DNA of 64,000 nucleotides from Micromonospora cathayae. GTDB lineage: Bacteria; Actinomycetota; Actinomycetes; Mycobacteriales; Micromonosporaceae. The notes beneath the pieces were generated by a model. It was not told the origin of the DNA and searched no databases. It saw nothing but the letters and a program-made list of their open reading frames with translations. The translations under genes and the position numbers were made by a program. The DNA lies in contig NZ_CP118615.1 of assembly GCF_028993575.1 (NCBI RefSeq), positions 6,973,001 through 7,037,000 on the forward strand. The letters run 5' to 3'. Below, piece after piece: positions 1 through 64,000 of the stretch (the first letter of the stretch is position 1; the number at the start of each line of letters is the position of its first letter).

Positions 1-67
1 CCACCAGCAGCAGCGCGGAGCCGACCGAGGTGAGCCGCCGGCCGGATGCGCCGTCGTGTGTGGACAC
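1..67 (-). CDS. Partial gene, N-terminus of a probable membrane protein
   Basis: Only the first 22 codons are inside the window. A GTG start at 67 is preceded on the minus strand by a purine-rich GGAAGGGA about 10 bases upstream. The translation begins with a polar stretch ending in GRRLTSVGS and then runs into ALLLV, as at the start of a first membrane segment. It is transcribed in the same direction as the Ebo operon but lies beyond that operon's terminator, so it is probably a separate unit. Product unknown. Confidence 0.45.
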   Translation of the reverse strand, partial: MSTHDGASGRRLTSVGSALLLV

Positions 68-276
68 TGTCTGTCCGTCCCTTCCTGACGTTCGAATGCC
101 AGGGCGGGGCGCGCGCCGTCGCGCCGGATGCCGTAGCGGGGGAGGACGGTCGATGGGTCACCGCGCCGCCGGTTCACCTCGCCGAAACACTTTCGTGATG
201 GCGAAGACATTAAGCTTTTTCGATCCCGCTGTCCATACCTTCTGCCCAACCACATCGGACTTTCGCTCGAACCACG

Positions 277-319
277 AAAAGTCCCCGCCGTCGCAGCACA
301 GGGCCGGGACGGCGGGGAC
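277..319 (-). terminator. Intrinsic terminator of the Ebo-like operon
   Basis: A 12-bp perfect inverted repeat (281-292 with 308-319, arm GTCCCCGCCGTC) is followed, in the minus-strand direction, immediately by TTTT (280-277). It begins 14 bases after the stop of the polyprenyl synthase gene. Stem plus U-run makes a standard rho-independent terminator. Confidence 0.8.
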
Positions 320-332
320 CGGGAAACGCGGG

Positions 333-1403
333 TCAGGACTGGCGGTGGATGGTCTGGGTGGCGAGGTCGGCCAGCACCTGTCGGGCCTCCGGCGTGACCG
401 GGGCGCGGTCCAGGGCGGCCAGGGCGGCGTCCGCGCGTACCGCGATCATCTGCTCGATCTGGTCCCGCGCGCCGGTGGACAGGATGATCTCGCGCAGCTC
501 GGCCGCGCCGCCACCGTCCAGGTCCGGGTTGCCGAACAGCTCCCGCAGCCGGGCGGTCTGCGCCCGGTCGGCGGCGTCCCGGGCCAACGCCATCATCACC
601 GTCGGCTTGCCCTCCCGCAGATCGTCCAGGACCGACTTGCCGGTCACCGCCGGATCACCGAAGACCCCGAGCACGTCGTCCCGGAGCTGGAACGCGTCCC
701 CGAGCGGATCACCGAACTCGGCCAGCGCGGCGAGCAGGTCCGCGTCCGCCCCGGCCAGCGCCGCGCCGATCTGCAACGGACGGGTCACCGTGTACCGGGC
801 CGCCTTCATCCGGATCACCGTCAGCGCGCTCGCCACCGAGCCGTCACCGACCCCGGACACCAGGTCGAGGTACTCCCCCGCGATCACCTCGGTACGCATC
901 CGGGCGAAGACGCCGTACCCCCGGTGCACCTCCTCGACGCTCAGCCCGCACTCGTGGAACATCTGGTCCGACCAGGCCGCGCAGAGGTCACCGCAGAGCA
1001 GCGCGGTGTTCCGCCCGTACGACGCCGGATCGCCCCGCCAGGACGACCGGCTGTGCAGGTCGGCGAAGAGCCGGTGCACCGACGGCTCGCCCCGGCGCTG
1101 GTCGCTGCCGTCCAGGATGTCGTCGTGGATCAGCGCGAACGCGTGGAACAACTCCAGCGCCGCCGCGGCGGCCACGATCGGGGTACCGTCCGGCCCGCCC
1201 GCTCCCCGCCACCCCCAGTAGCAGAACAGTGGACGCAGCCGCTTCCCGCCGGCCAGCACGAACCGGTGCAGCGTGGTGAAGACGCCCCGGGGCGCGCCGT
1301 CCGGCCAGTCCGGGTCCTGCCGTTCCAGGAAGGCGGTCAGCTCGGCGTCGAAGCGGGCCCGCAACCGGCCGGCGTCGGTCGGCGACTCGGCGGTGACCGT
1401 CAT
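333..1403 (-). CDS. Polyprenyl (geranylgeranyl-type) diphosphate synthase
   Basis: This 356-residue protein is a trans-prenyltransferase that condenses isopentenyl diphosphate onto an allylic diphosphate in the cytoplasm. The first Asp-rich motif is DDILD at residues 94-98, followed by RRG. The second is RDDVLG near 241-246, with GKSVLDDLREGKPT following as usual. Length is normal for actinobacterial GGPP synthases. Its ATG shares one base with the eboF stop (TGATG), so it is the last gene of the operon. Placement with the UbiA-type EboC suggests that it makes the prenyl donor for that enzyme (inference). Chain length cannot be told from the sequence with certainty. Confidence 0.92.
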   Translation of the reverse strand: MTVTAESPTDAGRLRARFDAELTAFLERQDPDWPDGAPRGVFTTLHRFVLAGGKRLRPLFCYWGWRGAGGPDGTPIVAAAAALELFHAFALIHDDILDGSDQRRGEPSVHRLFADLHSRSSWRGDPASYGRNTALLCGDLCAAWSDQMFHECGLSVEEVHRGYGVFARMRTEVIAGEYLDLVSGVGDGSVASALTVIRMKAARYTVTRPLQIGAALAGADADLLAALAEFGDPLGDAFQLRDDVLGVFGDPAVTGKSVLDDLREGKPTVMMALARDAADRAQTARLRELFGNPDLDGGGAAELREIILSTGARDQIEQMIAVRADAALAALDRAPVTPEARQVLADLATQTIHRQS

Positions 1404-2893
1404 CAGCCGGCCTCTTCCGGCGAACCCGCCGGCGACACCTCCGCCGCCTCCCCCGACGCGACCGGACCGGACGACACCGGATCCGTCGCGGCCGGGCCGG
1501 ACGGGGCCGTCGGCGACAGGCCGGCCAGCTCCAGCAGCAGGCCCTTGACCCCGGTCGCCTCGACCCGCTCCCGGACGGCCGCCGGATCGGAGCAGAGCAG
1601 CACCGGGGCGTCCGCGTCGTCGGTGGGCAGCCGGCCGTGCGAGCCGCGTACCGCCCGCGCACCGGCGTCCAGGCCCACCACGCTCATCAGGTACCGCATG
1701 CCGAGCTTCTTGCGGGCCAGCGCCACCCCGGCCCGGCGTTTCGCCGCCGCCGGCGCGGCCGGGTCGAACAACAGCTCCGCCGGGTCGTACCCGGGTTTAC
1801 GGTGGATCTCCACCAGCCGGGCGAAGTCCGGGGCCCGCCGGTCGTCCAGCCAGTAGTAGTAGGTGAACCACGCCGCCGGCTCGGCCACCAGCACCAGCTC
1901 ACCGGCCCGCTCGTGGTCCAACCCGTGCGCCGCCTTGCCCTCGGCGTCCAACACCTCCGCCACCCCGGGCAGGCCGGCACAGAGCTTCGCCACCAGCGGC
2001 ACGTCGGCCGGGTCCCGCACGTACACGTGGGCGACCTGGTGGTCCGCCACGGCGAACGCCCGGGACGTCCACGGGTCCAGGTACTCCATGCCGTCCTGGG
2101 TGTGCACCCGGAGCAGCCCCTCGGCCCGCAGCAGCCGGTTGACGTGCACCGGCTGCGAGACCTCGGTGATGCCGTACTCGGAGAGCACCACCACCGTCGC
2201 GTCCCGGCGGCGGGCGGCGTCCAGCAGCGGACCGAGCACCCCGTCCAGCTCGGTCGCGGCGGCGGCCGCCTGCGGCGCGGACGGGCCGAACCGTTGCAGG
2301 TCGTAGTCCAGGTGCGGGACGTACACCAGGGTCAGGTCCGGGTCGTGGTCGGCCATCACCTGCTCGGCGGCCCGGCAGATCCACGTCGACGAGGCGATCC
2401 CCGCCCCCGGCCCCCAGTAGGTGAACAGCGGGAAGGTGCCCAGCTTCGCGGTCAGCCGGTCGTGCAGCTCCGGCGGGTCGGTGTAGCAGTCCGGCTCCTT
2501 GCGACCGTCGGCGTAGTAGACCGGCCGGGGGGTCACCGTCCAGTCCACGTCCGCGCCCATCGCGTACCACCAGCAGATGTTGGCGACCGTGTAGCCGGGC
2601 CGGGCCCGGCGGGCGGCGTCCCACAGCTTGTCCCCGCCGACCAGGGCGTTGTGCTGCCGCCACAGCAGCACCTCGCCCAGGTCCCGGAAGTACCAGCCGT
2701 TGCCGACGATGCCGTGCCCGGCCGGCAGCTCGCCGGTGAGGAAGGTCGACTGCGCGGAACAGGTCACCGCCGGCAGCACCGTGCCCAACGGCGCGGTGAA
2801 CCCGCCGTCGGCCACCGACCGCAGGTTCGGCATGTGGGCCAGCAACCGGGGGGTCAGGCCCACCACGTTCAACACGACCAGTTTGCGGGTCAC
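1403..2893 (-). CDS. eboF: EboF-like alkaline phosphatase / nucleotide pyrophosphatase-phosphodiesterase family protein
   Basis: A 496-residue protein of the type I phosphodiesterase (NPP, alkaline phosphatase superfamily) fold. The nucleophile region PAVTCSAQST (Thr44) and the HGIVGNGWYFRD segment are clear. Two metal-binding signatures are altered: the usual Asp-Gly near residue 10 reads NVVG, and the usual S-D-H-G-M reads SEYGI at 238-242. Such changes may be normal for the Ebo branch, but they leave the chemistry open. The GTG start at 2893 lies 58 bases after eboE. It probably hydrolyses or binds a phospho-intermediate of the Ebo product. Confidence 0.85.
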   Translation of the reverse strand: MTRKLVVLNVVGLTPRLLAHMPNLRSVADGGFTAPLGTVLPAVTCSAQSTFLTGELPAGHGIVGNGWYFRDLGEVLLWRQHNALVGGDKLWDAARRARPGYTVANICWWYAMGADVDWTVTPRPVYYADGRKEPDCYTDPPELHDRLTAKLGTFPLFTYWGPGAGIASSTWICRAAEQVMADHDPDLTLVYVPHLDYDLQRFGPSAPQAAAAATELDGVLGPLLDAARRRDATVVVLSEYGITEVSQPVHVNRLLRAEGLLRVHTQDGMEYLDPWTSRAFAVADHQVAHVYVRDPADVPLVAKLCAGLPGVAEVLDAEGKAAHGLDHERAGELVLVAEPAAWFTYYYWLDDRRAPDFARLVEIHRKPGYDPAELLFDPAAPAAAKRRAGVALARKKLGMRYLMSVVGLDAGARAVRGSHGRLPTDDADAPVLLCSDPAAVRERVEATGVKGLLLELAGLSPTAPSGPAATDPVSSGPVASGEAAEVSPAGSPEEAG

Positions 2894-2951
2894 GAGTTCC
2901 TGCCTTTCGTTCGCGACTGCGGGGCTCGCAGAACCGGCTCACTCCTCGCGC

Positions 2952-4142
2952 TCACCGGGAGGTCACTCCCACCGGCGCGGTCAGGCCCAGCGCCGTCAGC
3001 TCGTCCCGGGTGAAGGCCAGTTCGGCGGCGATCCCGGTGGCCAGCTCCGCGTCGGTGCGCGGCCGCCGCGCCTCCGGCAGCACCCCCCAGGTGTACGTCT
3101 CGACGTCGAGGTGGTCGCAGCCGGCCACCGGACCGCCGAGCAGCCCGGCCAGCGCGGCACGCAGCACCGGCACGGTGGACGCCAGCGGCGGCTCCGGCGG
3201 GGCGTGCAGCGGCACGTGGTAGTGCACCCGCCAGGCGTCCGGCAGGCCGGCGTCCAGCGCGGCGTCCAGGTCGTCGGCGGCGTACGCCGGGTCGGCCGGG
3301 TCGTAGCCGTGCGCGCAGCGCGCCGACCGGGTCTGGTGCAGGAACCTCGGCTCCACCCAGCGGCGCAGCTCCTCGGCGTCAGCGACCGGGTCGGCCGCCT
3401 CGATCGCCGCGGACACCTGCACCTTCACCACCGGCAGGCCGGCGTCGCGCAGCCGGGTCAGCGCGGTGACCGGGTCCTCCCAGGCGCAGGCCAGATGGGC
3501 CAGGTCCAGGCAGATCCCGATCCGTTCCGGGTCCACCCCGGCCAGCGCGGTGGCCGCCTGACCGGTGCTCTCCACCACGCAGCCCGGCTCCGGTTCGAAA
3601 CCCACCCGCACCGGCCGGCCGGTGTCCCGCTCGATACCGGCCAGCCCGACGGCCAGCTCGTCCAGCCGGCGGCGGGCCGCGTCGGCCCGGTCGGCGTCCC
3701 ACGGGGTCCGCCAGGCCAGCGGCAGGGTGGACACCGAGCCCCGGGCCGCGTCGTCGGGCAGCAGGTCGGCCAGGACCCGGGCCAGGTCCAGGGTGTACGC
3801 CAGCCGCTCGGAGGTGGTCCAGTCCGGGTGGTACACGTCGCCCTTGACCACCGGGGCCTGGAACGCCGCGTACGGGAAGCCGTTGAGGGTGACCACCTCC
3901 AGCCCGCGTACGGTCAGCTCCCGGCGGAGCCGGCCCCGGGCCGCCGGGTCGGCGGCCAGCTCGGCGGCGGCCGGCGCGGCCAGCCACAGCCCGAGCCCGA
4001 GCCGGTCGGTGCCGAGGCGTTCCCGCACCGGCACCGCGTACGTGTCGAGCTGGGCGAGCACCCCGGTCAGCTCCTCGGCCGGGTGGACGTTGGTGCAGTA
4101 GCTGACGTGGACGGTGCTGCCGTCGGCGTGCCGCAGCCGCAT
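2952..4142 (-). CDS. eboE: EboE-like metabolite traffic protein (TIM-barrel xylose isomerase-like fold)
   Basis: A 396-residue protein related to the sugar-phosphate isomerase/epimerase TIM barrels. It shows GFEPEPGC, the hallmark glutamate strand of that fold, then GICLDLAHLACAWEDP and, near the C-terminus, DVETYTWG. The size and the early YCTNVHPAEE motif match EboE rather than a plain isomerase. ATG at 4142 overlaps the eboB stop by one base. In other bacteria eboE belongs to the cluster needed to move scytonemin-type or antialgal metabolites, but its biochemical activity is not established. Confidence 0.87.
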   Translation of the reverse strand: MRLRHADGSTVHVSYCTNVHPAEELTGVLAQLDTYAVPVRERLGTDRLGLGLWLAAPAAAELAADPAARGRLRRELTVRGLEVVTLNGFPYAAFQAPVVKGDVYHPDWTTSERLAYTLDLARVLADLLPDDAARGSVSTLPLAWRTPWDADRADAARRRLDELAVGLAGIERDTGRPVRVGFEPEPGCVVESTGQAATALAGVDPERIGICLDLAHLACAWEDPVTALTRLRDAGLPVVKVQVSAAIEAADPVADAEELRRWVEPRFLHQTRSARCAHGYDPADPAYAADDLDAALDAGLPDAWRVHYHVPLHAPPEPPLASTVPVLRAALAGLLGGPVAGCDHLDVETYTWGVLPEARRPRTDAELATGIAAELAFTRDELTALGLTAPVGVTSR

Positions 4143-4993
4143 CACGAGCCCCCGCGCAGGATCGAGTTGCCCTCGAAGGTGGGCTCCGGGGCGTCCAGGT
4201 CGGTCAGGTCCAGCCGGCCGGACTGCCCGTAGAACTCCACCGGGTTGCGCCACAGCACCCGGTCCACGTCGTCGTCGCTGAACCCGGCCAGCAGCATCGC
4301 CTCGCCGGTGGCCCGGGTGAGCAGCGGGTCCGAGCGTCCCCAGTCGGCGGCCGAGTTCACCAGCATCCGTTCGGTGCCGTACCGGCGCAGCAGTTCCACC
4401 ATGCGCGGCGGCGACATCTTGGTGTCCGGGTAGATCGAGAAGCCGGCCCAGCAGCCGCTGTCCCGGACGATCTCGACGGTCACCTCGTTGAGGTGGTCGA
4501 TCACCACCCGGCCCGGGTCGATGCCGGACTCGGCGACCACCGACAGGCTGCGCTCGGTGCCCCGGGCCTTGTCCCGGTGCGGGGTGTGCACCAGCGCCGG
4601 CAGGTCGTGCGCCACCGCCATGGCGAGCTGGGCGGCGAACACGTCGTCCTCCTCCGGGGTCATCGAGTCGTACCCGATCTCCCCGACCGCGACCACGCCG
4701 TCCTTCTCCAGGTAGCGCGGCAGCAGGTCGAGCACCGGACGGCAGCGCGGGTCGTTGGCCTCCTTCGGGTTCAGCGCGATGGTGGCGTGGTGCCGGACGC
4801 CGAACTGCCCGGCCCGGAACGGCTCCCAGCCGACCAGCGAGTCGAAGTAGTCGGTGAACGACCCCGGGTTGGTGCGGGGCTGACCGAGCCAGAACGCCGG
4901 TTCGACGACCGCCCGGACCCCGGCGGCGGCCATCCGCTCGTAGTCGTCGGTGGTGCGGGACGTCATGTGGATGTGCGGGTCGAAGATTCGCAT
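4142..4993 (-). CDS. eboB: EboB-like TatD-family metal-dependent hydrolase
   Basis: 283 residues of an amidohydrolase-superfamily barrel. The N-terminal metal motif is DPHIHM. Further ligand strands are GEIGYDS, VHTPHRDK, VIDHLNE and the terminal Asp in NSAADWGRSDP. All expected metal ligands of a TatD-like hydrolase are present, so it is probably catalytically active, unlike eboF whose sites are altered. It lies 27 bases after eboA and overlaps eboE by one base. Its substrate in Ebo pathways is unknown. Confidence 0.88.
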   Translation of the reverse strand: MRIFDPHIHMTSRTTDDYERMAAAGVRAVVEPAFWLGQPRTNPGSFTDYFDSLVGWEPFRAGQFGVRHHATIALNPKEANDPRCRPVLDLLPRYLEKDGVVAVGEIGYDSMTPEEDDVFAAQLAMAVAHDLPALVHTPHRDKARGTERSLSVVAESGIDPGRVVIDHLNEVTVEIVRDSGCWAGFSIYPDTKMSPPRMVELLRRYGTERMLVNSAADWGRSDPLLTRATGEAMLLAGFSDDDVDRVLWRNPVEFYGQSGRLDLTDLDAPEPTFEGNSILRGGS

Positions 4994-5020
4994 CGGGCCT
5001 CCCTGGGGCGGTGCGGGGCG

Positions 5021-5620
5021 TCACGCCTCCCGGGCGCTGAGCCGGTCGAGCAGTTCGGTGGCGTCGGCGGGCATCGTCCGGCCGGCGGCCCGGCGTTCGT
5101 CGGCCAGCCCGGCGAGCATCACGGCGAGTTCGGCGTCCGCGCGGTCGTCGAGGTCGGCGACCACGTCCAGCGGTACGCCCATGAACACGCACTTGAGCAC
5201 CGCCTGCCGCCAGGCCGGCGGGTCCAGGTGCCGGGCGTACGGGCCGAGCGCGGCGGCCACCAGCCGGGTGTCGTTGGTGCGGATCGCGTCGTGCAGCAGC
5301 GGGACGGCCGCCGCGCCGACCGGCAGCAGCGGCAGGGCGCGCAGCACGGCCCGCTTCTCCGCCGCGTCACCCTGCTGGTAGCGGGCGGTGACCTGGTCGG
5401 CGTGGTCGGCGCGGAGCGCGGTCAGCAGCAGCACCCGGGCCGCCTCGTCGACCGTCCACCCGGGGGTTCCGTCCAGCGGCCCCCGCCCGCAGCGCCGACC
5501 GGCGGCGGCGAAGTACCGGCCGAGCGTGCCGGGGTCCGCCGCCACGTCCCGCAGCGCGCCCGCCAGCCACTCCGGATCGGGTACGCCCCGCAGCGCCGTG
5601 CGCAGTTGATCCGGTGTCAT
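5021..5620 (-). CDS. eboA: EboA domain-containing protein
   Basis: A 199-residue, mostly helical protein matching EboA. It shows the middle segment LPLLPVGAAAVPLLHDAIRTN and the motif AVLKCVFMGVPLDVV near the C-terminal third. The ATG at 5620 is chosen because GGGGAGAC lies directly upstream. No catalytic motif is visible. It resembles a repeat-type scaffold. It is the defining gene of the Ebo cluster, and its neighbours on both sides (isomerase, eboB) keep the usual cluster company. Confidence 0.85.
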   Translation of the reverse strand: MTPDQLRTALRGVPDPEWLAGALRDVAADPGTLGRYFAAAGRRCGRGPLDGTPGWTVDEAARVLLLTALRADHADQVTARYQQGDAAEKRAVLRALPLLPVGAAAVPLLHDAIRTNDTRLVAAALGPYARHLDPPAWRQAVLKCVFMGVPLDVVADLDDRADAELAVMLAGLADERRAAGRTMPADATELLDRLSAREA

Positions 5621-5682
5621 CCCGTCTCCCCTTTTCGTACTGGTGGGCTCGGCTCCGGCCGAGGTGGTCGCCGGGGCCGCTG

Positions 5683-6567
5683 CTACCGGGATTCCCTCCC
5701 TGCCGTGGCGGCGGCGCGGAGGAACTCCAGCGACCGGGTGGCGACGCCCGGCGCGTCGTGCGAGTGCCGGGGCAGCTCCACCGCGACCAGACCCCGGTAG
5801 CCGGCGTCGGCCAGCGCGCGCAGCACCGGCGGGAAGTCGATCTCGCCGGTGCCGAACTCCAGGTGCTCGTGCACCCCCCGGCGCATGTCGTCGATCTGCA
5901 CGTTGACCAGGTGCTCCGCCACGGCGGTGACGCAGTCCGGCACCGGCAGCGGTTCCAGGCAGCGGCAGTGCCCGATGTCGAGGGTGATGCCGAAGGCCGG
6001 TGGCGCGCCGAGCGCGTCGCGCAGCCGCCGCCAGTCGGCGATCGACTCGACCAGCATGCCCGGCTCCGGTTCGAAGCCCAGCGGCACGCCGGCCCGGTCG
6101 GCGACCGCGACCACCTCGGCGCAGCCGGCGACCAGCCGGTCCCAGGCCAGGTCGGGGGCGACGGTGGCGGGGCGGACGCCGGCCCAGAACGAGACCGCCT
6201 CCGCGCCCAGGTCCGCGCCGATCTGCACGGCCCGGGTGAGGAAGTCGATCCGGCGGGCGTGGTCGTCGTGCAGCAGGGTCGGCGCGTGCTTCTGCCACGG
6301 GTCCAGCAGGTAGCGGGCCCCGGTCTCGACCACCACGGCCAGGCCGAGGCTCTCCAGCCGGCGGCGGACCGCGGCGGTCCGGTGGGCCAGTCCCGCCTCG
6401 AACGGGTCGAGGTGGCCGTGGTCCAGGGTGAGGGCGACCCCCTGGTAGCCGAGGTCGGCGAGGACGGCCAGCGCGTCGTCGAGGCGGTGGTTGGCGAAGC
6501 CGTTGGTGCCGTACCCGAACCGCAGCCGTCCGGTGCCGACCTCCGTCACCCCGGATGCGCCGGTCAT
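5683..6567 (-). CDS. Sugar phosphate isomerase/epimerase family TIM-barrel protein
   Basis: 294 residues with an AP-endonuclease-2-like (xylose-isomerase-like) barrel. It opens RFGYGTNGFANHRLDDAL. Metal-ligand strands are LGFEPEPGML, GITLDIGHC and NVQIDDMR, and GLVAVELPRHSHD lies near the C-terminus. Its ATG overlaps the eboC stop (ATGA), indicating translational coupling. It may isomerise or epimerise the cyclitol or sugar moiety handled by the pathway (inference). Confidence 0.88.
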   Translation of the reverse strand: MTGASGVTEVGTGRLRFGYGTNGFANHRLDDALAVLADLGYQGVALTLDHGHLDPFEAGLAHRTAAVRRRLESLGLAVVVETGARYLLDPWQKHAPTLLHDDHARRIDFLTRAVQIGADLGAEAVSFWAGVRPATVAPDLAWDRLVAGCAEVVAVADRAGVPLGFEPEPGMLVESIADWRRLRDALGAPPAFGITLDIGHCRCLEPLPVPDCVTAVAEHLVNVQIDDMRRGVHEHLEFGTGEIDFPPVLRALADAGYRGLVAVELPRHSHDAPGVATRSLEFLRAAATAGRESR

Positions 6568-7544
6568 GTCGGCGAGACCTTCCGGGCCAGCCGGCGGGCC
6601 AGTGGCGCGGCGGCGGCCACCGCCACCCCGAGCAGCCCGGCCCCGGCGCGGGCGGTCAGCGCGCCCTGGAGGGCGGGCAGACCGGTGATGCCGGCGCCGA
6701 CGGCGGCCCGGACCTGGCCGGCGGACGGATCGGCGTACACCCGGGCCTGGGCGGCCCCGTACCGGGCGGCGTACCAGGCGGTCAGGGCGGCCGGCAGGGC
6801 CGCGCGGAGCGTGTCGGGGGTGCCGCGCAGCGCCGTGCGGAGCGTGTCCGGGGTGCCGCGCCGGCCCGCCGCGTCCAGCGGACCCCGGTCGGCGGCCCGT
6901 CCGGCGGTCGGCCCGGCGGCCCGTCCGGCGGTCGGCCTCTTCGTGCCGAGCACGGCGCTGGCCGCGACCACGGCGGTGCCGGCCAGGGTACGCACCGGCA
7001 GCCGCTGGTCCGCGCCGTCGACCTCACGCCGGGACAGCGCGGTGACCGTCCAGGTGTGCGCGGCGACGGTCAACGCCGCCGGCACGGCCCGGCCGACCCG
7101 GCCACCGGACGCGCCGAGCAGCACGTCCAGCCCCCGGCAGACGGCCATCACGGCGGGGCCGGCGGCGGTGTTCTTGGCGGCCAGGTCGTACCCCCACACG
7201 GCGGCGGCCAGCGGGACCGCGACGGCGGCGGCGCGCCGGCCCCCGGCGGCGGTGGCGAGCGCCACCCCGGCGGCGGTCAACCCGACGGCGAGGCCGAGCG
7301 CGGTACCCGGGGTCACCCGGCCGCTCGGGATCGGCCGGTCCGGCCGTTCCACCGCGTCCAGGTCCCGGTCGGCCCAGTCGTTGGCGGCCATGCCGGCCCA
7401 GTAGAGCAGCACCGACGCGCCGGCCAGGGCGGGCGTACCGGCACCGAGCGTCCCGGCGGCCGCCGCCCCGGCGAGCACGTCACCGGGGACGGAGAGGGCG
7501 GCCGGAGCCCGGACCAGCTCGGCGAGGTCAGCGGGCGTCGGCAT
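6564..7544 (-). CDS. eboC: EboC-like UbiA-family prenyltransferase
   Basis: 326 residues, an integral membrane prenyltransferase. The first Asp-rich motif is NDWADRDLDAVERPDRP, close to the UbiA NDxxDxxxD pattern. The second loop holds GYDLAAKNTAAGP. Multiple Ala/Leu/Val-rich helices follow. A low-complexity insert around residues 160-240 is built on PTAGRAAGP and TPDTLRTALRG repeats, visible at 6805-6930. It overlaps the ips gene end by 17 bases. Expected role: transfer of the prenyl chain made by the operon's polyprenyl synthase onto a small acceptor at the membrane. Confidence 0.87.
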   Translation of the reverse strand: MPTPADLAELVRAPAALSVPGDVLAGAAAAGTLGAGTPALAGASVLLYWAGMAANDWADRDLDAVERPDRPIPSGRVTPGTALGLAVGLTAAGVALATAAGGRRAAAVAVPLAAAVWGYDLAAKNTAAGPAVMAVCRGLDVLLGASGGRVGRAVPAALTVAAHTWTVTALSRREVDGADQRLPVRTLAGTAVVAASAVLGTKRPTAGRAAGPTAGRAADRGPLDAAGRRGTPDTLRTALRGTPDTLRAALPAALTAWYAARYGAAQARVYADPSAGQVRAAVGAGITGLPALQGALTARAGAGLLGVAVAAAAPLARRLARKVSPT

Positions 7545-8688
7545 CGGGACCTCCGGCGTGCAGTCGCGCGGCGTACGCGGTCAACCGCTGCCACTGCTCG
7601 GTGAGCGACCCGGTGGCCGCGTCGAGCGGGTCCTTGAAGAAGAAGGCCAGCTCGGCCAGGGGTCCGGTGTGGCCGGCGGCGTGCCCGGCGGCGGTGAGCC
7701 GGGCCAGGTCCAGCACCAGCGGGGCGGCCAGCGCCGAGTCACAGCCGTGCCAGGTGAACTCCATCCGCATGCCGGTGCCGAGGAACCCGCTGAAGGTGAT
7801 CAGATCCCAGGCGGTCTTGAAGTCGCCCAGGTCCTCGACGTACTCGATGCGGGTGGTGCCCTGCGGCTGGTAGCCGAGCGTCTCGGCGAGGACGCGCTGT
7901 TTGCTGGCGGTCTTCGCGGCGTTGGCGGCCGGTTCGGCGAGGGTGGCGCCGTCCCCGCCGCCGAGCAGGTTGGTGCCCGACCAGGACCGCACGGCCAGGT
8001 TGCGCATCGCGAACATCGGGGCGAGCACCGACTTGACCAGGGTTTCCCCGGTCTTGCCGTCGTGCCCGGCGTACGGCAGGCCGCGTTCGGCGGCGAGCGC
8101 GGCCAGGGCGGGCAGCCGGGCTCCGGTCGACGGGGTGAAGTCGACGTACGGGCAGCCGGCGGTGAACGCCGCGTACGCGTACCGCGAGCTGGCCGGCAGC
8201 ACGTCGTCGGGGCCGTCGAGGGCGGCCCGCAGGGCGACGGGGTCGGCGTGGGCGGGGTGCGGCACGGCGGCCGGTTCGGTGGCGGAGACGTTGACCACCA
8301 CCACCCGGGCCAGCCGGTGCCGGTCCCGGAACGCCTCCAGGTCCCGCACCACCGCGGCGATCTGGGCGGCCTGGGTGCCGTCGACCGGGGCCGGGCGGAT
8401 CTCCTCGTCGACGGCGGCGAGTTCGGGGCGGACGGCGTCGACCAGCCGGCCGGGGACCACGCCGGCGACGGCCAGCGCCTCGGCCTTCTTGGTCAGCGGG
8501 GTCTCGGCGACGTCGTGCCCGCCGAAGACCAGGTCGGCGAAGGAGGGCAGGGCGGGACCGCGGACGCCGGGCAGTTCCGTGACGCAGCCGGTCGGCCCGG
8601 TCAGCCCGGCACGCAGGGCGAGCGCCCCGACGATGCTGGTGGTCGCGACTGAGCCACGTGCCCCCACCAGCCAGACACCGGTACGCAT
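7528..8688 (-). CDS. myo-Inositol-1(3)-phosphate synthase
   Basis: 386 residues. It converts glucose 6-phosphate to myo-inositol 3-phosphate with bound NAD. The nucleotide-binding start GVWLVGARGSVATT, the GHDGKTGET segment near 204 and SGTNLLGGGDG near 235-245 are standard for the prokaryotic enzyme, as is the length. The ATG at 8688 is fixed by GGAGGGAG nine bases upstream, since the reading frame stays open far upstream. It is the first gene of the Ebo operon and overlaps eboC. Like EboD (dehydroquinate-synthase-like) it is an NAD-dependent sugar-phosphate cyclase, so it could supply the ring for the operon's product (inference). Confidence 0.93.
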   Translation of the reverse strand: MRTGVWLVGARGSVATTSIVGALALRAGLTGPTGCVTELPGVRGPALPSFADLVFGGHDVAETPLTKKAEALAVAGVVPGRLVDAVRPELAAVDEEIRPAPVDGTQAAQIAAVVRDLEAFRDRHRLARVVVVNVSATEPAAVPHPAHADPVALRAALDGPDDVLPASSRYAYAAFTAGCPYVDFTPSTGARLPALAALAAERGLPYAGHDGKTGETLVKSVLAPMFAMRNLAVRSWSGTNLLGGGDGATLAEPAANAAKTASKQRVLAETLGYQPQGTTRIEYVEDLGDFKTAWDLITFSGFLGTGMRMEFTWHGCDSALAAPLVLDLARLTAAGHAAGHTGPLAELAFFFKDPLDAATGSLTEQWQRLTAYAARLHAGGPDADAR

Positions 8689-8725
8689 GGTGCTCCCTCC
8701 GGGCGCAGTGACTTTCATGGATATC

Positions 8726-8779
8726 AGATGTCCGGCGGAGCGACACCTGCTGGGTCGGATGCCCGGCGGAGCGACATCT
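8726..8779. promoter_or_regulatory. Twin 23-bp operator candidates upstream of ips
   Basis: Copy 1 (8726-8748) is AGATGTC-N9-GACACCT and copy 2 (8757-8779) is GGATGCC-N9-GACATCT, with the same N9 spacer CGGCGGAGC. Each is a near-perfect inverted repeat of AGATGTC. The copies lie exactly 31 bp apart, about three helical turns, 38 to 91 bp upstream of the ips start. This is the layout of a cooperative repressor or activator site. The regulator is not identifiable. Confidence 0.55.
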
Positions 8780-9286
8780 GGCGGGACGCCCCGTCCGCCC
8801 CTTCCGGTTCGGGGAGGCACCCCGTGCCGGCGTCGACGTCGGCGGCGTCGACGTCGGCCCGGGGACCCGGTCGGACGGGAACGGACGGGGCAGGTAGGCA
8901 GGGTCGGTCGGCGTCTCGACCCTGCCTCCCCCGCTTCGACCGGCTGGGACGCTGGCACCGTCCCGGCCGGACGTCTACCGGAGCGTGCCCCGGCCGGGGC
9001 GTCGACGGGTGGACGGGCGGATGTGGCCGGCCATCGGATCCTCCGGACTGCTCGGGGACTGTCGGGCCCGGCCCTCCGACGCGACCGGGGAATCCCGGTC
9101 CGGCCGCGTCGGAAGGCCGTCGTGCTGTCGTGCGCCACCTGGCCGGTACGGCCGGGTCGGGCACGCCCTTCCGGGCCGACCTCGTCCCGGCCGCGGGGCG
9201 CAACCGCGGCCGGCCCTCGCCGGTCGGTCCGGAAAGTCCTCGGGTGGCCCCGGCCGTCCCGGCCGGTGCCACGGTGGGTGGGGTTC
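8780..9286. other. Non-coding stretch upstream of the Ebo operon
   Basis: No convincing gene is seen on either strand. The open frames here are GC-skew artefacts rich in Arg, Pro and Gly. A 15-bp direct repeat around GCGTCGACGTCGGC occurs twice at 8828-8860. The long distance before the next gene's terminator leaves room for the ips promoter, but no clear -10/-35 pair was found. Confidence 0.4.
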
Positions 9287-9330
9287 GGTGCGGGGGTCGG
9301 CCGCGGTGACCCGCGGCCGACCCCCGCACC
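9287..9330 (-). terminator. Strong hairpin terminator after the oxidoreductase gene
   Basis: A 20-bp perfect inverted repeat (9287-9306 with 9311-9330) with a 4-base loop lies two bases after the stop at 9333. There is no U-run, as is common in high-GC actinomycetes. It should separate the sugar-ABC transcription unit from the Ebo operon. Confidence 0.75.
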
Positions 9331-9332
9331 GG

Positions 9333-10550
9333 TCAGGCTGGTGCCGTCACCAGGGCCGGTTCCACCTCGGTCCAGGACGAACCGAGGTCCGCCGACCGGG
9401 TCACCGCGTCCAGCACCAGCTGGACCTGCAACGCGTCGGCGAACGAGGGAGCCGGGTCGGTGCCGGTGGCGACCGCCTCGACGAAGTCGCGCATCTGGTG
9501 GGTGAACGAGTGCTCGTAGCCGATGATGTGCCCCGGCGGCCACCAGGCCGACATGTACGGGTGGTCGCCCTCGGTGACCAGGATCCGGCTGAAGCCCTGC
9601 TCCGCGCCCGGTCGGGTGGCGTCGTAGAACTCCAGCTCGTTGAGGCGTTCCAGGTCGAACACCACGCTGCCGAGCGAGCCGTTGATCTCGACCCGCAGGG
9701 CGTTCTTCCGGCCGGTGGCGAACCGGCTCGCCTCGTACGTGGCCAGGGCGCCACCGTCGAGCCGGGCGACGAAGACCGCCGCGTCGTCGACGGTGACCGT
9801 TCCGGTGGCCGGGGCGGCACCGTCCGCGCCGTTCGCGCTCGCGGCGAGCCCGCTGGACTCGGCCGGCAGCGGCCGTTCCTTGACGAACGTCTCGGTCACC
9901 GCGCTCACGCCGGTGATCCGCTGCCCGGTCACGAACTGGGTCAGGTCGATGATGTGCGCGCCGATGTCGCCGAGCGCACCGGAGCCCGCCCTGTCCTTCT
10001 GCAACCGCCAGACCAGGGGGAACTGCGGATCCACGATCCAGTCCTGTAGGTAGACCGCCCGGACGTGCCGGACGACGCCCAGCCGTCCGCTGGCGATGAG
10101 GTCCCGCATCATGGTGACCGCGGGCACCCGACGGTAGTTGAACCCGCACATCGACCGGACCCCGGCGGCCTGGGCCTTCGCCGCCGCGGCGGTCATCGCC
10201 CGAGCCTCCTCGACCGTGTTCGCCAGCGGCTTCTCGCACAACACGTGCTTGCCGGCGGCCAGCGCGGCGAGCGCGATCTCGGCGTGGCTGTCGCCCGGTG
10301 TGCAGACGTCGACCACGTCGATGTCGTCCCGGGTGACCAGGTCACGCCAGTCGGTGGTGTACGCGTCCCAGCCGAGCCGGTCGGCGGCGTCGGCCACCTT
10401 TCCGGTGTCCCGGCCGCAGATCAGCGCCATCCGGGCCCGCGCCGGCAGGTCGTACACCCGGTTCACGGTGCGCCACGCCTGCGAGTGCGCGGCGCCCATG
10501 AACGCGTAGCCGACCAGACCGACACGCAGTTCTCTGTCTACAGTGGACAA
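9333..10550 (-). CDS. Gfo/Idh/MocA family NAD(P)-dependent oxidoreductase
   Basis: 405 residues. The N-terminal Rossmann fold has VGLVGYAFMGAAHSQAW. The family signature EKPLANT follows, then GFNYRRVPA and the C-terminal domain with GDIGAHIIDLTQ. A TTG start at 10550 is chosen because GGGGGGAG sits about eight bases upstream and no better start exists in frame. Members oxidise sugars or cyclitols such as inositol. Placement 20 bases behind a sugar-binding protein suggests it acts on the imported substrate. The substrate cannot be read from sequence. Confidence 0.9.
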   Translation of the reverse strand: MSTVDRELRVGLVGYAFMGAAHSQAWRTVNRVYDLPARARMALICGRDTGKVADAADRLGWDAYTTDWRDLVTRDDIDVVDVCTPGDSHAEIALAALAAGKHVLCEKPLANTVEEARAMTAAAAKAQAAGVRSMCGFNYRRVPAVTMMRDLIASGRLGVVRHVRAVYLQDWIVDPQFPLVWRLQKDRAGSGALGDIGAHIIDLTQFVTGQRITGVSAVTETFVKERPLPAESSGLAASANGADGAAPATGTVTVDDAAVFVARLDGGALATYEASRFATGRKNALRVEINGSLGSVVFDLERLNELEFYDATRPGAEQGFSRILVTEGDHPYMSAWWPPGHIIGYEHSFTHQMRDFVEAVATGTDPAPSFADALQVQLVLDAVTRSADLGSSWTEVEPALVTAPA

Positions 10551-10570
10551 GGTGGGTCTCCCCCCGTGTG

Positions 10571-11623
10571 TCAGAACCCGAGCTTGAGGTAGTCGCCCGC
10601 GTTCTCCTTGGTGATCGTCTCCGAGGCGAGCACGATCTCCTTCGGTACCTGGAGTTCCACCAGGTCGGACATGCCCTTGCCCTGACCGATCAGCCGGGCC
10701 AGCGAGATGGCCGAGGAGGCCATCGACGGGCTGTACGTGACGGTCGCCTTGAGCACGGTGTTGTCGGCCTGGATGTCCTCCATCGCCTTCTTCGAGCCGG
10801 CGCCGCCGACCATGAAGAACTCCTTGCGGCCGGACTGGTTGACCGCGGCGAGGACACCGATGCCCTGGTCGTCGTCGTGGTTCCAGATCGCGTCGATCTT
10901 CGGCAGGGCCTGGAGGAGACCGGTGGCCGCCTGCTGGCCGGAGTCGGCGGTGAACTCCGCCGGCCGCCGGTTGGCGACCTTGAAGCCGGACGCGGCCAGG
11001 GTGTCGGCGAAGCCCTTCGACCGCTCCTGGGTCAGCTCCAGCGAGTCGATGCCGGGGATCTCGCCGATGATCGGGTTGCTGACGCCCTTGGCCTGGAGCT
11101 GCGCGATGATGTAGGTCGCCGCGGCGACGCCCATGCCGTAGTTGTCGCCCTTGATCTGGGTCCGGTACGCGCGGGCGTCCGGGAAGGCCCGGTCCAGGTT
11201 GACCACCGGGATGCCGGCCTTCATCGCCTCCAGGCCGAACGCGTTGAGCTCCTTGCCGTCGTGCGGCAGCAGCACGATCACGTCGGGCTTCTGGGAGAGC
11301 AGGGTGGACAGCGCCGCCCGCTGGGCCGCCGCGTCCGCGCCGGCCTCGACGGTCTTGAACTCCACGTCGGAGTACGCGCCGGCCTGGGCCTTGGCGTTGT
11401 TGGTGATGGCGGCGATCCAGCCGTGGTCGGCGGCGGGCGCCGAGAAACCGATCGTGACGCGCTTGCCGGGCTCGGCGTTGCCGCCGGTCTCGGCGGCCTT
11501 GGTCTGCGCGGCGGTCGGCTCGGCCTCGTTGCTGGTGCAGCCGGCGAGCAGCGCGCCGGCACCGAGCGCGGCCGTGCCGAACAGCAGCCGGCGGCGCGAC
11601 ATGTCGCGGCTCTGCTGGGTCAT
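10571..11623 (-). CDS. Sugar ABC transporter substrate-binding lipoprotein (RbsB-like)
   Basis: 350 residues. A twin-arginine-type lipoprotein signal, SRRRLLFGTAALGAGALLAGC, ends in a lipobox Cys (residue 29). The mature part is a type 1 periplasmic binding fold: VTIGFSAPAADHGW, LSQKPDVIVLLPHD, IPVVNLDRAFPD and WNHDDDQGIGV. This matches the ribose/xylose/inositol class. It lies downstream of its permease after a 189-base G-rich spacer and upstream of the Gfo/Idh oxidoreductase. Confidence 0.92.
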   Translation of the reverse strand: MTQQSRDMSRRRLLFGTAALGAGALLAGCTSNEAEPTAAQTKAAETGGNAEPGKRVTIGFSAPAADHGWIAAITNNAKAQAGAYSDVEFKTVEAGADAAAQRAALSTLLSQKPDVIVLLPHDGKELNAFGLEAMKAGIPVVNLDRAFPDARAYRTQIKGDNYGMGVAAATYIIAQLQAKGVSNPIIGEIPGIDSLELTQERSKGFADTLAASGFKVANRRPAEFTADSGQQAATGLLQALPKIDAIWNHDDDQGIGVLAAVNQSGRKEFFMVGGAGSKKAMEDIQADNTVLKATVTYSPSMASSAISLARLIGQGKGMSDLVELQVPKEIVLASETITKENAGDYLKLGF

Positions 11624-11737
11624 GATGACCTCCTGTGTGCGGGGTGGTGGAGGAGTTCCGGAGTAAGGGTGTGTGCGTCCCGGCCACCGTCGATCGCGGG
11701 TGGCCGCCGGTTTGCTGTGCTGTCTGTCGTGGGTGGT

Positions 11738-11812
11738 GCGGGTGGAGCGGGGTGGTGGTGCGGGTGGTGCGGGGGTGGTGGAGCGGGGTGGTGCGGGGGG
11801 TCGTCGGGTGGG
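11738..11812. repeat. G-run repeat tract between permease and binding-protein genes
   Basis: The plus strand carries at least nine runs of three to six G separated by TGGTGC, TGGAGC or TGGTGGTGC. This meets the pattern for a G-quadruplex several times over. The genes are read from the other strand, so the G-rich strand is the template and the transcript is C-rich. It fills most of the gap before the binding-protein gene. Confidence 0.6.
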
Positions 11813-12934
11813 TCAGGCGGTGGTCGCCTTGTTCCGCTTGAGGAACCCGGTGACGCTGCGGAACTGGACCTGCTGGACCAGGACCGCGGCGACGATGATG
11901 CCGCCCTTGACCATGTTCTGGGCCTCGGTGGTGAGACCGTTGATGGCGAACAGGTTGGTGATGGTGGAGAAGATGATCACGCCGAGCAGGGAGCCGACGA
12001 TGGTGCCCCGGCCGCCACTGAGCAGCGTCCCGCCGATGATCGCGGCGGCGATCGCGTCGAGTTCGTAGAGGTTGGCCATGGCCGCCTGGGCCGAGGTGGC
12101 CTGCGAGGTCAGCATGATCGCGGCGATGCCGCAGCAGACCCCGGAGAGGGCGTAGAGCATGACGGTGTGCCGCTTGACGTTGATGCCGGCGAGCCGGGCC
12201 GCCTCCGGGTTCCCGCCGACCGCGACGGTACGCCGGCCGAAGGTGGTGCGGTTGAGCAGCACCCACCCGGCGATCACCACGGCGGCGAGGATGTAGACCA
12301 GCAGCGGGATGCCGAGCACGTTGGTGCTGGCGATGCCGTTGATCGTGCTGTTGTTCGAGACCTGGGTCTGCTTCTGCGAGATCTCCGCCGCCAGGCCCCG
12401 GGCCGCGACCAGCATGGCCAGCGTGGCGATGAACGGTACGAGTTTGCCGTACGAGATGAGCAGGCCGTTGACCAGGCCGACGCCGAGCCCGACGACGAGC
12501 GCGGTGAAGATCATGCCACCGGCGCCGAAGCTCTGGGTGGCGAGCGTGGTGGCCCAGACCCCGGACAGCGCGACGATCGCGCCGACCGACAGGTCGATGC
12601 CGCCACCGATGATCACGAAGGTCATGCCCACGGTGACCACGCCGACCACCGAGGCCAGCTTCAGGATGGTGAGGAAGTTGTTCCACACCCAGTTGGAGTC
12701 ACCGTAGAGGTCGGGCCGGGTGGCGATCCCGATGATCACCAGCACCACCAGCACGGCGATCAGGCCGAGGTTGCGTCGGGCGCCCTCGCCGCTGTCGCCC
12801 TTCCAGAAGGAGAGGCCGCTCCGGGGCGTCTCCCGGTGGGCCGCCGCCTCGGTGCCCGCCTTGCTGACCGGCGGCGACTGGGCCGGCAGGTCGGTGGGTC
12901 GCTCGGGGGTGGTTGTACCTGTCGCGTCGCTCAT
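11813..12934 (-). CDS. Sugar ABC transporter permease (RbsC-like)
   Basis: 373 residues. After a polar N-terminal tail of about 45 residues there are eight to ten hydrophobic segments typical of BPD_transp_2 permeases. Signature stretches are GMTFVIIGGGIDLSVGAIVAL, GLVNGLLISYGKLVPFIATL and GGTLLSGGRGTIVGSLLG. It overlaps the ATPase gene by four bases (ATGA). It forms the membrane channel of the sugar importer with the ATPase and binding protein on either side. Confidence 0.93.
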   Translation of the reverse strand: MSDATGTTTPERPTDLPAQSPPVSKAGTEAAAHRETPRSGLSFWKGDSGEGARRNLGLIAVLVVLVIIGIATRPDLYGDSNWVWNNFLTILKLASVVGVVTVGMTFVIIGGGIDLSVGAIVALSGVWATTLATQSFGAGGMIFTALVVGLGVGLVNGLLISYGKLVPFIATLAMLVAARGLAAEISQKQTQVSNNSTINGIASTNVLGIPLLVYILAAVVIAGWVLLNRTTFGRRTVAVGGNPEAARLAGINVKRHTVMLYALSGVCCGIAAIMLTSQATSAQAAMANLYELDAIAAAIIGGTLLSGGRGTIVGSLLGVIIFSTITNLFAINGLTTEAQNMVKGGIIVAAVLVQQVQFRSVTGFLKRNKATTA

Positions 12935-14454
12935 GCCGGCGCGCCTTCCATGAGGGACCCCGCCATCACGAGGTCGAGCACGGTGTTCTCGTCAAGTTCG
13001 CCGGCCGGCGCCTCGCGCACGACCCGCCCTTCGCGCATCACCAGCACCCGGTCGGCCAGACCGAGCACCTCGGGCACCTCGCTGGAGACCAGCAGCACCC
13101 CGACGCCCCGGGCGGCCAGCTCCCGGATCACCTGGTACAGCTCGGCCCGCGCGCCCACGTCCACACCCCGGGTCGGCTCGTCCAGCAGGAGCAGCTTCGT
13201 GTCGCCGAGCAGCCAGCGCCCGACCACCACCTTCTGCTGGTTGCCGCCGGAGAGGGTCCGCACCGGGCGGAGCACGTCCCGGGGACGCAGCTCGAGCACG
13301 TCGGCGATCCGGTTGGCCTCGGCCCGTTCCTTGCCGGTGTCGGTGAAGCCCAGCCGGGCGAACCGGCTGAACGTGGCGAGGGTGACGTTGCGGTAGATCG
13401 GCTCGCCGAGCAGGAGCGCCTGGCTCTTGCGCTCCTCCGGGGCCATTCCCATGCCGGCGCGGACCGCCGCGCCGACACTGCCCGGCCGCAGGCTGCGACC
13501 GGACACGGTCACCGTGCCCGCGTCGGCCCGGCGGGCCCCGAAGATCGTCTCCATCAGCTCGGACCGGCCGGAGCCGACCAGCCCGGCGATGCCGACGATC
13601 TCCCCGGCCCGGACCCGCAGCGACACGTCGGCGAACTCGCCGGCGCGGGTCAGCCCGTCCACCCGGAGCAGTTCGTCGCCCGCGGCGTCGTCGGCCGGGC
13701 GCTCCGGGAAGACGTACTCGATGCTGCGGCCGGTCATCCGGCTCACCAGGTCCCTGGTGGGGGTGTCCCGGGCGGAGAGGTCGGCCGCGGTGGTGCGGCC
13801 GTCCTTGAGCACGGTGACCCGGTCACCGATCTCGCGGATCTCCTCCATCCGGTGCGAGATGTAGATGACCGCGATGCCCTGCGCGGTCAGCTCCCGGATG
13901 ATCCGGAACAGGTTGCCCACCTCGTCGTGGGCGAGCACCGCGCTCGGCTCGTCCATGATGATCAGCCGGGCCTCGTGGGAGAGGGCCCGCGCCATACTGA
14001 CGATCTGCTTGCCCGCCGCCGGCAGCGACCGGACCATCCGGCCCGGCGGGATCTCGGCGTGGCCGAGCCGGCCGAGGATCTCCCGGGTCCGGCGGGCCAT
14101 GTGGCCCCGGCGGACGAAGCCGAACCGCCGCGGCTCGTGGCCCAGGAACGCGTTCTCCGCCACCGACAGGTCCTCGACCAGGTCGAGTTCCTGGTAGATG
14201 GTGGCGATCCCGGCCTTCATCGCCGCCTGCGGGTTGGCGAAGGTGGTGGGTTCGCCCCGCCACTCCACCAGCCCGGAGTCCGGCTTGTGCACACCGGCCA
14301 GCACCTTGATCAGGGTGGACTTGCCGGCTCCGTTCTGGCCGAGCAGGCAGTGCACCTCGCCGGCCCGTACCTCGAGCTGCACCCCGTCCAACGCACGCAC
14401 GCCGGGGAACGTCTTGACCACGTCGGTCAGTCTCAGCACCGTCTCTGCACTCAT
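12931..14454 (-). CDS. Sugar ABC transporter ATP-binding protein with two ATPase domains (RbsA/XylG-like)
   Basis: 507 residues. The first domain has Walker A GQNGAGKSTL and Walker B LIIMDEPSAVL. The second has the degenerate P-loop GLVGSGRSEL usual for this family, plus LSGGNQQKVVVGRWL and LLLLDEPTRGVDVG. The ATG at 14454 overlaps the ROK regulator stop by four bases. Fused double ATPases of this type serve pentose, inositol and galactose importers. Confidence 0.94.
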   Translation of the reverse strand: MSAETVLRLTDVVKTFPGVRALDGVQLEVRAGEVHCLLGQNGAGKSTLIKVLAGVHKPDSGLVEWRGEPTTFANPQAAMKAGIATIYQELDLVEDLSVAENAFLGHEPRRFGFVRRGHMARRTREILGRLGHAEIPPGRMVRSLPAAGKQIVSMARALSHEARLIIMDEPSAVLAHDEVGNLFRIIRELTAQGIAVIYISHRMEEIREIGDRVTVLKDGRTTAADLSARDTPTRDLVSRMTGRSIEYVFPERPADDAAGDELLRVDGLTRAGEFADVSLRVRAGEIVGIAGLVGSGRSELMETIFGARRADAGTVTVSGRSLRPGSVGAAVRAGMGMAPEERKSQALLLGEPIYRNVTLATFSRFARLGFTDTGKERAEANRIADVLELRPRDVLRPVRTLSGGNQQKVVVGRWLLGDTKLLLLDEPTRGVDVGARAELYQVIRELAARGVGVLLVSSEVPEVLGLADRVLVMREGRVVREAPAGELDENTVLDLVMAGSLMEGAPA

Positions 14455-15764
14455 CGCCGTTCCTCCAACTGGTACGGATTGCCGCCGACCGGGGTGACCA
14501 GGGTGGGATCGGTCAGCACCCGCTCGACGGCGACGTGCGCGGCACCGAGGGCGGCGGCACCGAAGCCGAGGTCGGACGCGACGAACGCGCACCGCGACTC
14601 CTGCCCGGTGACCACCAGCCGGTCCAGTTCGGCCTGGGCGGCGGCCAGCACATGGATCCCGAGCCGGGCGAAGTAACCACCGAGCACGATCACCCGGGGG
14701 TTGAACACGTTGACCAGGGTCGCGCCGCCGATCCCGAGCCAGCGGCCGATCTCCTTCAGCGCCTGCGCCACCCGCAGGTCACCGTCGGCCAGCCGGCGTT
14801 CGATCTCGGTCAGCCGCTCCTCCGGGTCGGGCACGATCCCGTCCACGCCCAGCCCGTACGCGTGGTCGGGGGTGGCCATCCGCACCAGGGCGGCGAGACC
14901 GACCTTGGTCTCCCAGCAGCCGATGCGACCGCACCCGCACCGCTCGCCGTACGGGTCGACCAGCACGTGCCCGACCTCACCGGCGAAACCGTCCGCTCCC
15001 CGTACCAGCCGGCCAGCGGAGATGACACCGCCACCGACGCCGACCTCACCGGTCAGGTAGACCAGGTCCGGCACGCCGGCGGCGACGCCCCGGCTGAACT
15101 CGGCCAGGGCGGCGAGGTTGGCGTCGTTGTCGACGGTCACCGGCACGGTGGGGCGGGCCAGCGCCGCGGCGAGCCGCCCGACCACCGGGACGCCCCGCCA
15201 GCCGAGGTTGGGGGCGAAGACCACGGTGCCGGCGGCGACGTCGATCAGGCCGGGCACCGCGACGGTGATCCCGGCCGCGGTCGCCTTCGCCGCCTCGAAC
15301 TCGGCGAGCGACGCCTCGGCGACCCGGGTCAACTCGTCCAGCGAGCGTTCGGGGCCGGAGCCCATCGCGTCGAAGCTGGCCCGCCGGTCCACCAGGACCC
15401 GTCCGGCCAGGTCGATGCCGTACGCCGCGATGTAGTCGACGTTGATCTCCAGCCCAAGGGCGCCGACCCGGGCGCCGTCCACGGTCACCGTGCGGCCGGG
15501 GCGTCCGACCGCGCCGTTGTGCGCGGGACCGGTCTCGTCGACCAGGCCCCGGGCCTGCAACTCGCTGACCAGGCTGGAGACCGTGGTCTTGTTGAGCCCG
15601 GTCTCGGTGGCGATCGCGGACCGCGACCGGGGACCGTGCTCGCTGAGGTGCCGCAGGACGAGGGACAGGTTGGAACGCCGCACCGTGGCCTGGTCGGCGG
15701 GCTCGCCCGCCGACCGGGCCCGGGCGAAGCCGTCGGCTCCGCCGCGTGCGGGTTCGAAACGCAC
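14451..15764 (-). CDS. ROK-family transcriptional regulator, first gene of the sugar-ABC operon
   Basis: 437 residues. An N-terminal winged helix (RRSNLSLVLRHL through GLNKTTVSSLVSELQ) is joined to a ROK kinase-like domain. That domain carries the zinc motif CGCGRIGCWE and the sugar site EVGHVLVDPYGE. A GTG start at 15764 follows GGAGGTCAGAG. The gene is translationally coupled to the transporter, so it probably senses the transported sugar and represses the operon through the inverted repeat next to its own start. Confidence 0.92.
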   Translation of the reverse strand: MRFEPARGGADGFARARSAGEPADQATVRRSNLSLVLRHLSEHGPRSRSAIATETGLNKTTVSSLVSELQARGLVDETGPAHNGAVGRPGRTVTVDGARVGALGLEINVDYIAAYGIDLAGRVLVDRRASFDAMGSGPERSLDELTRVAEASLAEFEAAKATAAGITVAVPGLIDVAAGTVVFAPNLGWRGVPVVGRLAAALARPTVPVTVDNDANLAALAEFSRGVAAGVPDLVYLTGEVGVGGGVISAGRLVRGADGFAGEVGHVLVDPYGERCGCGRIGCWETKVGLAALVRMATPDHAYGLGVDGIVPDPEERLTEIERRLADGDLRVAQALKEIGRWLGIGGATLVNVFNPRVIVLGGYFARLGIHVLAAAQAELDRLVVTGQESRCAFVASDLGFGAAALGAAHVAVERVLTDPTLVTPVGGNPYQLEERR

Positions 15765-15779
15765 CTCTGACCTCCGAAG

Positions 15780-15812
15780 TTAAATATTTTGGTGGGGCAA
15801 CGAAAAAACTAA
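15780..15812. promoter_or_regulatory. ROK-type operator candidate
   Basis: An AT-rich imperfect palindrome stands out in GC-rich DNA. On the minus strand, TTAGTTTTTTCGTTG is followed by CCC and then the partner arm of TTAAATATTTTGGTG, with 10 of 15 positions symmetric. It ends 15 bases before the ROK start codon, where a bound protein would block transcription or initiation. The shape resembles NagC/Mlc/XylR operators. Confidence 0.5.
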
Positions 15813-15864
15813 GGTCGAGCTGGCAGCCGATCAAGGGGCCGTTTCAGCGAAAGTTCATAACATT

Positions 15865-15978
15865 TCAGCAACGGGCTGGAAATACGGTCACGCTCTGTTC
15901 ACCGACCCGGACCCGGGCGGCGGACGACACCGCGACCACGACGGCCAGCCCGGCGCAGCCGGCTCCCGCCGAACTCAT
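15865..15978 (-). CDS. Small 37-residue hydrophobic ORF coupled to the second ROK gene
   Basis: An ATG at 15978 overlaps the upstream ROK stop as ATGA, the same coupling seen between real genes nearby. The product is 37 residues: MSSAGAGCAGLAVVVAVSS followed by a short basic-to-mixed tail ending in Cys. The first half could span a membrane once. It is too short to judge by codon use, and no family is recognised. It may be a genuine micro-protein or chance read-through. Confidence 0.35.
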   Translation of the reverse strand: MSSAGAGCAGLAVVVAVSSAARVRVGEQSVTVFPARC

Positions 15979-17153
15979 GACGCCTCCAGGAAGGCGACGT
16001 CACTGGCCAGCACCGCCGCCCCGGCGACACCGGCCCGCTCCCCCAACTCGGAGAGCACCACCGGCAGGTTGCCGGTGGCCAACGGCAGCGACCGGCGGTA
16101 GACCACGCTGCGGATCTCGGCGAGCAGGATGTGCCCGAGCTGGGCCAACCCGCCACCGATCACGATCATGGACGGGTTGGTGAAGCTCACCAGCCCGGCC
16201 AGCACGCTACCGACCCGCCGCCCGCCGTCCCGGATCAACTGGATGCAGGCCACGTCCCCCTCGATCGCCCCCTCGGCGACGTCGAGGGCGGTGACCTCGC
16301 CCCGGGCGGCCAACCGGTCGGCCAGCGCCGGGGACGCGCCGCTGCGCGCGGCGGCCGTCGCGTCCTTGGCCAGCGCGGCACCACTGAACAGGGCCTCCAG
16401 GCAGCCCGCGTTGCCGCACGAACACATCGGACCGTGCGGGTCGACCTGGATGTGCCCGATGTCGCCGGCACAGCCGTCGGTGCCCCGGTAGACCTCGCCA
16501 CTGAGGTAGATGCCGCACCCGATACCGGTGCCGATCTTGATGAAGAGGAAGTCGTCCACCGAGTGGGCGACTCCGCCGTGCCGCTCGCCGATGGCCATGA
16601 TGTTGACGTCGTTGTCGACCACCGCCGGGCAGCCGTGCTCCCGGGTCAGCAGCTCCCGGACCGGGAACCGGTCCCAGCCCGGCATGATCGGCGGCGAGAC
16701 CGGCACCCCGTCCCGGAAGCTCACCGGACCGGGCACCCCGACGCCGATCGCGTCGAGCCGCTCGTACGCGCCGTCGGCCTTGGCCTTGTGCAGCAGTTCG
16801 TTGACCCGGTGCAGGGTGGTCTTCGGCCCGGACCGGATGTCGGCCGACTCGGCGTACGCGGCGATCGGCTCCAGCCGGCCGTTGACCACCTCGACGTCGA
16901 TCGAGCTGGCCCCCATGTCGACCGCCGCGAAGCGCAGCCGCGGGTTCAGCTCGACCAGGGTGGACCGTCGACCACCCCGGGACGCGGCCAGCCCGGCCTC
17001 GGCCACGTAGCCGAGCGCGACCAGCCGCTCCAACTCGGCGAGCAGCCGTGGACGCGGCATCTGGAGCCGGTCGGCCAGTTCGGCCCGGGACACCGCGCCC
17101 TCGTCGCGGAGCAACCGCAACAGGCGCAGGTGCAGGGGATCGACCGTCCGCAC
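15975..17153 (-). CDS. ROK-family transcriptional regulator (second)
   Basis: 392 residues. The N-terminal winged helix is LRLLRLLRDEGAVSRAELAD and PRPRLLAELERLVALGYV. The ROK domain follows, with FIKIGTGIGCGIYLSGE, GDIGHIQVDPHG and the zinc motif CSCGNAGCLE. The GTG start at 17153 lies 115 bases from an inverted repeat. It is not coupled to the first ROK gene (about 210 bases apart) and may act on other targets. Confidence 0.9.
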   Translation of the reverse strand: MRTVDPLHLRLLRLLRDEGAVSRAELADRLQMPRPRLLAELERLVALGYVAEAGLAASRGGRRSTLVELNPRLRFAAVDMGASSIDVEVVNGRLEPIAAYAESADIRSGPKTTLHRVNELLHKAKADGAYERLDAIGVGVPGPVSFRDGVPVSPPIMPGWDRFPVRELLTREHGCPAVVDNDVNIMAIGERHGGVAHSVDDFLFIKIGTGIGCGIYLSGEVYRGTDGCAGDIGHIQVDPHGPMCSCGNAGCLEALFSGAALAKDATAAARSGASPALADRLAARGEVTALDVAEGAIEGDVACIQLIRDGGRRVGSVLAGLVSFTNPSMIVIGGGLAQLGHILLAEIRSVVYRRSLPLATGNLPVVLSELGERAGVAGAAVLASDVAFLEAS

Positions 17154-17267
17154 CGGGACTCACCTCGATTCGAGCCGTTCACACCGACGTGACGTCGTCG
17201 TGTTGTGCTCGACACAGTAGGAGCCTTCCGTAGCACGTGTCTAGAGCTTCGGCCGATCTGCCGCCAA

Positions 17268-17289
17268 CTTTTGTTCGCAAGGACAAAAG
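17268..17289. promoter_or_regulatory. Inverted-repeat operator candidate of the second ROK gene
   Basis: CTTTTGT-N8-ACAAAAG is a perfect 7-bp palindrome at 17268-17274 and 17283-17289, in a short AT-rich island between two GC-rich genes. It resembles other ROK operators with TTTTGT/ACAAAA arms. It lies upstream of the ROK gene and downstream of the BrkB gene, so autoregulation is the simplest reading. Confidence 0.5.
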
Positions 17290-17337
17290 CTACCGACACT
17301 TTTAGGAAATCCGGGCGCAACCCTCCGTACGACCCCG

Positions 17338-18582
17338 CTACCGGGTCGGCGTGTTCCGCTTCTTGCGGAGCTTCCGGTCGTCGCGCAGCTCGACGTACGG
17401 CTCCTGGTCCGGGGAGTGCCCGGCCGCGATCGCCCGGCTGCGTTCGAGTTCCGCGTCGAACTCCGCGCCGAGCAGGATGGCGATGTTGCTCAGCCAGAGC
17501 CAGACCAGGAAGACGATCACGCCGGCCAGCGCCCCGTACGTCTTGTTGTACGACGCGAAGTTGGTGACGTAGAGCGCGAACAGGCCGGAGATCACCAGCC
17601 AGATCAGCACCGCGAGCGCCCCGCCCGGACTGACCCAGCGGAACCCGCCGTGCCGGGCGTTCGGCGACGCCCAGTAGAGGATGGCGAACATCAGGCTGAC
17701 CAGCACCAGCAGCACCGGCCACTTGGCGACGTTCCACACCGCGACAGCCGTCGAGCCGAGCCCGATCGCGTCCCCGGCCGCCTCGGCGAGCCGACCGGTG
17801 AAGACCACGATCACCGCGCTGAGCAGCAGCATCACCCCGATCACGGCGGTCACCCCGACCCGGATCGGCAGGGTCTTCCAGATCGGCCGCCCCTCCGGCA
17901 CGTCGTAGATGGCGTTCGAGGCGCGCATGAACGCGGCGACGTAGCCGGACGCCGACCAGAACGCGGCGAGCAGACCGACCACCGCCGCGACGCTGGCCAG
18001 GCCGCCGGCGCTGCCCGCCTGGTCGATGGCGCCCTCGATGATGGTGCGGATGTTCTCCTCCGGAACCGCCTCGGCGACCGTGTCCCGGACCTCGTCGGTG
18101 GCGCTCTCGCCGAGCAGCCCGAGCAGGGACACCAGCACCAGCAGACCGGGGAAGATCGACAGCACCCCGTAGTAGGTCAGCGCCGCCGCCCAGTCGGTCA
18201 GGCCGTCGTCGGAGAACTCCCGGACCGTACGGCGCAACGCCGCCGACCAGCCGGCGCCGGACAGGTCCGTCGGGCTGTCCGGTCCCTCGTCCGGGCCGAC
18301 CGGGCGGTCCCGTCCCGCCCCGGGCCGCCCCTCCCGGTGCGGTTCCGCCCGCCGGCCCGGGAGGTCGGTGCCGGACCGCTGGTTCGGGACGTCGCCGTCG
18401 GTCCGCCGGCCCGGCACGCCGCTGTCGGGCCGCTGGTTCGGGACGTCGCTCTCCGTCCGCCCGCTCGGGACGTCGCTGTCGGTCCGCTGTCCGGGTGGCC
18501 GGTGGTCACCGCGCTCGGTGGCGGTCACGGAGCGGTCGCGGTGCGGCTGCGGCCCACGGCCGGAGGACTCGTCGGAGGCCAT
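17338..18582 (-). CDS. YihY/virulence factor BrkB family membrane protein
   Basis: 414 residues. Residues 1-115 are polar and contain five 9-residue repeats of the form R-(T/P)-(D/E)-x-D-V-P-x-x (33-78). The rest is the YihY domain: DWAAALTYYGVLSIFPGLLV, SATDEVRDTVAEAVPEE, GYVAAFMRASNAIYDVPEGR and YNKTYGALAGVIVFLVWLWLSN, with about six membrane segments. A basic tail ends the protein. The once-proposed RNase BN role of this family is not supported by what is known. The function is unknown, and its membrane position is clear. Confidence 0.9.
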   Translation of the reverse strand: MASDESSGRGPQPHRDRSVTATERGDHRPPGQRTDSDVPSGRTESDVPNQRPDSGVPGRRTDGDVPNQRSGTDLPGRRAEPHREGRPGAGRDRPVGPDEGPDSPTDLSGAGWSAALRRTVREFSDDGLTDWAAALTYYGVLSIFPGLLVLVSLLGLLGESATDEVRDTVAEAVPEENIRTIIEGAIDQAGSAGGLASVAAVVGLLAAFWSASGYVAAFMRASNAIYDVPEGRPIWKTLPIRVGVTAVIGVMLLLSAVIVVFTGRLAEAAGDAIGLGSTAVAVWNVAKWPVLLVLVSLMFAILYWASPNARHGGFRWVSPGGALAVLIWLVISGLFALYVTNFASYNKTYGALAGVIVFLVWLWLSNIAILLGAEFDAELERSRAIAAGHSPDQEPYVELRDDRKLRKKRNTPTR

Positions 18583-18645
18583 CGCCCCTCCCTCGGATCG
18601 GCTGACTCCCCCTCGTCATGCCCCCGACCACCCCGCCGGTAACCA

Positions 18646-19452
18646 CTACTTGTAAAGGAGTCCACCCATCCGGCGGGACGCCACCACCAGACACAGCACC
18701 AGCAGCGCGCCGAGATAGAGCACGTCGACCAGCCAACCCCACCCCGGGGTGCCCAGCGTCACGTGCCGGATCAGGTGCACCGCGCGGTACAGCGGGGTCA
18801 CCTCCACCAGCCACCGCAGCAGGGCCGGGTACGCCTGGGCGGGCACGAACGTGCCGGAGAACAGGAACAGCGTGAACTGCGCCGACCCGAGCAGGTCGAA
18901 ATCCTGCCAGCTCCGCATCAGGGTGGCCACGGCCATGCCCAGCGCGCCGAAGGCGAAGCCGACCAGCACCGCCGCCGGCAACGCGGTCAACGCGCGCAGC
19001 ACGCTGGTCAGGTCCAACGCCACCATCACCGCGAGGAACGCCGCCGAGTACAGCGACCCCCGGACCATCGCCCAGGCCAGCTCACCGAGGGCGATCTCGA
19101 ACGGCTGCACCGGGGTGGCGATCACCCCGTCGTACAGCTTCATGTACTTCATCTTGCCGAAGAAGTTGAAGGTGGTCTCGGCGAGCGCGCCGGTCATCGC
19201 CGACGCGGCGAGCAGCGCCGGGGCGACGAACGTCGCGTACGAGACGACCCGGCCGTCGGGCAGGGTGAAGTCGCCGACCAGCGCCCCCACCCCGATGCCG
19301 ATGGAGAACAGGTAGAACACCGGCTCCAGGAAGCCGGAGAACAGCACCAGCCAGTACGAGGTGCCGAGCGTGACGATGTTGCGCTCGGTCACCGAGAGCG
19401 CACGACGGGTCGACCCGGGGTGCAGCAGCCGGGGCAGGACCAGAGCGACCAT
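18646..19452 (-). CDS. ABC-2 type transporter permease (NodJ-like), second copy
   Basis: 268 residues with six hydrophobic segments. The run SYWLVLFSGFLEPVFYLFSIG near the N-terminus and LFLFSGTFVPAQAYPALLRWL near residue 190 match the NodJ/drug-efflux branch of ABC-2 permeases. It is 10 bases downstream of a paralogous permease and in the same operon as an ATPase, so the three proteins probably form one heteromeric exporter. Substrate unknown. Confidence 0.9.
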   Translation of the reverse strand: MVALVLPRLLHPGSTRRALSVTERNIVTLGTSYWLVLFSGFLEPVFYLFSIGIGVGALVGDFTLPDGRVVSYATFVAPALLAASAMTGALAETTFNFFGKMKYMKLYDGVIATPVQPFEIALGELAWAMVRGSLYSAAFLAVMVALDLTSVLRALTALPAAVLVGFAFGALGMAVATLMRSWQDFDLLGSAQFTLFLFSGTFVPAQAYPALLRWLVEVTPLYRAVHLIRHVTLGTPGWGWLVDVLYLGALLVLCLVVASRRMGGLLYK

Positions 19453-19462
19453 GTGGCCCTCC

Positions 19463-20278
19463 CTAGACGACGAGCTTGCGGTGGAACCGGCGGCGGGCGA
19501 ACAGCCAGCCGGCCACCGCCCACGCCGTCAGGTAGAGGACGTGCCCGGGGACCGACCACTGCGCGGCCACCCCGAGCGTGGCGGCCCGGCACAGGTCGAC
19601 GCCGTGCCAGAGCGGGGTGGCGTACGCCAGCCAGCGCAGCGCGACCGGCAGCGACTCCACCGGGAAGAAGATCCCGGCGAACAGGGTCGCCGGGATCACC
19701 GCGAAGCGGAACAGCAGCGCGAGGTAGCTGTCGCCGGGCACCCAGGCGGTGTACGCGAAGACCAGCGGGGCCATCGCCAGCCCGAGCAGCAGCAGCACCG
19801 GCAGCACGGTCAGCGCCCACACCGAGTGCAGCACCCCGAACAGGGCGGCCACCGCCAGGAACGCGGCACCGGCGGTCAGCACCCGGAACAGCACGAACAG
19901 CAGGTGGCCGCCGAGGATGTCGCCCACCCGCAGCGGGGCGGCGCTCTGCGCGTAGTAGAGCTTGGTCCAGTGGAAGCTGCTGTGCACCGGCCAGGTCGAC
20001 TCGGCCACCGCCACCTGGAACGCGGTGGAGGCGACCAGGCCGGGCAGGATCCAGTCGAGGTACGGCACCCCGCCCACGCCCTGGTCGACGTACGCGCCGA
20101 CCCCGACACCGAAGCCGAGCACGGTGAGCAGCGGCAGCAGGAACGACGAGAAGACGCTGGACCGCCAGGTGCGTCGGTAGCCGACCAGGTGGTACGCCAG
20201 CACCGCCAGGGCCGGCACCCTCGGCAGCGCCGGCCGGGCCGCCGCCCGCGCCCGGGCCGGGTGGGTACGGATGGTCAT
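19463..20278 (-). CDS. ABC-2 type transporter permease (NodJ-like), first copy
   Basis: 271 residues and six membrane segments. It shares with the following gene the layout of an N-terminal SSVFSSFLLPLLTVLGFGVGVG stretch, GILPGLVAS-type helix (here DWILPGLVAST) and FAGIFFPVESLPVALRWLAYATPL. Its ATG is one base past the ATPase stop. The pair probably arose by duplication and now forms a heterodimeric channel. Confidence 0.9.
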   Translation of the reverse strand: MTIRTHPARARAAARPALPRVPALAVLAYHLVGYRRTWRSSVFSSFLLPLLTVLGFGVGVGAYVDQGVGGVPYLDWILPGLVASTAFQVAVAESTWPVHSSFHWTKLYYAQSAAPLRVGDILGGHLLFVLFRVLTAGAAFLAVAALFGVLHSVWALTVLPVLLLLGLAMAPLVFAYTAWVPGDSYLALLFRFAVIPATLFAGIFFPVESLPVALRWLAYATPLWHGVDLCRAATLGVAAQWSVPGHVLYLTAWAVAGWLFARRRFHRKLVV

Positions 20279-20279
20279 G

Positions 20280-21212
20280 TCAGTCCACCAGGGTCCGGCC
20301 GGTGAGGTGCAGGAAGACGTCCTCCAGGCTGCTGCGGCGGACCAGCACGCTGGCCGGGGTGAGCCCCCGCGCGTGCACCTCGCCGACGGCGGCGTCCCCG
20401 TCGGCGACGTAGAGCAGGATGCGGTCCGGCAGCACCTCGACCCGCTCGCCGAGCCCGTCGAGCTTGCCGGCGAACGCCTCCTGCGACTCGGCGGCGAAGC
20501 GCAGTTCCACCACCTCCCGGGTGGAGTGCCGCTCGATCAGCGCCCGGGGCGCGCCCTCGGCGACGATCCGACCGCCGTCCATCACCACCAGGCGGTCGCA
20601 GAGCTGCTCCGCCTCGTCCATGTAGTGGGTGGTGAGCACCAGCGTCACACCCTGCTGTTTGAGCCGGAACAACCGCTCCCACACCAGGTGCCGGGCCTGC
20701 GGGTCGAGCCCGGTGGTCGGCTCGTCGAGCAGGACGATGTCCGGCTCGTTGACCAGGGCACGGGCGATCGTCAACCGGCGCTTCATGCCCCCGGAGAGCG
20801 GCTCGACCTTGCTGTCGGCCCGCTCGCCGAGCTGCACGAAGTCGAGCAGCTCGGCGGCGCGTTCCCGGGCCACCCGGCGCGGGATGCCGAAGTAGCGCGC
20901 GTAGGTGGTGAGATTCTCCCGGACGGTCAGCTCCGGGTCGAGATTGTCCAACTGCGGGCAGACCCCGAGCCGGGCCCGGATCGCCGGGCCGTCACGCACC
21001 GGGTCCATACCGAGGATGCGCAGCTCACCGCCGCTGGGTGGGGAGACACAGCCGACCATCCGCATGGTCGAGGACTTGCCCGCGCCGTTGGGCCCGAGGA
21101 AACCGAACGCCTCACCGGCCCGGACCTCGACGTCGATGCCGTCGACGGCGGTGAAGTCGCCGAACCGTTTCACCAACCCGCGCGCGCTGATCAACGCCTG
21201 CCCCGTCGTCAC
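20280..21212 (-). CDS. ABC exporter ATP-binding protein (NodI/DrrA-like)
   Basis: 310 residues. Walker A is GPNGAGKSS, the signature is LSGGMKRRL, and Walker B is IVLLDEPTTGLDPQ. The motif MVGCVSPPSGGELRILGMDP is typical of the NodI group. The C-terminal third is the DrrA/NodI-specific domain, ending in LVRRSSLEDVFLHLTGR. A GTG start at 21212 lies six bases after TAGGGT on the same strand, which suggests a leaderless transcript. It powers the two permeases that follow. Confidence 0.92.
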   Translation of the reverse strand: MTTGQALISARGLVKRFGDFTAVDGIDVEVRAGEAFGFLGPNGAGKSSTMRMVGCVSPPSGGELRILGMDPVRDGPAIRARLGVCPQLDNLDPELTVRENLTTYARYFGIPRRVARERAAELLDFVQLGERADSKVEPLSGGMKRRLTIARALVNEPDIVLLDEPTTGLDPQARHLVWERLFRLKQQGVTLVLTTHYMDEAEQLCDRLVVMDGGRIVAEGAPRALIERHSTREVVELRFAAESQEAFAGKLDGLGERVEVLPDRILLYVADGDAAVGEVHARGLTPASVLVRRSSLEDVFLHLTGRTLVD

Positions 21213-21378
21213 GTCCCGACCCTAGCCGGCACCCCCGACAACCTCACCGGCTTTTCCGCGCCCGGCCGGCAACCGCCGGCCGCCCGGCTGCCCCGGCGGT
21301 GGTCGGATCCCGCTGCGGCGGCGGTGGTCGGAGCTGCCTGCGGAAACGGCGGTCGGCGGGCCCGGGGAGAACGGCGGT

Positions 21379-21912
21379 TCAGACGTCGGCGGGGGCGGTG
21401 GCGGCGCGGGCCTCGGCGACCAGCCGGTCGGTCTCGGCGACCACCTCGGCGTCGTCGGCCGGGGTGCCCGGGTCGTACCGGACGGTCCAGGTCAGACCGT
21501 CCACGCCGGCCACCCGGCGGGCCGCGATCCGGCCCGCGCCGCCGGGCACCGGGTGGTGCGTGGTGTACGCCACCGACCGGGTCACCCGGGCGCGTACCTG
21601 GTGCGGCAGGTCACCCGGGTCGAGCAGCAGGAACGTCTCGACGGGCGCGTCGGCGACCACCAGGTAGCCGTCCCGCTCGGCGGCCGGCTCGGCCGGGGTG
21701 ACGGTCAGCTCCCGGCCGGACCAGACCGCCTTGAGGATGTCGTGCCAGCCCAGCCGGGCGTCCCGGCCGGGCAGCCAGAGCCCGAGGTTGGTGGCGACCG
21801 CCGCGCCGTCGTCGGCGTCCCCGACGGCGGCCCAGGCGAGCACCCGCTCGGACGGGGCCAGCGCCGGGCGGTGCCGGGCGGGCAGCTTGCGCCGACGGTT
21901 GAACAGTCCCAT
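21379..21912 (-). CDS. Conserved hypothetical protein following dnaG
   Basis: 177 residues, soluble, starting MGLFNRRRKLPARHRPALAP. Later segments are WAAVGDADDGAAVATNLGLW, GWHDILKAVWSGRELTVTPAE and FLLLDPGDLPHQVRARVTRS. The pattern of beta-rich units suggests a PH-like or immunoglobulin-like small domain, but no family is assigned. Its ATG shares one base with the dnaG stop (TGATG), so the two are co-translated. The same arrangement is common behind actinobacterial dnaG. Confidence 0.8.
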   Translation of the reverse strand: MGLFNRRRKLPARHRPALAPSERVLAWAAVGDADDGAAVATNLGLWLPGRDARLGWHDILKAVWSGRELTVTPAEPAAERDGYLVVADAPVETFLLLDPGDLPHQVRARVTRSVAYTTHHPVPGGAGRIAARRVAGVDGLTWTVRYDPGTPADDAEVVAETDRLVAEARAATAPADV

Positions 21913-23780
21913 CACAGTCCTCCCGCGGCCTGTTCGCGCAGCGCCCGGGCGTGCTGCTCCAACGACAGCAGCTCCCCGAAGAGCGCGAAGTACTCGTCCT
22001 TGTTCGCCACCGGGTTGATCCGCTGGATCTTCGACTTGAGGTCCTTGATCCGGGCGGTCACCGAACCCCACTGCAACTGGGCCAGCGTGATCGAGACGTA
22101 CCGGGGGTCGGGTTCGCCGTCGATCCGCAGCGGCTCCACGGCCAGTTCGGCGACCAGCGCCTGGGCGGCCAGGTCGGCGCAGGCGTCCTGGACCTGACCG
22201 ATCCAGACCGCGCCGCTGGCGGCGGCCGTCGCCCCGCCGGCCTCCGCGACCGCCGCCCGCACCACCTGGTGGACCGGGTGCCGGTACGCGTCCGCGTCGA
22301 CCGCGTCGAACATCGGGCCGGCCAGCACCGGCTCCTGGAGGGCCAGTTTGAGCGCCTCCCGCTCCACCATGGACTGCGGACTGTCCACGCTCGGCTCCCG
22401 CCGGGCGGCGGTGGCTCGGCCGGAAGCCTCCCGGCCGGTCGGGGCGGCCCCGGCGGCGAGCACCGCCCGCTGCACCGGCTCGATCTCCATGCCGAGGTCA
22501 CCGGCGAGCTTACGGACGTACTCGGGGCGCTTCTCGGCGTCCTTGAGCTTCGCCACCAGCGGGGCGGCCCGGCGCATCGCCTCCACCCGACCGTCGACGG
22601 TGTCCAGGTCGTACCGGTTGATCACGTGCCGGAGCGCGAAGTCGACGAGCGGCTCACGGCGGGCGACCAGGTCCCGGACGGCCAGGTCGCCCTTTGCCAG
22701 CCGCAGGTCGCACGGGTCCATGTTGTCCGGGCTGACCGCGATGAAGGTCCGCCCGACGAACCGCTGGTCGTCCTCGAAGGCGCGCAGCGCGGCCTTCTGC
22801 CCGGCGGCGTCCCCGTCGAAGGTGAAGATGATCTCGCCGGCCACGTCGTCGGTGTCGAGCAGCAGCCGGCGCAGCACCCCGATGTGGTCCGCGCCGAACG
22901 CGGTGCCGCAGGTCGCCACGGCGGTGGTCACCCCGGCCAGGTGGCAGGCCATCACGTCGGTGTACCCCTCGACCACCACCACCCGGCCCTGCTTGGCGAT
23001 CTCCCGTTTGGCCTGGTCGATGCCGTACAGCACGTGCGACTTCTTGTAGATCGGCGTCTCGGGGGTGTTCAGGTACTTCGGGCCGTCGTCGTCGTCGAAC
23101 AGCTTCCGCGCGCCGAAGCCGATCACGTCGCCGGCCAGGTCCCGGATCGGCCAGAGCAGCCGGCGGCGGAACCGGTCGATCAGCGAACCGGACCGGGCCG
23201 GGCGGGACAGCCCGGCGGTGACCAGCTCGTCGTGGCTGAAGCCCTGCTGGCGCAGATGCTTGGTGAGCAGGTCCCAGGCGTCCGGGGCGAACCCGCAGCC
23301 GTACCGCTGCGCGGCGGCCCGGTCGAAGCCGCGCTCGGCGAGGAACTCGCGGGCCGGTCGGGCCCCGGCGGTGCCGAGCTGGCCGGCGTAGAACTCGGCG
23401 GCGGCGGCGTGCGCGGCGACCAGCCGCTGCCGCTGGCCCTGCTGCTGGCGGGCCCGGGGGGCCGGCTTGCCGTCCTCGACGTACCGGAGCTGGATGCCGG
23501 CGCGGGCGGCCAGCCGCTCGACCGACTCGACGAAGCTGAGGTGCTCGGCGTCCATCAGGAACTTGATCGCGTCGCCGCCCGCGCCGCAGCCGAAGCAGTA
23601 GAAGACGTTGCGGGCCGGCGAGACGTTGAACGACGGGCTCTTCTCGTCGTGGAACGGGCACAGCCCCTTGAGGTTGCCGCCGCCGGCCGACTTCAGCGTC
23701 ACCGTCTCCGAGATGACGTCCCCGATCGAGGTGCGCTCCCGGACCAGCGCGATGTCCTCGTCCCGGATCCGTCCAGCCAT
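21912..23780 (-). CDS. dnaG: DNA primase
   Basis: 622 residues. It makes RNA primers for lagging-strand synthesis at the replication fork. The N-terminal CHC2 zinc finger (CPFHDEKSPSF, then FYCFGCGAGGDA) is followed by the catalytic core, with EVSHDELVTAGL-type motifs (here SHDELVTAGLSR) and the TOPRIM strand VVVVEGYTDVMACHLAG. The helicase-binding C-terminal region starts after about residue 430. ATG at 23780 has GAGGTGGCC upstream. The length is normal. Confidence 0.97.
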   Translation of the reverse strand: MAGRIRDEDIALVRERTSIGDVISETVTLKSAGGGNLKGLCPFHDEKSPSFNVSPARNVFYCFGCGAGGDAIKFLMDAEHLSFVESVERLAARAGIQLRYVEDGKPAPRARQQQGQRQRLVAAHAAAAEFYAGQLGTAGARPAREFLAERGFDRAAAQRYGCGFAPDAWDLLTKHLRQQGFSHDELVTAGLSRPARSGSLIDRFRRRLLWPIRDLAGDVIGFGARKLFDDDDGPKYLNTPETPIYKKSHVLYGIDQAKREIAKQGRVVVVEGYTDVMACHLAGVTTAVATCGTAFGADHIGVLRRLLLDTDDVAGEIIFTFDGDAAGQKAALRAFEDDQRFVGRTFIAVSPDNMDPCDLRLAKGDLAVRDLVARREPLVDFALRHVINRYDLDTVDGRVEAMRRAAPLVAKLKDAEKRPEYVRKLAGDLGMEIEPVQRAVLAAGAAPTGREASGRATAARREPSVDSPQSMVEREALKLALQEPVLAGPMFDAVDADAYRHPVHQVVRAAVAEAGGATAAASGAVWIGQVQDACADLAAQALVAELAVEPLRIDGEPDPRYVSITLAQLQWGSVTARIKDLKSKIQRINPVANKDEYFALFGELLSLEQHARALREQAAGGL

Positions 23781-23914
23781 CGGCCACCTCCTCGGCGTAC
23801 ATCCTGCCCTGCCGGACCGGCGATCGGCCCGGCGGGGGCACGGCCGGTGGTGACCGCCACCACCCGCCGTTGCGGATCATGACTACGCTCGTGGGCCGCA
23901 CGAACGGAGGAACC

Positions 23915-24562
23915 GTGACCGAGGAACCGGACGTCCCGCTCACCATCGCCCTGGCCGAGTACGAGCACCTGCGCGACGCCAGCCGGGCCGTCCACGAGCA
24001 GTCCACCGCCCGGTTCACCTTCTTCCTCACCGTCGCGACGGCCGCCACCGCCGTCTCGGCCGGGCTGGTCACCACCGGTACACCGGGCGGCGCGGTCCGG
24101 CCCGCCGTGCTGGCCGGGCTGGGTGCGCTGGTGCTGCTGCTGGGCAGCGCGGTCTTCGCCCGGCAGGTGGAGCTGAACGCCCGGGGCCGCCGGTACGCGG
24201 TCGCCGCCACGGTGCTGCGCACCTACCTGGCCCGACGCTCGCCGGAGCTGGCCCCGTTCCTGCTGATGCCGACGCTGGACGATCCGGGGCCGTTCGCGCC
24301 GGAGCCGTTCCGCCGGCACTGGCTGCGTGACCTGGCCGGGCAGGCCGGCACCATCGGGCTGATCAACAGTGTGGTGGTGGCGGTGGCCGGCGCGACCGGG
24401 CTGGCGGCGGTGGGCCCGACCTGGCTCGCCGGGGTCGGCGCGGTCGCGCTGCTGGCCGGTTCGGTCGCCGGTCACCTGGTGGTGGTACGCCGTCGGGTCG
24501 CCCACTCGGCGCGGCTGGTCGGCGAGGTGCTGGACCGGCGGACCGCCCTGCACTCGGGCTGA
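23915..24562 (+). CDS. Four-helix membrane protein of unknown function
   Basis: 215 residues with a GTG start at 23915 chosen for the GGAGG four bases upstream; longer frames lack a ribosome site. A cytoplasmic N-terminal segment, ALAEYEHLRDASRAVHEQST, precedes helix pairs at roughly residues 37-58, 65-88, 145-165 and 170-190. This matches the SLATT/DUF-type two-hairpin layout. It is divergent from dnaG, with a 134-base shared control region. Function not known. Confidence 0.75.
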   Translation: MTEEPDVPLTIALAEYEHLRDASRAVHEQSTARFTFFLTVATAATAVSAGLVTTGTPGGAVRPAVLAGLGALVLLLGSAVFARQVELNARGRRYAVAATVLRTYLARRSPELAPFLLMPTLDDPGPFAPEPFRRHWLRDLAGQAGTIGLINSVVVAVAGATGLAAVGPTWLAGVGAVALLAGSVAGHLVVVRRRVAHSARLVGEVLDRRTALHSG

Positions 24563-24674
24563 CCGGACCGGCACACCGCCCTGCGCCCGGGCTGACCGGG
24601 GTACACGGGCCGTTCGCGCCCAGGTAACCGCAGGTCGCGCGGGTGTTCGCGGGAGGTCCCTAGGGTCGGGCTTC

Positions 24675-26558
24675 ATGATCCTTTCCCGTACCGGGCCGGT
24701 GTCGGCCCGTCGTCGCGCGGTCGCCGGACTGGCCGCGCTCACCGTCACCGGTGGCCTGCTCACCACGTTGGGTGGGGCCGCCCCCGCCGTCGCCGGGCCG
24801 GGCGACGTCGTCGTCGCGGAGAACTTCGACAGCGGCACGCTGCCGGCCGGCTGGCGGGCGGTCGACGGCGAGTGGAAGGTGGTCGACGGCCGGCTGGTCG
24901 GCACCTCCACCAGCGGCAACCGCAAGATCACCTTCGGTCGGCACCTCGAACACTTCCGGTTCTCCGCCACCGTCCGGTTCGAGCAGGTCAACGAGGCGAC
25001 CCGGTGGACCGCGCTCGGCCTGGACGTACCGGCCAGCGGGGCGACCCCGTGGTGGATCGCCACCATGCGCTCCGGCAGCACCGCCGCGAACGGCCTGGAG
25101 TTCGCCCAGCTCACCCCGGCCGGAAGCTGGAACGTCACGAACACCACCGCCGCCCCGTACCCGGCCGGCACCGGCCGGGACCTGAAGGTCTCCATCGAGG
25201 TGCACGGCAACCAGGCCCGCTGGTTCCTCGACGGCCGGCAGCTCATGCGGACCAGCAGCCTCCAGCGCTCCACCGACGGCGGACAGGCGCTGGTGGTCAA
25301 CGGGGCGACCGTCTCCTTCGACGACGTCACCGTCACCGAGCTGGCCCCGAACGGGCTGCTCCGCCCGGAGGGCGCGCCGCTGACCGTGATCGCGCACCGG
25401 GGCGCCTCGGCGGCCGCCCCGGAGAACACCCTGGTCGCCCAGGAGGTGGCCCGGCGGGCCGGCTCCGACTGGGTGGAGAACGACGTGCAACCCAGCCGGG
25501 ACGGGGTGCCGTTCGTGCTGCACGACGGCACGGTGGACCGCACCACCGACGGCTCCGGCGCGATCCGCAACCTCACCTCGGCCCAGCTGAAGGCGCTCGA
25601 CGCCGGGTCGTGGTTCGCCCCGCACTTCGCCGGGGCCCGACTGCCCACCCTGGCCGAGCAGCTCGCCGACCTGCGGACCCGGGGCGGCAACCTGCTGCTG
25701 GAGATCAAGGGCGCGCACACGTACGACGAGGTGGCCCGGATCGTCGAGGTGATCCGTTCCGAGCGGATGACCGGCCGGGTGTTCGTGCAGAGCTTCGACG
25801 TGCCGACCCTGCGGCACACCCGCGCCCTCGCCCCGGAGCTGCCGCTGGGTCTGCTGCGCAGCACCCTGGACGCCGACCCGGTGGCGTTGGCGAAGGAGCT
25901 GGGGCTGGCCGCGTACAACCCGAGCGACGCCGCGCTGACCACCCGCCCGTCGGTGGTCGCGGACCTGCACGCCGCCGGGGTGGCGGTGATGGTGTGGACC
26001 GTCGACTCGGCGACCGCCTGGCAGCGCCTGGAGGGGTACGGCGTGGACGGGATCATCACCAACCGGCCCGCCGAGCTGGCCGGCTGGAACGCCGCGCAGC
26101 TGCAGGGCGGGGTGGGCCGGCCCACGGTCACCGTCGCCTCCCCGGCCGACGGGGCCCGGCTGGACCGCGCCCAGCGCCCGGTGCTCGGCGTGGTGACCGG
26201 TAACGCCGGCACGGTCACGGTGACCCTGGACGGCGCGCCGGCCACGCCCGGCCAGGTGCTCGACCTGAGCGGGCTCACCGCCGGGGAGCACACGATCCGG
26301 GTCGAGGCCACCGGCCCGGCCGGGCGTACCACGGTGACCAGCACGTTCACCGTGGTCGCCGACCGGGTCGGCCTGGGGTACCTGGTGCTCGCCTCCGGCG
26401 CGGAGCCGGGCGCGTCGCACGCCATGCTCAACCTGGTGACCAACGGCCAGTACCGGCAGCTCGCCGCGTACGCGCAGCGGCACGCCGGGAAGCAGGTGCC
26501 GGCGCCGGCCGCCGCCGTGATCGCCGCCGACGCCACGGCGCTCGCCGCCCAGGGCTGA
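24675..26558 (+). CDS. Secreted glycerophosphodiester phosphodiesterase with lectin-like N-domain
   Basis: 627 residues. A signal peptide of about 40 residues (SARRRAVAGLAALTVTGG to APAVAG) is followed by a concanavalin-like beta domain (about 45-230; NFDSGTLPAGWRAVDGEWKV). The GDPD barrel spans about 236-465, with IAHRGASAAAPENT, WVENDVQPSRDG and LHDGTVDRTTDG giving the catalytic His pair and metal-binding Glu/Asp. An Ig-like domain lies near 478-558. It should release glycerol phosphate from deacylated phospholipids or teichoic acid outside the cell. The start at 24675 gives a clean signal. Confidence 0.92.
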   Translation: MILSRTGPVSARRRAVAGLAALTVTGGLLTTLGGAAPAVAGPGDVVVAENFDSGTLPAGWRAVDGEWKVVDGRLVGTSTSGNRKITFGRHLEHFRFSATVRFEQVNEATRWTALGLDVPASGATPWWIATMRSGSTAANGLEFAQLTPAGSWNVTNTTAAPYPAGTGRDLKVSIEVHGNQARWFLDGRQLMRTSSLQRSTDGGQALVVNGATVSFDDVTVTELAPNGLLRPEGAPLTVIAHRGASAAAPENTLVAQEVARRAGSDWVENDVQPSRDGVPFVLHDGTVDRTTDGSGAIRNLTSAQLKALDAGSWFAPHFAGARLPTLAEQLADLRTRGGNLLLEIKGAHTYDEVARIVEVIRSERMTGRVFVQSFDVPTLRHTRALAPELPLGLLRSTLDADPVALAKELGLAAYNPSDAALTTRPSVVADLHAAGVAVMVWTVDSATAWQRLEGYGVDGIITNRPAELAGWNAAQLQGGVGRPTVTVASPADGARLDRAQRPVLGVVTGNAGTVTVTLDGAPATPGQVLDLSGLTAGEHTIRVEATGPAGRTTVTSTFTVVADRVGLGYLVLASGAEPGASHAMLNLVTNGQYRQLAAYAQRHAGKQVPAPAAAVIAADATALAAQG

Positions 26559-26681
26559 CCGGCCCGTCCGGGGCCTCGGCGCAGGGCTGACCGGCCCGAC
26601 CGGGACCTCGGCCCTGACCACCATGCCGGTCCCCGGTCGAACCGGTCGTCCGGGCTGCGGCCCGGACCGCAGCCGCGCGGG

Positions 26682-26729
26682 TCGGTCCCGGCCCGCCTCC
26701 CCCTGACGGGTGCGGCGGGCCGGGACCGA
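26682..26729. terminator. Convergent hairpin terminator
   Basis: A 16-bp perfect inverted repeat (26682-26697 with 26714-26729) lies in the gap between convergent genes. A second 8-bp hairpin sits at 26653-26674. Either orientation can form, so it probably ends both the phosphodiesterase and the M23-like transcripts. Confidence 0.75.
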
Positions 26730-26743
26730 ACGGGCGGTACCGG

Positions 26744-27589
26744 TCAGCCGAGGCGGTCGTAGCGGTCCTGGTTGACGAACCGGGCGAAACCGCGCCACGA
26801 GTTGGGGCCCATCACCCCGTCGACCGGGCCGGTGTAGCCCCAGCGGGACGCCAGCCGTTGCACCGCCGCCCAGGTGTTCGGCCCGGGTACGCCGTCGATC
26901 GGGCCGGTGTAGCCGTACCCGCGCATCGCCCGCTGGAGGGCGGCGTAGGTGTTCACCCCGGGCACCCCGTCGACCGGGCCGGCGTAGCCGTGCTCCATCC
27001 GCAGCCAGTTCTGCGCCCGCTGCCACATGATCGGGCCGGGGATGCCGTCGACCTCGGTGTACGTCTTGGGCAGCGTGCCGCCGAGGCCGGCCAGGTAGCT
27101 GAGCGGGTTGATCCGTACCCCGGACGGGTTGATCATGTGCCAGTGCACGTGCGGGCCGGTGGACGAGCCGGAACCCGGCGCGCCGGCCGCGCCGCCGGAG
27201 AGCCCGACGATGCCACCGGCCCCGACCGTCGCGCCGTTGCCGAGGCTGAACGCGGACAGGTGCATGTACTGCGTGCGGTACCCGTTGGGGTGGTGGATCG
27301 TGACGGTGTGCCCGCCGGTGCCGTTGTACGGGATGTTCTGGATGGTGCCGCCGCCGCAGGCGGGCAGCCGGGTACCGACCGCCATCACGTAGTCGATGCC
27401 GCCGAGCGAGCCCCGGTCCAGGTGCGCCTGCCAGCCGTCGGAGATCGGGTACCCGGTGAACGGGTTGTGGAAGCCGGAGGCGTGTGCCGGCCCAGCGCCG
27501 ACCAGCAGTGATCCGCCGACGGCCACCGCGCCGGCCGCGACGCCCCGTAGCAGGGTCCGCCGGTCGATCCCGTCACCCGATCCACACAT
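26744..27589 (-). CDS. Tat-exported M23-like peptidase domain with four C-terminal wall-binding repeats
   Basis: 281 residues. A twin-arginine signal (DRRTLLRGVAAGAVAVGG) leads to a cleavage site near AHASG. The LytM/M23 fold has Asp66 (GGIDY), His110 and HVH (147-149), but the residue four before Asp66 is Leu where active enzymes have His. From residue 180 there are four units of (V/I)DGxxGxxxW starting at about 180, 206, 231 and 256, resembling peptidoglycan-binding repeats of actinophage lysins. It may bind the wall or be an inactive activator. ATG at 27589. Confidence 0.88.
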   Translation of the reverse strand: MCGSGDGIDRRTLLRGVAAGAVAVGGSLLVGAGPAHASGFHNPFTGYPISDGWQAHLDRGSLGGIDYVMAVGTRLPACGGGTIQNIPYNGTGGHTVTIHHPNGYRTQYMHLSAFSLGNGATVGAGGIVGLSGGAAGAPGSGSSTGPHVHWHMINPSGVRINPLSYLAGLGGTLPKTYTEVDGIPGPIMWQRAQNWLRMEHGYAGPVDGVPGVNTYAALQRAMRGYGYTGPIDGVPGPNTWAAVQRLASRWGYTGPVDGVMGPNSWRGFARFVNQDRYDRLG

Positions 27590-27593
27590 GGTG

Positions 27594-27613
27594 CCCCCTT
27601 CGATGGAAGGGGG
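27594..27613 (-). promoter_or_regulatory. Hairpin that contains the ribosome site of the M23-like gene
   Basis: In the minus-strand mRNA, CCCCCTTC-CATC-GAAGGGGG forms an 8-bp stem with a 4-base loop. Its 3' arm GAAGGGGG is the only Shine-Dalgarno-like sequence before the ATG, four bases downstream. Folding would hide the ribosome site. A second hairpin, GATCTTC-TTT-GAAGATC, at 27627-27643 overlaps the upstream gene's stop and could end that transcript. Confidence 0.55.
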
Positions 27614-27641
27614 CCAGGATATCGACGATCTTCAAAGAAGA

Positions 27642-28478
27642 TCAAGCGGTCAGCTCAGCGGCCTCCTCCACCTCGACCTGCCGGTTCCAGTCCGGCTTGC
27701 TGGACCGCCAGCCCTCGTCGTCGAAGCCGCGCCGCCAGTACCCGGAGATGGAGAGCATCTCCCGGGGCACCCCGCGCTCGATCCGCAGCAGCCGGCGCAG
27801 CTCCTTGACGAAGGTCGCCTCACCGTGCACGAAGGCGTGCACCGCCCCGGGCGGGAACTCCAGCGCCCGGACCGCCTCGACCAGCGAATCCCCCACCGGC
27901 CGCGTACCCCGGTGCAGCCAGACCAGCTCGACCGCGCCCGGACCGGGCAGCGGCTGTTCGTCCTCGGGGCCGGCGACCTCCACGAAGACCCGGGCCGGCG
28001 CGCCGGCCGGCAGCCGCTCCAGCGACGCCGCGATCGCCGGCAGCGCGCTCTCGTCGCCGACCAGCAGGTGCCAGTCCGCCGCCGGGCTCGGCGCGTACGC
28101 CCCGCCGGGGCCGGTGAACCGCACCGGGTCACCGGGGCGCAGCGCGGCGGCCCACGGACCGGCCACCCCCTCGTCGCCGTGGTGCACCACGTCGATGGTC
28201 AGCTCCACGGCGGCCGGGTCCCAGGCCCGCACGGTGTACGCGCGCAGCCGGGGCCACTGCTCGCGGGGCAGGTCCCGGCGGATCACCGCCGGGTCGAACG
28301 GCTCCGGGTACGTCACGCCCGGCTGCGGGAAGAGCAGCTTGACGTAGTGGTCGGTGTACTCGCCCACCGGCAGACCGACCAGTTCGTCACCGCCGAGCAC
28401 CAGGCGGATCACGTGCGGGGTGGGGCGCTCGGTGCGTACGACGTGGGCGGTGGTGACCTTCTTCGGGCGATCCGTCAT
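27642..28478 (-). CDS. Siderophore-interacting protein (FAD-dependent ferric-siderophore reductase)
   Basis: 278 residues of the ViuB/SIP family. The FAD motif RAYTVRAWDP, the pyridine-nucleotide domain ADWHLLVGDESALPAIAASL and the C-terminal GYWRRGFDDEGW are all present. It releases iron from imported ferric siderophores in the cytoplasm. The ATG at 28478 is four bases from a perfect iron box, with no room for a separate leader, so the mRNA is probably leaderless or nearly so and shut off by IdeR in iron-replete cells. Confidence 0.93.
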   Translation of the reverse strand: MTDRPKKVTTAHVVRTERPTPHVIRLVLGGDELVGLPVGEYTDHYVKLLFPQPGVTYPEPFDPAVIRRDLPREQWPRLRAYTVRAWDPAAVELTIDVVHHGDEGVAGPWAAALRPGDPVRFTGPGGAYAPSPAADWHLLVGDESALPAIAASLERLPAGAPARVFVEVAGPEDEQPLPGPGAVELVWLHRGTRPVGDSLVEAVRALEFPPGAVHAFVHGEATFVKELRRLLRIERGVPREMLSISGYWRRGFDDEGWRSSKPDWNRQVEVEEAAELTA

Positions 28479-28481
28479 GGC

Positions 28482-28499
28482 GCTTAGGCTAGCCTAAGC
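28482..28499. promoter_or_regulatory. IdeR/DmdR iron box
   Basis: GCTTAGGCTAGCCTAAGC is a perfect 18-bp palindrome and fits the actinobacterial iron-box pattern TTAGGNTAGNCTAANCTAA over its core. It lies just upstream of the siderophore-interacting protein start and its far end overlaps the last codons of dgt (stop at 28494). This is the clearest regulator site in the window. Confidence 0.85.
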
Positions 28500-29747
28500 A
28501 GCTCGGCGGCCCGGGACGAGCCGGTCGTGCCAGGCCACCGCCGCCGGGTCGGTCAGCGAGGCGACCTGGTCGACCACCACCCGCAGCCGGGCGGCGTCGT
28601 CCGGGGCGGCCCGCCACACCGGCGCGTAGACCGGGTCCAGGGCGTCCGCGCCCCGGTCGGCCAGCACGGCCACCAGCTCGGCCAGCACCTCCCGCTGGCG
28701 GGCGTACCGGGCCTCCGCGCCCGGCCGGCGCATCACGTACCGCAGGGCGATGCCCTTGAGCAGGGCGCACTCGGCGCGGGTCCGGCGGGGCACGACCAGG
28801 TCGGCGGCGTACCGGCGGTGCGGACCGGGGCCGTACCGGTCCCGGGTGGCCGACACGGCGGCGGCTACGAACCGCCCGGTGAGCACACTGGTGGTCGCCT
28901 TCAGCGCGACCTGGGCGCGGTGGCTGCCGTCGTAGCCGGCGACCGGGGCCAGCGCCGGGTCGGCCAGCAGGTCGACCAGCACCCCGGCTAGGTCGGTGGC
29001 GGACTCGGCGGAGTAGACGGCGGCCACGTCGGCGCAGAGGGCGGCCCGCTCGTCGGCGTCGGGCAGCAGCGACCGGAGGGTGAGGTACCCGCCGTGGATG
29101 CCGTCCTCCACGTCGTGCACCGAGTACGCCACGTCGTCGGCCCAGTCCATCACCTGCGCCTCCAGGCAGCGCCGCCCGGCCGGCGCGCCGGAACGCAGCC
29201 AGTCGAAGACCGGCCGGTCGTCCGGGTACACCCCGAACTTGCGTTCGCCGGGTCGACGCGGCCACGGGTACTTGGCGACCGCGTCGAGGGCGGCCCGGGT
29301 CAGGTTGAGCCCGGCCGAACCGCCGTCCGGGGCGAGCACCTTGGCCTCCAGCCGGGTGAGCACCCGCAGGGTCTGCGCGTTGCCCTCGAACCCGCCGCAG
29401 GCGGCGGCCAGGTCGTCGAGGGCGTCCTCGCCGTTGTGCCCGAACGGCGGGTGGCCCAGGTCGTGGGCGAGCCCGGCGGTGTCCACCAGGTCCGGGTCGC
29501 AGCCGAGCCGGGCGCCCATCTCGCGGGCGATCTGCGCCACCTCCAGCGAGTGGGTCAGCCGGGTACGCAGGAAGTCGTCGGTCCCGGCGGCGTGCACCTG
29601 GGTCTTCGTGGCGAGCCGGCGGAACGCCGCCGAGTGCAGCACCCGGGCCCGGTCCCGCTCGTACGGGCCGCGCCCGTGGCCGGTGTCCTTGGGCGGCTCG
29701 GCCACCCACCGCGCGGTGTCGCCGGGATCACCGCCGACGCTGCTCAT
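28494..29747 (-). CDS. dgt: Deoxyguanosinetriphosphate triphosphohydrolase-like protein
   Basis: 417 residues of the HD superfamily, hydrolysing dNTPs to nucleoside and tripolyphosphate. The HD ligands are TRLTHSLEVAQIAREM and TAGLAHDLGHPPFGHNGE. Other conserved stretches are AFRRLATKTQVH and MDWADDVAYSVHDVEDG. ATG at 29747. As in other actinobacteria it is close to dnaG, here with two or more genes inserted between. Its last codons carry part of the iron box for the next gene. Confidence 0.94.
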   Translation of the reverse strand: MSSVGGDPGDTARWVAEPPKDTGHGRGPYERDRARVLHSAAFRRLATKTQVHAAGTDDFLRTRLTHSLEVAQIAREMGARLGCDPDLVDTAGLAHDLGHPPFGHNGEDALDDLAAACGGFEGNAQTLRVLTRLEAKVLAPDGGSAGLNLTRAALDAVAKYPWPRRPGERKFGVYPDDRPVFDWLRSGAPAGRRCLEAQVMDWADDVAYSVHDVEDGIHGGYLTLRSLLPDADERAALCADVAAVYSAESATDLAGVLVDLLADPALAPVAGYDGSHRAQVALKATTSVLTGRFVAAAVSATRDRYGPGPHRRYAADLVVPRRTRAECALLKGIALRYVMRRPGAEARYARQREVLAELVAVLADRGADALDPVYAPVWRAAPDDAARLRVVVDQVASLTDPAAVAWHDRLVPGRRAA

Positions 29748-29950
29748 GGCCCTCCTTCGCGGCGCCGGGACCGGGCCCGGCCGGGACGTCGGCGCGGGGC
29801 TGCGCCCAGGTTACGCCGGGCCGTCGGTGGCCGGCGCGGCGACGAGCACCGGTGACCGTAGCCGATTCGGTGGACCCGGGCATCGGCCGATCAGCCCCCA
29901 GGTGTGGACCGATCGCGGCCAGACCCGGGATCGCGGCAATCGGTGGCCGC

Positions 29951-29980
29951 CGGTAACGTTCCAGGAGCGGAACGTCACCG
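29951..29980. promoter_or_regulatory. Inverted repeat upstream of the roadblock gene
   Basis: CGGTAACGTTCC (29951-29962) and GGAACGTCACCG (29969-29980) form 12-bp arms with one mismatch and a 6-base spacer, 47 bases before the GTG start. It could be an operator. The right arm also contains GGAAC, the -35 element of ECF sigma promoters. The rest of the 279-base gap between dgt and this gene shows nothing clear. Confidence 0.45.
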
Positions 29981-30026
29981 GCGCAACGCGGCCCGGTGCA
30001 CCGGAGCCACCCTGGGGAGGGCGATC

Positions 30027-30521
30027 GTGAACGCTGGCACCCTGATGGACGCGGAGTTGCGGCGGCTGCGGTCGCGTCGGCCGGAGGTCTCCGGCACCGT
30101 CCTGGCCGGTACGGACGGCCTGTTGATCGCGAGTGACCTGGCGGAGACCGCCGCCGCGCACCTGGCCGCGCTGGCCGCCGCCAGCTTCGGCCTCGGCCAG
30201 CGGGTCGCCCAGGCCGTGGAGCAGGGCGAGTTCCGCGAGCACGTGGTGCGGACGACGGCCGGGCACGTGGTCATCTACCCGGCCGGCGGGCACGCGCTGC
30301 TCGCCCTGGTCGCGGGGGCGGGCACCGACCCGGAGACGCTGCACGACGACGCGCGGGCGGTCGCGGTCCGGGTCGGCCGGGTCTTCGACGCGCACCGCAC
30401 CGGCTACACCGAGCCCCTGCCGCCGGTGGTGCCCGGCCCGCTGACCACCCGGACACCGATGGCGACGATCCCCGGGCACCTGCGGCGCACCGTGCCGGCC
30501 TGGCGTCGTCCGCCGATCTGA
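30027..30521 (+). CDS. Roadblock/LC7 domain protein
   Basis: 164 residues with a GTG start at 30027, fixed by GGGGAGG nine bases upstream. The roadblock fold covers about residues 5-115: LRSRRPEVSGTVLAGTDGLLIASDL and VVRTTAGHVVIYPAGGHALL. A Pro-rich tail of about 35 residues ends in basic RRTVPAWRR. Such proteins act with small GTPases of the MglA/CvnD type. Conservon partners (CvnA, CvnC, CvnD) are absent here, so it stands alone, and the function is open. Confidence 0.85.
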   Translation: MNAGTLMDAELRRLRSRRPEVSGTVLAGTDGLLIASDLAETAAAHLAALAAASFGLGQRVAQAVEQGEFREHVVRTTAGHVVIYPAGGHALLALVAGAGTDPETLHDDARAVAVRVGRVFDAHRTGYTEPLPPVVPGPLTTRTPMATIPGHLRRTVPAWRRPPI

Positions 30522-30541
30522 CCTGACAGGGGGGTGCGGTG

Positions 30542-30574
30542 GGCCGGTGCGGGAAGGACGAGCCCGCACCGGCC
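30542..30574. terminator. Convergent hairpin terminator
   Basis: GGCCGGTGCGGG (30542-30553) pairs perfectly with 30563-30574 around a 9-base loop. It lies in the 87-base gap between the converging roadblock and ppdK genes and can serve both. Confidence 0.7.
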
Positions 30575-30608
30575 ACCGGGCGACCGCCCCCGGTGGAGCG
30601 GACCGGGG

Positions 30609-33305
<2,697 letters not shown>

Positions 33306-33620
33306 CAGAGCCTCCCACGCGCACACCGTTGGACACTTAACGAAGGTTCAGTTGCCTCATACCCCGCCGCTGACCTCCGTAAATCGAAGGTGGGGCGGGC
33401 CATCGGTGGGCGAAGGTTAAGCGACCGGCCGGCCCGGCGGGACCGTTCGGTGACAATCGGCACACTCATCACGACTATCCGCGTTCGTACCGGTTGTTGG
33501 GAACGCTTCCACGCGCACGTTCACGCAGCTCAGCCCTCCTCTCGTACGCTTGGCGGACCAGCTCGACGAAGGTGCGTTTTGCCAGAAGCGCCGGAGATAC
33601 ACCCGCCTGCGAGGAGCATC
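33306..33620. other. Divergent control region of ppdK and the hexosaminidase gene
   Basis: 315 bases without a gene. TGGGAACGCTTCCA at 33498-33511 resembles LacI-family operators of sugar genes (12 of 14 bases match the TGGGAGCGCTCCCA form). It lies 110 bases before the hexosaminidase start. ppdK-side DNA has two GAAGGTT repeats (33345 and 33412). TACGCT at 33545 could be a -10 for the plus strand. No DasR-type site was seen. Confidence 0.4.
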
Positions 33621-35408
33621 GTGTCCAGCACCCCCGCCCAGCCGCACCACCCGGAGCCGGCCCACCCCGGGGCCGACCAGCCGGCCCTGGCCCACTCCGG
33701 GACCGACCAGCCGGGCCTCGCCGGGACCCGGGAACCGCAGCTCACCGAACTGGTCACCAGCGCCGCCGACCAGGCCGCCGAGGCGCTCGGCACGGCCGCC
33801 CCGGTCGATCCGCCCCCGCCCGGCGACACCCGGACGGACACCGCCCCGGCCCCCCGGGCCACCGTCGCGCCGGCCCGGGTCGGCGGCGATCCCGCCCGGA
33901 CCGCCGGGATCGCCCTCGGTGACGTGCTGCCCGCCCCGATGGACGTGCGACCCGACCCCGGCGCGGACTTCACCCTGACCGCCGACACCGCGATCGGCGC
34001 CGCGCCCGCCGCCCGGGACGCCGCCGAGCAGCTCGCCGCGCTGCTGCGACCGGCCACCGGCCACCCGCTGCCGGTCGTCACCGACCCGACGGCCGGCCGC
34101 GTCACGCTGGCCCTCGCCGACCCCGGCCTCGGCCCCGAGGGCTACCGGCTGGAGATCACCCCCGCCCGGGTACGCCTCACCGCCGCCACACCCGCCGGGC
34201 TCGGGCACGGCGTACAGACCCTGCGCCAGCTGCTGCCCGCCGCGGTGGAGGCCCCGACCCCCGTACCGGCCCGCTGGGTGCTGCCCGGCGGGACGATCAC
34301 CGACCGGCCCCGGTACGCCTACCGGGGGGCCATGCTCGACGTGGCCCGGCACTTCTTCGGCGTACCCGACGTGCTGCGGGTCGTCGACCACCTGGCCCGG
34401 TACAAGCTCAACCACCTGCACCTGCACCTCACCGACGACCAGGGCTGGCGGATCGCCGTCGACGCCTGGCCCCGGCTGGCCACCGTCGGCGGGGCCACCC
34501 AGGTCGGTGGCGGCCCCGGCGGCTGGTACAGCCAGGCCGACTACCGGCGCATCGTCGGGTACGCGGCCCGGCGGCACGTCACGGTGGTGCCGGAGATCGA
34601 CCTGCCCGGACACGTCAACGCGGCGCTGACCGCGTACGGGCGGCTCGCCCCGGACGGGGTCGCCCCGCCGCCGTACACCGGCACCGAGGTCGGCTTCAGC
34701 CACCTCGACCCGGCCCGCGAGTCGACGTACGCCTTCGTCGCCGACGTGCTGGGCGAGGTCGCCGCGCTCACCCCGGGGCCATACCTGCACATCGGCGGGG
34801 ACGAGGCGTTCAAGGTGCCGGCCGACGCGTACGCCGGCTTCGTCGACCGGGCGCAGCGGATCGTCGCGGACACCGGCAAGACCGTGCTGGGCTGGCACCA
34901 GATCGCCCCGGCCGCCCACCAGCCCGGACGGGTCCTCCAGTACTGGGGACGTGAGGCCACCGACCCGGTGGTGGCCGACGCGGTCCGCCGGGGCGCGAAG
35001 CTAGTGATGTCCCCCGCCGACCGGACCTACCTCGACATGCGGTACGCCCCGGACGACCCGTTCGGGCACGACTGGGCCGGCGCCATCGACGTGCACCGGG
35101 CGTACGACTGGGACCCGGCCGGATACCTGACCGACGTACCGGCCGAGGCGGTGCTCGGCGTCGCCGCGCCCCTGTGGACCGAGTACGTCACCTCGCGGGA
35201 CGAGCTGGAGCGGATGCTGCTGCCCCGGCTGCCCGCCATCGCCGAGCTCGGCTGGTCACCCCGGTCCGGTCACGACTGGGCCGGGTTCCGTCGCCGGCTC
35301 GCCGGGCAGGCCGCCCGCTGGGACACCGCCGGGGTCGGGTACCACCGCTCCCCCGAGGTGCCCTGGCCGACCGGCACCGCGCCCGCGCCGCGTACCCCGG
35401 TGGACTGA
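33621..35408 (+). CDS. Family 20 beta-N-acetylhexosaminidase
   Basis: 595 residues with a GTG start at 33621 after GAGGAG. Residues 1-105 are Pro/Ala/Thr-rich with repeats such as PGADQPALAHSGTDQPGLAG, and no signal peptide. An alpha/beta GH20b domain follows. The catalytic barrel begins near 230 (YRGAMLDVARHFFGV, HLHLTDDQGWRI, VPEIDLPGHVNAAL) with the Asp-Glu pair in HIGGDEAF at about 394-395. It removes terminal GlcNAc/GalNAc. Without a signal it may act inside the cell on imported chito-oligomers or muropeptides. Confidence 0.93.
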   Translation: MSSTPAQPHHPEPAHPGADQPALAHSGTDQPGLAGTREPQLTELVTSAADQAAEALGTAAPVDPPPPGDTRTDTAPAPRATVAPARVGGDPARTAGIALGDVLPAPMDVRPDPGADFTLTADTAIGAAPAARDAAEQLAALLRPATGHPLPVVTDPTAGRVTLALADPGLGPEGYRLEITPARVRLTAATPAGLGHGVQTLRQLLPAAVEAPTPVPARWVLPGGTITDRPRYAYRGAMLDVARHFFGVPDVLRVVDHLARYKLNHLHLHLTDDQGWRIAVDAWPRLATVGGATQVGGGPGGWYSQADYRRIVGYAARRHVTVVPEIDLPGHVNAALTAYGRLAPDGVAPPPYTGTEVGFSHLDPARESTYAFVADVLGEVAALTPGPYLHIGGDEAFKVPADAYAGFVDRAQRIVADTGKTVLGWHQIAPAAHQPGRVLQYWGREATDPVVADAVRRGAKLVMSPADRTYLDMRYAPDDPFGHDWAGAIDVHRAYDWDPAGYLTDVPAEAVLGVAAPLWTEYVTSRDELERMLLPRLPAIAELGWSPRSGHDWAGFRRRLAGQAARWDTAGVGYHRSPEVPWPTGTAPAPRTPVD

Positions 35409-35436
35409 CCGGCCGTCCCCGGCCGGGGCCGGTCAG
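35405..35436. terminator. Convergent hairpin terminator
   Basis: CTGACCGGCC (35405-35414) and its complement (35427-35436) form a 10-bp perfect stem around a GC-rich loop, overlapping the hexosaminidase stop codon. The same GGACTGACCG word recurs at 35440. It lies between converging genes. Confidence 0.65.
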
Positions 35437-35466
35437 CGGTGGACTGACCGCACCCGGCCGGGCCGG

Positions 35467-36639
35467 TCAGCCGCCCGAGTCGTCCAGTTCGGCGCCTTCG
35501 GGGACGGTGTCGTCGTCCCGGCTGGCCAGCCAGCCGTCGGGCAGGAACACCTTGCCCGGCGAGTTGGTCCGGCCGCGCGGCTGGCCGAGGGCGCTGAGCG
35601 GGAACGGCTCGGCCGGGTCGAGCTTGCCGAGCAGGTCGTCGAGCTGACCGAGGCTTTCGATCATGGCGAGGGAGCGGCGCAGCTCACCGCCGACCGGGAA
35701 GCCCTTCAGGTACCAGGCGACGTGCTTGCGGAAGTCGGTGCAGCCGTCCCACTCGCCCCGCGCTGGGGTACGCGAGCCGGCGGTGAACTGGTCGACCAGC
35801 AGCTCGGCGTGCCGGCGCATGGTGGCCGCGACCTCGCCGAGGGTGGGCAGCCGCCGCTCCGCCCGGCCGTCGAACGCGGCGTGCAGGTCGGCGAAGAGCC
35901 AGGGCCGACCGAGGCAGCCCCGCCCGACCACCACCCCGTCGACCCCGGTGTGCGCGACCATGCGCAGCGCGTCGTCGGCCTCCCAGATGTCGCCGTTGCC
36001 GAGCACCGGGATGTCGAGCGTCTGCTTGAGGGTGGCGATGGCGTCCCAGTCGGCGGTGCCCGAGTACCGCTGCGCGGCCGTCCGGCCGTGCAGGGCCACC
36101 CAGGCCACGCCGGCGTCCTGGGCGGCCAGCCCCGCCTCCACGTACGTCAGATGGTCGTCGTCGATGCCCTTGCGCATCTTGACGGTGACCGGCACCCCGG
36201 CCGGGGACGCGGCGGCCACGGCGGCCCTGACCAGCCGGGCGAAGAGCCGGCGTCGCCACGGCAGCGCCGACCCGCCGCCCCGGCGGGTGACCTTCGGCAC
36301 CGGGCAACCGAAGTTCAGGTCGATGTGGTCGGCGAGGTCCTTCTCGACCACGATCCGGACCGCCTTCGCGGTGGTCTCCGGGTCGGTGCCGTAGAGCTGG
36401 AGGCTGCGCGGTCGCTCGTCGGCCCCGAACGCGATCATGCGCAGGGTCTTCGGGTTCCGTTCGACCAGCGCCGTCGTGGTGATCATCTCGCAGACGTAGA
36501 TGCCGCCGCCCTGTTCCCGGCAGAGCTGGCGGAACCCGACGTTGGTGATGCCGGCCATCGGTGCCAGCACCACCGGCGGCCACACCTCGTGCCGCCCGAG
36601 GGTCAGCGGGCGCAGGGCGGGAGCGGTCACGGCGGTCAC
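35467..36639 (-). CDS. dusB: tRNA-dihydrouridine synthase (DusB-type)
   Basis: 390 residues. A flavin enzyme that reduces uridines in the tRNA D-loop. The barrel entry is LAPMAGITNVGFRQLCREQG, the catalytic Cys is in NFGCPVPKVTRRGGGSAL, and GIDGVVVGRGCLGRPW-like text (here VDGVVVGRGCLGRPW) closes the flavin site. A GTG at 36639 is preferred because TACACT, a good -10 element, ends six bases upstream, which points to a leaderless mRNA. A second GTG nine bases on is possible. The C-terminal 40 residues are polar. Confidence 0.92.
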   Translation of the reverse strand: MTAVTAPALRPLTLGRHEVWPPVVLAPMAGITNVGFRQLCREQGGGIYVCEMITTTALVERNPKTLRMIAFGADERPRSLQLYGTDPETTAKAVRIVVEKDLADHIDLNFGCPVPKVTRRGGGSALPWRRRLFARLVRAAVAAASPAGVPVTVKMRKGIDDDHLTYVEAGLAAQDAGVAWVALHGRTAAQRYSGTADWDAIATLKQTLDIPVLGNGDIWEADDALRMVAHTGVDGVVVGRGCLGRPWLFADLHAAFDGRAERRLPTLGEVAATMRRHAELLVDQFTAGSRTPARGEWDGCTDFRKHVAWYLKGFPVGGELRRSLAMIESLGQLDDLLGKLDPAEPFPLSALGQPRGRTNSPGKVFLPDGWLASRDDDTVPEGAELDDSGG

Positions 36640-36703
36640 CGGACCAGTGTAGGGAGCCACGAGGGGCTTGCCCTTTGAGCGTGGCGACACATACCGTCGC
36701 AAC

Positions 36704-36736
36704 GTATCGGTCCGATACATCGCACCGATGCATCGG
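36704..36736. promoter_or_regulatory. Paired palindromic operators upstream of the methyltransferase
   Basis: GTATCGG-T-CCGATAC (36704-36718) and CCGATGCATCGG (36725-36736) are both perfect palindromes with centres about 19.5 bp apart. They share the CCGAT half-site. They lie 27 to 59 bases before the methyltransferase ATG. This is the geometry of a dimer-of-dimers TetR-type site. No adjacent regulator gene is present. Confidence 0.55.
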
Positions 36737-36762
36737 ACTCGACAGCCAGAGAGGGGCGCGAC

Positions 36763-37509
36763 ATGTCCGGCGGGCAGTTGTACGACACCATCGGAGCCAG
36801 CTACCCGGTGACCCGGCGTACCGAGCCACGGATCGCCGCCCAGCTCTGGGCCGCGCTCGGCGACGCGCGGACGGTGCTGAACGTCGGAGCCGGCACCGGC
36901 TCCTACGAGCCCGTCGACCGGGACGTCACCGCGGTGGAACCGTCGGCGCTGATGCGGGCGCAACGCCCCGCGAACGCGGCCCCCTGCGTGGCCGCCAGCG
37001 CGGAGCGCCTTCCGTTCGCGGACGGATCCTTCGACGCGGCGATGGCCTTCGCCACCCTCCACCACTGGACGGACCCGATCGCCGGGCTGCGCGAGCTGCG
37101 GCGGGTGGCCCGCCGCGTGGTGGTGTTCACCCACGACACCAGTGCCGCCGGATGGCTCGACCGGTTCTGGCTCACCCGCGACTACCTGCCCGAAGTCGGG
37201 AACCTGGTCGCCGGCCGGCCCGCACTCGACGAGTTGGCCGACGCGATCGACGCCCGGACGGAACCGGTGCCCGTCCCGTGGGACTGCGTGGACGGCTTCT
37301 TCGAGGCGCACTGGCGCCGGCCCGAGGGGTACCTGGACGAGAACGTCCGGCGCGGGACGTCGGTCTGGACCCGGATCGGGCCGGACGCCGAGCAGCGGGC
37401 GGTACACGCCCTCCGGTCCGACCTGGCCTCCGGTCGGTGGGCCGACCGCAACCGCGACCTGCTCGACCTCGAAGCGGCGGAACTGGGCCTGCGCCTGCTC
37501 GTCGCGTGA
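36763..37509 (+). CDS. Class I SAM-dependent methyltransferase
   Basis: 248 residues. Motif I is VLNVGAGTGSYEP, motif II ends in AVEPSALM, and motif III is FDAAMAFATLHHWTDPIAGL, as in UbiE/Methyltransf_11 enzymes acting on small molecules. ATG at 36763 follows GAGAGGGGCG. It stands alone, divergent from dusB, and the two palindromes upstream suggest that it responds to a ligand, perhaps as part of resistance or detoxification (inference). Substrate unknown. Confidence 0.88.
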   Translation: MSGGQLYDTIGASYPVTRRTEPRIAAQLWAALGDARTVLNVGAGTGSYEPVDRDVTAVEPSALMRAQRPANAAPCVAASAERLPFADGSFDAAMAFATLHHWTDPIAGLRELRRVARRVVVFTHDTSAAGWLDRFWLTRDYLPEVGNLVAGRPALDELADAIDARTEPVPVPWDCVDGFFEAHWRRPEGYLDENVRRGTSVWTRIGPDAEQRAVHALRSDLASGRWADRNRDLLDLEAAELGLRLLVA

Positions 37510-37518
37510 CACCGTAGC

Positions 37519-37548
37519 GCCCGGCCCGGGTGCGAACCCGGGCCGGGC
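37519..37548. terminator. Convergent hairpin terminator
   Basis: A 13-bp perfect stem (37519-37531 with 37536-37548) closes on a GCGA tetraloop. It lies midway in the 46-base gap between the methyltransferase and glyS, which converge. No U-run on either side. Confidence 0.8.
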
Positions 37549-37555
37549 GGACGGC

Positions 37556-38935
37556 TCAGCAGCCGGGCAGGCGCTCGATCAGGTACCGCTCGACCTGCCC
37601 GAGGGCGACCCGCTCCTGGGTCATGGTGTCCCGGTCCCGGACGGTCACCGCGTCGTCCTCAAGAGTGTCGAAGTCGACGGTGACGCAGTACGGGGTGCCG
37701 ATCTCGTCCTGCCGGCGGTAGCGGCGGCCGATCGCCTGCGAGTCGTCGAACTCGACCACCCAGCGCTTGCGCAGGTCGGCGGCGAGGCCCTTGGCCTTCG
37801 GGGAGAGCGCCTCGTTACGGGACAGCGGCAGCACGGCCACCTTGACCGGAGCCAGCCGCGGGTCGAAGCGCAGCACGGTGCGCTTGTCCACGCCGCCCTT
37901 GGTGTTCGGGGCCTCGTCCTCGTCGTACGCCTCCAGCAGGAAGGCCAGCACCGCGCGGGTCAGGCCGGCGGCCGGCTCGATGACGTACGGCACCCACCGC
38001 TCGCCCTTCTCCTGGTCGAAGTAGGACAGGTCGACGCCCGAGTGCTTCGAGTGCGTGGTGAGGTCGAAGTCGGTCCGGTTCGCCACGCCCTCCAGCTCGG
38101 CGAACTCGGTGCCACCGAAGCGGAACCGGTACTCGATGTCGACGGTCCGCTTCGAGTAGTGCGAGAGCTTCTCCTTCGGGTGCTCGTAGAAGCGCATGTT
38201 CTCCTCGGAGAGACCGAGGTCGCGGTACCAGTTCCAGCGCTCGCCGAGCCAGTACTCGTGCCACTGCTCGTCGGTGCCCGGCTCGACGAAGAACTCCATC
38301 TCCATCTGCTCGAACTCGCGGGTCCGGAAGATGAAGTTGCCCGGGGTGATCTCGTTACGGAACGACTTGCCGGTCTGCGCGATGCCGAACGGCGGCTTCT
38401 TGCGGGCCGAGGTCGCCACGTTGTTGTAGTTGACGAAGATGCCCTGGGCGGTCTCCGGGCGCAGGTAGTGCAGGCCCTCCTCGCTCTCCACCGGGCCGAG
38501 GTAGGTCTTCATCAGGCCGTTGAACATCTTCGGCTCGGTGAAGGTGCCCTTGTTGCCGCAGTTGGGGCAGTTCAGCTCGGTGAGCGAGGTCAGCGGCTTG
38601 CCGTGCTTGGCCTCGTACGCCTCCTCGAGGTGGTCGGCCCGGAACCGCTTGTGGCAGGACTGGCACTCGGTCAGCGGGTCGACGAAGGCGTCCAGGTGGC
38701 CGGAGGCGGCCCAGACGTCCCGGGCCAGGATCACCGCGGAGTCGAGGCCGACCACGTCGTCACGCTGCTGGACCATGGTCTTCCACCACTGCCGGCGGAC
38801 GTTCTCCTTCAGCTCCACGCCGAGCGGGCCGTAGTCCCACGCCGACCGGGTGCCCCCGTAGATCTCACTGGAGGGGAAGACGAAACCCCGGCGCTTGGCG
38901 AGGCTGACGACGGCGTCGATACGGTCGGCGGGCAT
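37556..38935 (-). CDS. glyS: Glycyl-tRNA synthetase (single-chain, dimeric type)
   Basis: 459 residues, class II synthetase charging tRNA-Gly. Motifs seen: [18 protein letters not shown] at the N-terminus, [36 protein letters not shown] (motif 2) and [17 protein letters not shown] (motif 3 region), plus the C-terminal anticodon domain. A CxxC pair in CQSCHK and CPNCGNKG marks a zinc insert. ATG at 38935 follows GAGGAAAC. In actinobacteria glyS is a standard neighbour of the zur locus, as here. Confidence 0.97.
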
Positions 38936-39137
38936 GTTTCCTCCTACGCCGGCTGGCGGTCGGCGGGGACAGGGAATGTTCCGGACATGTTCGGGACAAC
39001 GGTACGACCACCGCCGCCCCGAGCCCAGCAGAATACTCCCGGTGACCGGGCCACCCGCGTGGCGGTCCGGCCGGTCCGCCGGGTGGCCGTGCGTTCGCCG
39101 GTGTGGCCGTTGCGGCAGACCGAGGGTCCGGCCACCG

Positions 39138-39686
39138 TCAGCTCACCCCGCAGACCTCCAGCTGGCCGGTGCCGCCGTTCTGGGCCAGGGTCACCCGCTG
39201 GGTCTCCCGGCCGCCGCCGTCGAGGACCACGTCCACCGGGACGGTGAGGTCGTTGAGGTCGACGTCACCCACCCGGTACGAGGTGATCTCCGGTTCGGCG
39301 GTCACCCGGCGTTCGAACTCCGGCCGGGACTCCCGCTCCTTCAGGTCCCGGCAGAGCAGGTCGTACGCCTCGCCGTACTTGTCGTCGGCCAGCGCCCGGT
39401 AGTAGTCGTCGGTGACGGCGCGCCCCTGCTCGTCGAGCGCCTCGGTGCCGGCCACCGCCAGCCCGATCACCGCCGCCGTGCCGCCACCGCAGCAGAGCAG
39501 CACGGCGAGCGCGCCCGCGCCGAGACCGAGCCACATCCGGGTACCGCGTCCCTCGGTGGGCGGGGCCGCGAACGGCGGGGCCACCCCCGGGCCGGCCGGT
39601 GGTGCGGGTACGCCGTGCGTCTGCGGCGGGTTCTGGCCGGGCAGCACGGGGTACGGCGGCGGGGCTGCCGGTCCGGGATCGGTCAT
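39138..39686 (-). CDS. Membrane-anchored hypothetical protein with Pro-rich N-terminus
   Basis: 182 residues. Residues 1-48 are Pro/Ala-rich and cytosolic. One hydrophobic segment, [20 protein letters not shown], anchors the protein. The outer part (about 75-182) has [21 protein letters not shown] and ends with a Cys pair-like arrangement (C at LLCRD and EVCGVS). This is the NTF2-like, DUF4878-type layout of actinobacterial surface proteins. Function unknown. Confidence 0.8.
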
Positions 39687-39710
39687 ACCGGCCAGGGTAG
39701 TGCCCGTGGG

Positions 39711-40052
39711 TCAGCGGTACGGGGCAGTGGCCCGGTCACTGGTGGAGATCGTCAGCTCGCCCCCCGGCGCGGCACTGGCGAGCGTCTCGTACGCCGACGG
39801 CTCGTCGAGCGACTCGGCGAGCAACGGGGTGGCGGAGACCTTGACGTCGAACCCGCCCAGCGCCCGCCGGTACGCCCCGACCGACTCCCATTCGGTCACC
39901 AGGCACCAGTGACGCGGGTCGTCGAGCGCCCGGACCAGTTCGCCACGCCGGTAGCCGGGACGGGCGGCGAGCGCGGCGAGCGCGGCGTGCGCCCGCTCGG
40001 TGAAGGTGGTGGCGACGTCGTCGTCGACCACGAACCGGTTGGTGACGAGCAC
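39711..40052 (-). CDS. Antibiotic biosynthesis monooxygenase (ABM) domain protein
   Basis: 113 residues. One ABM ferredoxin-like domain: LVTNRFVVDDDVATTFTERA, then HWCLVTEWESVGAYRRALGG. Single-domain ABM proteins may be quinol monooxygenases or haem-degrading enzymes; no diagnostic residues settle which. It is divergent from the DUF6703 gene with only 27 bases between starts. Nothing around it suggests an antibiotic cluster. Confidence 0.82.
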   Translation of the reverse strand: MLVTNRFVVDDDVATTFTERAHAALAALAARPGYRRGELVRALDDPRHWCLVTEWESVGAYRRALGGFDVKVSATPLLAESLDEPSAYETLASAAPGGELTISTSDRATAPYR

Positions 40053-40079
40053 CGGGTGCCTCCTCGTAGAGTCTGTGGG

Positions 40080-40337
40080 ATGCAGCGTACGCAGCCTCCC
40101 CTGCCGGCCCGCCTCGCCCGGCTGAACCCGACCGGGGTGTTCCTGGCCGTGTTGGCCCTGGTGCTGGTGGGCCTGCTCGTGCCCGGTGTGGTCGGTGCGG
40201 TGCTGCTGCTGGCGCTGGCCGCCGGCTTGGTGGCGTTGCTGCGGTTGACCTGGCCGGTGCAGACCCCGGCGACCCGGGTGATCCGGCTGCTCATGCTCAC
40301 CCTGCTCGTCGCCGCCGCCCTGAACAAACTGTTCTGA
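40080..40337 (+). CDS. Small two-helix membrane protein (DUF6703-like)
   Basis: 85 residues with two hydrophobic helices, VFLAVLALVLVGLLVPGVVG and AVLLLALAAGLVALL, then a third weaker one near the C-terminus, and a basic N-terminus. ATG at 40080 follows TAGAGT at a distance of seven bases, so the message is probably leaderless. This small family is widespread in actinobacteria next to the zinc locus. Function not known. Confidence 0.8.
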   Translation: MQRTQPPLPARLARLNPTGVFLAVLALVLVGLLVPGVVGAVLLLALAAGLVALLRLTWPVQTPATRVIRLLMLTLLVAAALNKLF

Positions 40338-40437
40338 CCGGCGGGCCGCGCCGACTGCGCGCTGCGCGGACCAGCGGGCCGCGCCGACAGCGCGCTGTTC
40401 GGATCAGCGAGCCGCTCAGGCCAGCGAGCCGCTCGGA
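40338..40437. repeat. Short tandem repeats before the zinc operon
   Basis: Two 33-bp units (40338-40370, 40371-40403) are followed by two 17-bp units (40404-40420, 40421-40437). All begin with the same (C/T)C(A/G)GCG-GCCGC word. They fill the space between the DUF6703 stop and the terminator ahead of znuA. No coding function is apparent on the plus strand. Confidence 0.65.
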
Positions 40438-40442
40438 CCAGC

Positions 40443-40464
40443 ACGCATGCAAGCATGCGTTTTT
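40443..40464 (+). terminator. Intrinsic terminator with U-run ahead of znuA
   Basis: ACGCATGC-AA-GCATGCGT is an 8-bp perfect stem followed by TTTTT (40460-40464). This is a textbook rho-independent signal, rare at this GC content. It should stop read-through from the DUF6703 gene into the zinc operon and abuts the Zur box. Confidence 0.7.
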
Positions 40465-40478
40465 GACAATCATTCTCG
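40464..40478. promoter_or_regulatory. Zur box of the znu operon
   Basis: TGACAATCATTCTCG matches the actinobacterial Zur consensus TGAAAATCATTTTCA at 12 of 15 positions. It lies 13 to 36 bases before the possible znuA starts and directly after the terminator. Zur, encoded four genes downstream, should bind here with zinc and repress uptake. Confidence 0.75.
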
Positions 40479-40499
40479 TTGGGGCGGATCGTGGTGACC

Positions 40500-41492
40500 A
40501 TGAACAGCCGCCCGACTCCGCGTGTCCTGGCCGCCACCACCACCGCGCTGCTCGCGCTCGCCGGTGTCACGGCCTGCTCCTCCGACGACGTGGCCGGCGC
40601 CGATCCGCAGCGGGTCGACGTGGTGGCCGCCTTCTACCCACTCCAGTTCGTCGCCGAGCGGGTCGGCGGGGACGCGGTACGGGTCACCAACCTCGCCAAG
40701 CCGGGCGCGGAGCCGCACGACCTGGAGCTGAACCCGGGGCAGGTCGGCCAGGTCAGCGAGGCCGAGCTGATCGTGTACCTGAAGGGGTTCCAGCCGGCCG
40801 TGGACGAGGCGGTCGAGCAGAACGGCGGCGACCGGGCGTTCGACGTGGCGACCGTGCAGCCGCTGCTCGACGCCGCCGCCGGCGGGCACGACCACGACCA
40901 CGAGGGTGAGCCCGGCCACAGCGAGGAGCCGGCGAACGCCGAGGAGAAGGAGCACGCCGACGAGGGTGGCGGCAAGGACCCACACGTCTGGCTCGACCCG
41001 ACGCGGCTGGCCACCATCGGTGACAAGCTCGCCGAACGGCTCGGCACGGCCGACCCGGACCGGGCCGCCGACTACGCCAGCCGGGCGAAGGCGCTGCGCA
41101 CCGAACTGGAGCAGCTCGACGGCGAGTACACCGCCGGCCTGAAGACCTGCCAGCGCCGGGAGATCGTGGTCAGCCACACCGCGTTCGGGTACCTGACCGG
41201 GCGCTACCAGCTCGAACAGATCGGCATCTCCGGGCTGACCCCGGAGAACGAGCCGTCGCCGCAGCGGCTGGCCGAGGTCGCCGAGGAGGCCCGGGAACAC
41301 CGGGCCACCACGATCTTCTTCGAGACGCTGGTCAGCCCGAAGGTCGCCGAGACCATCGCCCGGGAGGTCGGCGCGAAGACGGCGGTGCTCGATCCGATCG
41401 AGGGCCTCTCGGCGGAGAACTCCTCGGGGGACTATTTTTCGGTGATGCGCAGCAATCTGGAAAGCCTGCGGACGGCGTTGAGCTGTTCGTGA
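40500..41492 (+). CDS. znuA: Zinc ABC transporter substrate-binding protein
   Basis: 330 residues. A lipoprotein signal ends LLALAGVTACSS. The mature cluster 9 binding protein has AAFYPLQFVAERVGGD and PHDLELNP (metal His), a His/Glu-rich loop GGHDHDHEGEPGHSEEP near residue 130, DPHVWLDP (second His), VSHTAFGYL (third His) and the acidic ligand in AVLDPIEGL. The charged loop marks the protein as zinc-specific. Two GTG codons at 40491 and 40494 are alternative starts, since GGGGCGGA lies closer to them. It overlaps znuC by four bases. Confidence 0.94.
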   Translation: MNSRPTPRVLAATTTALLALAGVTACSSDDVAGADPQRVDVVAAFYPLQFVAERVGGDAVRVTNLAKPGAEPHDLELNPGQVGQVSEAELIVYLKGFQPAVDEAVEQNGGDRAFDVATVQPLLDAAAGGHDHDHEGEPGHSEEPANAEEKEHADEGGGKDPHVWLDPTRLATIGDKLAERLGTADPDRAADYASRAKALRTELEQLDGEYTAGLKTCQRREIVVSHTAFGYLTGRYQLEQIGISGLTPENEPSPQRLAEVAEEAREHRATTIFFETLVSPKVAETIAREVGAKTAVLDPIEGLSAENSSGDYFSVMRSNLESLRTALSCS

Positions 41493-42253
41493 ACGCCCCC
41501 GTCATCACCGTCGCGCACGGGGTGGTCGGCTACGACGGCCGCCCCGTGCTGCGGGACGTCTCACTGAGCGTGGCCGCCGGTGAGGTCGTCGCCGTGCTCG
41601 GGGCCAACGGCTCCGGCAAGTCCACGCTGATCCGCGCGGTGCTCGGGCTGGTGCCGCTCAGCGCCGGGCAGGTCACCCTCTTCGGCACCCCGCAGCGCCG
41701 CTTCCGGCAGTGGCACCGCATCGGGTACGTCCCGCAGCGGCTGGGCGCGGGCAGCGGCGTACCGGCCACGGTGGCCGAGGTGGTCGCCTCCGGGCGGCTG
41801 GCCCGGCGGGGCGTCCTGCGCCCACCGGGGCGGGCGGACCGGGCCGCGGTCGCCGAGGCGCTGCGCGCGGTCGGGCTCGCCGACCGGGCCAGCGACCCGG
41901 TCGCCACCCTCTCCGGCGGACAGCAGCAGCGCACCCTGATCGCGCGGGCGCTGGCCGGCCAGCCGGAACTGCTGGTACTCGACGAACCGACCGCCGGGGT
42001 GGACGCCACCAGCCAGCAGGCGTTCGCCGGGGCGCTGCGCGGGTTCGTCGGCGGCGGCGGGACGGTGCTGCTGGTCGCCCATGAGCTGGGACCGCTGCGC
42101 CCGTTGATCAACCGGGCGGTGGTGGTGCACCACGGCGGGATCGCGCACGACGGCGCGGTCCCGGAGCCGGCCGGCCACCACGCCGAGCCCGACCACGACC
42201 ACGTGCACCCGCACGGTCCCGAGGAGCCCGCCGGGCTGTGGAGCGCGCCGTGA
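41489..42253 (+). CDS. znuC: Zinc ABC transporter ATP-binding protein
   Basis: 254 residues. Walker A is GANGSGKSTLIRA, the signature is LSGGQQQRTLIARAL, and Walker B is LLVLDEPTAGVD. The C-terminal tail is His/Asp-rich (GHHAEPDHDHVHPHG), a feature of some ZnuC proteins that may sense or buffer zinc. The GTG start overlaps the znuA stop (GTGA), and the stop overlaps znuB the same way. Confidence 0.95.
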   Translation: MNAPVITVAHGVVGYDGRPVLRDVSLSVAAGEVVAVLGANGSGKSTLIRAVLGLVPLSAGQVTLFGTPQRRFRQWHRIGYVPQRLGAGSGVPATVAEVVASGRLARRGVLRPPGRADRAAVAEALRAVGLADRASDPVATLSGGQQQRTLIARALAGQPELLVLDEPTAGVDATSQQAFAGALRGFVGGGGTVLLVAHELGPLRPLINRAVVVHHGGIAHDGAVPEPAGHHAEPDHDHVHPHGPEEPAGLWSAP

Positions 42254-43116
42254 GCCTCTTCCAGTACGACTTCATGCTGCGCGCCCTGGTCGGCGCGCTG
42301 ATCATCGGCCTGGCCGCGCCGGCGCTCGGGATCTACCTGGTGCAGCGGCGGCTGGCCCTGATCGGCGACGGGATCGGCCACGTGGCGCTGACCGGCGTCG
42401 GGGCCGGGCTGCTGTTCCAGACCTCGCCGGTGCTCATGGCGGTGGTCGCCGCCGCGCTCGGCGCGGTCGTCATCGAACTGGTCCGGGAGCGCGGACGTAC
42501 CTCCGGCGACCTGGCCCTGGCGTTGCTGTTCTACGGCGGCATCGCCGGGGGCGTGATGCTGGTCGGGCTCTCCGACGCCAGCAGCGCCAACCTCAACGCG
42601 TACCTGTTCGGCGCGCTGACCACCACCTCGCGCGGCGACCTGGTGACCATCGCGGTGCTCGGGGTGGCGGTCCTGGTGACCATGCTCGTGCTCCGGCCGG
42701 CGCTCTTCGCGGTCTGCCACGACGAGGAGTACGCCCGGGTCTCCGGCCTGCCGGTGCGGACGCTGAACCTGCTGCTGGCGGTGACCACGGCGGTGACCGT
42801 GACCATCGCGATGCGCGCGGTGGGTGTGCTGCTGATCAGCGCGTTGATGGTCGTGCCGGTCGCCACCGCGCAGCAGGTGACCCGGGGGTTCCGCAGCACG
42901 ATGGCGGTGGCGATGGGGGTCGGCCTGCTCGCCGCCGGGTCCGGGGTGTGGGTGGCGGCGGTCGCCGACACCGCCCCGGGCGCCTCCGTGGTGGTGCTCG
43001 CGATAGCCTCCTTCCTCGTCGTCGCGGTCGCCGCCGGTGCCTGGCGGACCCTGCGCCGACGGCACGCCCCGGCCGCTCCGGCGCAGCCAGAACCGCACGA
43101 GGTGGTGCTGAGTTGA
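42250..43116 (+). CDS. znuB: Zinc ABC transporter permease
   Basis: 288 residues of the ABC-3 family with eight or nine helices. Family stretches are VQRRLALIGDGIGHVALTGVG, DASSANLNAYLFGALTTTS and AMRAVGVLLISALMVVPVATA. The GTG at 42250 is selected by its GTGA overlap with znuC; a slightly longer frame exists. It completes the uptake system. The gene order A-C-B with zur after is the one known from Streptomyces. Confidence 0.95.
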   Translation: MSLFQYDFMLRALVGALIIGLAAPALGIYLVQRRLALIGDGIGHVALTGVGAGLLFQTSPVLMAVVAAALGAVVIELVRERGRTSGDLALALLFYGGIAGGVMLVGLSDASSANLNAYLFGALTTTSRGDLVTIAVLGVAVLVTMLVLRPALFAVCHDEEYARVSGLPVRTLNLLLAVTTAVTVTIAMRAVGVLLISALMVVPVATAQQVTRGFRSTMAVAMGVGLLAAGSGVWVAAVADTAPGASVVVLAIASFLVVAVAAGAWRTLRRRHAPAAPAQPEPHEVVLS

Positions 43117-43159
43117 TCCTGGGCCGCGCGGGCGTGCCGGGATTGGTTACCGTTGCGGA

Positions 43160-43459
43160 GTGACCAGCAGCAACGGCTACGACGCGTACGAGGGCGCGGG
43201 GGACCTGCTGCGCGCCCTGTCCGCGCCGATCCGGCTGGCCATCGTCAGCGAGCTCGCCCAGGGTGAACGCTGCGTCCACGAACTGGTGGAGAAGCTCGGC
43301 GCACCGCAGCCGCTGGTCTCCCAGCACCTCCGGGTGCTACGCGGAGCCGGTGTGGTGCGGGGCTCCCGGCGGGGCCGGGAGATCGCCTACACCCTGGTCG
43401 ACGAGCACGTCGCGCACATCGTGGCGGACGCGGTCAGCCACGCCGGGGAGGGAACATGA
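43160..43459 (+). CDS. smtB: ArsR/SmtB-family zinc-sensing repressor
   Basis: 99 residues. A winged helix (GERCVHELVEKLGAPQPLVSQHLRVLRGAGVV) is followed by the dimer helix with DEHVAHIVADAVSHAGE. Asp81, His83, His94 and Glu97 form an exact D-x-H-x10-H-x2-E alpha-5 zinc site, as in SmtB and CzrA. The N-terminal alpha-3 Cys set is absent. In Mycobacterium the smtB-zur pair works as a cascade: SmtB represses zur when zinc is low. A GTG start at 43160. Confidence 0.92.
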   Translation: MTSSNGYDAYEGAGDLLRALSAPIRLAIVSELAQGERCVHELVEKLGAPQPLVSQHLRVLRGAGVVRGSRRGREIAYTLVDEHVAHIVADAVSHAGEGT

Positions 43460-43526
43460 GCCAGCGGAACCATCGGTGCGCCGGGTCGGGGACGCCACGC
43501 CCGCAGCTCGGCGGCGGGGAGGCGGC

Positions 43527-43928
43527 GTGAGCGAGACCGGCACCGCCGTCCGCAACACCCGTCAGCGGACGGCGGTCAGCGCGCTGCTGGCCGAGGTGGA
43601 AGGCTTCCACAGCGCCCAGGACCTGCACGCGATGCTCCGGGACCGGGGCGAACGGGTCGGGCTGACCACCGTCTACCGGACCCTGCAGGGGCTGGCCGAC
43701 GCGGGCGAGATCGACGTGATGCGCCCGCCGGGCGGCGAGCACCTCTACCGGCGGTGCAGCGAGGGTCACCACCACCACCTGGTCTGCCGTTCCTGCGGGC
43801 GGACCGTGGAGGTGGCCGGCCCGGCGGTGGAGACCTGGGCCGACCGGGTGGCCGCCCAGCACGGCTTCTCCGACGTCAGCCACACCCTGGAGATCTTCGG
43901 CAGCTGCCCGTCCTGCGCCGTCACCTGA
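43527..43928 (+). CDS. zur: Zinc uptake regulator, Fur family
   Basis: 133 residues. GTG at 43527 follows GGGGAGG. The DNA-binding half is RNTRQRTAVSALLAEVEGFHSAQDLH to TTVYRTLQGLADAGEID. The metal half has HHHHLVCRSCGRTVEV and SCPSC, giving the structural CxxC...CxxC zinc site, and the sensor His/Cys ligands. Its placement behind znuACB and smtB and the Zur box ahead of znuA support Zur rather than Fur or Nur. Confidence 0.94.
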   Translation: MSETGTAVRNTRQRTAVSALLAEVEGFHSAQDLHAMLRDRGERVGLTTVYRTLQGLADAGEIDVMRPPGGEHLYRRCSEGHHHHLVCRSCGRTVEVAGPAVETWADRVAAQHGFSDVSHTLEIFGSCPSCAVT

Positions 43929-43969
43929 CCCGGCCGGGTCGGTTCGGCGGCTGCCCGACCGGCCGGGTC
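43927..43969 (+). terminator. Hairpin terminator after zur
   Basis: Arms at 43927-43942 and 43955-43969 (GACCCGGCC-G-GGTCGG against CCGACC-GGCCGGGTC) make a 15-bp stem with a single bulged base and a loop of about 12. It overlaps the zur stop. No U-run. Confidence 0.6.
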
Positions 43970-44049
43970 GGTCCCGTCGCCGGCCCTGGCGGTCGGTCGG
44001 CCGTCGGGTGGACTGCGGTGGGACGACCGGGCGTGGCACGCTGTCCGGC

Positions 44050-44655
44050 GTGCGAATCTACGCCGATCGTTTCCCGACCGCCGCCCGTCAACTCCTCACC
44101 GACCTGCTCGTCGTCGCCTGGGTGTACCTCGCGGTCCGGGGCGCGCTCTGGCTGCACGACCTGGTACAGAAACTCGCCGTACCGGGGCAGAAGCTGGAGG
44201 GGGCCGGCGGCGGGCTGGCCGACAACCTGGCCGACGCCGGTGGCAAGGTCGGCCGGGTGCCGCTGGTCGGCGACGAGCTGACCGCGCCGTTCGAGCGGGC
44301 CGCCGACGCCGCCCGGTCGCTGGCCGAGGCCGGCCGGGACCAGCAGGAGCTGGTCGACCAGCTCGCCCTGGCGCTGACCGTGGCGGTGCTGGTCTTCCCG
44401 CTCGGCATCGTGCTGCTCGGCTGGTTGCCGCTGCGGGTGCGCTGGATGCGCCGGGCCGGCGCGGCGGCGGCGTTGCGGTCCGCGCCCGCCGGCCGGGACC
44501 TGCTGGCCCTGCGGGCCCTGGCCGGTCAGCCGCTGGGCAAGCTCACCCGGATCGCCCCGGACGTGGCGGAGGCGTGGCGACGCGGCGACGACGCCACGGT
44601 CGACGCGCTGGCCGCCCTGGAGCTGCGTGAACTGGGGCTCCGACCGAATCGGTAG
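44050..44655 (+). CDS. Hypothetical membrane protein with two hydrophobic segments
   Basis: 201 residues from a GTG at 44050. Membrane segments lie near 14-36 (LLTDLLVVAWVYLAVRGALW) and 102-125 (LALTVAVLVFPLGIVLLGWL). Between them is an amphipathic Gly/Ala/Asp-rich helix region of about 60 residues, and the C-terminal 75 residues are soluble and helical. No family recognised. A small membrane ORF follows nine bases downstream. Confidence 0.75.
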   Translation: MRIYADRFPTAARQLLTDLLVVAWVYLAVRGALWLHDLVQKLAVPGQKLEGAGGGLADNLADAGGKVGRVPLVGDELTAPFERAADAARSLAEAGRDQQELVDQLALALTVAVLVFPLGIVLLGWLPLRVRWMRRAGAAAALRSAPAGRDLLALRALAGQPLGKLTRIAPDVAEAWRRGDDATVDALAALELRELGLRPNR

Positions 44656-44664
44656 GGTCGACCG

Positions 44665-44832
44665 GTGCTCTACTTCCTGATCGTCATCGCCCTGCTGCTG
44701 CTCGGCTACGCCGGCTACCTGGTCAGTTTCGTCCGTCGGGGGCGCCCGATCCCGGCGAAGGCGTACCTGGTGCTGGCGGTACTCAACGGGCTGATCCTCG
44801 CGGCGGTCCTGGCCTGGGCCATCGCCCGCTGA
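44665..44832 (+). CDS. 55-residue two-helix membrane protein
   Basis: A GTG at 44665 opens a frame of 55 codons: LYFLIVIALLLLGYAGYLV, then a basic loop SFVRRGRPIPAKA, then YLVLAVLNGLILAAVLAWAIAR and a stop. The hairpin shape with positive loop is typical of small membrane proteins. TAGGGT lies seven bases before the GTG, fitting a leaderless promoter. It ends just before a strong hairpin. Function unknown. Confidence 0.6.
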   Translation: MLYFLIVIALLLLGYAGYLVSFVRRGRPIPAKAYLVLAVLNGLILAAVLAWAIAR

Positions 44833-44834
44833 CC

Positions 44835-44866
44835 GGCCGGTCCGCGTCCCGGGACACGGACCGGCC
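44835..44866. terminator. Long convergent hairpin
   Basis: GGCCGGTCCG (44835-44844) pairs with 44857-44866. The inner GTCCCGGGAC is itself a palindrome, so the stem can extend almost to the tip. It lies between the small membrane gene and the converging acyl-CoA dehydrogenase. Confidence 0.7.
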
Positions 44867-44931
44867 CGGCCGGACCGGGACGCGACCGGTCCGGCCGGAA
44901 CGCGAGCCGGGCCGGGACGGGGGCGGGACGG

Positions 44932-47028
44932 TCAGCGGGGCGGGATCCGGCGGCGGACGTCCGGCGCGGTCGACGGGCCGGGCGTCCACCGGGCCACCCA
45001 GGGCAGGTCGTCCGGCGGGGTGACCACACCCTCCTCCACGAAGGCGTACCGGCCGGCGACGATGCGCTGCGCGGCCACCACGTCCAGCGGGTCGGTGTTC
45101 GACCAGAGGCCGGTGAAGAGCTGCTCGATCCGCAGCCGGGCCTGCCGGCAGAACAGGTCGGCCAGTTCCCGGCCCTCCGGACGGGTGTCCCGCTCGGCGT
45201 GGGCCCGTACGCACGCCGCGGACATCGCGAACAGTTCCGCGCCGATGTCCACGATCCGCCCGAGGAACGCCTGCTTGCGTTCCATCTTTCCCTGCCAGCG
45301 GGACATCGCGTAGAACGTGGACCGGGCCAGCTTGCGGGAGGTGCGTTCGACGTGCCGCAGGTGGCCGGCGAGCGGGCCGTACTCGGCGTACGCCCCGGGG
45401 GTCTGGCCCCGGCCGACCGCCAGGGTGGGCAGCCAGCGGGCGTAGAAGGCGCCCGCGCGGGCCCCGGCGCGCGCCTTGCGGCCGAGCCCGGCGTCCGGGT
45501 CGATGATGTCACCGGCGACGGAGAGGTGGGCGTCGACCGCCTCCCGGGCGATCAGCAGGTGCATGATCTCGGTGGAGCCCTCGAAGATCCGGTTGATCCG
45601 CAGGTCCCGGAGCATCTGCTCGACGGCGGCCGGGCGTTCGCCCCGGGCGGCGAGCGAGTCGGCGGTCTCGTAGCCGCGCCCGCCCCGGATCTGCACCAGC
45701 TCGTCGGCGACCCGCCAGGCCATCTCGCTGGCGTACAGCTTGACCAGGGCGGCCTCGATCCGGACGTCGTTGCGGTCGTCGTCGGCGAGCAGGCAGGACA
45801 GGTCCAGCATGGCCTCCATGCCGTACGTGGTGGCGGCGATGAAGGACAGCTTCTGGGCGACCGCCTCGTGCTCGGCGACCGGCCGGCCCCACTGCACCCG
45901 GTCGGCGGCCCACTCCCGGGCCACGTTCAGCGACCACTTGCCGGCCCCGACGCACATCGCCGGCAGCGAGAGCCGGCCGGTGTTCAGGGTGCTCAGGGCG
46001 ATCTTCAGGCCGCGTCCCTCGCCGCCGATCACGTTCTCGTTCGGGACGAAGACGTCGTGGAAACGGGTGAGGCTGTTCTCCAGGCCACGCAGCCCGACGA
46101 AGCTGTTGCGCCGCTCCACGGTGATGCCGTCGGCGTCGCCGTCCACCACGAAGGCGGTGATGCCGCCGCGCCGCCCCTCGCCGGCCGGCACCCGGGCCAT
46201 CACCACCAGCAGGGTGGCGATGGTGCCGTTGGTGGCCCAGAGCTTCACCCCGTTGAGCCGGTACCCGGTGCCGTCGGCGGTCGGTTCGGCGGTGGTCGCC
46301 AGCCGGGCCGGGTCGGAGCCCACGTCCGGCTCGGTGAGCAGGAACGCGGAGACCTCACCGGCGGCCAGCCGGGGCAGGAAGCGTTGCTGCTGTTCGGGTG
46401 TGCCGAACATCTTCAGCGGCTGCGGCACGCCGATGGACTGGTGGGCGCTGAGCAGCGCGCCCAGCGCCGGGCTGACCGAGCCGGCCAGCATCAACGCCCG
46501 ACAGTAGTGCAGGTTGCTCAGGCCGAGCCCGCCGTACGCCGGGTCGATCTTCATGCCGAACGCGCCGATCCGGGCCAGCCCGTGGAACACCTCGTCCGGG
46601 ATGGAGGCGGTCCGCTCGATCGCCGCACCGTCCACCTCGGAGTCGAGGTACGCGCGCAGGGTGCCGAGGAACTCCTCGGCGCGGGCGTCGTCGGCCGGGT
46701 CGGTACGCGGCCAGGGGGCGACCAGGTCCAGCCGGAACCGGCCGAGGAAGAGTTCCTTGCCGAAGCTGGGCCGGTCCCAGGCCGACTCGCGGGCCGCCTC
46801 GGCGACCTGCCGCGCCTCCTTCTCGGTGACCTGGCCCGCCTCCCCGGGCAACGGCCCGGTCCCGTCCGCCTTCCCGGACGTCGGCCCGACCCCGTCGCCC
46901 CGGCCGGCGGGTGAGCCGGGCCGGTCCGCCTTCCCGGGCAACGGCCCGGCCCCGTCCGCCTGCCGGGACGGTGGTCCGGGCACGGCCGGGCCGTCGGATG
47001 CGGGTCGGTCGTTCTCGGTGACTGTCAA
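44932..47028 (-). CDS. Acyl-CoA dehydrogenase, long form with C-terminal extension
   Basis: 698 residues, much longer than a short-chain enzyme (about 380), like the VLCAD/ACAD9-type dehydrogenases. Residues 1-66 are a low-complexity leader with GPLPGKAD/GPLPGEAG and SGKADGTG repeats. The dehydrogenase core (about 110-500) has SAFLLTEPDVGSDPARL, KLWATNGTIA and the RINRIFEGSTEIMHLLIAREAV end of the FAD domain, with the base Glu in EGSTE. A helical C-terminal domain follows. A TTG start at 47028 follows GAGGGGGC. It probably oxidises long-chain acyl-CoA. Confidence 0.92.
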   Translation of the reverse strand: MTVTENDRPASDGPAVPGPPSRQADGAGPLPGKADRPGSPAGRGDGVGPTSGKADGTGPLPGEAGQVTEKEARQVAEAARESAWDRPSFGKELFLGRFRLDLVAPWPRTDPADDARAEEFLGTLRAYLDSEVDGAAIERTASIPDEVFHGLARIGAFGMKIDPAYGGLGLSNLHYCRALMLAGSVSPALGALLSAHQSIGVPQPLKMFGTPEQQQRFLPRLAAGEVSAFLLTEPDVGSDPARLATTAEPTADGTGYRLNGVKLWATNGTIATLLVVMARVPAGEGRRGGITAFVVDGDADGITVERRNSFVGLRGLENSLTRFHDVFVPNENVIGGEGRGLKIALSTLNTGRLSLPAMCVGAGKWSLNVAREWAADRVQWGRPVAEHEAVAQKLSFIAATTYGMEAMLDLSCLLADDDRNDVRIEAALVKLYASEMAWRVADELVQIRGGRGYETADSLAARGERPAAVEQMLRDLRINRIFEGSTEIMHLLIAREAVDAHLSVAGDIIDPDAGLGRKARAGARAGAFYARWLPTLAVGRGQTPGAYAEYGPLAGHLRHVERTSRKLARSTFYAMSRWQGKMERKQAFLGRIVDIGAELFAMSAACVRAHAERDTRPEGRELADLFCRQARLRIEQLFTGLWSNTDPLDVVAAQRIVAGRYAFVEEGVVTPPDDLPWVARWTPGPSTAPDVRRRIPPR

Positions 47029-47084
47029 GGCTGCCCCCTCGCACCTCGGTCCGGTCTGCCGTGACGCCCCCCGCAGGCGGGAAC

Positions 47085-47120
47085 GGCGCCACCACCGGGT
47101 GGTTACCCAGTGGTAGCGCC
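47085..47120. promoter_or_regulatory. Imperfect inverted repeat upstream of the acyl-CoA dehydrogenase
   Basis: GGCGCCACCACCGGGT (47085-47100) and ACCCAGTGGTAGCGCC (47105-47120) form 16-bp arms with two mismatches and loop GGTT. It begins 57 bases from the TTG start. Core TACC-CAGT-GGTA is itself symmetrical, so a TetR- or GntR-type fatty-acid regulator could bind here. Alternatively it is an mRNA hairpin. Confidence 0.45.
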
Positions 47121-47232
47121 GCTCAAGCGCGCCCCGGACCGGCCGGTCCGGCTCGGCTGGTCGGCCCGGCTCAGGCCGCCGGTCCGCCGACCGCGGTCAC
47201 CGCCGCGCCGCAGTCGGGTCGACCAGCCGTCC

Positions 47233-47715
47233 TCAGACGTCGTCCTCGTCGTCCAGGTCGTCCTCGCCCCAGTTGCGCCGGGAGAACGGCAGGATCGCCC
47301 AGAAGGTGAGGAACCACAGCCCGGTGAGCGCGCTGAGCACGAAGGCGATCGGCCGGTCCAGGATGAAGTCGGTGATCAGCAGCACCGAGCTGACCATCGC
47401 GATCAGCATGAACGTCAGGCCACCGCTGGCCATCCGGTGCGCGAAGCGGACCAGTTCCGGTTTGCGCCCCTGCCGGAACAGCGCCCGGTGGAACGCCACC
47501 GGTGAGATGATCATCGCGGTGGCCGCGGCGGCGGCGAGCAGCGCCACCACGTAGACGTCCTTCTGGAACGCCGTGGTCCTGGTGAAGCCTGCGCTGAACG
47601 GCAGGGTGAGCAGGAACGCGAAGAGGATCTGTACGCCGGTCTGGGCGACCCGCAACTCCTGTAGCAGGTCGGCGAAGTTACGCTGCCAACGCTGCTTCTC
47701 GGTTTCCCTGGACAA
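47233..47715 (-). CDS. DUF6328 family membrane protein
   Basis: 160 residues. A TTG start at 47715 is selected by GGAGGTGGCGGT upstream; the longer frame has no site. It begins SRETEKQRWQRNFADLLQELRVAQTGVQILFAFLLTLPF, the DUF6328 signature, and has four hydrophobic segments, ending with an acidic tail EDDLDDEDDV. A widespread actinobacterial family without known function. Confidence 0.87.
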   Translation of the reverse strand: MSRETEKQRWQRNFADLLQELRVAQTGVQILFAFLLTLPFSAGFTRTTAFQKDVYVVALLAAAAATAMIISPVAFHRALFRQGRKPELVRFAHRMASGGLTFMLIAMVSSVLLITDFILDRPIAFVLSALTGLWFLTFWAILPFSRRNWGEDDLDDEDDV

Positions 47716-47881
47716 ACCGCCACCTCCGCCTGCGGGTCGAGCCGGCGGTAGGTCCCACGCCGCCGGGCGACAGGGCGATTGCCCCACCGCCACCCGCGCG
47801 AAACGCATTCATGTCCATCGCCTCAGGGCGTCGCTGAGCGCGGACCGGCCGTCCCGGGTCCGGGCACCGTGACCGGGCCGC

Positions 47882-48712
47882 TCAGGGCAGCGCGTCCACC
47901 TGGGCCAGGATCGCCTCGGACAGCGCCCCGGGGGCCTCGTCCGGGATCCAGTGGGTCACCCCGGACAGTTCGACGAAGCGGTACTCCCCGGTGACGTGCG
48001 CGGCGCAGCCCTCGGCGGCGGTACGGCCGATCGCGACGTCCCGGTCGCTCCAGACGAACGTCGTCGGCACCGGCACCGCCGGGGTGCCGGCCATCTCCCG
48101 GCCGGACATCGCCCGGTACCAGTTGAGCGCGGCGATCAACGCGCCCGGCTCCCGCATCGGCTGCACGTACGAGGCGACCCGGTCCCGGTCACCCACCCCG
48201 CCGAGCAGCTTGCGCAGGGCGGTCGCCTGCAACGCCAGCAGCACCTTCTCGGCCTTGCCCGGCTTGCGGAACAGCATCATGTACGAGGACCGGGCCTTCT
48301 GCTGCGGGTCGGCGCGCAGGGCGTGCGCCATGGCCGCCGGGTGCGGCACGGAAACCGCGGTGAGGGTACGCACCCGGTCCGGATGCCGGGCGGCGAGCGT
48401 CCAGGCGACGACCGCACCCCAGTCGTGGCCGACCACGTGCGCCGCGTCGACCTCCAGCGCGTCCAGCACGGCCACCGCGTCGGCGACGCACTCCGCCATC
48501 CGGTACGCCTCGACCTCGGCCGGTCGGGCACCGGGCGAGTAGCCCCGCTGGTCCAGCGCGTACGTGCGCAGCCCGGCGGCGTGCAGGGCGGGCAGCACGT
48601 CCACCCACTCCCCACTGTGCTGCGGGAAACCGTGCAGCAGCAGCACCGGGTCGCCGTCGGACGGCCCACCGGTGTGCACCTCGAACGTCAGCCCTCGCAC
48701 GTCGACCCGCAT
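47882..48712 (-). CDS. Alpha/beta hydrolase, epoxide hydrolase-like
   Basis: 276 residues. The oxyanion motif is LLLHGFPQHSGEW. The nucleophile elbow is VVGHDWGAVVAW with Asp at the nucleophile place, as in soluble epoxide hydrolases and haloalkane dehalogenases. The His partner is in SGVTHWIPDEAP. A cap domain covers about 130-205. Dehalogenase-specific residues cannot be judged, so epoxide hydrolase is the better guess. ATG at 48712. It is not clearly part of an operon. Confidence 0.88.
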   Translation of the reverse strand: MRVDVRGLTFEVHTGGPSDGDPVLLLHGFPQHSGEWVDVLPALHAAGLRTYALDQRGYSPGARPAEVEAYRMAECVADAVAVLDALEVDAAHVVGHDWGAVVAWTLAARHPDRVRTLTAVSVPHPAAMAHALRADPQQKARSSYMMLFRKPGKAEKVLLALQATALRKLLGGVGDRDRVASYVQPMREPGALIAALNWYRAMSGREMAGTPAVPVPTTFVWSDRDVAIGRTAAEGCAAHVTGEYRFVELSGVTHWIPDEAPGALSEAILAQVDALP

Positions 48713-48748
48713 GATCGGCAGCCTACCGCCGGGTCGCCCGGAGCGTAC

Positions 48749-49468
48749 CTACTCGTACTGCTGTTTCGGGGTCGGCACCGGACGCCACGACTCCACCTCC
48801 AGGTACGGCACCTCCGCGTCGTTGACGGGGTCCCGGCCGATCCGGTCGGTGTACCGGCCGGTGACCTCGATCCAGGTGTCGTCGGCCAGCCCGGTCGGCA
48901 CGTCCCCGCTGAGCCCCAGCTTGACCGGGCGTCCGTCGGCGGCGCAGCAGGACAGGATCATGCGGGCCAGGATCGGCTGCCCGTCCGGGCCGGTGGCGAC
49001 GAACCCGGTGAGCTGGACCCGACGGTCGCCGATGGACCGTCCCCTGTCGAACAACGCCCGGGACGCGTAGTCGAGCACGGTGGTGCGGACCGGATCCCCG
49101 GCGGGCAGCGGCGGGTAGTCGGAGGTCTCCTGACTGGGCAGGACGGTGCCCGCCTGCCCGGCCGCGTACGACCCGAGGGCCGGTGGGGCGACCAGCAGCA
49201 GACCGACCACCGGCAGCATGAGCAGCCAACCCACCCGGGGCTCGTGGTGCCCGTGCCCGTCGTGGTCGTCGTGGTCGTCCCCTTCCGCGTCGGGGCGTAG
49301 TTCGTACCAGAGCGTCATCGCGGCGGCGGCGAGCAGCAGCAGTCCGGAGGCGACCAGGAAGGGTTGCAGCCCGGCCTTGACGTAGCGCAGGTGCAGGTCG
49401 GTGAGGCTGGCGCGGAGCACCGCACCGCCGAGCAGCAGCAGCACGACCGCCTGGGCCTGCCGGTTCAC
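48749..49468 (-). CDS. TIGR03943 family putative permease subunit
   Basis: 239 residues. Two or three N-terminal helices (AVVLLLLGGAVLRASL, PFLVASGLLLLAAAAM) are joined by a linker, EGDDHDDHDGHGHHEP, near residues 60-75, to another helix and an outer domain ending with VTGRYTDRIGRDPVNDAEVPYLEV and a Cys pair (LSCCAADG). It overlaps the partner permease by four bases (GTGA). The pair corresponds to Bacillus YcgQ/YcgR. The His/Asp-rich linker suggests metal binding. Confidence 0.85.
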   Translation of the reverse strand: MNRQAQAVVLLLLGGAVLRASLTDLHLRYVKAGLQPFLVASGLLLLAAAAMTLWYELRPDAEGDDHDDHDGHGHHEPRVGWLLMLPVVGLLLVAPPALGSYAAGQAGTVLPSQETSDYPPLPAGDPVRTTVLDYASRALFDRGRSIGDRRVQLTGFVATGPDGQPILARMILSCCAADGRPVKLGLSGDVPTGLADDTWIEVTGRYTDRIGRDPVNDAEVPYLEVESWRPVPTPKQQYE

Positions 49469-50637
49469 CGCAACACCACCACCCCCACGCCGACGGCCAC
49501 CGTCACGGCGACCGCGAAGGTCGCCGGGGCGAACCGGAACGCGAACCGCCGGCCGAAGACACCGGCCTGCATCGAGACGAGTTTCAGGTCGACCATCGGC
49601 CCGACCACCAGGAACACCAGCCGGGAGGTGAGCGAGAACTGCGACAGCGAGGCGGCGACGAAGGCGTCCGCCTCGGAACAGATGGACAGCAGCACCGCCA
49701 GCACCGCCAACGCCAGCACCGACAGTACGGCGTTGTCGGCCAGCGTCTGCAGCCAGCGTTCCGGCACCAGGACGTTGATGCTGGCGGCGGCCATCGCGCC
49801 GAGCACCAGGAACCCGCCGGCGTGCACCACGTCGTGCCGTACCGCCGACCAGAACGCCGCGCCCCGGCCCAGCCCGTCCAGGTCGGGCCGGCGCGGCAGG
49901 CGGATCCAGTCGGCCCGGCCCAACCGCAGCCAGAGCCAGCCCATGATCATGGCGACGACCAGGCTGGCGACGCCCCGGGCGAGGACCATCTCCGGGTCGT
50001 TCGGGAAGGCGACCGCGGTGGCGGTGAGCACGATCGGGTTGATCGCCGGGGCGGCGAGCAGGAAGGCCAGCGCCGCCGCCGGCGTGACCCCCCGGCGGAT
50101 CAGCGAGCCGGCGATCGGCACCGCACCGCACTCGCAGCCGGGCAGCACCACCCCGGCGGCGCTGGCCACCGGCACGGCCAGGGCGGGATGCCGGGGCAGC
50201 GCGCGGGCCCAGAACGAGCGGGGCACGAAGACCGCGATCACCGCCGACAGCAGCACCCCGAAGACCAGGAACGGCACCGCCTGGACCAGCACCGAGACGA
50301 AGACCGTGGTCCAGGTCGCCAGTCGGGGCGCGGAGAGCGCGGCGGCCACCGGTTCCCGGAAGAGCACCAGCAGCACCAGAAGCGCCGCCAGCACCTCCAC
50401 CGACCCGACCCGGCCGCCGAGCGCCGCGCCGATCCGGCCGCCGCCCGACCGGCCCGGCCCGCCGGCCGCCGACCCCCGCTGCGGCCCGTCGGCCGTCACT
50501 GCCCGCTGCCGTCCGTCAGCCGCCGCTGCCGCTGGCGGCCCGCCGGCTGCCGACCCCCGCTCCGGTACGTCCGGCGCGGTCACGTCCACCGCACCCGCCG
50601 GATCAGGGTGCCGGGTCGTCCGGTCGGCTGACGTCAC
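49465..50637 (-). CDS. COG0701 permease (DUF318, YraQ/YcgR type)
   Basis: 390 residues. Residues 1-80 are a polar Ala/Gly/Pro tail with RGSAAGGP and GGPxAA repeats. Then about eight helices with the family signature PGCECGAVPIAGSLIRRGV (the conserved CxC) and APAINPIVLTATAVAFP, and ICSEADAFVAASL in the second half. A GTG at 50637 follows GAAGGGGCGGCC. COG0701 permeases export or move metals or small solutes. Its translational pairing with TIGR03943 is conserved. Confidence 0.88.
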   Translation of the reverse strand: MTSADRTTRHPDPAGAVDVTAPDVPERGSAAGGPPAAAAADGRQRAVTADGPQRGSAAGGPGRSGGGRIGAALGGRVGSVEVLAALLVLLVLFREPVAAALSAPRLATWTTVFVSVLVQAVPFLVFGVLLSAVIAVFVPRSFWARALPRHPALAVPVASAAGVVLPGCECGAVPIAGSLIRRGVTPAAALAFLLAAPAINPIVLTATAVAFPNDPEMVLARGVASLVVAMIMGWLWLRLGRADWIRLPRRPDLDGLGRGAAFWSAVRHDVVHAGGFLVLGAMAAASINVLVPERWLQTLADNAVLSVLALAVLAVLLSICSEADAFVAASLSQFSLTSRLVFLVVGPMVDLKLVSMQAGVFGRRFAFRFAPATFAVAVTVAVGVGVVVLR

Positions 50638-50799
50638 GGCCGCCCCTTCACTCGACGGGGTGCGACGAGAACGTCGCCGTGGGTACGCGGAAGAACGGCC
50701 CAGGATAACCCGGACGTGACCCTCGTGACGGGCGACGACGCCGGTAACCCCTGGGTTCCGGCCCCGGTCGGTGCTAGCGTCTGCCGAGACAACTTCACC

Positions 50800-50893
<94 letters not shown>

Positions 50894-50905
50894 GACCTCC
50901 AGCCG

Positions 50906-50936
50906 CGCCGCCGTCCGGTGCCCACCGGACGCGGCG
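50906..50936 (+). promoter_or_regulatory. Expression-platform hairpin of the TPP riboswitch
   Basis: CGTCCGGT (50912-50919) pairs with 50924-50931 around GCCC, and CGCCG (50906-50910) with CGGCG (50932-50936), leaving one bulged C. The 13-bp hairpin sits 13 bases behind the aptamer and 43 before the ATG. It has no U-run and does not reach the ribosome site (GGGAGC, about 50967), so either transcription pausing/termination or translation could be controlled. Confidence 0.6.
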
Positions 50937-50979
50937 TGCGTCTTGCCTGGTTCGTACCTGGACTGGGAGCACCGTACAC

Positions 50980-51573
50980 ATGAGCCAACTCGACAACCCC
51001 CGCTGGCGCACGATCGACATCGTGGTCGCCTCGGTGATCGCGGTCGCCTTCGGCGTCATCTTCTGGGCCTGGGGCCTGGTCTGGAGCGCCACCGAGGGCG
51101 CGTTCGCGTTCTTCCCACCGGCGCAGACCCTGATCTACGGTGTCTGGCTGATGCCGGCCGTGGTCGGTGGCCTGGTGATCCGCAAGCCCGGCGCGGCCCT
51201 GTACTGCGAGACGGTGGCGGCGGTGCTCTCCGCGCTGCTGGGCAGCCAGTGGGCCGGCACGGTGATCCCGCAGGGCATCGTCCAGGGGCTCGGCGCGGAG
51301 TTGGCCTTCGCCGCCTTCCGGTACCGGTCGTTCCGGCTGCCGACCGCCCTGCTGGCCGGGGCGCTGACCGGCCTGAGCGCGGCGCTGTTCGACTTCTTCG
51401 TCTGGAACGCCGCCTACGACCTGACCGGCTACCGCCTGCCGTACGCGCTGTTCACCGTCGTCAGCGCCACCGTCATCGCCGGCGCGGGCGGGTACGCCCT
51501 CACCGGGGCCCTGGCCCGGACCGGTGCCCTCGACCGTTTCCCGGCGGCCCCCCACCACCGCACCCCGATCTGA
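50980..51573 (+). CDS. ykoE: ECF transporter substrate-binding (S) component for thiamine or its precursor
   Basis: 197 residues and about six membrane helices. Typical YkoE text is RTIDIVVASVIAVAFGVIFWAWG, GVWLMPAVVGGLVIRKPGAAL and FVWNAAYDLTGYRLPYALF. It gives substrate specificity, probably for hydroxymethylpyrimidine or thiamine. ATG at 50980 follows GGGAGC. Regulation by the TPP riboswitch in front confirms the vitamin B1 context. Confidence 0.94.
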   Translation: MSQLDNPRWRTIDIVVASVIAVAFGVIFWAWGLVWSATEGAFAFFPPAQTLIYGVWLMPAVVGGLVIRKPGAALYCETVAAVLSALLGSQWAGTVIPQGIVQGLGAELAFAAFRYRSFRLPTALLAGALTGLSAALFDFFVWNAAYDLTGYRLPYALFTVVSATVIAGAGGYALTGALARTGALDRFPAAPHHRTPI

Positions 51574-51585
51574 CCCGGGGGCGGC

Positions 51586-53184
51586 GTGGGCGAGGTCACG
51601 GTACGGGGGTTCGGGTGGCGGCACGCCGGCCGCCGGGCCTGGGCGGTACGCGGGGTGGACCTGCGGATCGAACGTGGGGAACGGGTGCTCCTGCTCGGCG
51701 CATCGGGGGCGGGCAAGAGCACCCTGCTCGCCGCGCTGGCCGGGCTGCTACCGGAGGACTCCGGCGAGCGCGAGGGCCGCATCGAGATCGACGGGCGTGA
51801 CCCGCGTACCGCCCGGGACCGGGTCGGCATGGTCTTCCAGGACCCGGAGAGCCAGCTCGTGATGGCCCGCTGCGGCGACGACGTGGCGTTCGGGCTGGAG
51901 AACCGGGGAGTGCCGGCCGACCGGATCTGGCCCCGGGTGGACGAGGCGCTGGCCCGGGTCGGCTTCCCGTACGGCCGGGACCGCCCGACCGCCGCCCTCT
52001 CCGGAGGGGAGCAGCAGCGGCTCGCGCTGGCCGGTGCGCTCGCCCTGCGTCCCGGGTTGCTGCTGCTCGACGAACCGACGGCCAACCTCGACCCGGCCGG
52101 GGCGGACCTGGTCCGGCGGGCGGTCGCCGAGGCGGTGGCGACCGACACCACGCTGATCCTGGTCGAGCACCGGGTGGCCGAGGCGCTGCCGCTGGTCGAC
52201 CGGGTGGTGGTGCTCGCCGCCGGGGGCGGCGTCCGCGCCGACGGGCCGCCCGCGCAGGTCTTCGCCGAGCACGGTGCCGCGCTCGCCGCCGAGGGGGTCT
52301 GGGTGCCGGGCCATCCGGTGCCGCCCCGCCGGGCCACCGGGCCGGCCGGGGAGCTGCTGCTCACCGCCGACCGGCTCGGCCTGCCGCCCCGCCTCGCCCC
52401 CACCGACCTGCCGGTACGCGCCGGTGAGGTGCTCGCCGTCCTCGGCCCGAACGGGGCGGGCAAGTCCACCCTCGCGCTGCTCCTCGGTGGTCTGCTGCGG
52501 CCGGGCGCAGGACGGCTCACCGCCGACCGGGCACTTGCCGGGGCCGACCACCGCACTCCCCCGCACCGGTGGCGGGCGCCCGCGCTGGCCCGCCGGATCG
52601 GCTCGGTCTTCCAGGATCCGGAACACCAGTTCGTCACCGGTACGGTCTTCGACGAGCTGGCGCTCGGTCCACGCCGGACGGGCCAGCCGGAGGCGGCGGT
52701 ACGGTCCACCGTGGACGGGCTGCTGACCCGACTGAAGCTGGACCGGTTGGCGCGCGCCAACCCGTACACCCTCTCCGGCGGGGAGGCCCGGCGGCTGAGT
52801 GTGGCGACCGCCCTGGCCACCGCGCCCCGCCTGCTGGTCTGCGACGAGCCCACCTTCGGGCAGGACCGGCGGACCTGGTCGGAGCTGGTCGACCTGTTCG
52901 CCGAGCTGCGTGCCGCCGGGCACGGCATCGTGACGGTCACCCACGACCCGGACTTCGTCGCCGCGCTCGCCGACCGGCGGGTCGTCCTGGCCCCGTCCGG
53001 TCGTCCCCCGGCGGGCGACGCGCCCGGACCGGTCACCGTCCGTCCCCACGCGGCAGCGGGACCGGCCGACGCCGCCCCGTCTTCGGCCGACACCGCCACG
53101 CGCCCGGCCGACGCCGCCACGTCCCCGGCCGCCCCGCACCCGGCCGATGCGGCGGCGGGACCGGGTCGCGGGGCGCGGCCGTGA
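51586..53184 (+). CDS. ykoD: ECF transporter ATPase with two ATP-binding domains
   Basis: 532 residues. Two ABC domains: Walker A GASGAGKST (about 38-46) and GPNGAGKST (about 287), signatures LSGGEQQRLALAGAL and LSGGEARRLSVATAL, Walker B LLLLDEPTAN and LLVCDEPTFGQD. The last 60 residues are an Ala/Pro/Asp-rich tail with ADAAT repeats not found in most homologues. GTG at 51586, 12 bases after ykoE; its stop overlaps ykoC by four bases. Confidence 0.95.
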   Translation: MGEVTVRGFGWRHAGRRAWAVRGVDLRIERGERVLLLGASGAGKSTLLAALAGLLPEDSGEREGRIEIDGRDPRTARDRVGMVFQDPESQLVMARCGDDVAFGLENRGVPADRIWPRVDEALARVGFPYGRDRPTAALSGGEQQRLALAGALALRPGLLLLDEPTANLDPAGADLVRRAVAEAVATDTTLILVEHRVAEALPLVDRVVVLAAGGGVRADGPPAQVFAEHGAALAAEGVWVPGHPVPPRRATGPAGELLLTADRLGLPPRLAPTDLPVRAGEVLAVLGPNGAGKSTLALLLGGLLRPGAGRLTADRALAGADHRTPPHRWRAPALARRIGSVFQDPEHQFVTGTVFDELALGPRRTGQPEAAVRSTVDGLLTRLKLDRLARANPYTLSGGEARRLSVATALATAPRLLVCDEPTFGQDRRTWSELVDLFAELRAAGHGIVTVTHDPDFVAALADRRVVLAPSGRPPAGDAPGPVTVRPHAAAGPADAAPSSADTATRPADAATSPAAPHPADAAAGPGRGARP

Positions 53185-53981
53185 TCAGTGTCGAGCCGGT
53201 CGCCGATCCGACCGCGCCGCTGGCCCGCCGCAACCCGGTGGCGAAGGTGGCCGCCGCGCTGGTCTTCTCGTTCACGCTGGTCGCCACCCTCGACCCGGTC
53301 GCCCCGGCGCTCGCCCTGGCCGTCGAGCTGGCGGTGCTGCCGCTGTTCGGAATCCGGTACCGGGTGCTCGCCCGCCGGGCCTGGCCGCTGCTGCTCGGCG
53401 CGGTGGGCATCCTGGTCAGCCTGGTGCTGTTCGCCGCCGAGCGGGACGGCCGGACCCTGGTCGAGGCCGGACCGGTGGTGGTGACCTCCGGGGTGCTGCT
53501 CACCGCCCTCGGGTTGGTGCTGCGGTTGTTCGCGGTGGCGCTGCCCGGGGTGATCGTGTTCGCCACCACCGACCCGACCGACCTGGCCGACGCGCTGATC
53601 CAGAACGCGAAGGCCCCGCCCCGGTTCGCGATCGGCGCGCTGGCCGCGTTCCGGCTGGTGCCGATGCTCGGCCAGGAATGGCAGATGATCAGCATGGCCC
53701 GCCGGGCGCGGGGGGTGGACGCGGGCCGGAATCCGCTGGCCCGGCTGCGGCTCTTCGCGTCCACCGGGTTCGGGCTGCTGGTCGGGGCGATCCGGCGGGG
53801 CACCCGGCTGGCGGTGGCGATGGACGCCCGGGGCTTCGACGCCGGAACTCCCCGTACGGTGGCCCGCCGGCAGCGGTTCACCCCGGCGGACGGGCTGCTG
53901 ATCGCCGGGGCGGCGCTGCTGGCCGGTGGGGCGCTGGCGGTCAGCGTCGCGCTCGGCACCTTCCGCCCGCTGGTCGGCTGA
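53181..53981 (+). CDS. ykoC: ECF transporter transmembrane (T) component
   Basis: 266 residues with five or six helices and the T-component coupling motif MISMARRARGVDAGRN followed by a second AMDARGFDAG. The GTG at 53181 overlaps the ykoD stop (GTGA). It joins ykoE to the ATPase. Downstream lies a minisatellite rather than a further transporter gene, so the operon likely ends here. Confidence 0.94.
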   Translation: MISVEPVADPTAPLARRNPVAKVAAALVFSFTLVATLDPVAPALALAVELAVLPLFGIRYRVLARRAWPLLLGAVGILVSLVLFAAERDGRTLVEAGPVVVTSGVLLTALGLVLRLFAVALPGVIVFATTDPTDLADALIQNAKAPPRFAIGALAAFRLVPMLGQEWQMISMARRARGVDAGRNPLARLRLFASTGFGLLVGAIRRGTRLAVAMDARGFDAGTPRTVARRQRFTPADGLLIAGAALLAGGALAVSVALGTFRPLVG

Positions 53982-54011
53982 GCTGCGCCGGCCACCGGCC
54001 CGGCGGCGGCG

Positions 54012-54235
54012 CGACGACCGGTCCGTCGGGTGGGGCGGTCGCCGGCCGCGCCGGGTGGCGCGGTCACCGGTCCGTCGGATGGCGCGATCACCGGCCGCGC
54101 CGGGTGGGGCGGTCACCGGCCGCGCCGGGTGGGGCGGTCACCGGCCGCGCCGGGTGGGGCGGTCACCGGCCGCGCCGGGTGGGGCGGTCACCGGCCGCGC
54201 CGGGTGGCGCGGTCATCGGTCCGTCGGGTGGGGCC
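54012..54235. repeat. 25-bp minisatellite after the thiamine transporter operon
   Basis: Nine units of 24-25 bp start near 54012, 54037, 54062, 54086, 54111, 54136, 54161, 54186 and 54211. Core units read GGTCACCGGCCGCGCCGGGT; variants carry GGTCCGTCGGGTGG. Four consecutive core units are nearly identical, a sign of recent slippage or conversion. A 25-bp unit is not a multiple of three, so it is not protein-coding. Each core unit contains GGCCGCGCC, able to form small hairpins. Confidence 0.85.
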
Positions 54236-54267
54236 GGGCACGGGTGGCCCGGCCCCACCGGGAACGG

Positions 54268-54543
54268 TCAGCTCCGCCGGAACGCGTACCGACGGCCGGC
54301 TCCGCCGACCCGGCCCTTGCCGTTGGCGAAGGCCGCGCCGCGGGCGGGCGGGCCGGTCTTCGGGGCCGGCGGCGGGGTGAGCCCGGCCGCCGGCACCTCC
54401 ACGGCCGGCGGAGTGAGCCCGGCCGGCGATGATGCCGCCGGGGCCACCTCGAGCGCAGCCGGATCGGGCGGCGTCAGCTCGGCCAGCGAAGGCTTCGGCG
54501 ACGGGGTACGGGGCTTCTTCTTCGGATTGCGCTTGGCAGGCAT
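54268..54543 (-). CDS. Small basic Pro-rich hypothetical protein
   Basis: 91 residues. ATG at 54543 follows GGAGGCCGGT. A lysine-rich start, MPAKRNPKKKPRTPSPKPS, leads into Pro/Ala repeats with three L-T-P-P units, and a basic C-terminus (FANGKGRVGGAGRRYAFRRS). The ends look constrained and the middle looks free. The charge suggests nucleic-acid or acidic-surface binding, but no family is recognised. Confidence 0.65.
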   Translation of the reverse strand: MPAKRNPKKKPRTPSPKPSLAELTPPDPAALEVAPAASSPAGLTPPAVEVPAAGLTPPPAPKTGPPARGAAFANGKGRVGGAGRRYAFRRS

Positions 54544-55121
54544 ACCGGCCTCCTGGAACAGACGGGAGACCGTCCGGAGACGGTCGGGCGAACGGGGGAC
54601 GGGGTGCCCCGGGAGTTGGCCCGACCACGACCTGCGCCACGACGGCGACGGGTAGGTATGCGGACGCCCGGAGACACCCGGGCCCACGGCGACAGCGGTG
54701 GACCCGACTCGGTTCTGGGGCGTCAGTAACGCATGACCAGGACGCTACCCCGCCCACCGCCGGCCGGCATCCGAATTACCGGCGACCGCCGGCGGCCTGC
54801 CAGGCACCGTCTTGTGGATCATGAATCGCGCTCGTCAGGCACCCGGCGTGAGGTGCGCGTCTGCGGCTCCGGAACCACAGCCTGTCCGAAGCCGGGCGGC
54901 TATCCTGCCGCTCCCGTATCGAGGATCCCGTGACAACACGACCCTTGGTGGCTGCCTGAGGTGTAATCCGCTCGGCGTGTCGTGTACCTGAGTCACCCAG
55001 CAAGCCGGTGCGGCCCCGGCCGCCGTCGCCCGGCGGACGGTGCTGGTACGGCGAGCGGGGCTGCGGAGACCGGTCGGGAACCGGCCGCCACAACCCCGCC
55101 GTACGTCGGGTGTCCGGGGCG
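54544..55121. other. Gene-free region with a possible structured RNA element
   Basis: 578 bases without a convincing gene. GACCGTC-CGGA-GACGGTC at 54568-54585 is a hairpin in the leader of the small basic protein gene. At 54930-54996 there are three nested stems: GTGAC/GTCAC outside, ACACGAC/GTCGTGT in the middle, and GCC-T-GAG/CTC-GGC with a 10-base loop at the centre. It matches no riboswitch or ncRNA I recognise. Confidence 0.4.
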
Positions 55122-55319
55122 TCACCGCCCGGGCAACCAGGACAGCCGCCGCTTCGCCCGCCGGGGACGGATGATGTCCGCCCCCTTGCTCAGCATCCGG
55201 CTGACGCCGGACGGGCCGCGCCGGGCCTCCAGGGTGTGGCTGAGTCGTCGTGCGCCGGCAGCCGCCAGCGGCACCGCGACCGCCATGACCGCCCACTGCC
55301 CAATTCGCTTCTGGATCAT
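55122..55319 (-). CDS. Small membrane-associated hypothetical protein
   Basis: 65 residues, MIQKRIGQWAVMAVAVPLAAAG then ARRLSHTLEARRGPSGVSR and a basic C-terminus, RPRRAKRRLSWLPGR. ATG at 55319 is chosen over an upstream ATG because GGAGGTGAACC lies 10 bases before it. One membrane helix with a cationic tail. It is known as a conserved actinobacterial small protein type, but no function is recognised. Confidence 0.65.
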   Translation of the reverse strand: MIQKRIGQWAVMAVAVPLAAAGARRLSHTLEARRGPSGVSRMLSKGADIIRPRRAKRRLSWLPGR

Positions 55320-55399
55320 TGCCGGTTCACCTCCGTGGATAGCTGCTGACCACACAGGTACCCAGGTGCGCCCGAAGGTAAGCCAGGGGCGGGGCGGGT

Positions 55400-55511
55400 C
55401 ACACCGCCGCCAGCGCGGCCCGGCTCACATGGCCGCGAGCGCGGCGGGGGTCACATGGCCGCGAGCGCGGCGCGGCTCACATGGCCCGCCAGCGCGGGGC
55501 GGGTCACACCG
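55400..55511. repeat. 26-bp minisatellite beyond uppS
   Basis: Repeat starts are at 55400, 55426, 55452, 55478 and 55505 (period 26, then 27). The shared words are TCACATGGCCGCGAGCGCGG, with the outer units reading TCACACCGCC. It directly follows and slightly overlaps the uppS stop, so it lies in that gene's 3' untranslated region. The unit differs from the 25-bp array at 54012. Confidence 0.8.
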
Positions 55512-56325
55512 CCGGGGCGGGTGGGGCGACCGGGTTGGGCAGCGCGCCGCCGAACCGCCGGTCGCGCTGCGCGTACAGCTCGCAGGCGTACCACAGGTGA
55601 CGGCGGTCGAAGTCCGGCCAGAGCGTGTCCAGGAAGACCAGCTCGGCGTACGCGGTCTGCCAGAGCAGGAAGTTGGAGATCCGTTCCTCGCCGGACGGCC
55701 GCAGGAACAGGTCCACCTCGGGGATCTCCGGGTGGTAGAGGTACTTCGCCACGGTCTTCTCGGTGACCTTCGCCGGGTCGAGCTTGCCGGCGGCGACGTC
55801 CCGGGCGATCGCGGCGGCGGCATCGGCGATCTCGGCCTGGCCGCCGTAGTTCACACAGAACTGGAGGGTCAGCGTGGTGTTGTCCTTCGACATCTCCTCG
55901 GCGGTCTGCAGCTCGCCGATCACGCTCTTCCAGAGCCGACCGGCCCGCCCCGACCAGACCACCCGTACGCCCAGCTCGACCAGTTGGTCCCGGCGTCGCC
56001 GGATCACGTCCCGGTTGAAGCCCATCAGGAACCGGACCTCGTCCGGCGAGCGCCGCCAGTTCTCGGTGGAGAAGGCGTACGCCGACAGGTAGGGGATGCC
56101 CAGCTCGATCGCGCCCTCGACGGTGTCGAAGAGGGAGAACTCGCCCGCCTCGTGGCCCTTGGTGCGGGGCAGGCCGCGTTCCTTGGCCCACCGGCCGTTG
56201 CCGTCCATCACCACCGCGACGTGCTTCGGCACCGCCTCGGCGGGCAGCGCCGGGGGCCGGGCCCCGGACGGGTGCGGCGTCGGCGGTTTCGGCGTACGCG
56301 CGCCGGCCCTCATCGATCGGATCAC
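55504..56325 (-). CDS. uppS: Isoprenyl transferase (cis-prenyl diphosphate synthase)
   Basis: 273 residues. It makes long cis-polyprenyl diphosphate for cell-wall carriers. The signature [16 protein letters not shown] holds the catalytic Asp; later [17 protein letters not shown] and [19 protein letters not shown] complete the site. A GTG at 56325 follows GGGAGA; an ATG at 56313 is possible. It lies 16 bases after recO, the common actinobacterial order. Confidence 0.95.
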
Positions 56326-56341
56326 TCGCTGTTCTCCCTGT

Positions 56342-57163
56342 TCACACCCGCTCCACCGGCTCGTCGCCGCGACGCGACGGCACCGGGCCGGCCGGCGGGG
56401 TACCCCGGTCGACCAGCGGCAGCGAGCGTAGCGCGCGCTCCAGGTGCCACTGCAGGTGCGCCGCGACGAGGCCGCTGCACTCCCGGCGTACGCCGGTGGT
56501 GGTGGCGTCGGCGACCACCCAGTCGCCGGTGGTCAGCGCGGACATCAGGTCGACGGTGGCCGGGGCGGGGTGGGCCGCGCCGGGTGGGCGGCAGTCCGGG
56601 CAGACGCACCCCCCGGCCGGTACGGAGAACGCCCGGTGCCGGCCGGGCGTGCCGCAGACCGCGCAGGCGGTCAGCGCGGGCGCCCAGCCGGCCATCGCCA
56701 TCCCGCGCAGCAGGTACGCGTCGAGCACCAGGGTGGTGTCGTGGTCACCGCGCGCCAGGGACTTCAACGCGCCGAGGGTGAGCTGGAACAGCCGTAGGGA
56801 CGGCTCACGTTCGACCGGGGTGAGTCGCTCGGCGGTCTCGGCGATCGCGCTGGCCGCCGTGTAGCGCGGGTAGTCACCGAGGAACCGCTTGCCGTACAGG
56901 TCGATCCCCTCGACCTGGCTGACGGTGTGCAGCGAGCTGCCCTGGTTGCCCTTCGGGTCCCCGGCCAACTGGAGGTCGACGTGGCCGAACGGTTCCAGCC
57001 GGGCGCCGAACCGGGAGGTGGTCCGCCGGACGCCCCGGGCCACCGCACGCAGCCGGCCGTGCCGGCGGGTCAGCAGGGTGATGATCCGGTCGGACTCGCC
57101 GAGTTTCTGGACGCGCAGCACCACCGCGTCGTCGCGGTAGAGCTGTCGGCGGTACCCGGCCAT
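56342..57163 (-). CDS. recO: DNA repair protein RecO
   Basis: 273 residues. RecO anneals strands and loads RecA with RecR. The N-terminal OB domain has [28 protein letters not shown]. The zinc finger is [10 protein letters not shown] to CVCPDC. The C-terminal region is helical. ATG at 57163 follows GGGTGG; the frame stays open far upstream, so this start is chosen from homologue length and domain start. It is followed by uppS. Confidence 0.94.
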
Positions 57164-57291
57164 CCACCCATTGTCCCGTCCGCCGGGAGGCGGGGTCTCC
57201 GGAGGGTGCCCTGCCACGACCGGCGGCCCCGGGGGAGGCGGGGTGTCCGGCGGACGGCAGCTCAGCGGCAGGGGGTCCGGCGGACCGAAAC

Positions 57292-58428
57292 TCAACGGAG
57301 TCGGGCGGTGCTGGCCGCCGCCACGGCGGCGTCCGCGGGCGTCAGGGTCGCGGGGTCGGTCGGCGTCGGCCGGGTCGGGCCGGTCGGCGGTGCGGGGTCG
57401 GTCGGCCCGCCGCGGCTGGCGGGCCGGGACCGCCGGCCGCCGGGCAGCAGTTCGGGCGGGCGGCGGGCCGCCACGTCCTCCACCCAGCCGACCATCATGG
57501 TGACCAGCCCGACCAGGGCGAAGACCAGGACCACCCGGATGGCCAGCCCGACCGGGTCCTGATGGGACCAGCCGACCACGTCGACCAGCGGGGTGAGGGC
57601 CACCACGAAGGGCATGTGCCAGAGGTACACGGTCAGGGCGCGCCGGTTCAGTACGGTCACCGCCCGACCGAGGACCGCGTTCCGGTCGACCCAGGCGGCG
57701 GTGGCGGGTGCGCGGCCGAGGGCGATCAGGATGAACGCCGCCGCCCACAGGGCGTTGCCGATCCGGATGTCGTTGAGGTCGTAGCCACGGGCTCCGGGGT
57801 GGGTGTAGATCCACGCACCGCCGGCGGTGGCGAGCACCCCGGCGACGGGGAAGAGCACCCGGTTGGACAGTCGGCGCAGCATGCCGTCGTGGTGGGCGAA
57901 GCCGAGCAGCCACGCTCCGAAGTAGAGCCCGAAGTCGCGCAGCACGATCGGCGCGCCCGGAAAGCCCAGCTCGACCACGAGCAGCAGGACGTACGGGGCC
58001 AGCAGGGTGGGTAGCGGGGCCCGCCGGAACAGCCAGAGCGCCAGCGGCGAGGCGAGCACGAACCAGAGGTAGTCGCGCAGGTACCAGATCACGCTCAACG
58101 CGAGCGCCCCCCAGCCGTTGGCCGGCGGGTCGGTGATCGGGAAGAGCCAGAGCAGCACCCGCCAGTTCAGCGCCAGCCCGGTCAGCAGCATCGCCGGTAC
58201 GAAGACCGCCGCGACCACCCAGAGCGAGGGCAGCAGTCGGCGGAGCCGGCGGCCGACCGCGGCGGTGCCGGAGCGGTCGAGCGACGCGGCCATCAGCGAG
58301 CCGGCCAGCGCGAACATCACCGACATGGCCGGGAAGACCAGGGTGAGCGTGGCCCACCCGGTGACGTGGTAGACCACGACCCGAATGATGGCGAGGAAGC
58401 GCAGCAGATCCAGGTATCGGTTTCGCAT
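57292..58428 (-). CDS. Membrane acyltransferase (acyltransferase-3 / OafA-like)
   Basis: 378 residues with about ten helices. It begins RNRYLDLLRFLAIIRVVVYHV, with the family His in the first helix. Later LSVIWYLRDYLWFVLASPLALWL and LTVYLWHMPFVVAL match acyltransferase-3. A Pro/Thr-rich tail of about 55 residues ends the protein. It sits between era and recO, which are usually adjacent or nearly so, so it appears to be an insertion into the conserved run. It probably acylates a glycan or lipid at the membrane. Confidence 0.88.
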   Translation of the reverse strand: MRNRYLDLLRFLAIIRVVVYHVTGWATLTLVFPAMSVMFALAGSLMAASLDRSGTAAVGRRLRRLLPSLWVVAAVFVPAMLLTGLALNWRVLLWLFPITDPPANGWGALALSVIWYLRDYLWFVLASPLALWLFRRAPLPTLLAPYVLLLVVELGFPGAPIVLRDFGLYFGAWLLGFAHHDGMLRRLSNRVLFPVAGVLATAGGAWIYTHPGARGYDLNDIRIGNALWAAAFILIALGRAPATAAWVDRNAVLGRAVTVLNRRALTVYLWHMPFVVALTPLVDVVGWSHQDPVGLAIRVVLVFALVGLVTMMVGWVEDVAARRPPELLPGGRRSRPASRGGPTDPAPPTGPTRPTPTDPATLTPADAAVAAASTARLR

Positions 58429-58530
58429 CAGCCTGCATCAATGTCCGGGGGCGGGGACAGGTTGCCATTCCTACCCTGGTTCCCGCCGGCTGCAAACATC
58501 CTGCCCGGGGGTATCGAAAGTGACTAATCA

Positions 58531-58574
58531 CACAAAAAATGCGGCAGGCCGGGAGAGATCACCCCCGACCTGCC
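58531..58574 (-). terminator. Intrinsic terminator after era with U6 tract
   Basis: On the minus strand GGCAGGUCGGGGG pairs with CUCCCGGCCUGCC (plus positions 62-74 and 43-55 of 58500) with two G-U pairs and a 6-base loop, followed by GCA and UUUUUU (58539-58534). This is a canonical rho-independent terminator, scarce at this GC content. It separates era from the acyltransferase gene. Confidence 0.8.
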
Positions 58575-58602
58575 CACGAACCCCCGGACCGATACGGACC
58601 GG

Positions 58603-59505
58603 TCAGAAGCCCAACCGGCGCAACTGCTTCGGATCCCGCTGCCAGTCCTTCGCCACCCGGACGTGCAGGTCGAGGTAGACCCGGGTACCCAGCAACTCCT
58701 CGATCTGCCGACGCGCCCGGGTACCGACGTCCTTGAGCCGGCTCCCCCGGTGCCCGATCACGATCGCCTTCTGGCTGGGCCGCTCGACGTAGACGTCGGC
58801 GTAGATCTTCATGACCTGCCCCTCGGGGATCATCTCCTCGACGATCACCGCGATCGAGTGCGGCAACTCGTCCCGGACGCCCTCCAGGGCCGCCTCCCGG
58901 ACCAGTTCGGCCACCAGCACCTGCTCCGGATCCTCGGTGAGCATGTCGTCCGGGTAGAGCTGCGGCGACGCCGGCAGGTAGCCGGTCATCACCTCGACCA
59001 GGGTGTCCACCTGGTGCCCGGAGACCGCGCTGACCGGCACCACGGCGGCGAAGTCGCCCAGTTCGCTGACCGCCAGCAACTGCTCGGCCAGCCGCTTCTT
59101 GTCCACCAGGTCGGTCTTGGTCACCACCGCCAGCACGGTCGCCTTCAGCTCGGCCAGTTCGCCGGTGATGAACCGGTCCCCCCGCCCGACCGGCTCGTCC
59201 GCCGGGATGCACAGGCCGATCACGTCGACCTCGCTCCAGGTCGTCCGGACCAGGTCGTTGAGGCGCTCGCCGAGCAACGTACGGGGACGGTGCAGGCCGG
59301 GAGTGTCCACCAGGACGAGTTGCGAGTCCGGCCGGTGCAGCACCGCCCGGATGACGTGCCGGGTGGTCTGCGGCTTACTCGAGGTGATCGCGATCTTCTG
59401 CCCGACGATCGCGTTGGTCAGCGTCGACTTGCCCGCGTTCGGCCGCCCGACGAAACAGGCGAAACCAGCACGGTACGGACGCTCGCCCCCGGTCACGGAA
59501 CTCAC
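58603..59505 (-). CDS. era: GTPase Era
   Basis: 300 residues. It binds 16S rRNA and helps mature the 30S subunit. G1 is GRPNAGKSTLTNAIVG, G3 is DTPGLHRPR, and G4 is VVTKTDLVD. The KH domain is in the last 80 residues (GHRGSRLKDVGTRARRQIEELLG). The GTG start overlaps the upstream cytidine deaminase-like stop (GTGA). Last gene of the phoH-ybeY-corC-cda-era operon. Confidence 0.96.
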   Translation of the reverse strand: MSSVTGGERPYRAGFACFVGRPNAGKSTLTNAIVGQKIAITSSKPQTTRHVIRAVLHRPDSQLVLVDTPGLHRPRTLLGERLNDLVRTTWSEVDVIGLCIPADEPVGRGDRFITGELAELKATVLAVVTKTDLVDKKRLAEQLLAVSELGDFAAVVPVSAVSGHQVDTLVEVMTGYLPASPQLYPDDMLTEDPEQVLVAELVREAALEGVRDELPHSIAVIVEEMIPEGQVMKIYADVYVERPSQKAIVIGHRGSRLKDVGTRARRQIEELLGTRVYLDLHVRVAKDWQRDPKQLRRLGF

Positions 59506-59879
59506 TCGACCACCGTGCCGAGGACCGTGCCGTCCGGGGCCGCCAGGTGGATCGGGGCGCCCACCGCGAGATCGCGGACCGCCGCGTGCCCGGCCGCGTC
59601 CAGGGTCGACGCCTCGGTCACCACCACCGCCGCCTCCAGCGAGGACGCGCCGGCCGCCACCGCCGAGGCGACCGCGAGTTGCAGGGCGGTCAGCGTCAAC
59701 GACGGCAACGCGACACTGGCCGCGGCGTACGTCCGACCGTCCTGGTCGCGTACCGCCGCGCCCTCGACGGCACCGACCCGGCCCCGGGCCCCCCGGGCCA
59801 GGATGACCAGCTTGGCGTCCTCGGCGCCCAGCTCGGCCGGGACGGACCCGGTGGATGGTACGGCGGGTGACTCAGGCAT
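59502..59879 (-). CDS. Degenerate cytidine deaminase-like protein
   Basis: 125 residues between the corC-like gene and era, overlapping both. The fold resembles cytidine deaminase ([50 protein letters not shown]), but the zinc ligands H/C-A-E and P-C-x-x-C are absent; no Cys occurs in the whole protein. It is therefore a structural homologue without deaminase chemistry. Rv2365c has the same place in Mycobacterium tuberculosis. The conserved position suggests a role tied to Era or ribosome maturation (inference). Confidence 0.8.
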
Positions 59880-61266
59880 CGGCGGGTTGCCTCTCATCGG
59901 TTCGGTTCTGGTCGTCTCCCCGGGGCTCGGCGGACTCGCCCCGCCCCGGACTCTCCTGCTCGTCGGCCGGCTCCACCCGACGCACCAGCACCGAGTCGAT
60001 CCGGTTACGTCGACCGGTGGTGCCCTCGGCGACCAGGTGCAGCCCGGCCACCTCGGCCTCCGCGCCCGGGATCGGCACCCGGCCCAGCGCCTGCGCCAGC
60101 AGCCCACCGACCGTCTCCACCTCGTCGGTGGGGAGTTCGGTGTCGAACAGCTCGCCCAGATCCTCCACCGGGAGCCGGGCGGTGACCCGCACCACCCCCT
60201 CCTCCGGCAGGTGCTCCACCGGCGGGCGTTCGACGTCGTACTCGTCGGTGATCTCACCGACGATCTCCTCGAGGATGTCCTCGATGGTGACCAGCCCACC
60301 GGTGCCGCCGTACTCGTCGACGACGATCACCAGGTGGTTACGGGCGGCCTGCATCTCGGAGAGCAGGTCGTCCACCGGCTTGGACTCGGGCACGAAGGTC
60401 GCCGGTCGCATCAGCTCGGCCACCGGGAGCTGCTCGGTGCGGGCGTCGCCACCCTGGGTACGCCGGATCAGGTCCTTGAGGTAGAGCACCCCGAGCACGT
60501 CGTCCACGCTCTCGCCGATCACCGGGATCCGGGAGAAGCCCGAGCGCAGGAACAACACCAGCGCCTGGGAGAGCGTCTTGTGCTCCTCGATCCACACCAT
60601 CTCGGTACGCGGCACCATCACCTCGCGGGCGATGGTGTCGCCGAGCGCGAAGACCGAGTGGATCATCTGACGTTCGCCGTGCTCCACCACCCCGCGCTGC
60701 TCGGCCAGGTCGACCAGCTCACGCAACTCCACCTGGGTGGCGAACGGCCCCTCCCGGAACCCCTTGCCCGGGGTCACCGCGTTGCCGATCAGGATCAGCA
60801 GCGAGGCGAGCGGGTTGAGCACCCGGCCCAGCCAGCGGACGAACGGCGCGACCACCCGGCCCACCGCGTACGCGTGCTGCCGGCCGATGGTGCGCGGACC
60901 CACCCCGACCACCACGAAGCTGATCACGGTCATCGCCCCGGCGGTGACCAGGGCGGCCCGCCAGCCCGCGCCGAAGGTGTCCACCGCGACCAGGGCCACC
61001 AGCGTGGTGGCGGTCAGCTCGGCCAGCAGCCGGAGCAGGAGCAGCAGGTTGAGGTGGCGGACCACGTCGGTGGCGACCACCTGGAGGGTGCGCGCGCCGC
61101 GCGCCCCGTCCCGGGCCAGTTCGGCGGCGCGCGCCGGCGAGACGGCGGCCAGCGCCGCCTCGGTCGCCGCGATGACCCCGGCCAGCACCACCAGACCGGC
61201 GGCGAAGACCAGCAGTTGCAGATCGGGCAGGCCGGCGGCGCGGGCCGCCAGTAGCGGAGTCTCCAT
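59872..61266 (-). CDS. Hemolysin-family transporter with CBS pair (CorC/HlyC-like)
   Basis: 464 residues. N-terminal DUF21 membrane domain (about 1-180; [21 protein letters not shown]), two CBS domains (about 205-330; [16 protein letters not shown] and [19 protein letters not shown]) and a CorC_HlyC C-terminal domain (DEYDVERP to [18 protein letters not shown]). The last 30 residues are charged and disordered. The ATG at 61266 shares a base with the ybeY stop. Members of this group export Mg or Co. It overlaps the next gene by eight bases. Confidence 0.93.
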
Positions 61267-61739
61267 CACTGGGCCCGGGTCGACCGCCAACTGGCGAGCA
61301 GCCGGGCCTGGAGCCCGAACATCTCGCGCTCCTCCTCCGGCTCGGCGTGGTCGTAGCCGAGCAGGTGCAGCACCCCGTGCACGGTGAGCAGGTGCAGCTC
61401 GTCGGCGGAGCTGTGCCCGGCGGTGGCCGCCTGCTTGGCCGCCACCTCCGGGCAGAGCACGATGTCACCGAGCAGGGCCGGCTCGCCCGCCCCGCCGGTG
61501 GTCTCCCCCGGACCGTGGTCGACGCTGCCCTCGTCCATGGGGAAGGCGAGCACGTCGGTCGGCCCGTCGCCGCCCATCCAGCGGTGGTTCAGCTCGGTCA
61601 TGTAGTCGATGTCGACCAGCAGCACGGACAGCTCGGCGAGGGGGTTGACCCCCATCTCGTCGAGGGCGTGCCGGGCGACGGCGAGTACCGCGTCGGTGTC
61701 GACGGCGACACCGGACTCGTTGGCGATCTCGATGGACAC
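61266..61739 (-). CDS. ybeY: Endoribonuclease YbeY
   Basis: 157 residues. It matures 16S rRNA and takes part in rRNA quality control. The metal site [11 protein letters not shown] is complete (H-x3-H-x5-H), and the [12 protein letters not shown] and [11 protein letters not shown] strands precede it. ATG at 61739 lies 14 bases after phoH. The phoH-ybeY-corC order is widely conserved in bacteria. Confidence 0.96.
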
Positions 61740-61753
61740 GGGTTTCCTCTGCT

Positions 61754-62812
<1,059 letters not shown>

Positions 62813-63104
62813 AGGTCGGGCGCGCGGCCCTGCGCCACCTGCTCTCACTCTCGGCGCCGGCCTGAGCTGGCACGGCGTACGGATGTTGCTCCCATCGTAT
62901 CGGGTCGACCCCTTCGACACCCGGGGCATTTCGGCCCGACGTACCGGGCTGTCCGGAGCGGGAGATCGTCGACAAGCCATGATCACGACAATCATTCGGA
63001 TTATACCTGATCAACACCAAAACGGGCATCTTGAGATAGACGGACGTCCATATCTAGGATTCGGTTCACCGTCGTCCCTCATCCCCCGGAACGGAGCGTG
63101 ACCC

Positions 63105-63665
63105 GTGTCCCCACGAAGGATCGGCCGCCGCCTCACCACCCTCGTCGCCGGCGTCGCCGTCACCCTGGGCCTCGGCCTGGCCCAACCCTCGACCGCCTCG
63201 GCCGACGTGGTCGCCACCGCCACGGTCTGCTACAACACCAGCCAGGCCGGCCCGTACGCGGGCGTCGCCGACCAGGCCGCCGGGATCTGGAACGCGTACA
63301 CCAACAACGTCGACATGTCGAAGTGCGGCTCGAACCTGATGATCTACTACACCACCGGCGGTGGCTCCTACGCCGTCCGGCGCAGCCTCGGCAACGGCTA
63401 CGTGGTCATCGACACCCAGCAGGCCGCGCAGTACAGCGTGCTGCGGATCATGACCCACGAGATCGGCCACATCCTCGGCCTGCCGGACAACTACAACGGC
63501 CAGTGCTACCTGCTCATGTCCGGCGGCAGCGCCGGCACCGGCTGCACCAACCCGTACCCGTACACCACCGAGGCCCAGCAGGTGGACCGGAACTTCGGTG
63601 GCTTCGCCGCCACCGGCAGCCAGGTCTTCCGGAACAGCTGGCCGGCGCCGGCCGCCATCGGCTGA
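63105..63665 (+). CDS. Secreted snapalysin-type zinc metalloprotease
   Basis: 186 residues. A signal peptide (RRLTTLVAGVAVTLGLGLA to TASA) and a GTG start at 63105. The metzincin-like zinc motif is HEIGHILGLPD (His118, Glu119, His122, Asp128) with Asp in the third-ligand place, the hallmark of snapalysins (family M7), and a Met-turn in LLMSGG (Met138). Cys42/Cys74 and Cys134/Cys147 may form disulphides. It lies alone, divergent from phoH. Confidence 0.9.
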   Translation: MSPRRIGRRLTTLVAGVAVTLGLGLAQPSTASADVVATATVCYNTSQAGPYAGVADQAAGIWNAYTNNVDMSKCGSNLMIYYTTGGGSYAVRRSLGNGYVVIDTQQAAQYSVLRIMTHEIGHILGLPDNYNGQCYLLMSGGSAGTGCTNPYPYTTEAQQVDRNFGGFAATGSQVFRNSWPAPAAIG

Positions 63666-63680
63666 CCGACGCGACACCCC

Positions 63681-63705
63681 GGGGGCCGGTCCCGCGCCGG
63701 CCCCC
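63681..63705 (+). terminator. Hairpin terminator after the protease gene
   Basis: GGGGGCCGG (63681-63689) pairs with CCGGCCCCC (63697-63705) around a 7-base loop, 16 bases behind the stop. It has no U-run. Confidence 0.65.
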
Positions 63706-63734
63706 GCAGGGGCGTCCCGCACCCGGCCCCGGGG

Positions 63735-63803
63735 CGGTCGCCGCACCTGCACCCGGGAGCTGTCGCGGACCTGCCCCCGGGACGGTCGCCGCACCTGCTC
63801 CGG
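63735..63803. repeat. Three-unit tandem repeat of about 24 bp
   Basis: Units start near 63735, 63760 and 63783 and share CGGTCGCCGCACCTGC with CCCGGGA joints. It lies between the protease terminator and the next, converging gene. This third small array in the window also has a period near 25. Confidence 0.55.
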
Positions 63804-63820
63804 CCCGTCGGCCGGCCCGG

Positions 63821-64000
63821 TCAGCCCCGGGTCGGCCAGCGTACGTCGTACCCGTCGAAGGTCTGCTGGTCGCGGGTGAACCGGTAGGTCGCCCAGTGCA
63901 TCCGGCGCACCGCGCCCCGCTCGTCCCGGGTCAGCCGCAGCAGCTCGCCGACCTCCCGCCCGGAGACCGTCCGCAACACGTCCGGCCGGTCCGGCAGCGG
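63821..64000 (-). CDS. Partial gene, C-terminus of a probable serine hydrolase (beta-lactamase-like)
   Basis: The last 59 codons lie in the window. The text VSGREVGELLRLTRDERG, RRMHWATYRFTRDQQTFDGY resembles the small beta-rich C-terminal domain found after class C beta-lactamase-type serine hydrolases in actinobacteria (DUF7586-like). The catalytic part is outside the window, so the call rests on this tail only. Confidence 0.45.
   Translation of the reverse strand, partial: PLPDRPDVLRTVSGREVGELLRLTRDERGAVRRMHWATYRFTRDQQTFDGYDVRWPTRG

What the first reader, a model, noticed from the sequence alone, without database searches (positions are those of the whole stretch)
333..8688. Ebo-type operon in which inositol-phosphate synthase takes the place of the EboD cyclase and a dedicated prenyl synthase is added
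Eight coupled genes contain eboA, eboB, eboC, eboE, eboF and a TIM-barrel isomerase. The expected eboD (3-dehydroquinate-synthase-like) is not in the operon. Instead the first gene is myo-inositol-phosphate synthase, another NAD-dependent cyclase of a sugar phosphate, and the last is a trans-polyprenyl diphosphate synthase. The parts fit a path from glucose 6-phosphate to inositol phosphate, isomerisation, prenylation by EboC and phosphate removal or handling by EboB/EboF, giving a prenylated cyclitol. Ebo clusters elsewhere are linked to scytonemin precursor export and antialgal activity. I recall a similar gene set at one edge of the calcium-dependent antibiotic region of Streptomyces coelicolor (near SCO3242-SCO3243), but I cannot check that here.
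Basis: partly seen in the sequence, partly recalled or inferred. Interest (0 to 1): 0.82.

Follow-up and report, generated by a model that had tools for sequence, protein, structure and literature searches.

The report
Inositol-synthase version of the Ebo operon
A bacterial gene set thought to build an unknown fat-linked cyclic sugar alcohol here carries an inositol-making enzyme and a partner enzyme in place of its usual ring-forming enzyme, and it tends to sit beside sugar-oxidising enzymes that look secreted, which gives concrete ways to find out what this widespread pathway makes.

Summary
In detail: window 8688-333 (minus strand) has eight close-set genes: MIPS, UbiA prenyltransferase, an extra TIM-barrel enzyme, EboA, EboB-like, EboE, EboF-like, polyprenyl synthase. 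No EboD-type gene lies nearby. The MIPS keeps its catalytic residues and is not the housekeeping Ino1, which lies elsewhere. It is general: all 15 of 346 Actinomycetota genomes with EboE over cut-off carry this MIPS in the cluster, and 0 of 36 cluster-bearing genomes has EboD over cut-off; of 80 other EboE loci (78 outside the phylum) 65 have EboD and none MIPS. The TIM gene goes with MIPS: found in 22 of 346 genomes, exactly those with the ebo MIPS (15) or its sister clade (7). Two Gemmatimonadota loci suggest an in-lineage swap of EboD for MIPS+TIM. Corrections: the UbiA is SCO3242-family; the prenyl synthase is local; 'EboF removes the inositol phosphate' is unsupported. New lead: GSDH and ThuA genes flank the cluster (GSDH 27 of 36 genomes, ThuA 24 of 36), and GSDH recurs at EboD-type clusters. 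The product is unknown; a prenylated cyclitol stays inference. Ten searches of one open-licence library found no description of the MIPS type.

The parts
7528..8688 (-). Ebo-type myo-inositol-phosphate synthase (MIPS), 386 aa, first gene
   Evidence: PF07994/PF01658 over cut-off; N240, K259, K263, K291, K352 align with N255, K274, K278, K306, K367 of A. fulgidus MIPS 1u1i and are invariant in 12 cluster MIPS rows; ebo MIPS group 100/100 in the tree
6564..7544 (-). UbiA-superfamily prenyltransferase, SCO3242 family
   Evidence: NF045897 372.6 over 260; NF035940 EboC 122.6 under 250; N55-D56-x2-D59-x3-D63, R137 and E174 invariant in 13 rows incl. four EboC proteins
5683..6567 (-). TIM-barrel (xylose-isomerase-like) partner of MIPS
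   Evidence: PF01261; its model hits exactly the 22 of 346 genomes with ebo MIPS or sister MIPS
5021..5620 (-). EboA-domain protein, 199 aa
   Evidence: NF035938 161.5 over 50
4142..4993 (-). EboB-like TatD-type protein
   Evidence: PF01026; 42-60% to EboB of four EboD-type clusters
2952..4145 (-). EboE
1403..2893 (-). EboF-like phosphodiesterase/nucleotide pyrophosphatase
   Evidence: PF01663 222.8; 49-56% to EboF of four EboD-type clusters
333..1403 (-). trans-polyprenyl diphosphate synthase (chain length not determined)
   Evidence: PF00348; best NCBIfam model NF042416 311.6, under its cut-off of 600
1..67 (-). probable 5' end (GTG at 67-65, by eye) of a GSDH/PKD/CBM6/ricin-lectin protein that runs left out of the window to G000:C1:6970230; recurrent neighbour
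   Evidence: linkage
9333..10568 (-). Gfo/Idh oxidoreductase, levoglucosan-dehydrogenase-like (accessory; ORF limits)
   Evidence: PF01408, NF052479 359.5 under 650; a relative is near MIPS in 17 of 21 order-level loci
10571..14457 (-). sugar ABC importer: binding protein 10571-11623, permease 11813-12934, ATPase about 12931-14457 (accessory)
   Evidence: synteny
14451..15764 (-). ROK-family protein (accessory)
   Evidence: synteny

Best explanation
It is the actinobacterial form of the Ebo pathway, in which a two-gene cyclitol module, MIPS plus a dedicated TIM-barrel enzyme, stands in for the EboD cyclase. [quoted passage not shown] the TIM enzyme reshapes that product or a keto form of it (the pairing is shown by genomics, the chemistry inferred from its ketose-epimerase-like superfamily); the SCO3242-type UbiA attaches a prenyl chain to a hydroxyl of the cyclitol, much as archaeal DGGGP synthase etherifies a polyol phosphate (inferred); EboA, EboB, EboE and EboF do what they do in EboD-type clusters (unknown). 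The result would be a prenylated cyclitol lipid with an outward-facing role, here perhaps connected with the GSDH/ThuA proteins encoded beside it (linkage shown, role inferred). The prenyl synthase adds prenyl donor in this family only.
For: EboE over cut-off in 15 of 346 phylum genomes, all 15 with MIPS in a cluster; 0 of 36 cluster-bearing genomes with NF004852 over cut-off; 65 of 80 other EboE loci with EboD, 0 with MIPS or TIM. Order MIPS-UbiA-TIM-[EboA]-EboB-EboE-EboF in 20 of 21 order-level and 12 of 14 further phylum-level loci. Separate MIPS group in the tree; housekeeping Ino1 elsewhere in 29 of 36 genomes over cut-off and 2 just under it. TIM in 22 of 346 genomes = 15 ebo-MIPS + 7 sister-MIPS. 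Gemmatirosa plasmid: MIPS, TIM, UbiA, EboF, EboB, EboG, EboE, no EboD on the 17 kb seen; its EboE falls on the EboD side of the tree; a Gemmatimonadetes MAG contig has EboD with a UbiA 62% identical to Gemmatirosa's over 219 aa. Nearest solved UbiA relative by profile is DGGGP synthase. GSDH within 5 kb in 27 of 36 genomes, expected 0.64; ThuA in 24 of the 32 that have one, expected 0.31.
Against: No product, substrate or mutant data for a MIPS-type cluster were found. The one assayed EboC-type enzyme preferred quinoline acids with FPP (PMC9235831, abstract and part 1 of section 4). The second Asp motif of UbiA is reduced to one conserved Glu. TIM-superfamily enzymes usually act on carbonyl sugars, and inositol phosphate has none. 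Exceptions: a second cluster copy lacks MIPS (L078), one cluster is broken and lacks MIPS and TIM (L090), one is fragmentary (L047). In 2 of 36 genomes (G381, G428) I saw no other MIPS, so there the cluster enzyme could also serve housekeeping. Three genomes (G052, G055, G090) have full-length but sub-cut-off NF004852 matches (199-208 bits) away from the cluster. The swap rests on one 4.6 kb MAG contig and one plasmid; the rest of the Gemmatirosa genome was not searched for EboD. GSDH/ThuA were chosen after seeing the neighbours, related genomes are not independent, and linkage is absent in 6 of 14 genera.
Confidence: 0.6

Rival explanations
1. MIPS and TIM feed sugar or inositol metabolism of the neighbouring importer, Gfo/Idh, GSDH and ThuA genes, and the Ebo genes are merely co-located; there is no prenylated cyclitol.
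For: Gfo/Idh near MIPS in 17 of 21 order-level loci; GSDH/ThuA linkage; Gfo/Idh also near six of seven sister MIPS genes.
Against: The seven core genes keep order where importer and Gfo/Idh are absent: three named Streptomyces plasmids and L052, L053, L077. Gemmatirosa keeps MIPS+TIM among Ebo genes outside the phylum.
Confidence: 0.12
2. UbiA prenylates an aromatic or other acceptor, and the cyclitol is a separate head group, as in a glycolipid carrier.
For: Ubi-297 (EboC type) farnesylates quinoline acids (PMC9235831, abstract). A lipid-carrier model is discussed in PMC6282210 (passages).
Against: No aromatic pathway gene is in the conserved seven-gene core; profile neighbour is DGGGP synthase; no glycosyltransferase in the core to join the halves.
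Confidence: 0.2
3. MIPS-type and EboD-type clusters make different cyclitols, so MIPS+TIM is a branch to a new product rather than a substitute.
For: UbiA of the actinobacterial clusters forms its own group (90/98) and has its own curated family; EboD is placed near enzymes that use sedoheptulose 7-phosphate (PMC5133447, section 14 part 1).
Against: Gemmatimonadota show 62%-identical prenyltransferases beside either module; EboB, EboE and EboF are retained.
Confidence: 0.3
4. The MIPS is simply the cell's inositol supply or a mycothiol gene.
Against: TIGR03450 scores 25.1 against a cut-off of 638 while a 663-bit Ino1 lies at C1:1311512-1312561 of this genome; S. coelicolor inoA is SCO3899, not SCO3243 (PMC7581861, passage).
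Confidence: 0.02

Closest known systems
ebo (eustigmatophyte and bacterial operon), EboA-EboF
   Same: EboA domain, EboE, EboB- and EboF-like proteins and a UbiA prenyltransferase in one cluster; a hybrid isoprenoid-cyclitol product was already proposed (PMC5133447, passages)
   Different: no EboD; MIPS and an extra TIM enzyme instead; prenyltransferase of another curated family; the main text of PMC5133447 has no occurrence of 'inositol' and one of 'actinobacteria'
SCO3242-SCO3243 at the edge of the S. coelicolor CDA cluster
   Same: SCO3242 names the prenyltransferase family NF045897 and SCO3243 is called a MIPS
   Different: only expression values seen in print (PMC3610822 passages); two more papers seen as listing only; locus not inspected
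EDB cluster of Pseudomonas fluorescens NZI7 and scytonemin-linked ebo cluster of Nostoc punctiforme
   Same: ebo genes needed for a repellent phenotype and for the scytonemin monomer to reach the periplasm, where ScyE is thought to oxidise it (PMC6282210, passages)
   Different: EboD type; no MIPS reported in the passages seen
Digeranylgeranylglyceryl phosphate synthase (6m31)
   Same: nearest solved relative of the prenyltransferase alignment, 56.3 bits over profile positions 2-149
   Different: acceptor is a glycerol phosphate lipid (recalled)
Five-membered-cyclitol-phosphate synthase (6k96)
   Same: a MIPS-superfamily enzyme used for a specialised cyclitol, by its title
   Different: 45.2 bits to the window MIPS against 238 for 1u1i

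Membership tests
Ebo cluster | EboE | tested here: met
   NF035939 406.7, cut-off 250
Ebo cluster | EboA (or EboG) | tested here: met
   EboA domain NF035938 161.5, cut-off 50; the narrower EboA-family model NF035937 scores 81.1, below its cut-off of 320
Ebo cluster | EboB and EboF homologues | tested here: met
   EboB 42-60% and EboF 49-56% to four EboD-type clusters; no EboB or EboF model was hit
Ebo cluster | EboC equivalog | tested here: not met
   NF035940 122.6, cut-off 250; belongs to NF045897. EboC of two EboD-type clusters also misses this cut-off, so the model is narrow
Ebo cluster | EboD sugar phosphate cyclase | tested here: not met
   none in the cluster; three PF01761 genes elsewhere in the genome, none over NF004852
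Ebo cluster | role in moving a metabolite outwards | not testable with these tools
   needs mutants
Myo-inositol-phosphate synthase | both MIPS domains and the catalytic Asn/Lys set | tested here: met
   that these residues are catalytic is recalled
Mycothiol-type housekeeping Ino1 | TIGR03450 over cut-off | tested here: not met
   25.1 against 638
SCO3242-family prenyltransferase | NF045897 over cut-off | tested here: met
   372.6 against 260
UbiA superfamily | two Asp-rich motifs | tested here: inconclusive
   PF01040 67.4 over 34.2; first motif NDxxDxxxD kept, second reduced to one conserved Glu in SCO3242- and EboC-type rows alike
Ketose-epimerase/xylose-isomerase-like TIM enzymes | fold of EboE | tested here: met
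Ketose-epimerase/xylose-isomerase-like TIM enzymes | fold of the extra TIM protein | tested here: inconclusive
   PF01261 and PDB profile hits, but the single-sequence model has pLDDT 54.5

The most novel reading that the evidence does not exclude
EboD and MIPS+TIM converge on the same or a near-identical C6 cyclitol, so the widely conserved Ebo product is a prenylated inositol-type lipid across phyla, and its general job is to serve extracytoplasmic beta-propeller oxidoreductases (GSDH in Actinomycetota and Proteobacteria, ScyE in cyanobacteria) as membrane carrier of their substrate or as electron acceptor. PqqC was found in 0 of 10 genomes of the window's family that have GSDH beside the cluster, which would fit a cofactor or acceptor role; against it, 6 of 9 EboD-type genomes with GSDH at the cluster do have PqqC.
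Probability: 0.2. Interest if true: 0.85.

Novelty: new variant of a known kind. Interest (0 to 1): 0.62.

Why it matters
The Ebo product is unknown, and its key cyclase EboD acts on an undetermined sugar phosphate. A natural replacement of EboD by MIPS, an enzyme of known chemistry, narrows the acceptor to something derivable from inositol phosphate and makes the question testable in tractable Streptomyces with labelled inositol. The linkage to GSDH and ThuA genes gives a candidate functional partner outside cyanobacteria.

Tried and rejected
Rejected: (1) eboD hidden elsewhere in the unit. (2) MIPS as the only inositol source of this genome. (3) Strict co-inheritance of UbiA with MIPS as proof of acceptor identity: my first reading of the Gemmatirosa trees, withdrawn when a Gemmatimonadetes MAG with EboD proved to carry a 62%-identical UbiA. 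(4) A general link to ScyD/ScyE in Actinomycetota: 1 of 38 loci scanned, the query's own L096. (5) Gfo/Idh as core member: absent from the three Streptomyces plasmid loci. (6) The single-sequence model of the TIM protein (pLDDT 54.5) was not used for a fold search. Led nowhere: EboC with inositol gave 3 unrelated papers (listing); SCO3242-3244 gave 3 papers, one read in passages, two seen as listing; CDA with inositol phosphate synthase gave 3, two read in passages. The claim that the MIPS type is undescribed rests on ten searches of one open-licence library. An ORF pulled out for the 3.85 Mb PF01761 gene was in the wrong frame and not used further. For GSDH in EboD-type loci I gave only 33 of the 46 full-length loci; the 13 left out (stand-alone EboE genes, more Nostoc-type and a few others) had no GSDH hit, so 9 of 33 is 9 of 46 overall. 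One of the 33 (L131) shows no EboD. The EboD sensitivity of NF004852 was checked on one EboD only.


Full report
WHAT IS THERE. The window is G000:C1:6973001-7037000 of a 7.2 Mb single-contig genome. On its minus strand, 8688 to 333, lie eight close-set genes: MIPS, UbiA prenyltransferase, a TIM-barrel protein, an EboA-domain protein, a TatD-type protein, EboE, a PF01663 protein and a polyprenyl synthase. EboE scores 406.7 bits (cut-off 250) and the EboA domain 161.5 (cut-off 50). The prenyltransferase is over the cut-off of the SCO3242 family (372.6 against 260), not of EboC (122.6 against 250); EboC of two EboD-type clusters also misses that cut-off. EboB- and EboF-like proteins are named from identity to EboD-type clusters of Azospirillum, Salipiger, Ketogulonicigenium and Deinococcus.

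THE MIPS IS A SEPARATE, PROBABLY ACTIVE ENZYME. Its best solved relative is archaeal MIPS 1u1i (238 bits). N240, K259, K263, K291 and K352 align with N255, K274, K278, K306 and K367 of that enzyme and are invariant in 12 cluster MIPS rows, Gemmatirosa included. That these are catalytic is recalled; the printed entries 3qvw and 3qvx differ from 1u1i at K278 and K367. It scores 25.1 bits on the housekeeping Ino1 model (cut-off 638), while another gene in the genome scores 663.7. Of 36 genomes examined, 29 have an Ino1 over cut-off and 2 just below (606 and 603 bits); of the other five, three have another, general-type MIPS and two (G381, G428) showed none besides the cluster gene. In S. coelicolor the inositol gene inoA is SCO3899 (PMC7581861, passage), so SCO3243 is a second MIPS there. 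In a tree of 56 MIPS proteins the 38 ebo ones lie on one side of a branch (100/100), apart from 7 sister and 11 general ones; Gemmatirosa is a long branch whose place is less sure.

EBOD IS MISSING THROUGHOUT THE ACTINOMYCETOTA CLUSTERS SEEN. At order level 22 of 121 genomes carry the prenyltransferase over cut-off, G000 among them. The other 21 loci were fetched (L033-L053): 20 of 21 keep MIPS-UbiA-TIM-EboB-EboE-EboF in order, with EboA detected between TIM and EboB in 18; L047 is fragmentary. At phylum level 15 of 346 genomes have EboE over cut-off and a 16th has broken EboE pieces. All 15 have the MIPS in a cluster. Of 14 further phylum-level loci viewed, 12 are complete; L078 is a second copy without MIPS and L090 (the 16th genome) is broken and lacks MIPS and TIM. 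None of 36 genomes has an EboD-like gene over the NF004852 cut-off; the best are 199-208 bits, full length but away from the cluster, in three genomes. The Ketogulonicigenium EboD scores 544.8 on that model (cut-off 333). Three named Streptomyces plasmids show the same seven genes. In the 80 named EboE loci nearest to the Gemmatirosa EboE, 65 carry EboD, none MIPS or TIM; of 64 with two or more other ebo genes 59 carry EboD. Two of the 80 are actinobacterial, both EboE-like genes with no other ebo gene in the stretch.

THE TIM GENE BELONGS TO THE MIPS. A model of the TIM protein hits 22 of 346 genomes at E 1e-40 or better. These are exactly the 15 EboE genomes and the 7 genomes with a sister MIPS of 328-346 bits. 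The sister genes lie outside ebo clusters, with TIM on the same strand up to about 6 kb away and in L190 directly adjacent. So MIPS and TIM form a module used in at least two settings. TIM and EboE alignments are related (hhalign probability 97.7) and share an EPEPG stretch.

A LIKELY SWAP IN ONE PHYLUM. On a Gemmatirosa plasmid the map order is TIM, MIPS, UbiA, EboF, EboB, EboG (minus strand) and EboE (plus strand); no EboD was found on the 17 kb, and the rest of that genome was not searched. Its EboE sits among EboD-type EboE proteins (100/100), its UbiA with the MIPS side (92/82). A Gemmatimonadetes MAG contig (L105, 4.6 kb) has EboD, EboE, EboF and a UbiA 62% identical to Gemmatirosa's over 219 aa. 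One prenyltransferase lineage thus occurs beside either module, which favours functional replacement and weakens the idea that UbiA must change with the cyclase.

PRENYLTRANSFERASE. N55-D56-x2-D59-x3-D63, R137 and E174 are shared by SCO3242- and EboC-type proteins; the second Asp motif is reduced. The nearest solved relative by profile is DGGGP synthase. The one assayed member of the wider group that I found, Ubi-297, preferred quinoline acids (PMC9235831, abstract and part 1 of section 4), which speaks against a cyclitol acceptor or reflects the acceptors tried. A polyprenyl synthase ends the operon in the window and in 7 of 21 order-level loci, all of family f1; two other loci (L052, L077) have a 35-37% relative directly upstream of MIPS.

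NEIGHBOURS. Upstream in the window lie a ROK protein, a sugar ABC importer and a Gfo/Idh oxidoreductase; a relative of the Gfo/Idh gene is near MIPS in 17 of 21 order-level loci. Just left of the window are genes for GSDH and ThuA/3-keto-disaccharide-hydrolase proteins with CBM6 and lectin domains; that they are secreted is inferred from domains. ThuA lies within 5 kb of the cluster in 24 of the 32 genomes that have one (36 searched), expected 0.31; of seven genomes with a single ThuA gene, six have it there. GSDH lies within 5 kb in 27 of 36, expected 0.64. By genus 8 of 14 show GSDH or ThuA, in several arrangements (downstream in f1 and one f15 genus; upstream of MIPS in others). Among cross-phylum loci a GSDH gene lies in 14 of 80 stretches; among 33 full-length ones submitted it is 9, expected 0.67, and the 13 full-length ones not submitted had none. 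In L111, L114 and L142 it lies between ebo genes. These families were picked after the fact, and related genomes are not independent. PqqC is over cut-off in 14 of 43 genomes: 0 of 10 of family f1, 8 of 34 Actinomycetota in all, and 6 of 9 EboD-type genomes with GSDH at the cluster. [quoted passage not shown] A shared theme may be an Ebo product that serves extracytoplasmic oxidoreductases.

VERDICT. A real and general variant of the Ebo system: MIPS plus TIM in place of EboD. The product, a prenylated inositol-type lipid, remains inference, and an isoprenoid-cyclitol was already proposed for EboD clusters (PMC5133447: passages, section 12, section 14 part 1). I found no description of the MIPS type in the searches listed.

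Noticed in passing
L184-L190 (unnamed phylum-level genomes): Sister MIPS and TIM in another uncharacterised cluster: in L184 Pfam finds a GT4 glycosyltransferase, TIM, YcaO, Gfo/Idh and a methyltransferase on the strand of MIPS; L188 and L190 each have a PIG-L deacetylase gene near. It looks like a glyco-inositol compound pathway.
   Followed up: partly
L054 1287-13158 (left of the window) and flanks of most actinobacterial loci: GSDH, ThuA, 3-keto-disaccharide hydrolase and another PF01261 protein beside the cluster.
   Followed up: partly
L111, L114, L121, L125, L134, L142 and others: GSDH gene within or next to EboD-type clusters; 14 of 80 stretches held.
   Followed up: partly
L127, L151, L153, L170: EboE-like genes without other ebo genes, forming their own clade (100/100); by eye near sugar transporter and dehydrogenase genes.
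   Followed up: no
L113, L131: Clusters with EboA, B, C, E, F but no EboD or MIPS in the stretch held; L113 has a Gfo/Idh gene 44% identical to the window's.
   Followed up: no
L096 3029-4228: ScyD/ScyE-family gene and a multicopper oxidase gene beside the cluster on a Streptomyces plasmid, echoing the scytonemin link.
   Followed up: partly
window 8720-8800: Imperfect direct repeat around GTCGCTCCGCCGGRCATC upstream of MIPS, possibly an operator; seen by eye.
   Followed up: no
G055, G069, G076, G090, G097 PqqC matches: PqqC matches in these five related genomes contain a TGA and a TAG.
   Followed up: no
L098: Ketogulonicigenium EboD-type cluster also holds two Gfo/Idh genes and a sugar isomerase/epimerase gene with a weak IolE match.
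   Followed up: no
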